Source: Rhexocercosporidium sp. MPI-PUGE-AT-0058 | Taxonomy: Eukaryota; Ascomycota; Leotiomycetes; Helotiales | NCBI GenBank assembly: GCA_020746875.1 | Contig: JAGTJL010000004.1 | Coordinates: 124,001-188,000 of the forward strand | Length of the DNA: 64,000 nt | Reading direction: 5' to 3' | In this document: positions 1-64,000 of the stretch, piece by piece | Layout: the number at the start of each line of letters is the position of its first letter | How positions within the stretch are numbered: the first letter of the stretch is position 1 | Notes under the pieces: model-generated | Database searches by the model: none | Seen by the model: the letters and a program-made list of their open reading frames with translations, nothing else | What the model was told of the DNA's origin: nothing | Made by a program: the position numbers and the translations under genes

Positions 1-314
1 CAATTGGAAACGAAATTGCAGGTTCCCCTCTGGAAATGCAGCGGATTCCAAATCAACTCAGTGGCTTTCCCAGCTATGCAGTGAGTACGAACCAATTCGA
101 TGCCACTTCCAACAGTGGCGATGTCATGTTTGATCCCGCCAACTGGCAGGCTCAAGATGCGATGAACACTACTCTGCCACAAACTGTAAACGGTCTCCAA
201 TACCCAGCCACAAGCCAACATATGGATCATAACAACAGCAACATGAGCAATGCGCACGCACAATATATACCGGCGAGTCATATTCAAATGTTCCAGAATT
301 ATCTGGGCACTTAA
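1..314 (+). CDS. 3' end of an unrecognised protein-coding gene (partial)
   Basis: The reading frame is open from the window edge (codons from position 3) to TAA at 312-314, about 103 residues. It is rich in Asn, Gln, Ser, Met and His (NQLSGFPSYAV, MDHNNSNMSN, IQMFQNYLGT), the sort of low-complexity tail seen at the C terminus of many fungal transcription factors. No domain is visible, so that role is only a guess. The ATG at 36 is internal, because the frame stays open upstream of it. Confidence 0.55.
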   Translation, partial: IGNEIAGSPLEMQRIPNQLSGFPSYAVSTNQFDATSNSGDVMFDPANWQAQDAMNTTLPQTVNGLQYPATSQHMDHNNSNMSNAHAQYIPASHIQMFQNYLGT

Positions 315-1457
315 ACATTTCTTCTTTCTAGGGGGCGGCGCTCGGGCGGTTCCAGAGTCGAAATGCTACCTTTGATTGGGGGCCCTTGGAACCTCTTTCT
401 GGACCTCGCATGGAATTGAGGGTGTCATTTATTCATTTCTTTAATTTTCTTTTGTCTCATTTTCACAGAACTTCACCTTCGTTAGGATTCCTGCTCGATC
501 GAAGGTCTGCGATCTCGTGGGTGACTTTGGATCGCATCAAGACAACCATCCACATCATTTTCTTTAATTTGCTTTGTCGCTTTCCGCTGGCATCTTTAAA
601 GAAGTCCAATGTGTAAGTAGATTAATATACCTTCAAACTCACCATTTTATCTGTTGCTTCATCGATTGTGATCGTTTGATCGAGGATTCCTTTTGTGATC
701 GTGTGGCGAGTGCATGCCATTTTCCTTCTGCTTTTTGTATTGCTGCTTTGGTGAAATTCAATGTTGCGCATTATTTTTGGTTGGGTGGCTAATCAATGAT
801 CTTTAGGATGAGTTTTGTCGGATCAAGACAGTGCATTTGAAAGGGATGCCGCTGAACCTGTCGTTTAGGCAATGTCCCCAGAAAATCCATTCCCCCAATT
901 CCGTCTTCCCTAGACGACGGACATGGGATTTGAGGAGAATTTCGATGATGGCGAATTCCTCTCTTGGCCATTTTCCTCGTGATTTCTTTTTGGAAATTCT
1001 AGTGCGGAGGTAAATTCGAGATTTCCCCCTTCCTATTCAGAAAGCTCCCAATCTAGGTCGAATTTGTTATGCCAGAGGTTGGTCAAGACTAGATGAAGAA
1101 ATGGGACGCTCCAGTCGTAATTGGCTAGATTGATGATTGCAATGGGCCACTTGTAGCCCAGTTTGCAAACCACATGCTGGATTATATTCCAGAAATGACA
1201 GCAGCCCATTGAGTTCGTGTTACAAAAGTATGTATTCTTTCTGACAAGAGCCTCCAGTCCCAATCATGGTATAATTCCTCAATCGAAACACGTGCGGGAT
1301 AATCTATCAAAGCGAAAATGGTTCATTTGTCATTTGGCAGGGTGTTGGGGGGGCGGGGGGGGGGGGCGCTTTCCTGAACCAAGCACTAACTTACCCACTC
1401 GTCAGTCAATCCTTTAAATTTTCGATACGAACATTTGTCTCATTGCCAGTTCTCTAG
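315..1457. other. Intergenic; no gene recognised
   Basis: Only short unsupported ORFs on both strands. A near-pure G run lies at about 1347-1366. Pyrimidine-rich stretches after 400 may be 3' UTR of the preceding gene. Confidence 0.5.
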
Positions 1458-2056
1458 TTTGTTGGTATCAGATCGAACTTGACAAACAATTTAAATATCA
1501 CCGTTGCGGGGTTTGGGTGAGCGGGAAAGCTCGTAGGAAAATTGCGTGTGATGGAAACCCATGTGATCCATTAGATGCTGTGCTGAATGAATCAGAGTCA
1601 ATAATTTCAAGCGCGTCACCATCGGCGTCACCAGTAACTATTCTGGACCGACTACTTCCACATCAACTTAAAAGTCCCGCATCATTGTCTACAACTACAT
1701 CGTCACCTGAGAGAAGATTGGGGAAGGTTCATCTTCGAGAGAGGTTTCTACGATTGCAGATAATGCCACTGGATTGATGGCGTTACTTGCAATCGTCGCA
1801 GGTCTTTGTCTTCGCATATAGGACCAAAATCAAGAACAAGTCTACATTTCGTCCGGGAATTGAGGAGAAAGCATCACTTTCGGCCACTTAGGATTCTCTA
1901 AGTGGAAACTCCTCCAGGCTGGAGCTGTGTCCTGAGTTGCCGTCGACGATGTATCCGGAACTTTCGAGCAGCAAAGAGTCCGAGAAAGTGGAACTACCGA
2001 GCTCCGGTTCGCCAGATACGACGCCCAAAATGTCACCAAGTACTAGTTATGTGTAA
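1458..2056 (+). pseudogene. Decayed paralogue of the membrane protein gene at 3.7-5.1 kb
   Basis: After a splice-like TCTCTAG (1451-1457) the sequence reads VGIRSNL, matching LGVRSHL in the 3.7-kb gene. In another frame it gives a CxGxPC motif (CDGNPC), again matching CKGEPC, followed by a Ser/Thr/Pro-rich stretch. A hydrophobic segment (NATGLMALLAIVAGL) shifts frame into a basic stop-transfer stretch (FVFAYRTKIKNK) and a Ser/Pro-rich tail that ends SPSTSYV at TAA 2054-2056, with an in-frame TAG just upstream of that tail. Gene order, motifs and topology match the neighbour, so a broken tandem duplicate is the best reading. Some frame changes could be unrecognised introns. Confidence 0.5.
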
Positions 2057-3720
2057 TTCATTGTTTAATATCTCCATAACATTCCAATTGTCATGGGCGA
2101 GATGTGGTAGAGACATAGTCAAGTGACATGCGTTGACTTTCCCATGCGTGTAGCTAGAAACCCGACGCGAAACCCGGGTAAAGGATGTGCCATTTGTATA
2201 TCTTACCTATGGAAACATTAATACCGTAGTATGGAAGTCTGAAAATCCGCGGAATACCTTCCAAGTCGACCCTGGTCCCAATGTGACCGAAGATGTTGTT
2301 TCAGCCAGTCGCTAACAGCTCAGATCGAAATCTCACTGTTCGACATCCATTCAAGACCTCATATCTAGGGAGATCAGTGGCAAATCTTGACCGCTCAGCT
2401 TGATATGACCAGTCAAGTCAACCCAACAAAGGTTGTTCGAAGGAAACAGGACCTGATGTGTCCAAGGTGGGGCCAAGTGGTTGCATCTCAGGTCTGGGGC
2501 GCAGCTGGATGCCAGCCGCTTTGGTGACCCACCCACATTAGAGGATTGTGTTGCTAGCTTACCGAGTTCAAGATGCAATCTTCTTAGCTTCCAGAGATGT
2601 AGGAGCTGGACTTCAATGTAGACTGAATAGCGTCTATGAACAGTGAAGACAGAAACTGGTCACCTAAAGTGATATTCTTTACGTGAAACTTTGGAGAAGC
2701 TGGAGTAAACAAAGCTCCCGGGTCCGCTTCAAATTCTACCCAAAAAATTTAAAAAAAATTTGAAGAAAGTACTCATTGAGGAACTTCCTTTTATCCCGTT
2801 GCCGTGCACGGCTCTCCCCCGATTCTCTTCTCATCAGCTTCCGTTCAAAATGTAAGCAAAACCAGACAGGGCAGTTTGGGGGAGGTAGCTGGCGGAGCAG
2901 TCGCTGAATAGGTCCTTGTTCACTCTGGTATGTGTATTTTACTCTGCATCTTTCGTAACCGTCGTAAATATTTGCCTGTGTGAGATGACAATCGTTGTCC
3001 GTGAGCTGCCAAGAAAAATTATAGCCAAGAGAGAAAGGTGTTTGAGCTAGCAGCTATGACAGCTGTACGGCAAAACGGAGGGTCTGCCCGTGAGGAGCAG
3101 AGCGCGATTATAGTGCTGCATGCCTTTACCCCAGAAAATTATGGACAGCCCAAGAACAGCCGCGATACAGTAATTGAAGCAAGCCCGACTAGAAGTAGAT
3201 TTCTGTGGCTCAATTTCCGACCAAGTTTATCCCACAGAGAGCAAAGTCAAGGAAGCAAAATATTTTTCACAGACCGATCTCAAAACAGACTTCCTCGTTG
3301 CATGTATCACCCATGTCATGATCAACTCCATCATGCTCCTCATAGAGGTTTCTAGCTACTGTGACGACCTGCATATTTGTTGGTGATAGCCAGCAATTTT
3401 CGTAAAGTCAAAGTGGCATAGCCACTCATGTCACTTCCTACAGGGGTTGGAATGTTGGTGTTGCAGTCGTGAATTTGAGTAAGTACAACCCCATTGGCCG
3501 AATAAGCTTGTGTACAGGGTTAATGATCCGCATGAGTTCTCCTGCGCCTTCATCCGTGCCTGTGTCATTTTGTTTTCGACGCGGGAGGCGTTGGTGTGTT
3601 GTTCTTGTGGTTTCGGGTCATGATAGCTCTTCCCACTTGCTCGTTCTCTCATTATTCTAGTTTCCTGGTTGTCATTCTCTAGAATATTTGACATGAACAG
3701 CGACTTCATTGTGTAGAGCC
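2057..3720. other. Intergenic; no gene recognised
   Basis: Several short ORFs (for example 3038-3355 + and 2351-2578 -) with no recognisable motif. The N-terminal part of the decayed paralogue was looked for here and not found. Confidence 0.4.
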
Positions 3721-5096
3721 ATGCGCTTCTTTCTTCTTCTGCCCTTTCAAGCTCTCCTCCACGCCGTATTTGTGTGAAGCGATCTCCTCGTATGGGCAGA
3801 TGACGATTTGGTGGGCGGTCAAAATGTTCTGGTCAAATACAACAATGTTGACATTCTACCTATTTTTGAAGATTTCGCTTTTTTTGAGATAGTCATTTTC
3901 ACTGGCAGCAACGAGAAACCTGTGAGGACATTCATTTAGATGCCCTATTCAAACTTGTTCCTCACAAAGATTATCTAGATAACGCTCTACACATCACGAA
4001 GATACTTGTTCTCGAGCGATGATTTTTACAGGTCGAGCAACGGGAGAGTACCAAGTGAGTTTTTTGCAGTCGGCTTTTCGGTGCCTTGGGGGATTGGACC
4101 CAACATCGCTCGCGGATAGTAAGTCGCCATACTGCCTGTCTTTCATTCCCGAATTTGACCCTGTAGTTGTCTCGGAGTCAGATCACACTTGAAGCAAAAC
4201 GAGGATGTCGAAGTTGTCAACTATTCGTCCCGCGTTTCTATGATCAACACTGGAACTGTTTCACCAGAAATCGAAGAAGCCGCCAATCTACAGGGACAAG
4301 CAGACACAATGGGTCCAACGCGAACTTTCAATTGCAAAGGGGAACCATGTTCTTCTTCTTCTGCTATGGCTGACTTCAACTCACACCCGTAAAGAACAAG
4401 AAAGTGAAGGAATCTCTAGGTCAGAATCGAACATTTACGATTACAATCTCTGCATCGCTAGTGTTTCTAGCTTTTATACTTTTTGTATGGATAGGCTGGC
4501 GCTGTAGGGACACCTTGTCGGTACGGAACAATGCGAAAAGAAGATGGTGGATCAAGATGTCACCCCCCGAGGAACGGGCTTCTGGGGTGCAGGGTAGAGT
4601 TGGGCCATACACGATTGCGGAGCTTACTGGAGAAGGACGTCGTGGATCGGTGTTCGAATTACAGGCTGGAAGCATACGGAAAGACCAGCAAGGTGTGGTC
4701 GCGGGGAAAGATATTTCGTTCATGGACGAGACTGGATTATGTGAAGGGGAACGGCTACAGTGTGTGGAAGTTAATATTAATGACGGTGTGGAAGACAACA
4801 TCGCGAGCACACCACAAGCGGAGATGGATGCCAGCGGGACTAGAGGCATTGATGAGATTCAACCCAATCCCAGAACTTCGAAATACAGTTCGAGATACCT
4901 CAAAAATCGAGACAGAAAACACAATTCGGCACCAACCCCAGAGTTGACAATACATCCCCGACGAGATACATCGCCAACTGAATCCACATCAATGTTGTGC
5001 TCGGCCTCTTCAGACCTTCCCGAAGTCGTCGTCACGAGACCAACTTCTCTCCCTCTTCTCCAAAATCATTTGGAGTACGAATCAATACCCAGATAG
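3721..5096 (+). pseudogene. Single-pass membrane protein with signal peptide, broken by one early stop (possible pseudogene)
   Basis: Exons 3721-3921, 3979-4118, 4167-4348 and 4420-5096 sum to exactly 400 codons. The ATG at 3721 starts a signal peptide (MRFFLLLPFQALLHAVF). Codon 19 is TGA (3775-3777), after which the frame runs on through an ordered-looking ectodomain (WADDDLVGGQNVLVKYNN; GFSVPWGIGPNIARGYC; CKGEPC). A TM helix (ISASLVFLAFILFVWIGW) and basic stop-transfer follow, then a tail of about 200 polar residues. Introns are 57, 48 and 71 bp; the last has a weak GTTCTT donor but restores frame. No intron was found that removes the TGA, so it is either a nonsense mutation or my first exon is wrong. 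The topology suits a cell-surface sensor-like protein, but I do not recognise the family. A decayed paralogue lies at 1.46-2.06 kb. Confidence 0.5.
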
Positions 5097-5652
5097 GCAA
5101 ATAGAATGGCAGATGCTGATTTAGAGGCTTTGGCGGGTGCATTTGCACCACCATCGCTGAGAGCAAAGCCAAAGCCGAGGATAGGACCTTGGGTGTATAG
5201 ATAAATATTAGGGAATTATAAATGCACATACTTTAGTCAAGCAGATATCTCTCAAGACAGTTGATTCCAAGTTTTTTGGTTGACACAAACGTGTTCTCTC
5301 TTTATTACTCTTTGCCAAACGTTCAAGGGAGAAACAGGTCTTTCGAAATCGTAAATTTTCCCTTTTAATCACTTTTCAGTCGTTGATTCTATGGTAAAGC
5401 TGTGAGGCATTAACTTCCCCAGTGAGTGCTTGGATGGCATCAAGACTTCTATCTAGCACCTAACCTGAATCCCCATGGAGTTTGAACGTTATTGTGTCTG
5501 TGGATCTGATGTTGACTATTACTTTTTGGTCGGGGGTTTATTTTTGGAATTGTGTTCAATCGGGAAAATCAAGGCGTGTATGAAAATGACAGCTCGGCCT
5601 TGAGAAATTAAACATTGACTCAGATTACTATGTGCCTTTCACCAAATCATTT
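5097..5652. other. Convergent intergenic region; nothing recognised
   Basis: Lies between two convergent 3' ends. No ORF or repeat of note; presumably 3' UTR sequence. Confidence 0.5.
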
Positions 5653-6787
5653 CTACGCGTTTAAAGCAGGAGTATCAGCAAACAAATGTCCAGCCATAGC
5701 TTCAGGATATCTCTCTCCATGAACCTCCGCACTTTGCACCAGCTTCCTAATCCCAATCTCCTCCTCTTTGCTTAGCTTCACATTCAAAGCACCCATGTTT
5801 TCTTCTAGATACTTGATCTTCTTCGTGCCTGGGATGGGCAGAATATCATCTCCTTGAGCCATGAGCCACGCAAGAGTCAGCTGACCCGCGGTACAGTTCT
5901 TCCTCTTGGCGATGGCTTCAATGCCGTCTACGAGCTTCAAGTTCTTCTTGAAATTCTCGGCTGAAAATCGCGGAGAGTAGGTACGGAAATCACCCTCCTC
6001 GAAGTCATCCGGCGACTTGTATCTTCCGGTGAGCATGCCACTATGTACTGATCAGCATTAAATGTTTGGGATATCGTGGAGAAACTAACCGCCCAAGAGG
6101 TGAGTAGGCAACAGTTGCAACTCCAAGTTCCCGACAGGTCTTGAGCAAACTGATTTTTGGATCCTCGATCTCGGTGCAGAAAGGCGAATACTCAATCTGA
6201 ACCGCGTCCACGTGGGCAATCTTGCATGCACGGCGGAGAGTCTCGGATGATATTTCGCTGAGACCAATGTGCTTGATCTTACCCTCACTACTTAGATGTC
6301 AGCACTTAGCTGCATTGATATTTCCCTCTCATAAGACATACCTCTGCAATTCAGCCATAGCCTTCACAGTCTTCTCAACCGGCGTCTCCTTGTCAACGCG
6401 ATGACAATAATACAAGTCGATCGTCTCAACACCCAGTCTCTTCAAACTCCTGGCACAAGCCTCCTTCACATGTTCCGGACTGGAATCAATAAGGAACTCG
6501 CCCTTGGGACCAGTTTTGAAGGCAAACTTTGTTGCTATGAAGATGTCCTTGCGCTTCTCTGGATTCTTGGCGAACCACTTCCCGACGAGCTCTTCATTGT
6601 CGCCGTACACATCTGCAGAGTCCCAGAAGGTCTCACCGAGCTCGTACGCGCGATCGAGAACTTTGAAACGTGCCTCATCTGACTCGGGTTTGCCGTAGAA
6701 AGAAGAGAGTCCCATAAGGCCAAAGCCGAGGGCAGGGATCTTTGGGCCGTTCTTGCCAAGTTGACGGGTCTGGATTTGGGGTGCCAT
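5653..6787 (-). CDS. Aldo-keto reductase (AKR13-like)
   Basis: NAD(P)H-dependent reductase of the TIM-barrel aldo-keto reductase superfamily. Exons (minus strand) 6787-6342, 6287-6090 and 6040-5653 give 343 residues with exact frame closure; introns are 54 and 49 bp. Family marks in order: LGKNGPKIPALGFGLMGLS near the N terminus, the catalytic Asp and Tyr in DSADVYG, Lys in ATKF, His in YYCHRVD, then YSPLGRGMLTGRY and the C-terminal cofactor-site region ILPIPGTKK. Length is normal for AKR13-type fungal enzymes related to yeast pyridoxal reductase-like proteins. The physiological substrate cannot be read from sequence. No partner pathway is evident nearby. Confidence 0.93.
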
Positions 6788-7694
6788 TTTGAATGTTATG
6801 AATTTTGTTGCTATTTTGTGCCGGGGGCGTGGTTCCCACCATCAGCATACTTATAACTGCTCGAGTGGAGACGTGGCATTGCTATAAACATGCCTTCGAA
6901 GGGCAATACGTCACTTCAGCAACAACATGGCACTTCCCGAGGGAAGCTTTCGGCGTTATGGCACGCTATCGCAGCCATTTTTAATTATCTCCGAACTTTA
7001 TCTCCGTTCCCTTCACAGTACAAAATTTAAAATTTCCGTATTACGAGGTACCACATTTCCCTTTTTTTTAAAAAAAAAATCGTTCGTGAAAAAAACAACA
7101 GTTCGGTGAGCCTGGGCATCCAGAAGAGTCCACAAGTATTCTAGTTTGAAACGTGTTGTAAGACAGCATCTTTTTGTCTGGTGATTCGAGAGCAATAGTG
7201 CCTCACTTAGGTACGGAATCTCCCTTCGCTTGAAGGGAAATCAAAAGAGGCTAGAATGACAAGACTCGCTTACTGTATGTAGTGGGCTTCTAGCTGTTTT
7301 CCTTTCCACCCCGCACTCGAACGTGATCGTCCCTTTCCAATTATTAGCGGTGTGCTCAGTAGTGCATTTCCTCTATTTTCGTTGGGCTGATCATTCGGTA
7401 GTGCTCCTGGGTGCCTCTCACTGTTTGAAGACCATACCTTTAATAGCTGCGCCAAACATTATTTCCTTGGTTGGCTTGCTTGACGCTTCTTTGTTTATTT
7501 TTGGTCAATGGGCTACGAAGCTATAGCTGAGACGTAGCACTCGTGCTCTAGATTTTTACAGGAAAGTCTAGCTCCTACATATCCTCCATAAAGATTATTT
7601 CAAAGTTTCATCGTATGTATATCTGTTTCTTCGCACCACCGACTGCAACCACAAACCCATCTCAAACAACATCCATTTCCTCCCCCCCCCCCCA
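6788..7694. other. Intergenic; AKR promoter side plus poly-C/A tract
   Basis: Upstream region of the aldo-keto reductase. T/A runs occur near 7063-7080, and a C run followed by an A run at about 7682-7702 abuts the acyltransferase pseudogene. No gene seen. Confidence 0.4.
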
Positions 7695-8730
7695 AAAAAA
7701 ACACCCCCTCTTCACATTCCTCAAAAATAGATCCACATTTCCATCCTCGTGAAACACCACGTTATAAGCAGCACGAAGATACATCTCTCGCCTCCAAGTA
7801 TTCAGCATGACACCCAGTACATTCGATAATTCCGTACCCACTGATCAGGGACCTAACACCCGAACGGTCCATACCTGTCCTTCACATGATGGTCTGTGAT
7901 GCCGCTGCTGGAGAAGGAAAAATTTGCCGTCTGACTTGCATCTGGCATGGCTGAGAATGAGGCCGAGTATGCTGGTATCCGAGCTGCGAAGCAGAGGGCT
8001 GCTTCGAGAATGGACTTGGGGAATACCTCGTTTTGGTAGAATATTCTTACTTGTTCGTGAACTTTTAGGAACTCTTTGGAGCATTACTGTGTCATTCTCT
8101 CTGAATGTGCTGGAATTCTAACATCCAGGAGGAGTGATTGCAAGTTGGTATGGCAAGTCATCATGGCGTACAATGGTCTGTTGTATGGCTCCTCGCAATA
8201 GTTTCGGAGCCTCATGATCAGGTAGCTCACATATCTCCCGTGTATTTCAATTTCTCCCCATGGCTACAAGTCGCATGCGGCGAGTGCGGTGGCTGTGTTC
8301 ATTGCTTGAGTCGTCGTCATTTTGAGCTTTTTGCATGCCATGACAACCGCTTGAGACTCTTTTACCGAGAATGGGAGTGTTGCTTGACGAGTTTCTCCAG
8401 CCACTGTGCTCCTGTCTTGATGAGAAGTGCGAGGGCATTCCAACGATCCTCTTTCTTGTTTCGAACGGGCTTGCAACTCTGCATCGGTGAAAGTCCGATG
8501 ATCAGGTACGCCAGCACTTCGCGAAAAAGTGGAGGAAGGTAATTGTGCTCGTCTCCGAATAATTAGCACATTTCGAAACTCTTCTTTGCACTCGGATGCT
8601 TAGGCGTTGGAGCCAAGGAAGTTGTCCAAGAATGCGTTCGTCGCCATGCCATCCATAACATCATGTCCGCAGTATAAGAGAGCATCGTAACGATGTTGTC
8701 CGTATTTACCAGTTCTGATGCCGAGACTGG
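7695..8730 (-). pseudogene. Decayed condensation-fold acyltransferase (trichothecene/alcohol acetyltransferase-like)
   Basis: Minus-strand translation in shifting frames gives, in the right order, blocks of the BAHD/condensation-type fungal acyltransferases: SLGIRTGKYGQHRYDALLYC; GHDVMDGMATNAFLDNFL, which carries the HxxxDG-type active site as HDVMDG; LPFSVKESQAVVMACKKL; GRYVSYLIMRLRNYC; FSSSGITDHHVKDRYG; and WRREMYLRAAYNVVFHEDG near the C terminus. A TAA at 8602-8600 ends the active-site block, there is at least one more in-frame stop, and several frameshifts separate the later blocks, so no full protein can be made. The N terminus (beyond about 8.73 kb, perhaps to 8.95 kb) is uncertain. Such enzymes often acylate secondary metabolites, but no biosynthetic cluster is left around it. 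Confidence 0.75.
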
Positions 8731-10459
8731 GAAGACAAACAGTGCTGCAAACAGGACCAGTAGGTCCGAATCCAGAAAGTCTTTCGTAGTTTTGAGTTAT
8801 GGTTGATTGTAGATTTCTCGTTCATCCATCCTTCGAAGACGGTAATTTCGTATGCTAGTTGATACGCCCGGCTCCACAGCTTGTCTAGCACAAGAACGAT
8901 GTGATATTCTGTGTGGGATAACCCTATGCCCAGATATGCAGGCACTGCTCTGCACGTGCTACGATACGGAGAGTAACAATCATGGGGCCGTCTTCTGATT
9001 AGTAATGACTCTATATCCTATTTCTGTGACAATTACTTAGTCGCTGGCGAATCTGATGCTGCCAAGCATTCTAGAGGGTTCTCATGAACAAGGCCAAACG
9101 AGCCACTTAAATTTGCGTGATCGCGGCCTTATTCAGTAAAGGCTATAAAAATGAGGGACGGAACAGTTATGCCTGCTAAAGCAAGAAGTACCTTCTAACA
9201 TATGAAAGGTGGATTTTATGTACAGAAACCCCAATTTAATTATTTCCATATAAACCGGCAATTTGCTCTTTAATTGAGTTCAGACCTCGATCAAACCGTA
9301 ATTGAGCTCTCGATATGCGAACCAATCAAAGTCAAGCATTTTTCTTCCAGCCCCTGGAAAAGTTACAACACGAACAATCAATGTGAACTTTAAAATATTT
9401 TAGGCATTTCTTGCCGCCCTGACGCCTGCTTAGCTGATTTCTTGAAATTAGTTTACCAAGTTGTGCCTAACAGTTAATCCATAACGTGCTAAGTTAAACT
9501 TTCTCACCGGAGTGCCGGACGTTGTCCTCGCCTACAGGTATACTCATCAGCTCTCTTAGTAGGATCGGAATATATTCCTCCTGATGGCACCTTGCCAAAC
9601 TCCCCCACAAACTACAGGCGTATTATACAGTGAGCGAATGTTCTCCTGAATGCTCCGAGTTACTGCTTAGAACGTTTGAAATCACCTCCAGAGCATCAAC
9701 AACGGGGAAATCAATACCGCACCACGACGTACAGTATACGCCCCAGGACTTTGATGGTTCCTGTCAATTGCCAGGGATGCTCTAACCAGGCAGAAAGCAA
9801 GAATATGTAGATATGATATGATTGGATGCCGCACTTAGGGCAAAGTAACAACGTCACAGTAGGGTACAGTTTCTCCGCACCCTCAGAATTCAGAAAAGAA
9901 AGGGCCGCGGTCAAACATACTTTATTTTCATCTTCGATCTATCAAGCTTTCCTTCTACTTGGAAGCTTTATTGCACTGTTAAGTCGCTTCCAAAATTACA
10001 ACTTACTCTTGAACTTCGGTTCGATTACCATTTGCTACGTCTGCTTCAGGGATGATCCCAAGAATTTAACTGTCAAAATGATGATATGCGGTGCTCACCA
10101 GATGGCAGATTCTACAAGAGAGCTCTGTCACGGCCTTGATTAAATACACTTGCACTTCAATTCTCAAGACCTCAATATGAGCGTTTTAACTTCAAAATGC
10201 CACCCTCATCTCAAAAATTATACTTTTGTTTTGCTTATCATCATCTCGTTAACATTCAGCAAAAACTAAAAACTAAAATGAGAGGGTCACATATAAAGCT
10301 AAAAGCCGAAGTTTGATTCAGTTTGACGTATATATCATCCTCGATTCCAGTCCTTTTTTTCATGTCCACATTCATTTCTGCATTCATTTCCACATTCGTT
10401 CCTGGCTCGTCAGCTGCTTGATCTTTGCCCACTTTGGCCGATTCCGTGCAGCCAAAGCT
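8731..10459. other. Intergenic, upstream of the subtilase
   Basis: No supported gene. A 105-residue ORF at 9826-10143 (+) has no recognised motif. The subtilase frame stays open upstream of its ATG (from about 10313) but has no ATG there, so this is taken as 5' UTR and promoter. Confidence 0.4.
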
Positions 10460-12905
10460 ATGTTGTTTGGGACTTTGACGAGCTCTTTGCTCGTTGGTGG
10501 TATCCTCGGTACGGGGGTTACCGCGGCCACCCAAAAGAAGAACTACATCGTCAATCTCATGCCGAGTGAGCTCGGTCCGAGTACAAATGGCTTGTTACGC
10601 AGACAGGAGCTACAAGAATCAGCTTCTATTGATCCCGTTTCCATATTGTACAACTACGCAAATGCCCTAGAGGGTTTCGCCGCCACCCTCACTGATGATG
10701 AGGTCAACAGGCTCAACGCCCAACCCCAAGTCGTGTCCGTGAGAGAGGAGAGGGTCTTCAAGACGCAAACTACCAGAACTCCACAGTTCCTGGGACTTGT
10801 CGGTAGCAATGAGTTGCTCGGCACAGGGGTCGAGTACTCCGGCATATCGTACGGCGAAAGAGAAGTGGACGCTGCCGAGGCGAATATCATTATTGGCGTA
10901 CTTGATACCGGAGTCTGGCCGGAGAATCCGAGCTATAATGATGCTGGCATGCCCGATATTCCATCTCACTGGAAAGGCTCGTGCGAGGTGGGAGAGCAAT
11001 GGACGAAGGCCAACTGTAACAAGAAGCTTATCGGTGCAGCCTTCTTTTACCAAGGGTTTGCCGCTGTCTATGAGAATAACACTGGCTTACCTTTCAATTT
11101 CACCGCGGCCGGCCAGATAGGATCCGCTCGGGACTCTGAAGGCCACGGAACACACACTTCAACCACAGCTGCTGGCTCCTTGTCGGCAAATGTCAGTATT
11201 TTCGGGCAAGCATCAGGCACTGCTCGTGGCATGGCCAAAGACGCACGCCTTGCCATGTACAAGGTGTGTTGGGACTTTTGCTATGAATCTGATGTAATGG
11301 CTGGTATAGATCGGGCCATTGCGGATGGAGTGAATGTTATATCGGGCTCGCTTGGTGGAGACCCAAACTTCTTTGGTGACGCCATAACCACCGGTTCGTT
11401 CGTTGCCATGGAAAAGGGGATCTTCACCTCGTTCTCGGGCGGAAACAGCGGCCCAGATCAGTCAACCATCTCTAACAACGCACCGTGGATGCTCACCGTG
11501 GCTGCCAGCACACTTGATCGTGACTTTCCGGCAACGGTAGTTCTTGGGAATGGGAGGAACTTGACTGGCGTTTCGCTCTACAGTAATGGCGCCGTACCAG
11601 ATGTTAAACCGCTTTCGAGTCACACAGTCCTTCCTTTGATCCTATCTTCTAATGCTGGCTCCAACGTGACAGCTGCCAAGATTTGTCTGGAAGGCAGTCT
11701 TGACCCGAAATTGGTCGCTGGAAAGATTGTCGTTTGCATACGAGGCGTAAATGCGAGAACAGAAAAGGGCGCTGTTGTAAAGGCTGCTGGTGGCCGTGGT
11801 ATGGTACTGGTGAATGATCCGGCTAGCGGTGAGGGTATTGTTTCTGATTCGCATGTGCTGCCTGCCATACATATCGGCGTTAAGGCTGGGGCACTGGTTG
11901 TGGAATATGCTAAATCGGGCCATGCGACTGCTTCCTTGGATTTCGAGGGTACCAGGTGAGTAGTAGCACAATCCTTCTATTTGTATCTCTTTGGTGGAAC
12001 ACCTCTAACTTAATTGCTGGTATAGAGTCGGCATTCCTGCACCAGTGATGGCTGCCTTTAGCTCTAGAGGGCCAAATGGTCCAATCCCCCAAATCATGAA
12101 ACCTGACATCACTGGCCCGGGTATGGATATTATCGCAGGTTGGACCCGATTCCAGGGCCCTTCTGGTGCTACCAACGACACCCGCGTGGTTGACTACAAC
12201 ATCATATCCGGGACTTCGATGTCTTGTCCTCACCTCGCCGGAATTGCTGCATACATTATGGCCCGAAGGCCCGGATGGAGTATTGCAGCTATCCGCTCTG
12301 CTATGATGACTACGGCCTACTCAACCACCAAAGGTACTTCAAACACGCTTCTCGATTCTGCCACATCAAATGCCGCGACGCCATTCGACTATGGAAATGG
12401 CCATGTGAGTCCGGTCCCTGCTCTGAACCCAGGTCTTATCTACGACATCACAGCAAAGGAGTACAAAGAATTCGTCTGCTCCGTGAACAGTACCCAGGCA
12501 TTCATGGTCGAAGTGACCAGGAGCAACTTTACCTGCAAAAAAGACAAAGTGTACAGTCCATACGCCCTCAACTATCCTTCCTTCGGAGCATACTACGATA
12601 CTACAGTGACGAACGGGACCTATTACGCTAGATTCCCAAGGACTGTCACCAACGTCGGTGGGGCTGGTAAATATACTGCGTCCTTGTCGGTTGACGACAA
12701 GAGCGTTGTGGAGGTATCTGTGAACCCTAATACGCTGACCTTTGCGGCCGCGGGCGAGAAGAAAACATTCGAGCTTGTGGTGAAGATGAATCCGCCGCCG
12801 CCGAACGTAAATCTCACTGGTATCTTCCTGTCATCTCATGGCAGACTCGAGTGGTCGGATGGGAAGCATACAGTTGGCAGCTCTCTGGGTTTTATTTGGA
12901 GGTAA
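10460..12905 (+). CDS. Secreted plant-type subtilase (S8, cucumisin-like)
   Basis: Serine protease of 791 residues. Exons 10460-11955 and 12026-12905, one 70-bp intron (AG|GTGAGT..TATAG|A, joining EGTR to VGIPAP). Domains in order: signal peptide (1-22), inhibitor I9 prodomain with ALEGFAATLTDDEV and QTTRTPQFLGL (about 27-114), and a peptidase S8 domain with Asp149 (GVLDTGVWPE), His229 (GHGTHTS), oxyanion Asn329 (GGNSGP) and Ser563 (SGTSMSCPH). A protease-associated insert lies between Asn and Ser (about 400-500), and a fibronectin III-like C domain ends the protein (LNYPSF..RTVTNVGGAGKY). The PA insert, the WPE..SHWKGSC region with KLIGA, and the Fn3-like tail are the plan of plant SBT/cucumisin enzymes, not of fungal proteinase K-type subtilisins. 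All catalytic residues are intact. It probably acts outside the cell. The ATG at 10460 is the first in frame and gives a good signal peptide. Confidence 0.95.
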
Positions 12906-15131
12906 ACTGTTCTATACTTTTCTTTCCCTCTGGGCATTGGTTTAACGTGCAGGTACACCATGTAGCTGTAATTGGACAAAGCAACAACCACTCCAAAAAT
13001 TATATTCTGTAAAACTATCTCTGATCAATATCGAACACTTCTGCCGCACTCTTTTCATACTTCGCGAGCCAGAAGTGAAATAAAACCCATTCCTTGGTTG
13101 GTCAGATCAATCAACAAGTTTCCTACTTCTTGCTCTTACTAAGCTTGCAGAACCCCCGTTACTTTTGTCTTCTAGCTTCCAACCCAACCCTTTTTACTCG
13201 CTGAGATTGCTCAAGGGAATACACATTCCTGCGAGCAACCGTGCAATGCTGCTATTGGCCTCTGCCTCTACATATTTTCCGATGTTCGAGCTTCCTAGCA
13301 AATTGCTCTAAGGATATAAGAACTACACCGAGTACTGTGCTGGAAATGACATGCAAGGAACTTAGAAGGAAGCCGTAGGGGCCGCTTTTGTTGTCAGTCA
13401 GTTTACGGTTCTTGAAAACTTATCTTTGGTGAAGAGTATTTACTCTGGGATAGTGCCATTTGAGGATATTGAAGCGTGTGAGGGGTGTTCCGTTGGGAGG
13501 ATGGGAACTGATTGATAACGGAGAAATGCATAGCAGTAAAAAGCTACAAGAAACTTCTCTGCACCGCAGATCTCTCGTCCGTATTCCGGAGAAGGGCCAA
13601 GGACTCCGTACTCTCATCCCTTCCTCTCTTTACTCGTCCCAGCAAGCAACAGCTGAACTCACAATCGTCGCCCTATCCACTAACTCAAGCTAGTGGATCT
13701 ATATGCTCCCCAGCATATGTTTTGACCCCCTTGGTATCTACTTTCTTGTACGAGGTACGATATTTATTTATACAACAAATTTTATTCTCCCTCAAGCCGA
13801 GCGAACTCGGCTGTACATATTGTTTCAAACGACGACCGGATTCAAAGCTAGAGAATCACAGTTACTTCATTCTTCCTCCTACACTCATTCACCCGCGGTC
13901 ATCCCAATCACCACTTTACCGCCTACCTACTAGATTTCCCATAATCATCCCCATTCAATCCTTTCCCCAAAACCAGCAAGTCGGTAAAGCCACACCTCCT
14001 CCCGCAAACCTCCCAATCCAATCCAACCCCCAAAAGAAATCCCCGGTAAGCAAGACCTTATGAGCAGAAAAAACATCATACCCCCCCCCCCCCCCCCCAA
14101 AAAAAAGCAACACCAAGACCGCCATCCACATGTATAGGTAAGTATCTAAAAAGAAAATCCCGCTTATCCCTTGTCACCTCATGTCATGGCATCACGGGTA
14201 GCTCTCGCCCACCGCTGCCCTTTTCGATTCTTCGAAGCACGAGCTCTAGGAACCGAGAGAGAGAGAGACAACGAGGAAAGGGAAGAGATGATCGAGGGAG
14301 AGAAATTACCTACCCAAACACAAACACAAACACAAACAAACATGACGACAATACGCACCAACATCTCAGCAGATCCTGTAACTTATACACGCCCACGCCC
14401 ACACACATGCACACGCACAACGGCCCAGGAACCCCGCTAATCGAGAATCAGATTCATCTTTCCTGGAATATTTTAGACAAAGGAAATCGCATGCAAAGAA
14501 GGAAGCAAGCAGACCATCCGCAGCACGGCGCAAAGCTCAGGACAAACTTTCGCGCGTATACTTGACCTTGACGTTGATGCTTCCATTCCAAAGCTTCCTA
14601 CATGGTGGATGGATAGATGGATGGATGGTATATTTAATTTCGTGTTTTAAATTCCTCTGATTGATTGATTGATCGCTTTCCTCTGTTAGATCGAGCTTCA
14701 TATCATTGGCCAAGCAAGAGTCGCGTTCTTGGCATTGGATCGATCCACTGCACTTAGGTCTGTTGTGATTCACTCTGACTTCGTCAGCCTCGTCGGAAAC
14801 CATCAAATCACGAGGATGATCCGAGACACTTTGATGCAGCTTCAAGTTGTGGCTGTATTTGAAAACAAGAGCATTGCTGACGGGCAGGCAGACGACCCAA
14901 TCGCTATGAACATTAACCCGACCGGAACACCACCCCCTACCAATTTTACCCTAAACACGCAGGGGAACTATATACATTCGCTATCCAGCGCTTCTTTACA
15001 CCCACTCCACCTCATCTACTTCCCTCAAAGCTCTTCCTTTAATATCTGCACTTCTTCCCCCACTCGCATCCTTTCCTGCTGTTCACAGATTCCTCCCCGC
15101 TCCATCATCCTCCTGCCCATTCCATTCCTTC
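12906..15131. other. Intergenic with low-complexity tracts; no gene recognised
   Basis: Holds a poly-C/poly-A tract (about 14080-14106), a GA repeat (about 14259-14268), an AAACAC-type repeat (about 14318-14341) and GGAT repeats (about 14600-14628). A 183-residue ORF (13512-14063) has low-complexity composition and no motif. The right end is the 3' UTR side of the glycerol-3-phosphate dehydrogenase gene. Confidence 0.45.
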
Positions 15132-17407
15132 TTATTTCTCCGCCGCACTCCCCGGCTTCATAACAGGACTGTTCTTAGAATCGCTCTCGAGCTCATCGTT
15201 TGGCTGATCATGTCTCGAGTACATCTTATACTCGATACTATCCTTGAACGACAATTTGCCGCTCTCAACCTGTTTGCGTGTGGCGTTCAGTTTCGATTTC
15301 GGGAGGCCCATTGACTCGAGGAACTTGACGGCTATTCGGAACTCGTTAGCATAGATACTTTGTATTTATGTAGAGGGTGATATTTTCAAGACAGAGATCC
15401 TGGGAAAGTGGGACTGGGGGGTTTCAAAGCAAGGTGTCAAGACGAGGCAAAGATAAACTTACTGTCAACCCACTCAACCTCTTTCCGCTTCGAGTCCCAC
15501 TTCAGTTCTTGCGCCATGATATCAATAACCTTCGGCGCAGCCTCAAGAGCAGCCTGAGCATTCAAGAACGCCAATCTCGTTCTCCTCGCAAGCACATCCA
15601 CAGCAGTCTGCGCATACTCATGTCTAACGGCATATCTGACCTCTCCATCAATGAACGGATAAAGCGGACTGATTCTCTCGCCTCTCACGGGGAAACGCTG
15701 TTCAGTTGGGCTACTGAGTGCCGCAACAGTCCACGCACGATCACCGTATGACTCAGTGAGATGTTTGGCGATATCTGTCTCGACGCCGAAATGTTGAATA
15801 AGGTTGATGAAGAGGGTTTTGGAGAAGCCGTGTGCACCGACAAGCTTGACTTGGTGGGTTTGGCAGGTACCGTTCAGGCGGGCTCCATCGTCGACTTGCT
15901 CGGTTCCGCTCACATCTGGAGCGTTGATGACCGCGCGGGTTTGGAGGTTGAAGGTTTTGATGGCTTCGTCGACTGCTTCCTCGGCCATTTGGCGGTATGT
16001 GGTCCATTTACCACCTGCGCAGGTGAGGAGACCGGAGGGTGAGACGTTGATTAAGTGGTTACGGACGAGGGATTCGGTATTCTTCGCGTTGGGGTCTTTG
16101 ACAAGAGGACGGATTCCAGACCAGGCTGCTAGGACATCACCGCGGCGAACATTGATATCTGGGGAGAGGTAGTGGCGGATTTCGGAGAGAATCCAGTCGA
16201 TTTCCTCTTCTTTGGCAACTGGGTTTTGAGTGATGTCTGTGGGAGAGTCGGTGGTGCCTGCAATGGTGTTTCCCTGCCACGGGAGGAAGAAGATGACTCG
16301 TCCATCTGAAGTCTTGGGATCGATAAGTCCCATCTTTTGAGGACTGTAGTAACCAGGGAGTATAACGTGCACGCCAGAGCTGGGGGCGACAATGTCCTTG
16401 ACGGTCTCATCGTCGAATTTGCGAATGCCGTCTGTGAAGGGTCCTGTAGCGTTGATGATGCCTTTAGCACGAATGATAAACTCATCTGGCTTCTTTCCGT
16501 TCTTGTCTTGAACCAAATCCTTGACACGAGCGCCACACAGCTTTCCATTAGCATCCTTCTCGAGTCCAGTAACTTCGAGGTGGTTGACAACTGTGCTTCC
16601 GTACAACGCAGCAGTCATAGCCAATGACACGTTCATCCTCGAATCGTTGTGTGCCCCATCGTAGTATACCAACGCTCCCACCAAATTGTCCTTCTTCAAC
16701 ATGGGAAACGCATCTAACGCCTTACTCCTCGTCAAGAAGTACGAGCTCTCAATTCCCTCCGATCCAGCCAGGAAATCATAACATTTCGTTCCAGCCCAGT
16801 AATATGGAGCCTTCCACCACTTGTCCAAAGGCAACATAATTGGCAACCACATGGAAAGATGCGGCGCGGTATCCAAAAAGTATTTCCTCTCCCTCAATGC
16901 CTCCTTCACCAACGCATACTGATTGTAGTCCAACTCCCAAACAGCCTTCTCCAAATACCGCACACCTCCATGCACAAGCTTTGTACTCTTACTGCTTGTG
17001 CCACTGCTGAAATCGTCTCTCTCAACGACCGCAACCTTCAATCCTCTCGTCGCAGCATCGAGAGCAATGCCCGCGCCCGTAGCGCCCGCTCCAATGACCA
17101 GCAGATCATAAACATCTGCATCATTCTGCGGTGCACCATCCTGTGCAGATTTCAACAAGCCAGCAGCCGCGACCTTGCTTCCACCACTGCGCTTCAGATC
17201 CGCGATTTGTTCATCTCGTGTCTTGACTTTTGGGAATCGAGGAGGGCGGAAGCCGCCTTCTGCTCCATAGCCGGGAGGAGAGACCACGGCGGGGTCGGAT
17301 CCAGGGATGTTTCGCGGACGATAGGTATAGTAGAGGATGCCACCACCGAGAGCTGCTGCTCCTGTCGAGTAAATGAGAGGCTTTGCGAGGCGTTGTCGGA
17401 ATGCCAT
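15132..17407 (-). CDS. GUT2: Mitochondrial FAD-dependent glycerol-3-phosphate dehydrogenase
   Basis: Oxidises glycerol 3-phosphate to dihydroxyacetone phosphate and passes electrons to ubiquinone at the inner mitochondrial membrane (glycerol use and the G3P shuttle). Exons 17407-15463 and 15331-15132, one 131-bp intron with a TGCTAAC branch site, giving 714 residues with exact frame closure. The N terminus is basic with a hydrophobic anchor (LIYSTGAAALGGGILYYTY), fitting mitochondrial import. A dinucleotide-binding motif follows (LLVIGAGATGAGIALDAA), then the family marks FSSGTSSKSTKLVHGGVRYL, IINATGPFTD and LTCAGGKWTTYR, and the C-terminal DAO_C domain. Length is slightly above the yeast protein. 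GUT2 is given as the family symbol, not as proof of locus identity. Confidence 0.96.
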
Positions 17408-18904
17408 TGTGTGATAATTTGGAAGGAGAGAGGAGAAATGAGGATTTCGGTGAGGAGAAAGACCTGCTTGCTGGTCTTGCTAGCGATGATGATGATGATG
17501 CTGCTGCTCTGAGGAGCTCGGGATCGTGCTAATGCAGATCAGCCCGCTTTTGTTAGCCAAGAATCGAGATTTGCATATGACGCCTGCCCCTGCTGCTGTT
17601 GTGCGATCGATGCTCTTTGTTGAATGCTGCAATGGTTGAAAATACAAAGTGAAGTGAAGAAAAAAAGGATGCGCAAAGTGCAATTGGGATGAAGGACAGA
17701 TGCAAAAGCAAAAAGATAATAATGAGGAAGGCAAAGGCCGGGCTGAGGAAGATATAGTCGTTTCTTAGCTGAAGTGCATCTCAATAAGTGAAGTCTCACA
17801 AACAGCTCTCCCTGTCGTTCTGGCCTCACTCTGCATCATCGGGATGGCTTGCCGGCTGTTTTTCCTCCAATGAACATCGGCTTTGGCGGCACAATGTGGA
17901 CATGCCAAGTGACCAGTCAGCCCATTGTAGAATTAGTCCGAGCTGCTCGGTGTATCTCCTGATTGAGATGTGCGAGCGCCCCTCTTTTGAAAAAGCGGGA
18001 AAGGCGAAAGTGGTCATCTGGTGAGCAGGCAGGCGATATATCTCCTCTCGTCCCTTCAAACTGCTTTCCTTCCGGAGAGTACCGGGTTATGGACCAATAC
18101 CATCTAGAAGCTGAGTAAGTATACCTTTTAATTGAGAAGTACGATATGGCCGCCTCTGCGATATAGTGTATTATTTATTGGAAGAGCCGAAGACATACGC
18201 AGCAGCAGGTGCGACCACGTGAAACTGCACAGCAAGTCTGGAAAGCACTGGCCGGTATTGTCAGTCTTCTACCACATACATTCTTTAAAGAGTTGCCGAT
18301 GAGAATCTCCTTTTCTTTGCTTTAAAGGATCTTATTCAGTGATGTGTTCACAAGTGTTGTAACTGTAGAGCTGCACGCCAAGTCCGCGCGGGGTTACATC
18401 GAACGAGTGTTGGTCGAGGCGGCCTCAAGATACAATGATTCCCTTCTTCCAGCTGCAGTACCTCTATATTTGAGAATTTATTAAGGTTGTATTAAGAAGT
18501 TCTCTGTTCAAGTAGAATAAGTAGAATAGCACGTGCTTCTTTGCTTGTGTGGGGTTGTACTGTGTGAGAGGGAAGAGGAATTGAGGGAATGGTCACGGAA
18601 CGTTTTTTGCAGAAGTACATTATCACAAACATCAAATTGGAAGTGTTTGAAGGTACGTTCTCGTAGCATTGTAAGGCTAGCTACCAAAGACAAGTACTTT
18701 TGTACTTTGAGTACCCCCAAACTTCTCACTCTCTCTCTCTCTCTCTCTAATCTCCCAGTGGATTCTCAGAATGCAAGTCATCTTGCTGCATGACAAACTT
18801 GCTGTCCCCATTCCAGTCCATGAAAACACACCTCAATCCCCAAATTTCCCCAAAGTGCCTAAAATTACTATTGGCACAGTGGCACCACGTTTCTCCCTCA
18901 TGGA
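17408..18904. other. Intergenic; no gene recognised
   Basis: Promoter side of the G3P dehydrogenase (CAT-repeat-like (GAT)n near 17487-17503) and the 3' side of the next gene. A CT microsatellite lies at about 18729-18749. Nothing else supported. Confidence 0.4.
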
Positions 18905-20531
18905 TCAGGAGTCTTTAGGGGCGTTGTACCAGAGGTTTTCTTCATTGTATCGAGAGTCGTCGAATAGAAATGAAGGGTTTGGGCCGAAATTGTGCACGAT
19001 CCATCCTCGCTCAATGCACTTCATGATCATGATATCCCGCATCGTGCCATCCTCCCGAGCACGCTTCGCAATAGGTCCCTCGTTCCCAGGATTGATTTTC
19101 TTAACATAGTTAAAGACCACGCTGTTGGCATCATTGGCTGCCTTGCTCCAATAGACTGGATGGATGCCGTTGGGTGGATTTCCTCGGGTGCTTGGGGAGT
19201 GCTCGGTTACTGACCAGGTGTAGTTGATTTGGGCTAGAGGTTCGTATGGGCCGATGCGGTTGAAGATAGAAGCCCGAGGATTTGTGCCACTTGATGCGTG
19301 TATCATCAGGGCGTTTCTTGCAGCTTTAGCAGCTATTCTCATTGCTGGAGTCCAACCTGGCAAAATCGTGGGGGGAGGTGGAATGACTCCAGCAATGGGA
19401 GCGACGGCGAACGGGGCGTGTTGGCCTGGTTGGACCAGAGGGAAAATGGGACCAGCTGCAGCAACTGGAGCAGCCTGGGTGACAGGTGCATTTGTTGTGG
19501 TGCTAGGCAGATTGCCGTTATCAGGAGCATCACCGGTATCCATCATCTCCGTATCTGAACTTGTATCCCCGCCAGTGAATGACTGACCAACGAGATCCAG
19601 ATCATCATCTTCTGTAGTGTCACCAGTATTCTCCGCAACTGTATCTGAATCTCCAAGTCTACGTTCAACACCTAATATGTTACCAGGCCTTGAGACCTGT
19701 TCCAGAAGCTCATCCTTCATTGTTGCATCAACTCCGTATGTCAAAAGCACACTCTCCAAGGTCCAATTTGGCTCTCTCAATCTTCGGCCGTCGGTTCTGA
19801 AGCCGAGCTTCCGAGCATCAGCTACGTCCAACAATCCCAAAAACATGTCCTTGAAAGCACCTCTGGGTGCTGTCTGCAACTCGGCAAGCTCGGTCTGAAA
19901 CGAGAAACGCTCTGGCAAAAGCAGTGGGCCTGTGTGATAGAAGCGTCGGCCATCTTGGTTGAAAACGTCGGAAAGATAATCCTTTCCTGCTTCGTCGAGA
20001 CCGTCCGCATGATGTCCCGAATAGTATGCATCTCGGCAGACATCGAACCACTTCTGCTCCTCAAGCGCCCATTCTGGGATGATAGGATTGATTTTGTTTC
20101 GCGGAAGATGTACGTCAATGGCTTTCTTGACGTTCTTCTTGGTCAAACCGGGGATGTGTGCCATCAATGAGGTCATTCGCTTTCGACGAGCAACCTATAA
20201 AAGTAAGTTAGCTTTTGCGTAGCTGATGTCATAGCTCGATTTGAAGGAAGGATCAACTTGCATTTCCTTTCTCCTCAATAACGGCCTTCAACTCCACACT
20301 CTTGGCCAACAAGATCTGGAATCTGGCTTTGGCTTCATCATCACCCTCCTTTTCGGGTGGTTCCAAGGTAGAACGGATGGCTATGATGAACTGATCAATG
20401 CTTTGCGCCTGAGCCTTGAGCTTTTGCACATCCCAATGGTGATATAGAGCTTGAAAGCCCTGGTATTCAAGGCCGGTGACGACTCTGAGGTCCGCATCGT
20501 ACTCGCTCAAGGTGATTTCGAATTCCGCCAT
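18905..20531 (-). CDS. Unrecognised protein, member A of the SRHGRP/SGETRD paralogue family (divergent)
   Basis: 519 residues from exons 20531-20262 and 20194-18905. The only frame-closing junction I found is a 67-bp GC-AG intron (AAT|GCAAGT..CTAAC..TATAG|GTT), phase 0. Family membership rests on shared blocks: an intron after about 90 codons as in members C and D; GRRFYHTGPLLL (about 172-183), matching GRKIYRGCVLI in D, then an ELxEL helix; and a C-terminal block GNPPNGI with GTMRDIMIMKCIERG (473-487), matching SGETRDxxIDxLIxRG. It lacks a clear SRHGRP motif (NRIGPYEPL aligns there) and has an acidic Asp/Thr/Ser-rich linker and a Pro/Ala-rich linker in the middle. There is no signal peptide or TM. 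Function unknown. It is the most diverged copy. Confidence 0.75.
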
Positions 20532-20601
20532 TGCGAAATAGTATCCGTAGTAGGAGGAGGTAAGTAGTGTAGGTAAGTTATGATGTAGAAGGAGAGTGAT
20601 T

Positions 20602-20647
20602 GAGGTCGAGGTCGAGGTCGAGGTCGAGGTCGAGGTCGAGGTCGAGG
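20602..20647. repeat. GAGGTC hexanucleotide repeat
   Basis: About 7.7 tandem copies of a 6-bp unit, 70-115 bp upstream of the start codon of the gene at 18905-20531, hence in its 5' UTR or core promoter. It is a likely site of length variation. Confidence 0.9.
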
Positions 20648-22910
20648 ACGGAGAGGAGAGGAGAGAGAGTAGAGGTAGTGTGTTGTTGAGGAAGAAAGAA
20701 GAAGGTCTATGAAAGAAAAAGTGGGGAGGTATTTGTAGACACGCCGTGTGCGAAAAGCTTCGGTCTTGGGAGAATGTGGCCTAGTGTGAATCAACAGCAG
20801 CTCTTGCCGGCGGTCGGAGATGAATGAGGTCAACCGGCGAGTCTTTTAGGGCTAGGGCAGCTCATAATGAAGTAGTCTTCCTGGCGGGGAGGAGGTTGCT
20901 TTGCCAATAGGGCCCCTGTCAGACGTAGGTTGGACAAGGAGCTTGAGGCGAGGCACTACGCAATTAAATTCATTATATAGCCTTGGAGACTTGGAGACTT
21001 GAATGGAAGCTTCGACAGGGGTAGGAGCAACGGGAGCTCCTATACAAGGGGATGCTAATGCAATTGAGCTTTCGCCTTTCTTTTCGGCCCTCACTAGGTA
21101 CATTCACAATGTACATAGAGTCTAGCAGTTCTCTTGCCATAACTTAAAGTTTGTGAGAGCTAATTTAAAACCCTGATGATGCAATTACTCTGCTTAGCGT
21201 GCTTCCACAACTCTCTTGACTTTCTCTGCCGTGCTGAAGTCTGTTAATACTCTTGTAAAAGCTTCACGGCCCATTGCGCCTACGCCTTGCTCAATGCAAG
21301 GATTTCTCCCCTTCCCAGCATACTATGCAACGATCCCACAAAGCCTTATGCATTCGACTTGTCACCGCAATATAGGATACATTTCCTGTGTCAACGCCTT
21401 TCCAGATACCTTTATGATTTGCCATTAGCCTTATGACAATGAAATGTCAGATCACCTCTAGTAAAATTCACCTACTGTCAAGGAAATTTCGAAGATTGGG
21501 TTGCATGATGACGTTCTTGATCTCGATCTTAGACTAATGCTGCGTGGATGACAAGGTAAAAAGTTGTCTCTGGTTGCACTAAACACCGTCTAGATATCTT
21601 TAATGTATACTAGCCTAATATCGATTGATGGAGAAGCACTCTGGTGCGGTGAAGCCTTCTGAAATGCGGTTGAAATGTGCATCACGTTACCAGGAACACT
21701 TCGCAGATTTGAAAGAACTGCAAATTTCCTCACCTTTTTTGGCAGCGGCATGTTCGAAGAACTACTAAAGGTAAATATTCCGAGATTATTTTGCTCAGAC
21801 CATCGTTGGAGACATAATTATGACTTGTTACGTGCTGCGATACGATGCAGAATTAATCACTTGCTCAGACGTTCAGCTCTGGTACTTGACCCCACGCCGT
21901 GAAAATTCACACGAGCGCGCCCCAACACCCACATACCGGGCATTTGCATTTGACTATTTAGAACGGCATATTTGGGTCCAGGAACTAGATTCTGTATGTA
22001 GTTGTGAAATACGTTGCGCTGTTAGACGTCAAAGAGGTTGTTTTGAATGGGCCTCTCGAAGCGGCCCAATGAGAGTGCGCCGCTTCGAAATTGCCGAAAT
22101 TGAGCCTAGAATGGGGGAAACAATGCGCGAGAGTGCTCGATGGTCAGACATTGTGGCAGACATCAGTACCTTTATGATAATGCAGCAAATTTAATGTGCG
22201 TGGTTGAATTAGTGGTGGCATTGGGGTTGGGTTGTGCTGTCGCGACCAGTCGATTTCCTCAACACCAGATGTGAGAGGCTAGATGTGGAGGGACTGCGTA
22301 TCTCTTTGTATTGGCATTTCTTAGGGTAGATCAGTATTATCAATTGATGCGCAGCTCTTGCAACTCTTGAAATGAAGTAGAAGAATGGCGCGAGCTTGTG
22401 AGGTCAATGGCGAGGCACAAAACTTACGGGAATCGGTGCGTAGTCTTTCAACAGCGAAACCTCAAAGCTGCTCTCAATGTGCCAACTCGATGGATTCCGT
22501 TTCTTCATAGCTTGCCACCGAGCTTGGGGATCTATACGCTATTGTATCTAGAGTTCCAGCTTCAGCGTGATGTTACAGGGTACCCAGTAATGCTCCAAAG
22601 GTCAACTTTCCACCCTTAGCCAACGGCTTTGCATTTTGTCTCCTAGAAAGTTCTCAATCGGACCTAAAGCTTGATTTCACAGGACTTTGGCTCGCCCTTG
22701 TTCCGAAAACTGTTTGCAGGGCTTTTGGAACGCATCCCCAAAGCTCCAGTCCTCAGCTCTGATAAGTTGCCTCAATCTGCTTCTTCGCTTCGACTTGAAA
22801 ATTGCTTCTGGTTCTGTACCTGTACCATTCCCACGCTCCGCACCTAGCCAACACCGAAGACGCCAAATCATTACAGAAAACACCTCAACGCAACGCAAAC
22901 AACCAATACA
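20648..22910. other. Intergenic; no supported gene
   Basis: Contains a 124-residue ORF (21820-22194 +) without recognised motifs, and short ORFs in several frames. Some may be remnants of a decayed gene, but I could not match them to anything. Confidence 0.4.
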
Positions 22911-24417
22911 ATGGATTCCATTGCATTGAGATGCACTACCTGCGCTTGGAACCTCTAATTCTGGAGAAAGCAGGCGGATGTGTTTGACGAAGGATCGAAA
23001 GCTGTTGAGAAATTAATGGAGGACGTAAAGCTGTCTAGGGATTTGAGTGAGGAAGAGCTTGCCGCCATTGAAAAATGGGAGGAGTTATTGGTCTGCCAGC
23101 GGGCTACGTGGAGCGAGCTATTAGAGGTATAATTCCTTCCACTTGCCAGAGAAAATTCATGGGCTCCAGACCTGAAGCTGACTTGAGAAATTCCAGAGTA
23201 CCCAAGAAGATGCAAGATATGCTAAGGCAGCCTACAAGAACTACAGACTCAGCAAAGGTCTACTACTCTTCAAACCTTCCTTTTCCATCGACGCATTCTG
23301 CGCACCTTCACGCCTCCGAATCCAAAAGTACTACGAAGTCCAAAGAGAGGCTTTGCATATCGGTTCTCCTAAAATTACAGCATCTGAGCTTCAAGCCCGG
23401 AGAGACGCCACCATTCCCGCTCAAGGCAGAAATTACTACACAGGCAGCCCGTTGATTACACCGAACCTTCTTCCAACAGCCGAAATTGCTGATTTGACGG
23501 CCGAATGGGATGGTGTTTACGGATTCCGCTCTTTGTTTCCAGAGAGATTGCTGAGATTGCTGGTATCAGAAGAGATGGACTATCATTGGATATCAAGGAG
23601 AGGGAGAAATAGTACGGAATGCCTTCTAAACAATACTTTGCAATGCGAGATGTGGAGGAAATCTTCGAATTGAGTAGGGATGCTGTGGAGAGAAGAGCTT
23701 GGGATAGACGTCTCTGGCTGGAAAACGACGATTGTGTTCTCGATACCACCCCAGAAGATGATATGAGACAAGCAGAGGGGCTCATCAACCCTCAGAACTG
23801 CTACTTCCGAGCCAATAACGATCTGCGAAATGATTGGGAATTGAAGAATGATCGAATTTGTCTCTGGGGTGCAACAATTACAGCAAAGAATGTCTTCAAA
23901 TCTTGCTGTCTTCAATATATATACTTTGCAGTAGATCATTCAAGCTCTTTTACAACACCAATCAGCAGCTCCGAATATTCTCCCAGCTCAGAACCTTCCC
24001 TCTCAACAACCCACAGTCGTCGCCCCTCCAGCTGCTCCAAATGCCCTCACAACCCAGAATTTAACCTCCCAACAACCCGCAATCGTCGCCCCTCCAGCTC
24101 CTCCAGCTCCGATTGTCTCACGCCACGGCCGACCTACACCTTACACCCCTACACAACAGCCATTCAAAATCAGTGGAGTCGGAACAAAGCACTGCCATCA
24201 CCGAGGTAATGCTCCAACCGGCGTCGACGATGCGACTTGGATCAGAGAATTTGATAATGCGGATAGCAGAGTCTATGCAAGAACCATTGGCTCCCAGGCT
24301 GTAAAGTCTCAGGCGAGATTCGATGCTAAAAACTCGGGCGAGACGAGAGATGTAGCCATTGACAAGTTGATTCGGTTGGGAATTTTGGCTGCTGGATTTA
24401 GAGACCTGAATCCTTGA
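22911..24417 (+). pseudogene. Member B of the SRHGRP/SGETRD family, inactivated
   Basis: Exon 1 runs from ATG 22911 to 23126, a 70-bp intron follows (GAG|GTATAA..CTGAC..CCAG), and exon 2 starts at 23197; intron position and phase 0 are as in members C and D. Matching blocks: RLRIQKYYEVQREAL (RLAIQKKYDTQREAL in D), GRNYYTGSPLIT, then SRHGRPTPYTPTQQP, GNAPTG, FDNADS, SGETRDVAIDKLI and GILAAGFRDLNP, ending at TGA 24415-24417. Lesions: TAA at codon 16 (22956-22958), a frame change near 23540, TAG at 23610-23612 and a second frame change near 23900. The C-terminal third is still fully open, so decay is recent or that part is constrained. Confidence 0.75.
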
Positions 24418-25129
24418 AGATGGGGGTTTTGAGGCGGCAGGGGTGACAAAGGGAGGTAGATGCTTCTTCTGTACTGAATAATGTTGTTCTCTCTTCTGTA
24501 GCACTACAAGCGAAGTTATTCGCATTACTCCATGCCTTATGAATTCCATGTAGAGCTCTAAACCTTTCCACGGAATTTACAAACCTCAGCAATAAGTTAC
24601 AGATTCAACAGATCTCCAGATCTCAAATACACTATTTCAAAGCTTAAGGGCGCTGTAAGACCAAATAACGACCTTTCACAGTATCAATCCAATACTCTCC
24701 ACCATCGAAAACCTGTTTTTTTTTCAGAACCGTTTTCAGCAGGGCCCTTCATCGCCTCCTTTACTTTCTCTTTTGCGCCGTACTGTAAACTAAGTTATCG
24801 ACATGCGCTCGAGATATGCAAATGCCCAGCCGGAGTCTAATATGATGAAAGAAAGTTCCGAAGTTGTTTAAACGCTTGTTTTAAATACTTGGGACCAGTC
24901 TATATTAATGGTGAATTGTGTTCATCAATACCAGGAAGTTGGCGGGAGGTAGGCTGCGCCCAAAACGAGGGCTAAAGAAGAGGTTCAAATTCAGAAGTAC
25001 GAGTAGAAGGATACTTGGCTGATATAACTCTACCGAGTCTTTAATAACCAATAGAGCTTCTAAAAGTTCATGACAAATCATACATAATCGAAGATCAACC
25101 AAAAATATTCACCAAGCTCGCACGACAAT
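24418..25129. other. Convergent intergenic region; nothing recognised
   Basis: Between the 3' end of the family-B pseudogene and the 3' end of the next minus-strand gene. No ORF of substance. Confidence 0.5.
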
Positions 25130-26593
25130 CTAGCATCGACAAGCAAAAGCCCTCAAGCGCAACCGGAATGTACCACAGAGGTCCCCTCCACACCACTCCA
25201 CAGACCGAGCCATTGACTCTAGAACTCAGTTAGTACACGAGAAAGAAATTAATCAGCAAGAGATATGCTGATTTCAATAACCTACGGGTAAAATCCCAAG
25301 CTGAAGTTTCAAGTCGGATCTCTGGCAAAGAACGGCCATTGGCAGCTTCGAGATCCCGTTTGCTCGCTTGATTGCTTTCGAATACCATGTTGTGTTGCGA
25401 TATGTTGTACCGGACTTCTGTGTTTGCTGAATTGGTAGTGTCGCGAGTAGAGACTGGAGGCATGGATGAAGCTCTAGGGATAACTGTCGGAGCAGTCCCA
25501 GAAAGCGAAGATCGTGGGTGGCGTGGATGTCTGGCGCTTGGAGAAACGAACTTCGGAGTCGCAGGACAGAGGACTTTGGTGATTTCAGCGATAGAATTTG
25601 CATCTGTAGCGGAAATGTGGACCGCTTCAGGCGTCACCGGAGGAGAAGGTATAGTCAGTCTTCCCACATGACCTCGTGGTGATTGCACCCATGATGGGTC
25701 TAAACTCGGCGCCGTTACGTAAGTTTGAGTTGATTCTTTATCTTTGGGATTGAGACTATGCATTTCTATAGACTGATCGTCGTCTTCTGCGGTTGGTCTT
25801 GATTCGAAAGGGAGAGTAGTGGGAAGTACAGGTGTCGCAGCTGGTGTGACGACTGGTATATCTGTTGCTGTGGAGGTAGTTGTACTGGTTCCGGCCACCG
25901 TCATCTCGTGAGAGTTGTTTGTAAAAGATGCTTGGTCCGTACAAAACCAAGACGTACTCGTCCAGGCTAGAAGAACACTTTCCGTCGATTGTTGACCAAT
26001 GGTATTTGATTGAGGCGTGTAATCTGTACGAGCTCCGAGCCCAACCCAAACTTTGAGTATACTTAAAGAATGGTCCGTCATCTGGAGATATTTGGCTGTG
26101 TTATGAGGCTTTCCAGGATCAACTCGGGGCCATACACCAAACACACTGGCGCTATCAAGGGTGAAGTCAAGATGGTAGACGTGCGGGACATGGAACAGCG
26201 AGGGCGACCGCTTATCTTCTTCGTCGACATGCCAATCTAACTTTTTCCATATACCTCTTCCATACGGTACTTTGTTCTTTGACTTCACAGACGACATCTG
26301 TAAGTTTATTAGTATACCAAAAGTAGGTTGTCTAATTTTGAATGGATGTACAGTACCTGGACGAATGAAATTCGAACGATGTGGTCTTTAAGATGTTCCA
26401 CTTGAACGACAGCTACTGGGTGGCCCCATCCAAGGTTCGCTAGCTTACAATCGTTTTTGCACTCCTCTTTCTCCTCACTCCACTTGCAGGTAAGAGTCTC
26501 ATTTCTCCCGGTCATGCTTTGATACATGTTGAAGGGGGGGATGGCTACTATCCAGCCTTCCCTTATATGTTTTGTCGGCACTGGTTTATGCAT
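25130..26593 (-). CDS. Hypothetical protein with disordered Ser/Thr/Pro-rich region
   Basis: Preferred model: exons 26593-26357, 26297-25286 and 25218-25130, giving 445 residues. Intron 1 is 59 bp (CAG|GTACTG..ACTAATAA..ACAG). Intron 2 is 67 bp (GTAGGT..GTACTAACTGAGTTCTAG, a near-ideal branch site and acceptor). If intron 2 is retained, the protein instead ends at 25230 with a hydrophobic tail (LLKSAYLLLINFFLVY). The N-terminal 160 residues look folded (GWIVAIPPFNM; GWGHPVAVVQVEH; VYHLDFTL). Residues of about 160-400 are Ser/Thr/Pro-rich and probably disordered. No signal peptide and no known domain recognised. Confidence 0.65.
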
Positions 26594-27839
26594 TTGAGTG
26601 TAAAATTAGGAGGAATAGAAGTAATATTGAATGATATGAATTGGGACAATATCGAAAAGTGAGTAAGAAGATAGTTTGAAAAGAACGAAGAATCTGCCAG
26701 AGACTTAAATTGAGTTGCTACCGATTGACCTTCGCGCCCTCCATACTACCATTATATATACTTCAACCTCCTCCGAGACCATTTTGAAGTGCGATGAGCA
26801 CGTTGTGCACCAACAACATTATTCATTGTCCTGGGTTAGCTGGAGCCACTTGCCATACATTCGTGGCGGCGACCTTCCAGACTATTTCTGAGTGTAAGTC
26901 TCGTACCCAGGGTGCTCAAGTCATTGAGGGCAGTTGCTTAGAGCCGAATAACATCCTTCTGCTGGCCAGTGCGGGAAACTCCTTCGAAGACAGATCAACG
27001 CAGAAGGGTTCCGTTGGAGACATTATTTCTTTGTCACTCGACTTGTCGATTTAGCTGCCGAAGCTTAGCTTACAGAAGCAAAAAAGCCGGGACTCAGACC
27101 GAGACTAGGACAATGGCCGTCATAATGTCTTGTCTCATACATTCACATGAGACTTTCTCGAATCTCAAAATGCGGCCTAGTCTTTCTAATTTTTCGTTGA
27201 TTCAAGCTTCGTTTGAGATTAGTCTACACTAAAGGGATCTTTTTGCTCGCCTCTACTCGGTCGGTACTAATGTTCAGTATCGGAGGTAGCTAATTCGCTT
27301 CAAAGGAGCCATCTGAACTGACACATTTCGATGAACAACAAGCTGGGGGCGGCGAAGTACAGATTCTCAAATGGCATGGAAATCAATACCGCTATACCGC
27401 GAGACATAAATGGAGAATAGAATCACGAGACCAAAGACGATCAGATTCCCGGTTGAAGAGGGTATATTTTCTACTTTTCTACCTATCGTCCTCCCAAAAA
27501 GGAAGAGGATACACACCCACCCATGCATCCATTCATCATCCCAGAGCCCGAATATTGCTAAAGCCTCGAGAATATCATTGAAAATTTGTACGCCATTGTA
27601 GATGTCCGGTTGATGGATCATCACTTCCCGATGCTGTTGAACAACCACACACGCCCCCATAAAATGTCTCGCAAAAAGGGAGAAAAAAGAAAAGAAGCTT
27701 TTGTCTTTAATGCCCTGCCAGAAACGCCGATGTTGAGATCGTCTCCACTGCTAGGCCTCAAAAACCAACTACAAATTTCGTGATATCATCGCTCATACCC
27801 CCAATACACAAAAGGAAAAAGTTTGAGAGAAGATATGCT
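26594..27839. other. Intergenic; no gene recognised
   Basis: Promoter side of the preceding hypothetical gene and 3' UTR side of MET6. Short ORFs only. Confidence 0.45.
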
Positions 27840-30261
27840 CTACTTAGCATACTTCTGGCGGTAGAACTTGGCGGCGTTGACCATGTTGGTCAAGGCGGCC
27901 TTTGTCTCCGACCATTGGCGGGTCTTAAGACCACAGTCAGGATCGATCCAGAGTTGCTCTGGCTTGAGGTATTGCAACATCTCCTCGATACGGTCCTTGA
28001 TTTCCTGTTCGCTTGGAACACGAGGAGAGTGGATGTCGTAGACACCTGGACCGATGTGGCGAGGGTAAGCCTCATCGACGAAGACCTTGAGGAGCTTGGC
28101 ATCAGACTTGCTGTTCTCGATGGAGAGGACATCGGCATCGAGAGCGGCGATGGCGTGGAAGAAGTCTTGGAACTCGGAGTAGCAGAAATGGGAATGGATC
28201 TGGGTGGAGTCTTGGACACCAGAGACGGAGAGACGGAAAGACTTGACGGCCCAGTCGAGGTAGGCCTCGCGCTCCTTTCCGGCACGAAGAGGAAGACCCT
28301 CACGAAGAGCGGGCTCATCGACTTGAATGACGAAGACACCAGCGGCCTCAAGATCAACAACTTCGTCACGGAGAGCAAGAGCAAGTTGCTCAGCCTGGAC
28401 GGACTGGTGGACATCATCACGAGGGAAAGACCATCGTAGACAGGTGATTGGACCAGTCAACATGCCCTTCATTGGCTTCTTGGAGATGGAAACGGCGTAC
28501 TTGGACTCCTTAACGGTCATCGGTGCTGGGCGAGAGATGTCACCAACAACGATAGGTGGGCGAACGCAGCGGGATCCGTAGGATTGAACCCAGGCGTGGG
28601 TGGTGAAGGCATAACCATCAAGGCGCTCACCGAAGTACTGCACCATGTCATTACGCTCAGGCTCACCGTGAACGTAGACATCGAGGTCAAGCTCCTCTTG
28701 GATCTTGACGACATCTTGAATCTCCTTCTCGATGAACTTCTCGTACTCCTCAGCGGTGATCTCGCCCTTGGTAAACTTGTTACGTTGGATACGGATCTCC
28801 TTGGTCTGGGGGAAGGAACCGATGGTGGTGGTTGGGAAGAGAGGAAGAGCCAATGACTTTTGTTGAGCAGCAATACGGGCAGGGAACTCGGAAAGTCTGT
28901 TGTACATCTCCTTGGTGATCTTGGATTGACGGTCCTTGACTTTGGGGTCGTTGGTGCGGGTGGATGAAGCACGGGATTGCATGGACTTGGCGTTAGCCTC
29001 GAGTTGCTCACGGACAGCAGCTGGGCCCTCAGTGACGGCCTTGGCAATAACGGCGACCTCAGAAGCCTTCTCAACAGCAAAGGAGAACCAGTCAGCGATC
29101 TCGGGGTCGAGCTTCTTCTCACTGGCGAGAGTGTGTGGGGTGTGGAGAAGGGAACTGGAAGTGGCAACAATGACACGCTCCTTTCCGACCTTCTGGATGG
29201 CAGTCTCAACGGTCTCGATAGCACGCTTGAGGTTGGTCTTCCAGATGTTTCGGCCATCAACAACTCCGGCGGAGAGGATGGTCTTTGGGCCAAGAGCAGA
29301 GATGACGGTGCTCAATTGCTCTGGGTTTCGGACCAAGTCAACGTGAACAGCGTAGATGTCAGTTGGGACTAAGTCGATGTTGTGGACGATGTCACCGAAG
29401 TAGGTGGCGAAGACAAGGTTTGGGATTTTGTCACCGAGAGCAGCGAGCTTCTCATATGTTGGCTTGAAAGCAGCCTTGGTCTTGGCTGGGAGATCTTGGA
29501 CGAGGGTTGGCTCATCGATTTGGACAGTCTCAGCACCAGCAGCCTTCAATTTGGTGAGGATCTCCTCATAGACTGGGAGAAGTTTCTCGAGAAGGTCGAT
29601 AGGGTCGACGGTTTGGTCACGGTCGGCCTTTCCGAGTTGGAGGAAAGAGACTGGGCCAACAAGGACTGGGCGGGTGATGATACCAGCCTCTTTGGCCTCA
29701 AGGAACTCAGCAACAGCCTTTGGGTTGGCGGTGAGCTTGAATTCCTGGTTGTCTTGGAGGGTTGGCTTGACATAGTGGTAGTTCGAGTCGAACCACTTCA
29801 CCATCTCCAAACTGGGAACATCGACACCCTCACGCTGAAGACCACGACCCATAGCAAAGTATTCATCGACGGGGTCGAGCTTGTATTTGGTATATCTGGG
29901 AGGGACGGCCTATACAGAAATAAAGTTAGCTTCTTGCTTCAAGTATTCCTAGGGAGAAAACCTACACCAAAGTCCTGGATCTGGTGGAGAACTTGATCGT
30001 AGAGAGCGAAGTCATTGCTGGGAATGATATCGACGCCAGCATCTTTCTGGATCTTCCAGTGTGCAAGACGGAGTCTCTTGGCCTCAGCGAGGAGATCAGC
30101 TTGAGAGAGCTTGCCGCCCCAGTAAGCCTCAGTTGCCTTCTTCAAGTCACGGAGAGCTCCCATGCGGGGGAAACCGAGGATGGATCTATTGCAGAAAATC
30201 GAGTGAGCATGCTGCAAATAGATATGAGGTCTGCAAAGGCGAAGACTTACGATTGAACCAT
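27840..30261 (-). CDS. MET6: Cobalamin-independent methionine synthase
   Basis: Transfers the methyl group of 5-methyltetrahydropteroyl-triglutamate to homocysteine, making methionine in the cytosol. Exons 30261-30251 (an 11-bp first coding exon, ATGGTTCAATC), 30185-29966 and 29909-27840, with introns of 65 and 56 bp, give 766 residues, the usual fungal length. The start MVQSSILGFPRMG matches the family start. Zinc and homocysteine ligands are visible in IHSHFCYSEF (His, Cys) and DPDCGLKTR (Cys), and the C-terminal catalytic domain is complete. Codon use is strongly biased (few rare codons), as expected for an abundant enzyme. It is divergent from the arsenite methyltransferase at 31.3 kb. 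Confidence 0.97.
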
Positions 30262-30820
30262 GTTGGCGGTTGTGAAGAGTCGTAGTGTAGAACGGAAAAG
30301 TGCTGCAGACTCGGATCAACACGATCGATCGATTACGTGGTCGAAGTCTGCTTCTCCGGTATTCGGAAGAAGAGGGGTAATGGAATGGAGTTGATTCTAC
30401 TGCCACGAGAAGAAGCAAAGAAGTGTAGATGTCAAGGTGTCCCTCTGAAGTGATTCTGGGGGAACGGATGGATATGAGGAGGGGAAGGAGGAGTGTTGAG
30501 GGAAGAGAAGGAGAGCGGTGTGAGGGAGGGTTGATAAAGTAGAAATTTCGAATGGAGGGGTTGGCGTGGGTGCGAGTGAGGGGCGTGAAATGGCGTTGGC
30601 GCTAGAGCTGGTGGGGGTTAGTGCCCGATCACGTGGGCACTGAATAAACTTTGCTTCCGACTTCGATTTGCAACGCGTTGGCAGGTTGCGAGTAGTGTGA
30701 GATGTTGTGGTATCTAGTATGTGCCTAAAAGATTTCTTCCTTCTATTCAAACGTCATCTTTACGAGATGTAGACGTGAAGCATCTAAGAGAGTGCTATGC
30801 TATAATAGCCGATTCACCTC

Positions 30821-30862
30821 CTGTATGCTCGGGGACTTGTAAGCAAGTCCCCGAGCATGCAG
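30821..30862. repeat. Near-perfect hairpin in the MET6/arsM intergenic region
   Basis: Two 19-base arms (30821-30839 and 30844-30862) flank a 4-base TAAG loop. The inner 15 pairs are perfect (ATGCTCGGGGACTTG against its complement), and the outer four contain one G-T style mismatch. It lies about 560 bp upstream of the MET6 start and 490 bp upstream of the methyltransferase start. It could be a structured UTR element, a tiny inverted-repeat insertion or a palindromic regulatory site; sequence alone does not decide. Confidence 0.85.
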
Positions 30863-31348
30863 CTGCGTCCCCATGCCGGAAAGCTGCTGGTTGGTGGGGT
30901 GCCAGACCAGTTTATTATTTTGGTCTGTGCCATCACTCAAATTTACTTCGTTATTGAATAGCTTTGCTGTCCTTCATAGGTAGGTAGGCGTAGAGGAAGC
31001 AATTCAATGCACATTGAGTTGTCCAGGTACATTTTGACCGTCTGGTGGGAATTGTGCAACTCCCAAGAGGCAGCCAAGCCTGCTCGCCAAATCGACCAAT
31101 CAACAGCACAAGTTACTGGTGACAGACCGCAGTGACAGACCACCATCAACCAAACAACATCTCAAGGCTTCATAAAGACCACCTCTACCTCTTCCTTTTT
31201 CTCAACTTCTCTCACATTCACCTTCCATAAAGAACCCATCGACTTCTCCTCACTCATATTCTTCCCCGTCCTTCAATCATTCTACCTAGTACACCACCCC
31301 TCACTCACCTCCAAGAAACACCCAATAGCCTCCCTCAACTTAACCAAA

Positions 31349-32372
31349 ATGTCCACCCCCACCCCCACCGCCAAAGCAGTGCACGCCCACTACTCCTCCC
31401 TCGCCCTCGAAGACCCCTCCAAAAACACCCAACACGCTCTCAAAGTCGCATCATCATTCGGCTACACTCCTGAAGACCTCGCCTCCGTCCCAGAAGGATC
31501 CAACCTCGGCGTAAGCTGCGGGAACCCCTTCGCCATAGCCGGTATCAAGCCCGGAGAAACAGTAATCGATCTCGGATGCGGAGGAGGCTTCGATGTCTTC
31601 CAAGCCGCTCACAAAGTCGGCCCTACAGGTCTCGCCATCGGTGTTGATTCAAGTGAGGACATGCTTGCGCTATCTCGGAAGAATGCCGCAAATTCCAAGA
31701 TTGAGAATGTGAAATTTGTGTTTGCGGATATCACGGATATTCCCTTAGAGGACGGGAGTGCGGATTGTGTTATTAGTAATTGCGTTATTAATCTGCTTGA
31801 GGAAAGGAGGAAGAAGGTGTGTTTTGGGGAGTGTTTTCGGCTGTTGAGGGAGGGGGGGAGGGTGGCGGTTAGTGATATTCTGGCGAAGAAGGTGTTTACG
31901 GAGGAGTTGAAGAGGGATATTGGACTTTATGTGGGGTGTGTTAGTGGTGCTAGTTTGGTGGGGGACTATGAGGCGTGGTTGAGGGAAGTGGGATTTGGAG
32001 GTATGCTCTTCCTTAACTAGGAATGGATCAATAAGCTTTGGGCTGATTGTTTTTGGGCAGATATCCTCATCGTGGACAAGAAGTCCGATCTCAACATCTA
32101 CAAGGAGCGTAGCTCATCGAACGAAAGCGGCGCCACTGAGTCGAAAAGTTTAGAGTCCTCATGCTGTGCTCCGGCAACTTCATGCTGTAGACCTGAAGCC
32201 AGTGGAGACAGCAAGGTGGATTCGGAGAATACGATGGCAAAGAGAGTGGCGGACATCGACTTCAATGAGTGGGTCAGTGAGTATTGCCATACTCTCATGA
32301 AATTGGAAGTACATGCTGATTGTTTGAACAGGCTCATACAGCATCTATGCCGTCAAGCCCAAGAAGCAATAA
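31349..32372 (+). CDS. Arsenite S-adenosylmethionine methyltransferase
   Basis: Class I SAM methyltransferase of the ArsM/AS3MT family, which methylates arsenite for detoxification. Exons 31349-32000, 32061-32276 and 32332-32372; introns of 60 and 55 bp; 302 residues with exact frame closure. Motif I is VIDLGCGGGFDVFQAA. The conserved cysteine contexts of the family are present: SNLGVSCGNP, DCVISNCVINL and YVGCVSGA. A Cys-rich stretch follows (SSCCAPATSCC), typical of the C-terminal arsenic-binding tail. The first 300 bases are strikingly C-rich in wobble positions. It shares an upstream region with MET6, which supplies methionine for SAM. Related 5-nucleophile methyltransferases cannot be fully excluded, but the cysteine set fits arsenite. 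Confidence 0.9.
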
Positions 32373-32635
32373 ACCGGAAGTTTTCATTCTCGAATCAGTT
32401 GAGCATGGGTTAGTCAATCAAATCAAGTCACAGCTGCAGGCATCATCACTCTTTCTTTCCTTGTCTCTCAAGTAATTCAAAATGCTTTTATTGTATGTCC
32501 ATTGCCAATCCATTTTCCAGGTCTCAATTCCAAGAAATCTTTCCTTTTTCAAACCTCCCGAAGAAAAACAAACCCCCTAAAAGCCAATATCCAAATCTTC
32601 ATCTTCATTTCCCAAATCCGCCCAAGCTTCCACGC

Positions 32636-34002
32636 TCAAGGATTCGTATCCTGGAATCCCTGCGGTAAATCCCCCCTCGCGATCAACTTATCGATCGTCA
32701 AGTCCCTAGTTTCCCCACTCTCCCGATACCTCTTCCGCTTATCCCCATTATCCTTCCCAACACCAGAGTCTGCCGTGTTGTACAATTTATCGTACACGAA
32801 CACATTGACATTACCCGGTGTATTCCCGCGGACGGCGTTCCACTTGGTGGGGGTATTTCCAAGTTTCAGGGTTGGCTGGCGGGTTGGTCGGTAGGGCTGG
32901 GGACGGCCGTGCCGGGAGAACAGCGCGTTGGGTGCTGGAGGCGCGGCGGCGGGAGGAGCTGCAGGAGGAGGAGGAGGTGGCGGAGCTTGCCCACCAAAAG
33001 GACCGAAGGGATGTTGGTATGCTGGAGCTGGAGCTGCGGTAGGAGCGCGAGCAGAAGGTGTACCGCGAGCTGGAGCAGCTGGAGGAGGTTGTGGTGGACG
33101 CATGCCCTGCTGGCCTCGCGCAGGAACAGGTGTAGAAGCTGACATCGCAGCACTGTTCTCGATGCGCTCATAGCCCATCGAAGCAAAGTACGCGCCCCAG
33201 AGGTCTTCCTCGTCGGTATCACCACTTAGGTCGGTGCCGGCATGCTTAGCCACGATTGCAGGGACCCAATTCCGCAACTCATTGACGACGTCGCCTGCAG
33301 CTTGCAGCGCGTCAATCTCATTCTGCACCGAGACCGCAGGTGTCATCAGTGGGCAGCCTCTATAAAGCACCCGACCGTTTCCATTCCCAGTGCGAAGGTT
33401 CACGATGTCCTGTTGGGAGAGGACAGTCTCCGGATTCGTCATAATGAGCACCTCTCGCTCAACATCGAATCGCTTCTGGATTGCGAGTCTCTCCTCACTC
33501 TCTAGAGGATGGATCACGAAGATCGGCGCGTCATAGACACCCAAGCCCAATGCCTCGCGGTACTTCTTGTACTCTGCGAGACGTTCGACTTCCATCCCCT
33601 CCAGCATCTACCCAGATAAAAGTCAGTAAACATTTCATCAAGCGCAGATGTCTTCCACAATGATTTCAAGATGTGGCAACACCAACACGAGCAAGAACAT
33701 ACCTTGACCTCAACGCGATCCTCCCATCTTTTCATCGCGGGCTTGATCTGAGTTAGCCATGCTTTCAAGGCTGCGGCCTCATTTGCGGGCAGAGCTGGCG
33801 CGTTGCTATTGTTGGCGAACTCTTTCAGCTTCCGTTCAATGTATTCAACGCGGAGCTTGAACACGACAGCGTTTTGTTCGGCGCGCGCCTTGTCCCAGAG
33901 GCATTGGAGGTAGGCTCGGGCAGCGTCGATAGAGCGCGTGGTGCGCGCGATGGTGGCGGCAACGCTGCGGCTGTTGCGGGAGGTGGACGGGCGGTAAGAC
34001 AT
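32636..34002 (-). CDS. Unrecognised protein, member C of the SRHGRP/SGETRD family
   Basis: 423 residues from exons 34002-33703 and 33607-32636, with a 95-bp intron (AAG|GTATGT..TACTGAC..GGTAG|ATG), phase 0. The N-terminal 100 residues are helical and Ala/Arg-rich (YLQCLWDKARAEQNAVVFKL). The middle has SEERLAIQKRFDVEREVLIM and GRVLYRGCPLMT followed by an ELxxL helix. A long Pro/Ala/Gly-rich linker (about 255-325) precedes SRHGRPQPYRPTRQPT (from 331), YNTADS and SGETRDLTIDKLI (from 397), and the end is GDLPQGFQDTNP. No signal peptide or TM, so probably intracellular. It is convergent with the methyltransferase (about 260 bp between stops). Intact, so a good reference copy. Function unknown. Confidence 0.85.
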
Positions 34003-35882
34003 TGTGGTGGTGTCTGTTGGTAGGTCGGTGTTGATTGGTGTAGGTGGAGAAGGTGTAAAGAGTATGAGGACTTGTGAAAGAAATAAAGAGGAAGATGATG
34101 TTGCTGGTCCTGGTGTTTATGAAAGAGGTTCTTGGTGGCGGTGTTTGAAGATCGAAGGTATTATTGCGTCGAGTTAGTTTCAAGATGTGGTTGTCTGGAA
34201 GATTTCGAAGGACGACGAAGAGAACGAGGAGGTGGTTTTTATATCCTCGTTCTCGAGAGGAGAATGACGCTAGCTTCGAGGAAAGACGCTAGCTATTTGA
34301 AACATTCCTATCTATTAGCTAACAAAGAAAAGATCAATATGACTTGAAGCGAGCGTGAACAGGTCGGTGAATGGAAATACGCAGGGGTCTATCTGCTTCC
34401 ATGGCCAGATGTGAGTGGGTATGCCTAAAGAGCTATTGTGTGTATGTATCAAATTAAGAGAGTTGGAACCCGGCCTCATTGGCCTGGTGGTAGGCTTTTG
34501 CGTTCTAGCTTCATAGTTATTTCTCCAGACTAGCTAGCCTCGATTCGGCTTCGGAAAAAAGTGTTCGCTATTGGATTTAGATAATATAATCACAGAACAG
34601 GATAAGGCATAAATTCATGCGCCTTTAGTCGTCGTCAGTATATACAAGTAGCCGTGCTGCAGAAGGAGAACTGATTCCCATGCACTACCTCAAAGTCTAT
34701 TCAAGTGGGCAGATCTGTCACTTTATATCCTCATAGACAATCAATAACCTGTGTCAGACAGGTTTTACGTAGACCTCATGCGCAAAGCCAAACAGATGGC
34801 ACAAACTACAGCAAACAATTAGCGTGAGGCAGATGCCCATCGTTGTTTTCCTGCGTTTGACATTTAAGCGAGGGGATTGTGTTTACTCTTGAACTCGCTT
34901 CGCGATATAACCCCTCAATTCCACCGTCACACAGCAACCTAACCCCCCTCTATCTAACACAAAACTGACAACATTGTTTACCTGAGCACCTCCAAAACCT
35001 GGTTAGTGAATCGGGTGATCAATCGTCTATTGGGCCCATGATGTGAAAGCAATAACGTAGATGCCAAGCATGATTGTGCTTTACCTCGTGATATCTACTG
35101 CACTTTACACTTAAGATAATCAATCTGGTCCTACATGTGACAAGCTTTATCTCCCAAATGACAGTGCCATCTGAAGCAATCATTTGCTTTTGCGTGAATA
35201 CTATAGACTAGTTAGCGATTATCATCAGTAGTTTGCACCTGTTTGCCGTACAAGCATTGCTATCCATATGAGAAGTAGAAGGTCATGTCTTTCTACGTTG
35301 GTACTGATATGATTATTGTTCTGTTATATTATTATGTCTAGAGATATATATGATGTATAAAGTATATGGAAGATTTGTAATTACAAAATGTCTTTCACAG
35401 CATTGTCTCGTCTCTCTCTATTCATGGCTTCTACAAATTTCCCGGAAACCGAAATTGGATCCGAGTCAAGAATCAATGTAATATCTCATACATTCTTCCA
35501 GACACTCAATCAATGAGTGCGTTAAGTAACGCTAGCAGAACCATAGAGTTTATCGGAGAATTGAATTGCGCTAGCAGCCAGATTCACCCAACTGGATGGC
35601 CGTCCTAACAGTTGAATCGCCGTACAAGTCGAACTCCAAGAAAATTTGTATGCTGGCTCGAGTCTAGCGTTGTTTCTGCACTTCAACAGCCATACTTACG
35701 CACCCCTGCGAAGTACACTTTCAACGACGATAATCTTTCTACTCTTTGATTTCTATACTACTTCGTACACAACAAAACGGGAACGATCAAGATCTCCCCA
35801 GCTAACTAAAACGCCTTGGCTGATTTACCTCAACACAAACAATAAATAAAGAACAGTAAATTCAACACCGTCCCTCGCAGCA
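34003..35882. other. Divergent intergenic region between family members C and D
   Basis: About 1.9 kb separating the head-to-head copies C and D. It contains no ORF with support and no repeat that I could pair; AT-rich around 35.2-35.5 kb. It probably carries both promoters. Confidence 0.5.
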
Positions 35883-37069
35883 ATGTCCAACCTCCCTGAG
35901 TCAACACCCCTCGCAGCAGCTCTCAAGTATCTCGAGTTCTCTTGGGACCAAGCTCTTTGGAGCCAAGAGTCTATTGTCTACAAAGTAATCGGCGAGCAGG
36001 CACTAGGTCTGATTGAGGACGTCGAGTTGAGCGAACACAACGGCTTTAGCCACGAGCAAATCAGCGACATCCAGGCATGGAAAACCAATATCGGACACCT
36101 GATTGAGAGCTATGGGAGCGAGTACCTCAACAAGGTATGTTGCCTTTTAGAAATTCTATTACACGTAGAGGATATTGGCTAATTCGGACTTCAAAGATGC
36201 GCCGCGACGCTGAAGAAGAGCTCTTCATCAAATACGCCAACTCCATGCTGTCCAAAGGCCTCCTCATCTACGCCAAGCCAACATTCCTCATCAACTGCAC
36301 CGAATCAGTTGAGCGCCTCGCAATCCAAAAGAAGTATGACACCCAGCGCGAAGCTCTCCTGATGACCAACGACGAAGGTAAGATATCATTCTCTGATGTT
36401 GAAGCACTCCGCGTCGCCGATGGACGCAAGATTTACAGAGGATGTGTACTCATCGACAACCATCTTTCGATTGATGCTGAGCTTCGAGAGTTGAGTGATG
36501 CGGGAGATGCCGTATTGCAGAGAAAGACATGTCTCCCTGATGCTGTCGGCGAGTTGGTGGGCCTGTCACCTGCTGGTGTGCCGTTTGGTAGGGAGGATTC
36601 TTGGGAGTGGGATGAATACTTTTTGACCTTGGGATACAAGAGAGCCGAGGACCTCGCTCAAGAGCCAGAGACAGAGCCAGTACCAGTTTCCCAACAGCAG
36701 CTGCAACAAGAATACCCTCTGCAATATCCTCAACAACCAAATGCCCCACCTCCTGCTCCAGCCAACTCTCTCCTTCTATCCCGCCACGGCCGACCAAACC
36801 CCTACCAACCAACTCCCCAGCCAACTCTCAAGAGCAAAGAAGCCGTGAACAGCAAGTACGGCAAGACGAAGGGGAAGCCTCCTGGAGGAGTTGATTACTT
36901 CGAGTATGATTTGGCGTACAACAGGGCTGATTCTAAGGGTCGGCATATGGGCAAGACTTTGGAGGTGAGGGAGGCGGATAGGTATAGTGGTGAGACGAGA
37001 GATGCGGCTATTGATGATCTGATTAAGAGGGGTTTGTTACCAGCTGGATTTCAAGATCTGGATCCTTGA
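35883..37069 (+). CDS. Unrecognised protein, member D of the SRHGRP/SGETRD family
   Basis: 374 residues from exons 35883-36134 and 36197-37069, with a 62-bp intron (AAG|GTATGT..CTAAT..AAAG|ATG), phase 0, at the same place as in member C. Blocks: LKYLEFSWDQALWSQESIVY (N-terminal helices), SVERLAIQKKYDTQREALLM, GRKIYRGCVLID with SIDAELREL, WDEYFLTLGYKRAED, a Gln/Pro-rich linker, SRHGRPNPYQPTPQPT (from 279), YNRADS, SGETRDAAIDDLI (from 348) and GLLPAGFQDLDP. No signal peptide or TM. Intact. It lies head to head with C, suggesting an inverted duplication followed by divergence. Confidence 0.85.
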
Positions 37070-37954
37070 TTGAGGATTTTCGGGTGCTTTGGAGGGATGC
37101 ATGGATTTGTATTTCTGGCGCAATTAGAGACTCCCTTGGATTCTGGATGAGGAATACTTTTGGAGACACCCTATTTGCTAGACCAAATCAAAATGAACTA
37201 TTGCGCAGCTTGTGCTTCTTTCTCTCATTCGCATGTATTTGATCAATCTTTAGAGTGGATTTGTCTTTTGGTCATGTTGCATTGGAGGAAACAGATAGGG
37301 GTAATATCTCATCAGCTGCAGGAACCTTCCCTCGGGAATATCCACCCAAATCGTGAGTATCTATTACCGCCACTGTAATGCGCTCAAGCTACTGCTAGTA
37401 ATTGGCGACATAGCGAAGGATGGGACCAGGAAGCTTGCTGAACTACTTTGCTTGGCGAGAAGAGCTTGACCGGGAAGGAGAGGCAGCATACTCTAATCAA
37501 GTGAGCAGCTGGCCATAATTTCAAGTTTTACCCTAAAGGCACCATTCAGCAGCTTCTTCGTTCTCTTTCGGCCGTTCAGACCTTAGACTTGAAGGCAGAC
37601 TTAAACTTGAAGTTGCATTGTTCTCCGGACGATTCTTTCATTGATTGAGCCCGCGATTATCGAATTTGCATAGATAATGCTGAACAGTTCAGAACGAAAA
37701 ACTAACCCAGCTGCGCATTACTACCATCTATTGAACAAAAATTGTAGCAGTAGATAATTGACTGCAAATAATACCCAAGGATATTGTTGAGAGTTTGAAA
37801 GCTGTGGCGGGATAAGCGATGTTGACTCGGGCAAGTGGCGGTTCCTTGATGTGCAGATGTCTGCGTTCATCTAAGAACAACGCGTCTCCCTCAATTCAAC
37901 GCGACTTCTGACCATTCAGCCCCAACAGTTCCCCTTACAAGACCTCGAGCCACC
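37070..37954. other. Intergenic; nothing recognised
   Basis: 3' flank of member D and 5' flank of the broken gene at 37.95 kb. No supported ORF or repeat. Confidence 0.45.
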
Positions 37955-38687
37955 ATGGTATCCTCCTCGAAGCGCAAATTCGATGCGTTCAAATTAACTG
38001 GGGATGCATCCAAACCCACCGGAGCTGAATTCAAGATCAAGGCAATCCGTACAGTCCACGCGCTGGACATCGCTGTCCTCGCGAGATAACTATATATGTC
38101 ATAGGTCCTTACTCGCGAAAGGTCGAGACATATCCGGCTCTTCTAACATCCAAATCCTCCAGTATATCACGAAACTCAAGATAGCTGAACACATCGACTC
38201 GAAATACGCCGTGAACGCAGCAACCAAACCCCCCACGCCGCCCAAGAACTTCGACGTCTATTCAAAAGAGTGCTGGTATGCATTAAACACCCAATCCAAG
38301 CGTCTGAAACCCAGCAAACAATTCTAAGCCACCAGAAAAGTACTGGAAGTGCTGGAGAGCAAAAGGAAGACGATTATCAAAGAAGCAGGTGCGGATAAAG
38401 TATGGCAGACGCGTAGGAACGCATTGGAAGTGCTGAGGAAGATATGCAATAGTATCGTGCTTTGTGATGTCCAGGTTATTCGGCATGAGCTCATGAAGGA
38501 TGGGGTCGTGCTGGGTGAGTTTATGGGGACGATGTGTCAGAATGGGAGGGTTTTTTCGGATGTCGAGAAGGGAAAGTATGATGATGAGGGGTTTTTGGAG
38601 AAGATTGAAAAGTTGAAGGAGGCTTGTGATGATTGGGAGGTGAGTATGCCGGATTTGGAGGACCTGCTGGGGATATTTGGGCGGTGA
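37955..38687 (+). pseudogene. Broken hypothetical gene
   Basis: An ATG in good context (CACCATGG) at 37955 starts MVSSSKRKFDAFKLTGD, which runs into TAA after 44 codons. A second frame then reads continuously from about 38105 to TGA 38685-38687 except for one TAA at 38325-38327. It encodes a charged, helical protein (YITKLKIAEHIDSKYAVNA; KVWQTRRNALEVLRKICNSI; EKIEKLKEACDDWEVSMP). An acceptor-like CATAG sits at 38100-38104, but no donor gives frame closure. Read as a recently inactivated gene. No known domain and none of the family A-D motifs. Confidence 0.5.
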
Positions 38688-39845
38688 GGGTTTATTGGAG
38701 GAAATAAACGAACATTCCAAGTGAACAGAGTTTTCGATTTGAAGGGCCAGCCAGCTAACCCGAGGAACAGGCGGAAAACAGCCATGAACATGGAAGGCCC
38801 CATGTAAATCCCATATTTCTCTTGCATATCTTACATCAAATCAGAAGCTGATTAACCTTGGCCCAGCACCGCAGTGTATTCTAAGGTAGACAACAGATTG
38901 ACATGGAGTGTTAGCTTTGGAATCATCTATCGACAAGGTTACACGTTGGCAAAGCTCGCCTAATTCCATTTCATCTCCGCTCGTTAAGTTACAGGATCTT
39001 TACGGAGTATTGCGTGGGCTCTTTCTTTATCTTTCGAGGAGCTTCGTCGTATTTTTAAGCCCGAGAAGATATTTCATGGGAATATGGCCTCTCGTAAGTC
39101 TACAGACCATGAGGTTTATTTTGCTGTGGAATCTGCAGTCAATGAATTGAATCGTAATGGAGGACGGGTCGAGTGAGACATGATGACTTCAAAATAATGG
39201 CAACTGACATCTGGCTTCTAGAACGTATCTAGCCACGATTGAGAATGTCTCACCCACGTGCCTACTTGAACTCGTCGCTTCAATACCTTCTCTTTGAACA
39301 ATGTCCTAATGAGACAGCTGGGGCTGACTCAGTCCCTTTGACGAGGAACATCGACTAGCCAAAGAAGATTCAATTACCGAAGCAAAATTGAGCGGTACGG
39401 CTTGATTATTGGCTCAGTTCACAATGGTTTCTTCGAGACACGTCGGGCGTGCTACTTTCTGTATACTAAAGAAGTCAGCGGGTCTACAAGACAACGCCTG
39501 GGTTTAAAAATACAATACAACCATAGTTTACTGCTGAAGCCTGTTTTTTCATCACTGCATAGCCTCTACCCAACTGAAAAATGGGTTAAGGTTAACGCCC
39601 AAGCAACTTCTCTCTTAACCTCATCATTTAGCGTGCTGAGACTGTTGACAGGTACAGTACATTGATATCGGGGGGCTTTCAATCGGATCCCGAAAGCAGC
39701 AAGCCGCTCATCTATGGCGAAGAGGAGATCCAATGCCACGACTGCTGCGGAAGTTACAGCTTCACCGTCAATAGCTGAACTATAAAACCCTCTGCTAGGG
39801 CTATGATACACGGTCTACTTTAGTACTTCGTCAATGCTGCTGTAA
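38688..39845. other. Intergenic; nothing recognised
   Basis: No ORF with support on either strand. Confidence 0.45.
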
Positions 39846-40106
39846 CGAGCCTACCGCCCAAAGTCCGTGTTTTTAGCGACCTTTTCAGGCTTCGATACAA
39901 ACAAGTCATCGAATTCATTATAATACTATTTGACATCCACAAACTAATCAGTCTTCAAACTAATACTAATCGTGAATATTTGGCTTAAGTTGAGTATGCT
40001 ATAATTGATTTCTTGATTTATAAATAATTAAATCCCGCTTCAATTTCTTCAGGCTTGATTTGTTAGCGAGATGCCCTAAAAACACGGACTTTGGGCGGTA
40101 GGCTCG
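39846..40106. mobile_element. MITE-like 261-bp element with 31-bp terminal inverted repeats
   Basis: The arms 39846-39876 and 40076-40106 are exact inverted copies over 31 bases (CGAGCCTACCGCC.. at the left, its complement at the right). Each side is flanked by TAA (39843-39845 and 40107-40109), so the target duplication is TA or TAA. The interior is AT-rich with no ORF, as expected for a non-autonomous DNA transposon. Confidence 0.88.
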
Positions 40107-40511
40107 TAAGACTCGTGCCAAATTCGGGCTTGGGAATTCACTTATATGCCTGGCCTTTGCGGACCCGTGCAGCAACTGTAATTTCGACATTATATCGCAT
40201 AGGATTCTCTATAACGTCTTTTTCCAGTGAAGTTCGGGGTTGAGTCCTTGAGGAACGCTTTTTGTTGACACCAGATGTGCTTGGATAGCTCTTAGGGGAC
40301 GGGTGGCGACAGGAAAGATTTGTTGGTTTTTGAGGCGATTTGGCCCTAGAATTTTTGGAATGTTACATGAAGAGACGAAGCATATCGTGCTAGACCGTAG
40401 TAGCATGTTTGGTGTTTGTCTCATCTGACAAAGTCAATTTAACCCCCAGAACTTGTTTTCTTGGCCCTGATCAATATTATACAGAGAACTATGCCACAGG
40501 ATCTCAAATTA

Positions 40512-42238
40512 TCATAACTTGTAGCTGCTACTGTATTTGACAACGATTTCACTTGTAGAATCACCAGACTCCCGGCCCACCTGTTAAATGTCAATACTAT
40601 ACCCCGCAATTTTGGCCCCCACAATGTGAGGGATAGAACTCACCTCCTTCATAAAGTCATAGCCATATAACCACTCCAATCCCCCACCCGCTTTCCAATA
40701 CTCATACCTCGGGTTCGCCTTATCCATACGCTGCGCCATCTTCTCGTCACGTTTGACCTGGGCAGGACCGTCCGCCATGACTTTGTACTGCCCCGTTATC
40801 AGAGCGGTAGCTTGGATACGTTCTGCTCTTGGACGACGGATCTTCTCGTATGTTTGTAGAGATTTGGGTATATCTGATGTGGATTGAGCGTATGAGAGAC
40901 ATTCTGCGAGGACAGCGCCATCTTCAACTGCTGTTGCTGCGCCCTGTCCACAGGTTAGTGTGTCATCGTGCCAAAATTATTTCCTACTGAGAGATTTAGA
41001 ATGCAGACGTACAGCACCGAGATGCGGAACCATAGCATGCGCTGCATCACCGAGAATCGCCACTTTTCCACTCTTACTAATCCAGCTTTCCAATTTCGGG
41101 AGATGTGCGATTTTCCAGAGGAAGCAATCTTCTGGCTTCACCAGGGATGCGAATTTGCGAACCCTGGGTTCAAAGTCTTTGACGCATTCGCGAAGAGAGT
41201 CGATAGACCCAAGACGATAAGAAGAGCTGGAATTGGCGGCTAGGATATCGTCTGAGGAAAGAGTGGAGTTGGGATAGAAGATTAATGTCATACGGTAGAC
41301 GGAACTTGAAGAGTCTGGGCCACAGATCATTTGACGGGATGGTCCATACCAACCTGGCGCGTGTCAATATCTTTTCTACGGAAGGAGGAATGGAGACAAA
41401 GAATCAGGGGTCTTTGTCTTTAAGGAAAGCAGATAGACGATACTGACTGTGGATAGCACCCTCTTCCATCAACGGAGCTGTCACGGGATCGCCTCTCATA
41501 TCATCACCGGAGATATTACATTGGTATGCTATGCTCTCTGGTAAAGGTTTTACATCTTCTTCTCTCAATATCTCGCTCCGTACTTTAGATTTGATCCCTG
41601 AGTTAGGTCAATAATTTTCATTGAAATGATTGAGGGGGCTAGAAGGTATGACGAACCATCTGCACCGATGATAATATCGCCCTTGATCTTCTCTCCGCTA
41701 GTCAATGTGACAGAGGGAGTAGTTTCATCCAGGCACTTGATTCGACTTGAGAGTTTGACTTCAACGCCTAGCTCAATCGCTGCGTCATACAGAAGTCTTT
41801 GATATTTTGCGCGTGAAGGCGCCATCACCCTAGAATTAAATCAGCCACAGTTATCAAGCCCAGCAGAATCGAAAGACTCGAAAGGTACTGTCTGCCGGTG
41901 TTAAAGTGGGAGTCGCAACATGACACATACGCATAACCAAAAGTCCCCTCCATAGCCGCATACTCAACCCCTTCAAGCACCTTCCCATCTTGATACCTAA
42001 ATGTCGTATTACCACTTGGGACCGTTTCCGACTCTTTGAATTTCTCCCAGATGCCGTACGAATCCAAGACTCGCGCTGCATTTGGAGGGATAAGGAGACT
42101 ACCACCGAGAGTTTGCAGGGTTGTGCTGCTTTCCAGAATGAGGACTTTGTGGCCTTTGCGACGTAAGCCGATGGAGGCGGCGAGGCCGGCGACACCACCG
42201 CCGATGACGATAATTGTGAATGAAGGATTGGTGGACAT
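40512..42238 (-). CDS. FAD-dependent monooxygenase (salicylate hydroxylase-like)
   Basis: Flavoprotein hydroxylase of the PHBH/UbiH fold, 446 residues from six exons: 42238-41931, 41829-41657, 41597-41448, 41353-41013, 40943-40644 and 40580-40512 (introns 101, 59, 94, 69 and 63 bp), with exact frame closure. GxGxxG motif IIVIGGGVAGLAASIGL near the N terminus, the DG motif in DIIIGADGIKSKVRSE, WYGPSRQM, and the GD motif KVAILGDAAHAMVPHLGAGA. An in-frame ATG at 42292 is possible, but the one at 42238 gives the family-typical short lead before the Rossmann strand. The aromatic substrate cannot be told from sequence. No transcription factor or transporter stands beside it. Confidence 0.92.
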
Positions 42239-42627
42239 TTTTGTTGTTGGGTTGGGATGAATATGGAAGGATGTGATGTCCTGATGTGACATGGAGGAAT
42301 TGATGATGTGAGGTTGGGTGTGTCGTTAACAATTGCCGAGGTTTAGATTTGACGAACACGTGAGCCGAAGCGAGTAAACAGAACAAACAGCAGCAATCAG
42401 AGATTCGACGACAACGTACAGTCTAGATATTCAAAGATTTGTTTGGCGATTTGAGCAATTCTGTAGAAGCTTCAAATACCCCGATCCGACTATCCCATAC
42501 AGATACTAAGATGACTGCTCTTATTCCAACGATGAACAAGACAAGAATACGACAAAAGTCCGAAGCTAAAACCTAGTGATCCAGGTAGAAGAGAGTTGCA
42601 ATAATTCATTCGGGACATTTTTATCAT

Positions 42628-43695
42628 GTGTTAGTCACATCCCGCCTTTCAATCTTCCCGCTTTCAGACCCAGCCTTGTCCTACACCCAACTTCATCGAG
42701 CAACCATACAACCTCCAAAAGACACTTTGTTTTTTTCATTCGATGACGGCAAAGACCGATACGGCGAAACTCTACACCAGGCGCAAGGCGATCTTCTCCA
42801 TGCCCCAAAAGACATGTACGAAAGGATCCCAGTATCCTCCTTATTTACCCACAGCCTAAGCATATCCTCCCTACAAGCATCGATACAGAGCGGCTGTCAC
42901 TTGTGTGATCTTCTCTGGAATGCCCATAGGAAATACTTCACGGTCGCTGCTCAGCTCGAGGAAGAACAGCCGACAGCTCCTGTAGCTGAGTTGCACTACA
43001 GAATAGAGGCAGAGCGCCTATTTCAAATCGAGTTGGGAACGGCGGATACCATCGTCTTGTTCCTTATCATGGAACATCCACGGTCTGTTAGTACAGATAT
43101 GTCTAGCCTAAAGTCGAAATATCGAGGTAGGATCTATGCAAGGGCTCGGAACGTGGATGGGTTGCCACAAGAAAATACTGCATTTTCTGTTGACTGCTTC
43201 ATGACTCCAGAGTCCTTTTTCCAGCATGAACTCTTGTCTGGTGAAATTGAAGTACCATTAATCCTGCCTGTGGGTATAGCTTGGAGTCCATATGAACAGG
43301 CTCTGCTGTGGCTGTCGAGATGTTTGAACACACACTCTGATTGCGTCACAGGGGCTTCATCTGCAGCGAAACGAAACCCCTCGCGGCTCCTGGACATTAG
43401 TACCTCATCACAGGACGTTAGGCTTTGTCGTCCAGATCCCACCCCGTTTCTTAAATACGGCGCTCTCAGTCATCGATGGGAAGCGGACGACCAACTCAGG
43501 CTCCTTAGTACGACCATCGATTCATTTTTGGACAGTATACCAATGAGCCTGTTATCCGGTACGTTCCAGGAGGCGATAGCTGCTCGTCGGGAATTAAATA
43601 TTAGATACATATGGATCGACTCACTGTGCATTTTGCAAGATTCCAAGGATGGCTTGGCTCAAGAATCATCACGAATGGGCGAAGTTTACCAGTAA
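42628..43695 (+). pseudogene. Truncated HET-domain gene
   Basis: An open frame of 355 codons. It has the usual pre-HET region (VSSLFTHSLSISSLQAS, SGCHLCDLLW) and the first half of a HET domain: YGALSHRWEADDQLRLL, then IRYIWIDSLCILQDSKDG and ESSRMGEVYQ. It ends at TAA 43693-43695, exactly where the domain should continue (usually M..IY.nA). The rest of the domain and the C-terminal region are absent, and the sequence passes into repeat-like DNA, so the gene is truncated. The frame opens at 42628 without an ATG; the first in-frame ATG is 42814, and an upstream exon is possible. HET proteins trigger vegetative incompatibility. Confidence 0.75.
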
Positions 43696-44691
43696 AATCA
43701 TACTCAACTTTTTTTTCTCTCGCTGATTCTGTTTTCGTGTTTGGACGCGAGCAGCTGCCGCCTTAACCTAAGCCGAGGGTGAGCATTCCTGACCATTCCT
43801 GACCATTCCTGAGCACGTCTTGAGTACGGCCGGAGCTTGGCCTGAGCATGTGCTGAGGGGCCATTTACAGGGACTTGTTCCGGCTCCCTTTATGCTCGTT
43901 ACACTTTCCTCATTTTGTCTCCCATTTTGGCTCCCTTGCGACCGAGATTCCCCCGAGCCATTTGAATTCGCTTCCAAACACTGGATTACGACCTTTGCGG
44001 GTGGTGGCCATGGAAAATCGCAGTTTGCTCCACTATACATGGATAGGCAGTTGGGAGGCCAGAACTGGGCTCAGGTAGCTAGTATCCCGTTTCGGAACCT
44101 TAAACTTACTACTCGCCGGGTCATCACAGCCGCGCGTCTCTGCTTACACACAGCCACGAACTTATTTTAGAAACTCGTAGTGAGCGTGAGAGAAAACAGA
44201 TGGTTTAATTTTGAGCAAGAACCTATTTGCAGTCAAACAAGTATAAAAGGAAGTATTTCTCTAGCTAATTAAGAGTACTTCCCCACTATACCATTCTACT
44301 ACTCTCTACAAGACTTCGATCTATTCTGTTTCTTCCGTGTCAAATTTGGTCTAACTAACCTTATCCGATATATCTATTTCAAAATATAATACTCAATTAC
44401 CGCCGCTATCCTTTTCGCTCTCGGTTCTAATATCACCTACTGTAGCCCGTTAATTACCCGATAATCTAACCCTCCGACGCTCTAGGACATCGTAGATGCT
44501 TAGAACTAATAGGTATTATTAGATTCCTAGCCAAGTTTCACAATTTCTTTCAGCCGCAGAGTCGCTTAACTTATGAGACCTAATCTCTTAAGTAGTAACT
44601 GTACTTATATATCTTCGCAAAACAACTGTGCTGTACAAGTTCAACTCCCACACATTACTCACCAACCCGATCATTCGACAGGATTTACATA
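43696..44691. other. Repeat-like and AT-rich sequence after the truncated HET gene
   Basis: Includes three tandem copies of a 10-bp unit (CATTCCTGAC, 43784-43813) and then AT-rich DNA from 44.18 kb that looks mutated by RIP. A 116-codon ORF at 43820-44170 has no recognised motif. Confidence 0.45.
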
Positions 44692-44812
44692 ATGGGAGTC
44701 GACGAGGGGTTCGACATCTACCCAGCCCTCAATTCTAACTGTCAGGGCCTCTACGACCACTTCCTCGAAGAAGTACTGCAAAAGTATAAAGACGCGGTCC
44801 ACCCCGTTACAG
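44692..44812 (+). pseudogene. Orphan first exon of a hypothetical fungal gene
   Basis: ATG 44692 starts a well-formed exon (MGVDEGFDIYPALNSNCQGL.. ending KDAVHPVTG) with normal codon use, ending at a donor-like AG|GTATTAC at 44813. The downstream sequence is AT-rich and stop-filled, so the rest of the gene is missing. It resembles the N terminus of fungal hypothetical proteins beginning MG..GFDIYPP, but that is from memory. Confidence 0.45.
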
Positions 44813-46238
44813 GTATTACAATATGGGAATGTTAGTGTGTTGCAGGTTTATACTAATTTGGGTCACGAGTTAGTTATGTAGACAGAGTCGGATGCAAACT
44901 CTGCCACGCTAGTTAGACTACTAGTTATTAAAGAGCGTATCTATAGATATCATTACTACTATAATTAATATTATAAGCTAATCAATAACTCCGCACCTCA
45001 ATACTTCCTGGTCTAGTCGTGAATATCCTAGCAATACTTATAAATCTACCTAAATAAATTAAGACTTAAGAAAATAATATTAATAATTATAATTACCTTA
45101 ATAATAATAGAAAAATAAACTATTACTTAAGAACAAGCTGTTTTAAAATATATATATAAAAAAAGTAATATAACAATTAAAGGCCCTAAGGGCCTTATTT
45201 CTAGTATTTAACTAACTAAGTATTATTAAGATTAAATAAGCTTATAATGTGGTTGGGTTGCCCTCAGAGATCCATTTGTCACGTGATTGGGCTGCCATTT
45301 GCTGTATTTAAGGTAGCCTCTAGTGCAACATCCTTCAAGGACAACAACGATTTTTACTACTACAACTTTTCCTTCTTATTCAAACTATACCTCTCCCCTC
45401 CCTTGACAAATTGTACTCCTTAGATATGTGATATATCTAGTATTCGTCAAATGGGTATTTCCTACGTTTACCCTCCGGCACTTGCTTTGCTACCCTCTTG
45501 TTGTGTGCTTGGTGTTTTCCCCTCCACAATAATACTTCCCTTTTATATATTATCATGTGCACGCTTATCCATTTTATTTATATGGAATCGGACCCGTAGT
45601 ATAAGAAGGCCGAGGCTTTTACGGCATCAGTAGAATTAGTCTTACTTATATTTTTAGTCACGCCGGCGTTTTACTTCCCCTTACGGATAACCTTCTTTAT
45701 ATATACGCTTCTCCTTTAGACTTCTTTAAAGGCCAGAGATTAGTTCTTTAAATATATTTTCCCTGAACCTCTACGACGCTTTGCCTGCCGTGAACTCCAT
45801 CTGACAGAATTAAACCTCATTTAGTCGTACCTCCTTTCTCTCGGCATACAAAGTTTCCTTAAAAATGTCTTCCTTCTTCGTCGATTGTCTTTATTAGTAG
45901 TATTATAATATAAGTCTATTCGCGCCGTTATAGTAATAACTTTTCTTAAGGTTCGGGGTCGCGAAAAACAGCGTTCTTTACCCTAATACAAGCAGCCTCA
46001 ACGCCACGGTATCGCATAAACTTATATTTATAATTAAATTAGAAATTAATTAAAAATCCTTAGTAATATTTCCTTTATAACTAAATAATACAAATATTTT
46101 ATTATTATTATTTTCAGAGCCAACCGCCAATGTCTAACGTCTTGATTGTACGGTTTGAACTCTTTGCTTGCAGGCTGTACAAGAGGCTGGCCGGATCTCA
46201 AAATATAAGGAGAGAACAAGGAAGATTCAGAAATGTCT
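44813..46238. other. AT-rich, RIP-like DNA
   Basis: Long A/T-dominated stretches (44.95-45.24 and 45.9-46.1 kb) separated by more balanced sequence. There are no coding frames. The composition contrast with the 10-38 kb gene region is obvious by eye. Confidence 0.6.
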
Positions 46239-46976
46239 CTACCGCGTCTTCTTCCTTGGTATCGTGAACCAACACGCAGCAATGGCCGATAACGTAGCCG
46301 GTAACCCGATCCCGATCCCAACCCCCAGTGCAATCTTATCCGCCCTCGTATAACCGCCTGCCCCCGCCTCCCTCACTTGCGCCGGAGTGGCCGTGGGCGT
46401 CTCAGTCGTCGAGGATGTTGAGAGCTTGTCAATCGGCGCTGTTGCTGTGGGTGATACTGGGCCTAAGCTGATGGGGCCTTTGCGAACATTAGCCTCGAAA
46501 ACACGTCTACGGCAGGCAGGCCAGAGAAGTGCAGCGATCACGCCCACGACGATAGGGAAATATGTCGACGTACCAGCAGAACTTCCACTCGCGTTTCCAT
46601 CCGTTTGTGTGCTCGTCGTCTGCACAGCGGTAATCGCCCTTTGAAACGTATATCCCGCGCTGGAGCAATAATCCGTATATATGCTCGCTGCTGTTGCAAT
46701 GTCCGGGCCTTTTGTACTGCATGCTGTTGGTAAACAGCTGCTCAGGAACGACGCCGCTATGCTTGCTTGGTCAGGGTTGCAGTAGCACTGGTTGTAGTAC
46801 GGATGCCGGCATCCCAACGCGTCTTGGATCGGTGTTACTCCCGTCCACATACAGCCCTGTACACATTGACGAGCAACGAGAAAGCCTGCTGCTGATCCAA
46901 TGCTGACTGTTTGGGTGTCGACGTCTGCAGCGACGCGAGAGACGACGAGGAGCCAAAAAAGAGCGTGAAGGAACAT
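46239..46976 (-). CDS. CFEM-like cysteine-rich secreted/membrane protein
   Basis: 245 residues, ATG 46976 to stop 46239. Signal peptide MFLHALFWLLVVSRVAA. Then eight cysteines spaced C-x3-C-x13-C-x7-C-x-C-x14-C-x4-C-x17-C (CVQGC..CYC..CLPTAC..), close to the CFEM pattern of fungal surface and effector proteins but without the usual Asp before the CxC. A Ser/Thr-rich linker and TM segments follow (STYFPIVVGVIAALLW; IALGVGIGIGLPATLSAIAACW) and it ends in a short basic tail (FTIPRKKTR). The C terminus borders AT-rich DNA and may be cut short, or a last exon may be missing. It may bind haem or iron, or act at the host interface; neither is shown. Confidence 0.7.
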   Translation of the reverse strand: MFLHALFWLLVVSRVAADVDTQTVSIGSAAGFLVARQCVQGCMWTGVTPIQDALGCRHPYYNQCYCNPDQASIAASFLSSCLPTACSTKGPDIATAASIYTDYCSSAGYTFQRAITAVQTTSTQTDGNASGSSAGTSTYFPIVVGVIAALLWPACRRRVFEANVRKGPISLGPVSPTATAPIDKLSTSSTTETPTATPAQVREAGAGGYTRADKIALGVGIGIGLPATLSAIAACWFTIPRKKTR

Positions 46977-48486
46977 TTTTGAGGATGCGGGAGAAATCGT
47001 TTCTCGTGGAGGAAAAGCTGAACTTAATGAATTGTCTCAGTGGGATGCAGAAGCAATAGCTTTCCCTCGGCTTGCGCCTATCAGATCTCATCGGCTTCCT
47101 CCGCCACCACATTTACCAAACCGCTGAATGAGACATTTTCACGAGGCTTTTCTCAGCTCTAAATCTCGGTATGAAAGGGGGTTGGGGTTCTTGCAAACCG
47201 CCAGCAACTCCTCAGGGTTTTAGTACCTTGGTAAAACGACAGTAGCAATTCACCGAGCACACAGAAGGCACTTGGCCCCACCGGGGCAAACACAATCACA
47301 GTGTTTGGGATTTGGAGTATAGGAGTATATGGAATGGGCAATTTGGACGAGAGAGAACTTTGTTGGGAAAGTTGGGCATGGAATCATGGTTGCTGTGGCC
47401 CGCGTAGATGTGTCATGGCTTTATCGTTGCTGAACATAGGAGGATAGTTGGTCGCCGAGTTGGATAGCTTATCAAAGTCACAAACAAAGAACACAGCACT
47501 TCGGTCAACGGATATCTACCCATGTAGATAGAAGCCAGACTACGCGAAGGAAAGGGATTACTGGTCATGCTGAGGCATGGTGAAGTAGGATACCACCACA
47601 TTGAAGGCTGGAACCGCGTGTGAATGGATGGATGGATAGATGGATGGATGAGTGAATCAATTAGCCAATTAACCAGTTAACCAGTTAATCAACTTCATGA
47701 CTCTCCCTTCCACTCCAAGATCTTGCCATACCTGAACTTGGTGACGCTACCCCGCCACGCTGCAGACGGGCTGCCAACGCACTGCCAACATCCTCACTGC
47801 ACGCCTTCTGGCTGCCTTCATTTGAGATCCCTGTATCACCTTTGTTTTCCTTCCCTCTGTCAACCCTTTTTTCGTCGCGCCCTCTGGGCCATCTATCTGG
47901 GCATTCGAACTCCAGCCTAACCTAATACTGACAGCCTAGCGGCATCTCCATATAACCTACCTTTGAAGCCGAGGGCCAGGCTGGGAGAGCATCAACATGA
48001 GACTCATCCCATCGCTATTCTTACATAATTGGCATAAGCAAATCAAAGTCATCGTCAATGGCACGAGTGCAATCTCAGACAGTTATTCCTTCAATCCCGG
48101 CTTTCCAACCTGGCGCGAGTTGAAGCAAGTGGCGGACACCTGGATCTGGCAGGCGGTGAGGCTGGCTTCGCGAGCCGCAGAGGCAGACCCCGGAAACGTG
48201 CGCGAAGGTCTGCTTTCCATGATAGCGTGCACGCAATAAGGACTGACAATTTTGGTGAGGGTAAAGGGAGGGGGGGGTTGCAACGCCATTCCACGGCAAG
48301 GCCACCTCAGAGTGCTGGGAGTTTCTGTGGGTCCCTGTATATGCTTACTAATCAACTGACATGGCCAACTCACCAAATCACCAAATCACCAAATTATTCT
48401 CAACACATTTAAGATCAACTACAACGCTAACGATACTCTAAACACTCTCTAGTACCAATAATTTTCACCGCAGCACGACCTCCGAA
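46977..48486. other. Intergenic; GGAT microsatellite and an unsupported small ORF
   Basis: A GGAT/AGAT tract at about 47624-47651 is followed by AACCAGTT repeats (about 47667-47690). An 80-codon ORF at 47997-48239 (+) starts with ATG but has no recognised motif. Confidence 0.4.
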
Positions 48487-48963
48487 ATGGGTGACCCGTT
48501 GTTACGAGGCCATTGGGAATCGCACATCGTCCTAGCGTGTATAACCTGCGAAAAAGTCATTCTGCTCTCAAGGACCGACGAAGGTCAAAACACGGCTCGA
48601 ACAACCTTACAGAAAGTCATAGATCTTCTGCCACCCGAAAATAGTGTGTACGGTTATTGGGGAAGTATCGACAACATAAACCATCTGTTCTTGCCCACAG
48701 TCTGCTCTTCGTGCAGCAAGTCGTCGTCGTGGAAGACTCTATCGATCAACAAGAGATATATGGAAACATGGCAGCCTTATCTGGCTATGCGGGCGTTTCT
48801 AAAAGGGGATCTTTCACTGTTGGGGTCTTCGATAAGCATGGTGCATTACGAAACCATTAGAGATGTTGTGGGTGCCGACTATATGGTTCGGAGCATCGAA
48901 GTGAATCCTACACCGGAAGTTGCAGCACAAGTCCAGCCCTACCTTCAGAGTGGATTTCTCTAG
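48487..48963 (+). CDS. Small hypothetical protein with two CxxC pairs
   Basis: A single-exon ORF of 158 residues with ATG at 48487. Two CxxC pairs (ACITCEK near residue 20 and VCSSCSK near residue 78) could make a zinc site. The rest is globular in composition (KVIDLLPPENSVYGYWGSID; YMETWQPYLAMRAFLKGDL). No signal peptide or TM. No family recognised. It sits alone between AT-rich regions. Confidence 0.5.
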   Translation: MGDPLLRGHWESHIVLACITCEKVILLSRTDEGQNTARTTLQKVIDLLPPENSVYGYWGSIDNINHLFLPTVCSSCSKSSSWKTLSINKRYMETWQPYLAMRAFLKGDLSLLGSSISMVHYETIRDVVGADYMVRSIEVNPTPEVAAQVQPYLQSGFL

Positions 48964-50668
48964 AGCCATGAACTCTGCCGGAGGACGGATATGTGGTCAG
49001 CCAGAAGAGGGAAGTGCAGCCATGGGTGGGATGTCTGGTAGGGACAGGACAATGGAATAAAGGATATCGATTAATTCGATCCAGCCGAACGCAGCATTGC
49101 GGGAATGGTGGGATCGTTGTTTGTCGTCGTAGGTGTAGGCATAGCAGTAGCTAAGCGCTAGGGGATGAACCCAATGTTTGGCTGTGTCTGCTACTCCGCT
49201 CTTATGGATGGTTAGATTATAATCTGTTGTCGCTGGCATGTGCAGTATCGTAATAAGTGGCACTGTAAAGAACATTTTGTAGCAATGCGTCGAGTAAAAT
49301 GTGTATTATTCAGTCGTAGCATGGTTAATGACAGGAAAGTGATGACTCCAGAGACGGAGAGGAGGAGCGGAACGGAATGGTGGCGTAAGTCAACCAAATG
49401 TTGCCTTAGCAGAGGTACCTCCAGGTACATCCGAGCAGGGTGCACAACCACAAGTGTCCAAAAGTGGACCTCGCTAAAGAAAACTAAGTAAATAATAACG
49501 ACGTCCGTGTCGCCTTCTACTGTATCACGATCACGGCTTACGAGAACACGCAGAGTCTCTCGTGTTACACAAAGGCGAGCAAAATACGAGGCTAAATGAC
49601 GTCCGATGGGGTGCGTTAGGCTCGGCTGTTGAGGGGTGGATGTCAAAAATAAGCTGCGCTTGAGCGGCATTGCGAGGTCGGCAGCTGGATACGAGGATCC
49701 AGAGATATTATCTACGCTTGAATGTTGTTGAGGCTTTGTGTATCTTTTTTGTGATGTCATTCCATTTCCGAGTCTTTTGCACGTCATGATTGCAAGTCAT
49801 TGAAAGCGGGCAAGGTGATTTGATGTTTGATCTTCTTTGCTCCGCTTAGTCTCCTTTGCGCCTTAATGCTTGTCAAATATCAGGTCGTGTTCACATTCAC
49901 ACCTTCCTTCCTTAAATACTCTTCGAAAGCGACAGCGTTTATCATTTCATTCATTCCTCTCATCTTCAACACCAAGCATCACCCCTCGACCGATTGCCAA
50001 AACGGAGTCACATACGTCTCTCTCTTCAAGAATGGTGCAAATGGGGCCGTATGTGCCAGCACAGGCTTGTCATTCACAAAGCTCTGCTCGACAGATAAAC
50101 CAGGTGCCTCTATTATCGCTTCCAGATATTTCTACGGGTGTCAATGAAGCTGAATTTTTTGAATTTTTTGAATGAATTCTGTTTCAAATGAATCGAATCA
50201 GCAGATTTTTGATTCAATATCTGAGAAGCTTGATTCGTCAAACTCGCCGGAGTAGCCGGCGATTCAAAGAATCCAACGAATCAATTGAATAGCTGGGACC
50301 CCAAACAGTGGCCTAGAAAAAGGCCCAAAAGGGACATTCGTAATCAGACCGAGGGTTGGATAGGCCCTCGCAGCGGGCTGAATTTTGTCAAAATTCCCCC
50401 GCGTTATTTGACCATATAATTGGTTCCTTCGCAAATTCGTTCATAAAATTCATGAATTTTATGAATGAACCCCTCAAAATCTGATTCGTTGAATTTGAAT
50501 GCTAGGCTCGTAATCAGACGGCTATGGTCCCGACGATAGGCATTGCGAGTAATGCAGCTGTTTTGAATGGCTGAAACTGTAAATTGAGATTTCTTAGTTT
50601 TGTGAGGATATTCCGAATAACTCTCCGATCTAGGTCTTGGGCACCCAAATATAATACTATTTGGCAAA
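48964..50668. other. Intergenic; palindromic AT-rich repeat at the right end
   Basis: A 191-codon minus-strand ORF (49787-49212) and a 106-codon plus-strand ORF (49827-50147) have no recognised motifs. From about 50.15 to 50.50 kb the DNA is repeat-like, rich in GAATTT/GATTC words, and contains a perfect 26-bp palindrome at 50440-50465. Confidence 0.4.
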
Positions 50669-52420
50669 TCAATGCAAGTCGAACCACTGATCCTTCACTT
50701 CACCTGAATTCAACATTACCATTACCTCGCCGTGCATAATTCCATGCACGTAGCATTCTCCAACAAGTGTGTAAGCCATTCCTATACGTCGCAGAATGAA
50801 AAGTACTTCTCCTCCAAAAAAAACGCAGATAAGGTCTCCAACTTGCATCTTCCTCGAACCGAGACCCATATACCCATTTATAGTAGTAAATAAAGTCCGC
50901 TGATTGAAAACTTTCTCGGCAAATCGAAGACCATCCTTACTCTGAGCTCCGTGATCTAAGTATGCCTCCAGATCTACTCTTCTATAAGGCTCGCATTTGC
51001 CCTTTTGCTTGCTTATACCCGCAGTGAGTGTACATGCAAAAGCCTGCTTCAATGAGTCGTCTCCTAGGTATTGTGAAGTTCTCTCGTGAACTTCATTTAA
51101 AGTTCTTTGAAGAAGAGTACTGTCGGATGTAAGTCGAGGAGCAGGCAGTTCGAAATCTCTCTCATAGAAGTCTATCGATGAGATTATGAACCCTTTGAGT
51201 GAGAGGATAGTTGATGTGTTATTGTCGCCAATTGTAACGGTAGAGTCACCGCTAGGAAGCCATTGACGCGCACAGCCGGTGCACGAAAAGCCCACCCATG
51301 GTGGACGACATTGATCCCAACGCGGGATCCAAGATGGAAAATCACCGTCATTTCCAGTGTCGTCTGCTTCCGCAGCGTATCCTCCCTTTTAGATAAAACT
51401 CTCATTCCTAAGCATAATTCTGAGCGAGCCTTCTTCGGCATCAAGGATTTGCAGCAAAGCGATAAGATACCGAACCAGATTTCCATACTCTTCCGCAACC
51501 GTCTTCGTGTAGTCAGGTTTGAAAGGAGCCACCCCCAATCCGCCCATATTAGACCACATCGAATAAAGTCTAAGAAGAGCGTAAACCTTATCCCGAGGAT
51601 TGCTCGCTTTCATCTGAGAGGACAGTGTCAATAAGGTGAGAAGAGGAGCCCCTTTTCTGAAACCAAATATGCAGCCTGCAGGAATAAGAACCAGAGCTCT
51701 TCGGAGGGTCAGAGCATACTCTCCCTTATTATTGAGCCACTCTGAACAAAGACCAACGTCGAGGAGAGAAACTTCGTAAGGGCCGACGAGCATAAGAGCA
51801 TTTCTCTCGCTGCTTCCTGAATAACCCAGATTCGTCGAAACCACGCGTTCTCATAAAAAAATCTATCGATTCCCAAATTTCATCTCCTGGCGGTGGAAGA
51901 TTGTCTCTAGGACTTGCATTTGGGTCATAGGGAATAGCAGGATAGTTCTGGAAGGTGTAGTCTCTCTCCCCCTGGGCGATTCTTGCCACCCTTTGAATTA
52001 GGGATATAGCCTTTGAAGCAAATCCTGCTTCTTCTCCTAGCCAGATAACCACATCCTTAGCGCTGTCGTAAATCTCCTTCATGAAAGAAACCTGTTGCGA
52101 ACGCTCTTCGAGATTTTCTTGATTTATGCGTAGAGCGTCAATCCAGATTCTTCTGCTCGCAGCAGGCTTTGAGTTCTTGCCGGAACTGAAACCATTCCTG
52201 AACTTCGAGAAGATACCAGTGTCTGGATATCTGAGGCGTTGTAAAGCAGCGCCTAGGTTTGGAGTGACTTCGACAGGGTGCTTGTTGCATAAAATTGTAA
52301 CAGGGGGGTTTATAGGGCCCCAAACGTAGGATAGGGCTTCGTAAGCTGGCTTCACATCGAGGTTCACTACTTCTAGTGTACACTCAATAATCGTACCTCG
52401 TTTCTCGGGGAGTATGCTGA
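50669..52420 (-). pseudogene. HET-domain gene inactivated by frameshifts and a stop
   Basis: Minus strand. HET domain: YEALSYVWGPINPPVTI, RIWIDALRINQENLEERSQQ, KDVVIWLGEE; then WFRRIWVIQEAA in a second frame and RNALMLVGPYEVSLLDVG in a third. The C-terminal part is GDFPSWIPRWDQCRPPWVGF..GYMGLGSRKMQVGDLICVF..GECYVHGIMHGE, ending at the stop 50669. Lesions: one T missing from a T run near 51857, an extra GA near 51808, and TAA at 51391-51389. No ATG is present upstream of the HET domain before a stop, so the 5' end is also lost or spliced. Three lesions argue for a true pseudogene, though the homopolymer one could be a sequencing error. Confidence 0.8.
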
Positions 52421-52856
52421 GGAGTGTCTCACTTTTCAGCTACTTTTTCCCCGAGACAGCCGCTCAACTTCAACGAGATTCAATCTTCGTACTTGCACAT
52501 CTAGACAGTCTTCAAATCGATCTGCTACTGTGGCTCTTCGTCGTCTGGCTCGATCGAATGAAGAACCCATCTACTCGAGGCTCCCACTCCCAGAGCCCAG
52601 GTCGATCAGGCTGGAAGGATCATATGACGTGCAAGAATGACCAATCACAATTGAGCTGAACAGCAGAAGCAATATGTTTTTGTATTATTTTGAACTCTTA
52701 AAATATTTGATACCATGGGTTGATTTTCTGATCCTCACAAAAGCTGTGGGTTACAGTACCAACGCAGTCCAAAACATAAGATTGAACCTCCATACCTATG
52801 GGAGCACCAGAGCCCCTCCGAAGGGTGGCGGACGGAAGTGAAGCATTACACCTTCT

Positions 52857-53240
52857 ATGAGGGACGCTTTGCGTGAATACTTGCAGGAAAAGCCGGGGGT
52901 ATATCAGTACGAGATGATGAACTTTCTGCAGGAGGAGTTCGGGGTGCTTGTGACGACTTTCAGCATAGGAAGGGCACTGGCTTCTATTGGTTGGACCAAA
53001 AAGACAATTCGCAGGGTAGCAAAGGGCCGGAATGCTGATCTGAAAGACTTGTACCTGCACAATATTTCGGACTTCTCCCCCCAGCACTTTGTTTTCGTAG
53101 ATGAGTCCGGTTACGACAAACGGATTGGGTTTAGGCGGACGGGTTGGTCTCCCCTTGGGGCAACTCCCACCCAAGTTGCCCAGTTCCAACGCGAGCAGCG
53201 AGACGAAACCAGCTCTATTGTAATGTTACTACAAGATGGT
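52857..53240 (+). pseudogene. Tc1/IS630-type transposase fragment
   Basis: Encodes the helix-turn-helix end and the first catalytic block of a Tc1-like DDE transposase: PGVYQYEMMNFLQEEFGV, STIxRxL-like FSIGRALASIGWTKKT, and VFVDESGYDKRIGFRRTGW with the first catalytic Asp. After DETSSIVMLLQDG the frame turns into unrelated sequence, so the second Asp and the Glu/Asp are missing. Dead element. Confidence 0.75.
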
Positions 53241-53456
53241 TCTAGTGTTTCGGATACTTCACCCTGTAAGATTCTAGAATGTTCGTCTGTCCAGCCTACA
53301 GCACCCTCCACGTCTGCGTTGCCAAGCTTTACCTGTATTATAATAATTAACATGACCTCCAAGATAGATTACAAATTGGCAAAACTATTGAACCAAACTA
53401 AGCATAGCTGGCACAAACTTGAGTCTTTGCTCACTAGCTAGCTAAGGAGAGCCAAG

Positions 53457-54455
53457 ATGTCTGCTCGGTGCACACGTGACACTACAGGTGAAAACTATCG
53501 CGCTACGCAAAAGAAGTCCGAGTCGCTCAGCCTCTCAGACGATCCCGACCACAGTACATCCCGGAGAATCTCCGGTCTAGAGGAAATACCCTCACCCCCA
53601 GAGTCTGCTATACTCGAAGAGCATTCCCCGCAACCGAATAATGACCTAGCTCTGTTTGACAGCCATATGCCAGTTGAGAGCTCAGCCTCTACCGTTGAGG
53701 AGAATCCGCAGCATGTCTCGCCAGTTCCGGAGCCATTCACAACTGACGAAAAAGCAGTCTCTACTAATGAGTTGGTGACCACACCAGAGGAGATTACAAC
53801 GGGATCAGCAAGCTCCATCATCTCAAGCTCATCACCCGAGGCGGATACGCAGCCTGAATGCCCGGATCAAACCTACCCTCTTGTGGCCTGCACACATCCA
53901 GTGAGTACAGTCGATCCCACCGATAGCACGCTGAGCCCAAATGCTAGTGGACATACCCTTGAGGTATCTCAGCAGACCTCACTTGATACGCCAAATCAGA
54001 CAACATCAACTCATTGCCCAGCTTCGCACGATTCGACGATAAGATCGCCCTCAATCACATCGCAAACGAAATACAGGCCGGTTTCCAAAGAGACACAAGA
54101 GTTATACCTGGATAGCGATGCTACATCAACCATATCAGGCATACTCCGGACCAGCGTGAAGTATCATGAGAAGACAGCTGACTTCCAGGACGGGGATTGC
54201 TTGGTCACAAAGGTGACGTCTATTCTGATTTCGAGCCACGAAGCCCGACATGGCTCGCAGTCAGTTGCAAGGACCCGCAGAAGGCATAAATCATCTGGTA
54301 TACCAATCCACTGCCAACTAACTAGAATTAGGAGAGCGCTCCCAGAAAATGAGGTTGCGCAACAACAGCCGACAAACGAAACCTCGATCGAGACGTCCTC
54401 TACAAACTTCAACAAACTCATATGCGACGCAACCCCTCGGACCCTCCGGGGATAA
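53457..54455 (+). CDS. Hypothetical Ser/Thr-rich, probably disordered protein
   Basis: A single open frame of 332 residues from ATG 53457. The first 210 residues are Ser/Thr/Pro/Glu-rich without hydrophobic clusters. The end is more basic (VARTRRRHKSSGIPIH, LTRIRRALPENEV). No signal peptide, TM or known domain. It starts about 215 bp after the transposase fragment and could belong to the same element or be an independent gene. A long intact frame in a region of broken ones is the main support. Confidence 0.45.
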   Translation: MSARCTRDTTGENYRATQKKSESLSLSDDPDHSTSRRISGLEEIPSPPESAILEEHSPQPNNDLALFDSHMPVESSASTVEENPQHVSPVPEPFTTDEKAVSTNELVTTPEEITTGSASSIISSSSPEADTQPECPDQTYPLVACTHPVSTVDPTDSTLSPNASGHTLEVSQQTSLDTPNQTTSTHCPASHDSTIRSPSITSQTKYRPVSKETQELYLDSDATSTISGILRTSVKYHEKTADFQDGDCLVTKVTSILISSHEARHGSQSVARTRRRHKSSGIPIHCQLTRIRRALPENEVAQQQPTNETSIETSSTNFNKLICDATPRTLRG

Positions 54456-54949
54456 AAAGCCAAGCCTATAGCACCGCATCAAAGTGTGGGACTCCGTGAA
54501 TCGTATCGATACACCGTCGATTACTCTGTAGTGACTTCCTAGCACTTGGCAAGCGTTGGCTTTGTACATTTGGTTAATGTGCCCACTAAACAAGAGTAAT
54601 CTGCATATGCTGAGAATAATCGAATGACTCAGCCTCAAAGTTCTCTTTGGATCCTGCTTTTTTAACCTGTGCGTGATTGTACTGCACCAGACCAATCCGT
54701 TAAAAATTAGACTCTAACCCTTCCTGAAGTAATTAATTATTTTATATTCTAATAGGAAATTAAGAGAAACAGTTGTTCTCCTGAAGGCGGTCTATAATAG
54801 CAGAACCTAATTAGGTTACGTGTAGTGCTAAGGGAGCAGTTGCCCGTGCCTATACGACAGAAGTTAAAGTAATATAAAGTTATTAAGCCCTGAATAAGAA
54901 GTGGTAGAATTAAGCGAGGTGGCCGGAATCTAGGGGTGGCCGGAATGGT

Positions 54950-55650
54950 GGGGCGGGACGTTACCTCTCCAAGCAACATACCCCGCATACTTCCTCTCCA
55001 CCTCCCGCAACAACAACTTTCGAATCGTCGAGCTCGGCCCATAGCAGCAAGCACCAAATCCGCTCTCTCCTTATGCGTCTCCCCTACCATATCCTCATAC
55101 TCAACCTCAACAACCTCCCCACCATCCCTCACACCAATCACTTTCCTCCCATACAGATACCTCGCCTCACCTTCCCCCTTCTGTGCTTCCGGTACGACGC
55201 AGTAACCGCTCTTAACGCCATCAAAGCAAGCTCTTAGAGCGTTGTACAGCATATCCCAACTCACCATCTCCTGCCTCCTGTCATTCTCATCGATCACTCT
55301 TCCTTCTTTGTCCAGAGTTTGGCGACGATGACTGTGTACGGAGACACGGCGGTTTATCTTGACGTGTTTAGCGAAGTATTCTTGGGCTTCGGGCCCGAAT
55401 ACTATTCCTGCTCCTGTGTGGTGTGTTAGAGAATCGTAGGGGGTTGAAAGGGGAGGGCTAACCTAGATCTTGTAGCATTGCTGTGGGGTTGCGTTCGAAT
55501 GTTTGGACGTTTTGGCCCAAGTGCTTTAGCATCACACCGCTCATGAGTCCTCCTAAAGACCCTCCCACCTAATGAACATGAATCCTGATGTCTACAAGTT
55601 CGGGAAGTAGCGAGATACTCACAATAATCACATTTCTGGCCTGTCTTGAT
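54950..55650 (-). pseudogene. FAD monooxygenase relic, cut at both ends
   Basis: Minus strand: RNVII / VGGSLGGLMSGVMLKHLG (GxGxxG-type motif, 55568 downward) / LQDLG|AGIVFGPEAQEYF / KINRRVSVHSHRRQ / ADLVLAA, a frameshift, then GPSSTIRKLLLREVERKY and AGYVAWRGNVPP, where homology stops. Two introns are still readable (about 55619-55569 and 55462-about 55414). The 5' end stops at the Tc1-like element at 55.67 kb, and the 3' half (substrate domain and GD motif) is gone. One base is lost in the ADG-type motif (GAD/NG reads AAMG). Same superfamily as the intact gene at 40.5-42.2 kb but clearly a different subfamily. Confidence 0.75.
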
Positions 55651-55673
55651 ATTATTCGTGTTCTCTACTTTAA

Positions 55674-56975
55674 CGAACCTGAAATCAGTAGTCTGTGCGC
55701 CACAGGGTACACGACAACCAGCAATATTAATTAAATGTATAACGCAGAATTTAATTAGGAGTAGACCACCCGTGACGCTTCATAAGTACATTAACCTAAT
55801 ATTCCTACTTTAAAATTAACTTGTTAATCCATTCCTGCGGTATAGCCTCTCACTCCTTTATAATAGCCTGCCGCATCTCTTTAACCGTCGTAGGTTAATG
55901 CTGCCGCCTATATTACGATTGCTTTATCTAACGCCAGCATTTCTCGATTGGATTTATATTAGGAAACGTAGAAGGGTGAGGAATAAAGATAATTCCGTGC
56001 TTTATGCGAAACCGAGCACAACAATTCGTTATAGACTTATAGCCGTGGGCAGCATTTCCGTCTTCTATAAATAGAGGCTCTATAGAAGGCCGAAGTATAT
56101 GTGTAATAAGGGCAAAGGCTTCTAAGATACTTTAAATATATGGTTCGAGTAATTAATAAAGGTAATCTGTTTATAATAAAGCTCCTTTCCTACCGTGGCT
56201 ATCGAGAAAGTGAAGCTTAGATTTGTACCCGTAACTAATAGCTCCCCACGCGTTGATAGGTGTTGTATGGCCTCTGTGTAATTAATGCTATATACAAGTA
56301 TCGCAGAACCTCTCTAAGTAGCCTTTATTTGTGTTTTTTATAACCCTTTGCTTAATAGTTTTGCCTCCAATTAAAAACGTAACCTCGTCAAACCAGAGCA
56401 CCTTCAGCCACTCGATCGTCCAGAATATATGCGCAATAGCCCAAAGATATCGTGCCTTGACTTAATCGATAGTCAAATACGGCTTTTGACAAGCTATACA
56501 GCGATAATAGCCTCTTTAGTGCATACGGCGTTAAAGTGTTTGTACCGAGTAGGCGAGCCTTAATTCCTCCCTTAATTTCTACTAATTCATTATTTGTGTC
56601 TCCCATCTTTATAACGTATATATAATAATTTCATCTACTTCTTAATCTAATAGTAAAAACGCCGGTCCTACTCGCTTTGAGCGAGCTCTTTCGGGGGCTG
56701 AATATCTAAGGATTTTCCGTATCGTACTCTCCCCGAGAGGTTTGCCGGAGGAGTCTTTATATCGTCGCTATAATACGTAAATCGGGACTTTTCCGAACCA
56801 GTGAAGTTAGTGCATAGCCTCCTTGTGTTTCGTAGCAATTTCGTAACCTTTTTCATGGTGCCAGTCGTCGAGAGGGGGTGTTGTGGGAGCCATAATTAGA
56901 GAGTGCAGAATAACAGGGCGAAAATCAGGTGGGGTGGAAGGCCCTGTGGCGCACAGACTCCTGATTTCAGGTTCG
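55674..56975 (-). mobile_element. Tc1/mariner-like transposon, RIP-decayed
   Basis: Terminal inverted repeats at 55674-55707 and 56942-56975 match at 33 of 34 positions (CGAACCTGAAATCAG.. inward), with TAA outside each end. The interior, minus strand, holds a DDE transposase with many TAG/TAA codons: VLWFDEVTFL (first Asp), PLFIEDGNAAHGYKS (second Asp), and HPSTFPNINPIEKCWR (the NPIE(N/K)xW block with the third acidic residue). Total length 1302 bp. Non-autonomous as it stands. It abuts the 5' end of the monooxygenase relic. Confidence 0.88.
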
Positions 56976-57712
56976 TAAGTCTTCAAAGCCCGTAATTGAT
57001 GAATCGATTTTTAGTGTAGTAAACTGACTTCAACATAATATGACTTGGTCTTTCATTCAGGAATGGCATCTAGGATACAGTGTAACCTCACTAGCCTATA
57101 GTTACGTCATGCTCGATCTAACACGTGATATGGATCCATTTGTCCGATTATTAAAGAATTCATGACACATTTGTGCATCGAGTCGTGTGGATTACCTGAC
57201 AGTGATTGAAAATCTATCACCTTGCGTGCAGAAGAAACCGAGACCTCCACATTTGCTCTTCGACTGTGATCAAAGCTGCTTCACCTTCCAACTGCTGCAC
57301 GTTGTTGTATATGTCTTTGGGCGGACGTTTGTGGCCGGTCGAGTAGCCATGGTTTATACTCCAGCTCGTTATAATTCGACCAAATAAGTTTATTTACTTG
57401 CTACTCGCTTTCTGTTTCGGAGAACATATGAGCTTCCCTCCTTGCACATATCTTTCTCGCTCGCTTATCCAACACCATATCCTTTTTCCATTTAAGGCTC
57501 GTTGTCCGCCACTCATGTTCCCACGTGCTACCAGTTTTCAAATCGTCCATTTTACCCCTATAGATCTCATTAAGTATAATAATTGCTAGGGAGTAATTGG
57601 GTTATCGTTTGTTTTGAATTAAGCGAGCGAGGGTCAATCTGGTCAAAGACTAAGGGCAATGATGAGAACAATGAAATCGACAACAGCAGGTTTTATGACA
57701 GTTAAATCAATA
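56976..57712. other. Gap between two transposons; nothing recognised
   Basis: Short ORFs only. The missing 5' exon of the monooxygenase relic was sought here without success. Confidence 0.4.
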
Positions 57713-58445
57713 ACGTCTGTCCCTGCGTAGCGAGACGCACCCTGTCACGAGACGAGCCTATGGTTTTGGAATCATAAATATTTTCTTAGCAAGCCCACAA
57801 AGTTGTTATTTATATATCACTTTCTTTAATCATTTCTCCCTTAAGGAGACCACTTAAGCATAAGAAAAAGACTGTGGTTGACCATATTGTCGATCGTTTT
57901 AATCACGCCACCGATCGCCGCGTCCGCTGTCTCCCCTATTTAATCGCGATTATTAAAGTCTTTTTATAATTCGGAGCACTTAAAGAAAGATCCTATCACG
58001 AAATAATATGGCTCCAAATTTTAAAGACAGCTAGAGAGGGAAAGAATGCAGTCCGTGAGTTATCCCGGTGTGATGAGAGGGTCTACGTGTTTTAGTGCTT
58101 AGTAATGTACATTAGCCAAAATAAAATTTACTATATTCACACCCGGGTTCGCTATAACCTAGCCACGACTCTCAACGGAAGTCGATTCTGGACCAGAAGT
58201 TAAACGAGACGTCTGATCTATTCTCTATTTACAGTACTGTACAATACATCAATAAGTGTAAGTTAATAGCAGAGTCGTGAAAAAGAAGCCCTTATGGCTT
58301 ATCTAATATTCAGCCGCCTTCCCCGCTTGGGAGTTTCCGCTTCAAAGACCTCGATTCTGCTGCTCCAGACTCTGTAAGCTCATTTTGGCCTGCCTTCGAC
58401 TCAGCAGACGCAACTAGCAACGCTTGAAGTCGATCTTCAAGTTGC

Positions 58446-61400
58446 CTACACCATTTCGAGGAAGGCCCCTAGACGGTTGTATATCCAGATAATGCTCGAC
58501 TATACATTGTCCTTGCCATGTCATTCCGGTCGGTTTGCGAGAAGAGGTCTCCAAAGGCGAACATAATATTCAACGCCGGCAAATAAGACGACGCAAGTTC
58601 AGGGCCAAGTGCCTTCTCCTTGCCTTTCAGCGCCCGAGTATACATCGCTTCTGCCTTTACTAACTTGCCTTGGTTATTATAAAAGATGCTTAAGCTATAA
58701 ACCGTAAAAAGTGTTAATGTGTGGTCCAGTCCAAGTGCCTTCTCCTTGCCTTCCAGCGCCCGAGTGTACATCGCTTTTGCCTTTACTAACTTGCCTTAGT
58801 TATTATAAAGGATGCTTAAGCTATAAACCGTAAAAAGTATTAATGTGTAGTCCAGTCCAAGTGCCTTCTCCTTGCCTTCCAGCGCCCGAGTATACATCGC
58901 CTCTGCCTCTGCTAGCTTGCCTTAGTCATTATAGAGGATGCTTAGGCTATGGACCGTAGAGAGTATTAATATATAATCCGGTCCAAGTGCCTTCTCACAG
59001 CCTTTTAGCGCCCGAATGTACATCGCCTCTGCCTCTCCTAGCTTACCTTAGTCTTTATAGAGGCTGCTTAGGCTATAGACCGTAGAAAGTATTAATATGT
59101 GATCCGGTCCAAGTGCCTTCTTATAGCCTTCTAGCGCACGAAAATACATCGCCTCTGCCTTTACTAGCTTGCCTTAGTCAGAGTAGAAGATACCTAAGCT
59201 ATAGGCCGTATCGAGTGTTAATATATAGTCCGGTCCAAGTGCCTTCTCATAGCCTTCTAGCGCACGAAAATACATCGCCTCTGCTTTTACTAGCTTGCCT
59301 TAGTCAGAGTAGAAGATACTTAAGCTATGGGCCGTATCGAGTGTTAATATATAGTCCGGTCCAAGTGCCTTCTTATAGCCTTCTAGCGCTCAAAGATACA
59401 TCGCCTCTGCCTTTACTAACTTGTCTTAGTATTTATAGAAGTTGCTTAAGTTATGGACCGTATCGAGTGTTAATATATAGTCCGGTCCAAGTGCCTTCTT
59501 ATAGCCTTTTAGCGCTCGAAGATACATCGCCTCTACTTCTACTAGCTTGCCTTAGTTATTATAAAGGGCGCCTAAGTTATTAACCGTTACAAGTATTAAT
59601 ATATAGTCCGGTCCAAATGCCTCCTCCTTACCTTAGAGTGCTCGAAGATACATCTTCTCGGCCTCGGCCAGCTTACTTTAATCGGTAAAAAGGTCGCCGA
59701 AATTATAAAAAACCCAATTTAGTCCGTTTATATCTAACTTATCATCCATTATAAAAACGTTCTATCGTATTACATGTTAAAGAAGCCGCCGTTATAAAAG
59801 CCACTAGTCCTTTTTATTTATATTAAGAACCTATGAGGCCACGCAAGTCAAAGCCAGACGTATAAGGCTCTTATCCCACTCCTTATTAAAGACAAACACT
59901 ATCTATAAGTAAACATAATTATATATATTATACCCTCTAGGCCCGACCTACTACTGAAAAGACCTGTCTAGATTAACTAGTCCGAAAATACATAATAAAA
60001 TAATAGCCTCATTAAAGTTCAGTTCGTCCTTCGTAAGCTTCTATATCCATTCATCGTCTACAAAGTTCGCATGCCGAAGGAGATCAAACCACAAGTCCTA
60101 TCGATCAAAATATGCCCATAGCTTAAGTAGTTTTATTAATACTATATTCTGTTATTGGATTCGATCAAAAGTGATCTGCCATATCGTATGCAGTATACGA
60201 TCTTCATAAGAATCCAACAGGGGACTTATCGTCTAAAGCTTTAACCATGATATCTTATAGAATTAAAAATAATCTGAGAAGCTCGTCGTTACGTGCTCGA
60301 GATATACCCTTGCTATAGATAGAGCAAGTAATAAACCGTCGAGTTCCTTGACAAGTGCTATAGCATCAAGATCTGCCTTATTAATATTATCTTTACTCTT
60401 ACTATTAATTATACCGATATACCCTTTTTAATACCCTTACGTCCTAATATATTAAACATAATCTCAAAACCTTCCCTAATATCTAGCAGTTTCTGAACAT
60501 GAATTCGTATACCCTGCCTGACTCGCGCCGACCGTATCGTAATGATAATTAAGCCGTAATCAGACCGAGGGAGGAATTAACGTATGTCGACTGCCGAGTT
60601 GTCGGAATTGCCAGATATCTTAAGGTTATCGAAGTTATCGTAAATCATTAGCTACCTTGCGTTCTGCGGGGAGTCAAGCCAGCCCTTGACTCTATTAATA
60701 ATATAATCGAGGTCTTTATTTTAGTCTAAGCCGGATAGGACACTAATAGAAGGATGATATCTTAGCACCTGCTGAGCGACGTCCCGAAAGCTCAGCTTAA
60801 GTGAATCTTCGTTATTCGCGTTCAGCCAGAAGATCGCCGTATATTTCTCCTTATATCGTTTAGCATATGTGATCGCAAGCTAAGTCTTTCCCATACCCCC
60901 AAGATTATACAGAATAATACAGGCTCGACTACTGTATTCTTAAAGCAGCTCGTGCATTTTCGACAGCTCCTTCTTTCTAGCGACAAACTGTGTAGCTTCA
61001 GGAAATAACGCGAGATTAAGCCTGATAGCAAATTGCTCAAAATCGACTCCTATACTAATCAGTTCCGTTACTTTAGTTAGCACATTTATATAAACAACTA
61101 ACCCTTATATATCTTATGAATCTCATCCTCTAGCCGCCTAAATGCCTAATCCCTTCTCTCGCCGTAATTTGGCATTATAAACACATCGAAGATCCCGATT
61201 AAGCAATAGGCTTCATCTTCTTTAACAATAGTATTACGGTGCTCTGCCTAGGATCTCCGCTCTTTAATACTAAAATTTGATAATACATCACCTCAGAGAA
61301 CTTTATTTACGATACCAGTAGTTTCGTATATCTTAGACTCAAGCGACAACTTGCTCCCAAGTCGCCCACCCTCCGAGCTAAAGAAGTCAACCAGCCTCGG

Positions 61401-61900
61401 TGCAATAAGCTCCTGAAGCGTCCAGCCTCGAGTGAACCAATGACTCTTCCTAAAGGCTTCCCCCCATGCCCTCTGGTCATCCACCCTAGTGTCGGGCTTA
61501 AAGATATCTGAAAGGTAGACGTAGCAGCGCGCAGCGTTCTAATACCACCGAAACATAGAGTTAATCGCCGCGCCAAGCTCGACCGCATTCTTCTTATCGA
61601 TGCAGCAGGTCGACCCAAAAGTATTCCAGTCCGTTTACTGCGGCCTGCTTCGCGCAGAACTGTATCTTCTTCTACCCAGCCTTGTTCACAGTCTTACTCA
61701 TGTCCACGCCAACTTGGATATCCTGAAAAACGACCTCCTCTTTTCCCCAGGTATAAGAGAGTATTACGTAAGCAGGGACATCGCCGCTGGTAGGTTCGTG
61801 AAAGACGATCTCGCCGTTAGGTTTACGTTGCAAGAGGCGTATAAGAGACATACTAAAGGTTTAGGAGCGATCTCATAGCAAGCGCGACTCGTATCACTAA
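58446..61900 (-). pseudogene. Decayed HET / NB-ARC / TPR protein (fungal NLR)
   Basis: Read on the minus strand, N to C. HET domain (61.62-61.29 kb): CCIDKKNAVELGAAINSM, AARCYVYLSDIFKP, HWFTRGWTLQELIAPRLVDF, SKIYETTGI. NB-ARC (61.0-60.4 kb): P-loop LGGMGKT followed by a stop where Gln is usual, then LAITYAKRYKEKYTAIFWL, a kinase-2-like LMIYDNFDNL after a TAG, and GLIIITIRSARV. A TPR array of 42-residue units follows (59.7-58.47 kb). Stops are mostly TAG/TAA where CAG, CAA or TGG is expected, as RIP would produce. The three-domain plan is that of fungal NLRs of the HET-D/E type, which mediate non-self recognition and regulated cell death. This copy cannot encode a full product. Confidence 0.85.
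58597..59735 (-). repeat. 126-bp tandem repeat array (TPR units)
   Basis: About nine copies with 126-bp spacing (repeat starts near 58600, 58726, 58852, 58978, 59104, 59230, 59356, 59482 and 59608), each encoding a kinesin-light-chain-like TPR (YNNQGKLVKAEAMYTRAL, KEKALGLDHTLTL). Period and phase are kept across all copies. In eight of nine copies the position that reads Gln in YNNQGK is a TAA stop or an equivalent. Confidence 0.9.
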
Positions 61901-62687
61901 CTCGGCAAATTAGTACAAGCACTGCGATTTGAAGGTCGAGACGTTAAAGAACTAAGCATAAGAAGGATATGCAGTCGTTATCGTCGGCGCCGCGCGCGAG
62001 GCTGTATTATAGCGTAACCTAGCCAGCCACTTATATAGCGAAGGCAAACAGAACGCGAAAGACGCTTCATTTTATTGGAAACATTACATAATACAGACTG
62101 ATTCTAAGGCAAGTTATCTGTTGTTATTGAGATGCCGGAAGCCATTTCAGATCTTATGCGGGCTTCTCCAAAGTTGAAGAGCGGCAAGATACCTAGATAA
62201 GAGGGTTATAAGGCACAGGCCAACTTTTTGCTCTGCTCGGGGAGGAGTCCGGAGGATGTCGGGAAGCGGAAATTTCCGGCAAGATCTCGCGCAGCCACAC
62301 CTTTAACAGCCACAGATTTTAACTTATTACAATTTTACCGAGATTACTATATAACCACACCACCGCTGACCGGGATCCTTAATCGCTTGATTGGAGAGGT
62401 ATCAGGCTATGTGGCGACGGCGTATGACATAGCGCGCTCTAGCCGCCACAACACTGAGAATAACTTTTTGGCATGGTAATAAAACTCGGAAATCCATATC
62501 TAATCGTTCTATAAGTTTAATAGGCGAAAAGAGCTTGACGGTAGTGTCGCGGGTCGAGGGGTCTTATCACGCTATAATAAGAGGCTCTCTATAATTCAAG
62601 TGGCCGGCGACGACGCCATCAAAATTTTCGGAATTAATAAGTCAGCAGTGTTCGGGAGAGGCATACAACGTAACTAAAATAAAAATA
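61901..62687. other. Unresolved sequence inside the 5.3-kb unit
   Basis: A plus-strand open frame of 83 codons (62228-62479, KFPARSRAATPLTATDFNLL) extends upstream past a stop into LKSGKIP-like sequence, suggesting a second decayed gene. I do not recognise it. Confidence 0.35.
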
Positions 62688-62922
62688 ACGTCCGTCCTTA
62701 CGTAGCGAGAAACCCGGTGTGCCGAGAACGACCAATCAGATCGCAGGGATCGCAGACCTTTCTTCTACGATATCCTCTTAAAACTAACCACAACAAGAAG
62801 TTTTAATATTCAGATTCAATAATAGGTTTATCACACTAGTCCTATTAATATAGCGATTTGTGAATCTCAAATTTATTGAATTTCTCGGCACGGTGGGTTT
62901 CTCGCCACGTAGGGACGGACGT
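62688..62922. mobile_element. Nested MITE, 235 bp, with 41-bp terminal inverted repeats
   Basis: Arms 62688-62728 and 62882-62922 (ACGTCCGTCC.. inward) match at about 36 of 41 positions, with TA on both sides (62686-62687 and 62923-62924). The first 25 bases resemble the termini of the surrounding 5.3-kb unit, so the two belong to related families. No ORF. Confidence 0.85.
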
Positions 62923-63604
62923 TATATAGAAATTTTGATACATTCGCAAATTTAGAGTCGCTTGAATTCGAAGTACCTACGATTTGTCTCGTTACAGGGT
63001 GCGTCTCGCTACGCAGGGACAGACGTTAGAGACGTTCTTAAGAGACCAAATGTGTGACGGACGTGATTCCCATCTCAGCAGGCACCACTTCAGTTGCCGA
63101 AGATAGGATGCTGAATACTTGGAGAATTACCTTCAAGCTAAGGTGCATCCCTGCGTGCCGGAAAACCCTCCGTGCCGGAAAAGCTAATAGGTACTTTGAC
63201 TTTGAGCATCATAAAACCTACGTAAACTATAATAATTCTCTATAATGTTTTGAAAGTTATATTCTATGGCTATTCTAAGACACTTTCAGCCTCTTTTAAC
63301 AGAAAACCATACTCATATTGTCGCCGCTACGGCTGATTTACAAAGGGTCTCATTTTGTAGCCAAACGTACTTTTTCTTATCACCGCTTTATCTCTAGACT
63401 CTAGTACTTCTAATACCTATAAAAGGATCTTATTCGAGCTCTTAGGCTCTACAACCATATAAGAAGTCGTTGTCAGCCTTGCGGCTGCTGTGGCATACAA
63501 ATCTATGCATGATCGCCACGCGGATCGGTACCTCGGATCGAAGCGAGTGACGATCTTGGTGGAGATTAGCCCCGCACACCCCACAGTAACTTACTGCCTG
63601 AGAT

Positions 63605-64000
63605 TCAAGGCTGTAGAATCGAACTCCAAAGATTAAAGGTAAATTCAGGATTAAGATTTCTGTTTTTATCATCCACTCTCAATTCCTTCAGCTTCTTTTG
63701 CAGCGACAGAAACAAATCATACTCAATCGAAATTGACTTCGAATATGGCATGCCTATGGCTTCCAGAATTCCAGCCTGAGCGATTGGCCGGTCTTGCGCG
63801 CTTCCAATGATGTACGACAATGTCATTGCCGCGAGGCTGCCTCCGCTGAGTCCCCCAGCCTCAACACGACGTTTCCTCCAACTTCACTCTGCATCTATAT
63901 TGATTCGACGGCTTAACAACTGCCTGAAACCCCACCCTACTGCGACCCTCGAACCTTTCGAATAATGCGTCTGCTATAGTCTGACGATGATGACAACCTC
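63605..64000 (-). CDS. Partial hypothetical protein at the window edge
   Basis: Minus strand. The frame around LSGGSLAAMTLSYIIGSAQD and MPYSKSISIEYDLFLSLQKK closes at 63605 (SSILQP). It is open upstream to about 63875, with an in-frame ATG at 63826. It could be the C terminus of a longer gene reaching beyond the window, or a fragment. No domain recognised. The next 160 bp leftward (63.44-63.60 kb) looks repeat-like. Confidence 0.35.

Follow-up and report, generated by a model that had tools for sequence, protein, structure and literature searches.

A lineage-restricted family of four paralogous genes clustered in the genome of Rhexocercosporidium sp. MPI-PUGE-AT-0058

An 18-kb cluster in the 62.7-Mb genome of Rhexocercosporidium sp. 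MPI-PUGE-AT-0058 (Helotiales) holds four copies of one gene family: A (18905-20531, minus strand), B (22911-24417, plus), C (32636-34002, minus), and D (35883-37069, plus). The family is lineage-restricted (orphan) and is undescribed by the literature searches made. Positions refer to the window, which is the whole 64,000-nucleotide stretch analyzed here (124001-188000 of contig C34).

Gene models and shared blocks

The coordinates, strands, and two-exon plan given in a preliminary description of this DNA proved correct for all four genes, through spliced models for A, C, and D (519, 423, and 374 aa, each with a single, terminal stop) and in pieces for B (Table 1). All first exons fall within the length given there, about 70-100 codons. 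An intron of phase 0 at the same place in every copy had also been claimed: the phase held in all four, and the alignment column is identical in C and D, but the intron lies two columns away in B and 12 columns away in A, where exon 1 is not reliably alignable. Codon-use scores in frame were 0.234 (A), 0.238 (C), and 0.279 (D), with the other two forward frames negative and reverse frames at or below 0.136. These scores resemble those of the metabolic and protease genes of the window (0.167-0.648), which were also the training set of the score. A search of the window against Rfam at gathering score and a tRNA scan gave no match and no tRNA.

Table 1. Features of the gene cluster, by position in the window
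Feature	Positions	Strand	Basis
Copy A exon 2, 429 codons + stop, comprising the middle block, a long linker of variable sequence, and a diverged C-terminal block	18905..20194	-	Spliced model, profile match, codon score 0.234
Copy A exon 1, 90 codons, aligning only weakly	20262..20531	-	Spliced model
Copy B exon 1 remains, about 72 codons, in-frame TAA at 22956-22958	22911..23126	+	Sequence reading
Copy B exon 2 start, middle block, after 70-bp GT-AG intron 23127-23196	23197..23560	+	E 1.6e-9 to D (own-genome search)
Copy B C-terminal block, SRHGRP, NADS, SGETRD, GFRDLNP	24118..24417	+	E 3.6e-17 to D (own-genome search)
Copy C exon 2, 323 codons + stop, after 95-bp intron 33608-33702	32636..33607	-	Spliced model, P0001
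Copy C exon 1, 100 codons	33703..34002	-	Spliced C identical to P0001 = BKA65DRAFT_579305
C-D divergent intergenic region, 1.9 kb	34003..35882	.	Gene arrangement
Copy D exon 1, 84 codons	35883..36134	+	Identical to P0002 1-84
Copy D exon 2, 290 codons + stop, after 62-bp intron 36135-36196; ends SGETRD...GFQDLDP	36197..37069	+	Ortholog ends

Besides one intron place, B, C, and D have in common a middle block and a C-terminal block of about 95 residues, and the order of the blocks is identical in all four copies. The signature motifs once said to be shared by the four copies hold for three of them: B, C, and D contain exact SRHGRP and SGETRD, and A contains neither. GFQD is found in C and D, and GFRD in B. 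These C-terminal motifs, which the preliminary description read as a putative binding motif, are parts of one conserved block of about 95 residues and not separate short blocks. They are not invariant, since two D orthologs each lack one of them (exact SRHGRP is missing from P0003 and exact SGETRD from P0004). When family membership is defined by the middle and C-terminal blocks in order and a phase-0 intron after exon 1, C and D have the full set, B has it in pieces, and A is a far member.

Diverged, disrupted, and head-to-head copies

Judged from sequence, copy A is a far relative that belongs to the family, because a profile built without A and with the linker removed finds its exon 2 far above shuffles and unrelated ORFs. 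In a search set made up of A and 1,296 ORFs from the window, the N block matched at E 2.7e-4 (16.8 bits) and the C block at E 1.1e-7 (28.8 bits); unrelated ORFs did no better than E 7 and 7.9, and 2,000 shuffled versions of A no better than 4.4 and 6.5 bits (E 2.6 and 1.4). The idea that the genes share only low-complexity linkers, raised in the preliminary description as what would undo the family, does not hold. Pairwise matches of A are weak, with E 3e-5 to D and 5e-9 to C, the latter partly in the low-complexity linker. With A as the query of an own-genome search, the sole match beyond itself was the C-terminal block of B (E 0.14), and A was not among the matches when D was the query. Scattered identities are kept in A (NRIGPYEP, RGNPP, NDANS, and DGTMRDIMI..CIERG), and its reading frame points to a phase-0 GC-AG intron with a GCAAGT donor at 20195-20261. 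A pure tandem repeat of the 6-bp unit GAGGTC (7.7 copies, 20602-20647) lies about 70 bp upstream of the A start codon.

Copy B is disrupted, as its earlier description as the one pseudogene implied. Its lesions are the in-frame TAA in exon 1 and frame changes in exon 2, where stops divide the frame of the C-terminal block from the preceding stretch; both its splice sites and its C-terminal block can still be recognized. The stretch after the TAA matches the family profile at E 2.6e-11, in a profile that included B's own pieces. In-frame codon scores of the pieces are -0.021, 0.142, and 0.095. Repeat-induced point mutation (RIP) was considered as the cause of death and rejected, because the TpA/ApT ratio of B (0.58) resembles those of A, C, and D (0.45-0.63). 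Outside the gene family, RIP-like ratios above 1.0 occur at 44001-46000 (1.37) and 56001-62000 (1.03, 1.47, and 1.11). A 385-codon open frame at 25230-26387 (minus strand) has no Pfam match and a negative codon score in six frames, and is probably partly non-coding or spliced.

Copies C and D align over their full length with 40% identity and lie head to head; the region between them is a possible shared promoter, as their arrangement suggests. For D, the deposited protein P0002 (BKA65DRAFT_579307) agrees with our model for the first 346 residues and drops its conserved last 28 (fusion region 36983-38687, plus strand). The last 167 residues of P0002 come from 37252-37353 and 38091-38684, downstream of D, stretches that look like a separate gene. 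Orthologs P0003 and P0004 end as our D model does, supporting that end. When A alone was searched against the protein collection, nothing was found at E up to 0.1 among 7,996 candidates scored, so A seems to be missing from the collection in the form modeled here, though a model of very different length would escape. Together, this suggests that copy A is absent from the public annotation and that D is wrongly terminated in it.

Distribution and age of the family

The preliminary description had called this an undescribed paralogous family without a named domain and had proposed a profile search of proteomes. Pfam and PDB-sequence searches gave no kin. Pfam-A placed none of six members above any curated cut-off (best E 0.023), the PDB-sequence profile search returned three chance-level matches (E 1.5-2.1), and a fold search with predicted models gave no significant structural match. 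Profile searching of about 5.8 billion proteins, done twice, yielded one and the same set of five proteins, from three Helotiales fungi (of 7,998 candidates scored, five had E up to 0.01; of 7,993, five had E up to 1); such searches require shared five-residue words, and deeper kin may escape them. The five are C and D of this strain, a D ortholog in Leptodophora sp. (ACEPPN_009130, 69% identity to D), and both a D ortholog (IFR05_012240, 61%) and a C ortholog (IFR05_012239) in Cadophora sp. M221. The last of these (P0005) shares 96 of 148 middle-block residues with C and was deposited as partial, lacking the C-terminal block. Its consecutive locus tag makes it a neighbor of the Cadophora D ortholog. 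These searches found no C ortholog in Leptodophora and no A or B ortholog anywhere. Literature searches by locus tags and strain name gave no paper, and among the papers listed by topic and genus, none dealt with this locus to judge from titles and abstract openings.

The duplications appear old. An unrooted tree without A separates C and its Cadophora ortholog from the rest (support 100/99) and the three D proteins from the rest (96/99). B forms a long branch between the two groups, its position unplaced; a tree with A can place neither A (end branch 7.67) nor B (1.74). As C and D have separate orthologs in Cadophora, the C/D split, read from these trees, predates the separation of Rhexocercosporidium and Cadophora. 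Pairs of A, B, C, and D (12 comparisons, six per block) differ by 0.60-0.89 per synonymous site and 0.34-0.55 per non-synonymous site; with silent sites close to saturation or past it, the exact ratios carry little meaning. By these counts, protein sequence is kept better than silent sites among the copies. The differences of B fit the same pattern as those of A, C, and D, and B has therefore probably evolved under constraint for the greater part of its existence. Altogether, the saturated silent sites, the Cadophora orthologs of both C and D, and the fact that only B is clearly dead speak for old duplications, slow divergence, and one later death, and leave the rapid birth-and-death evolution proposed earlier less supported.

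Two further ideas were considered. One was that A-B and C-D arose when a head-to-head pair was duplicated as a block. The trees cannot place A or B, the unrooted tree draws branch sides joining B with D and B with C and is uninformative on pair duplication, and the longest words common to the two divergent intergenic regions are 10-11 bp. The other was a telomere-proximal setting: the near contig end, 124 kb from the start of the window, is without TTAGGG in its outer 2 kb, and the far end of the contig carries TTAGGG repeats, which gives no support to a subtelomeric position.

Several copies, one of them dead, could also recall the remnant of a mobile element or a domesticated one, and a transposase-like fragment lies at 52842-53441. 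This reading is already disfavored, and we consider it highly improbable. Searches of the whole genome with D and A gave six and three matches, all within the cluster (copies as distant as A could escape the D search), and scans of viral and prokaryotic contigs gave 103 and 88 pattern stretches, none confirmed as a relative. The shared spliced intron, the protein conservation over long divergence, and the dissimilar intergenic regions argue against it as well. The fragment itself (plus strand) matches a winged helix-turn-helix family below cut-off (HTH_33, E 3.3e-4) and resembles a remnant of a Tc1/mariner transposase. Two sets of inverted repeats in the window resemble the termini of small DNA transposons: 39845-39876/40076-40107 (32 bp, 100%, bounding about 0.26 kb) and 55673-55707/56942-56976 (35 bp, 97%, bounding about 1.3 kb). 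A tandem repeat at 58605-59654 (126 bp, 8.3 copies, 87% matches) contains an open plus-strand frame at 59086-59583 (165 aa) that repeats a unit of about 42 residues.

Possible functions and comparison with known systems

We tentatively propose, with a probability of about 0.3 and mostly by inference, that the family proteins are soluble intracellular adaptors consisting of a helical bundle, a linker, and a partner-binding block, with C and D acting as a pair. The N-terminal third would form an antiparallel helical bundle that dimerizes or oligomerizes, and the Pro/Gln/Ala-rich linker would be a flexible spacer. The C-terminal block, with a basic start (SRHGRP) and a helical end (SGETRDxxIDxLIxxGxLPxGF), would bind a conserved partner. 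C and D, head to head in this genome and kept together, would most likely work as a pair with a common partner, A would have diverged to another role, and B would have been lost; the layout of C and D could also be due to chance. Against this proposal stand the low confidence of the predicted models (mean pLDDT 55.8 and 50.0, pTM 0.42 and 0.41), with most of the C-terminal block below 50 in the model of C, the recovery of D alone from Leptodophora, and the variation of SRHGRP and SGETRD in one D ortholog each. The AT-hook is a DNA-binding motif built around a GRP core. SRHGRP has such a core and gave no Pfam AT-hook match at E up to 1, a search that very short motifs can escape.

The earlier statement that signal peptides are absent was supported by a crude hydropathy scan, in which the N termini of A, C, and D showed no hydrophobic core. 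Delivery to a plant host by a route other than the classical signal peptide would make the family one of host-facing effectors in a root endophyte. Lineage restriction, clustering, and proline richness fit such a role, as does the habitat of this strain, which we take to be a plant-root fungus. We nonetheless regard this as quite unlikely, given that the six proteins have no signal-peptide-like or transmembrane-like stretch (maximum 19-residue mean hydropathy 0.94-1.32), that A, C, and D contain only 2, 2, and 3 cysteines, and that these are large multi-block proteins conserved across genera.

The N termini leave some room for a division of the copies by compartment, with a mitochondrial presequence on C and cytosolic D and A. 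The first 25 residues of C carry a charge of +5, no acidic residue, and an amphipathic maximum helical moment of 0.63, compared with -2 and 0.29 in D and -5 and 0.34 in A. We find this unlikely, as the signal is weaker in the Cadophora C ortholog (+2, one acidic residue, 0.47) and in the predicted model of C the region runs on as a single long helix from residue 9.

Two HET-domain genes (PF06985) lie beyond D in the same window, at 42589-43695 (plus strand, E 8.8e-15) and 51729-52439 (minus strand, E 3e-20), at distances of 5.5 and 14.7 kb. Several overlapping frames make up the second, which is spliced or broken. An allorecognition role, in which the family and these neighbors would set off or hold back cell death once hyphae fuse, draws on this proximity, on paralogs with variable linkers and one pseudogene, and on the published het-B locus of Podospora, which is reported to involve two different genes (PMC10890737). 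HET genes are so numerous in this genome that such neighbors are weak evidence: 150 places were scored of 526 first-look candidates in the 62.7 Mb (the two in the window are not among the 150), and a hand calculation that assumes random placement gives 0.15-0.54 expected genes per 64 kb, with about 1-10% of stretches of that size holding at least two. Moreover, none of the six family proteins matches the HET domain at E up to 1 or any other Pfam family above cut-off, and C and D are old, have single orthologs, and have not turned over. This role is thus possible but unsupported, and on balance unlikely. Very unlikely, in our estimation, is a reading in which the family, confined to one group of Helotiales root fungi, would carry a new interaction domain in its C-terminal block and C and D would form a two-component intracellular recognition system tied to the neighboring HET-domain death genes.

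Fungal genomes commonly contain orphan families with local duplicates, of which only a few have been characterized; the family described here is of this ordinary kind. It offers clean material, with three intact-looking genes, one pseudogene, orthologs in two further genera, and a well-conserved C-terminal block. Its closest known systems are of three sorts. Fungal heterokaryon-incompatibility loci are similar in the presence of HET-domain genes near D and differ in that the family itself has neither HET nor another Pfam domain. A second sort is that of generic helical-bundle modules (Smac/DIABLO, PI3K p85 iSH2, and F-BAR). Finally, ACEPPN_009130, IFR05_012240, and IFR05_012239, which are hypothetical, unnamed, and uncharacterized proteins, have, apart from the C-terminal block absent from IFR05_012239, the same blocks in the same order as the family.
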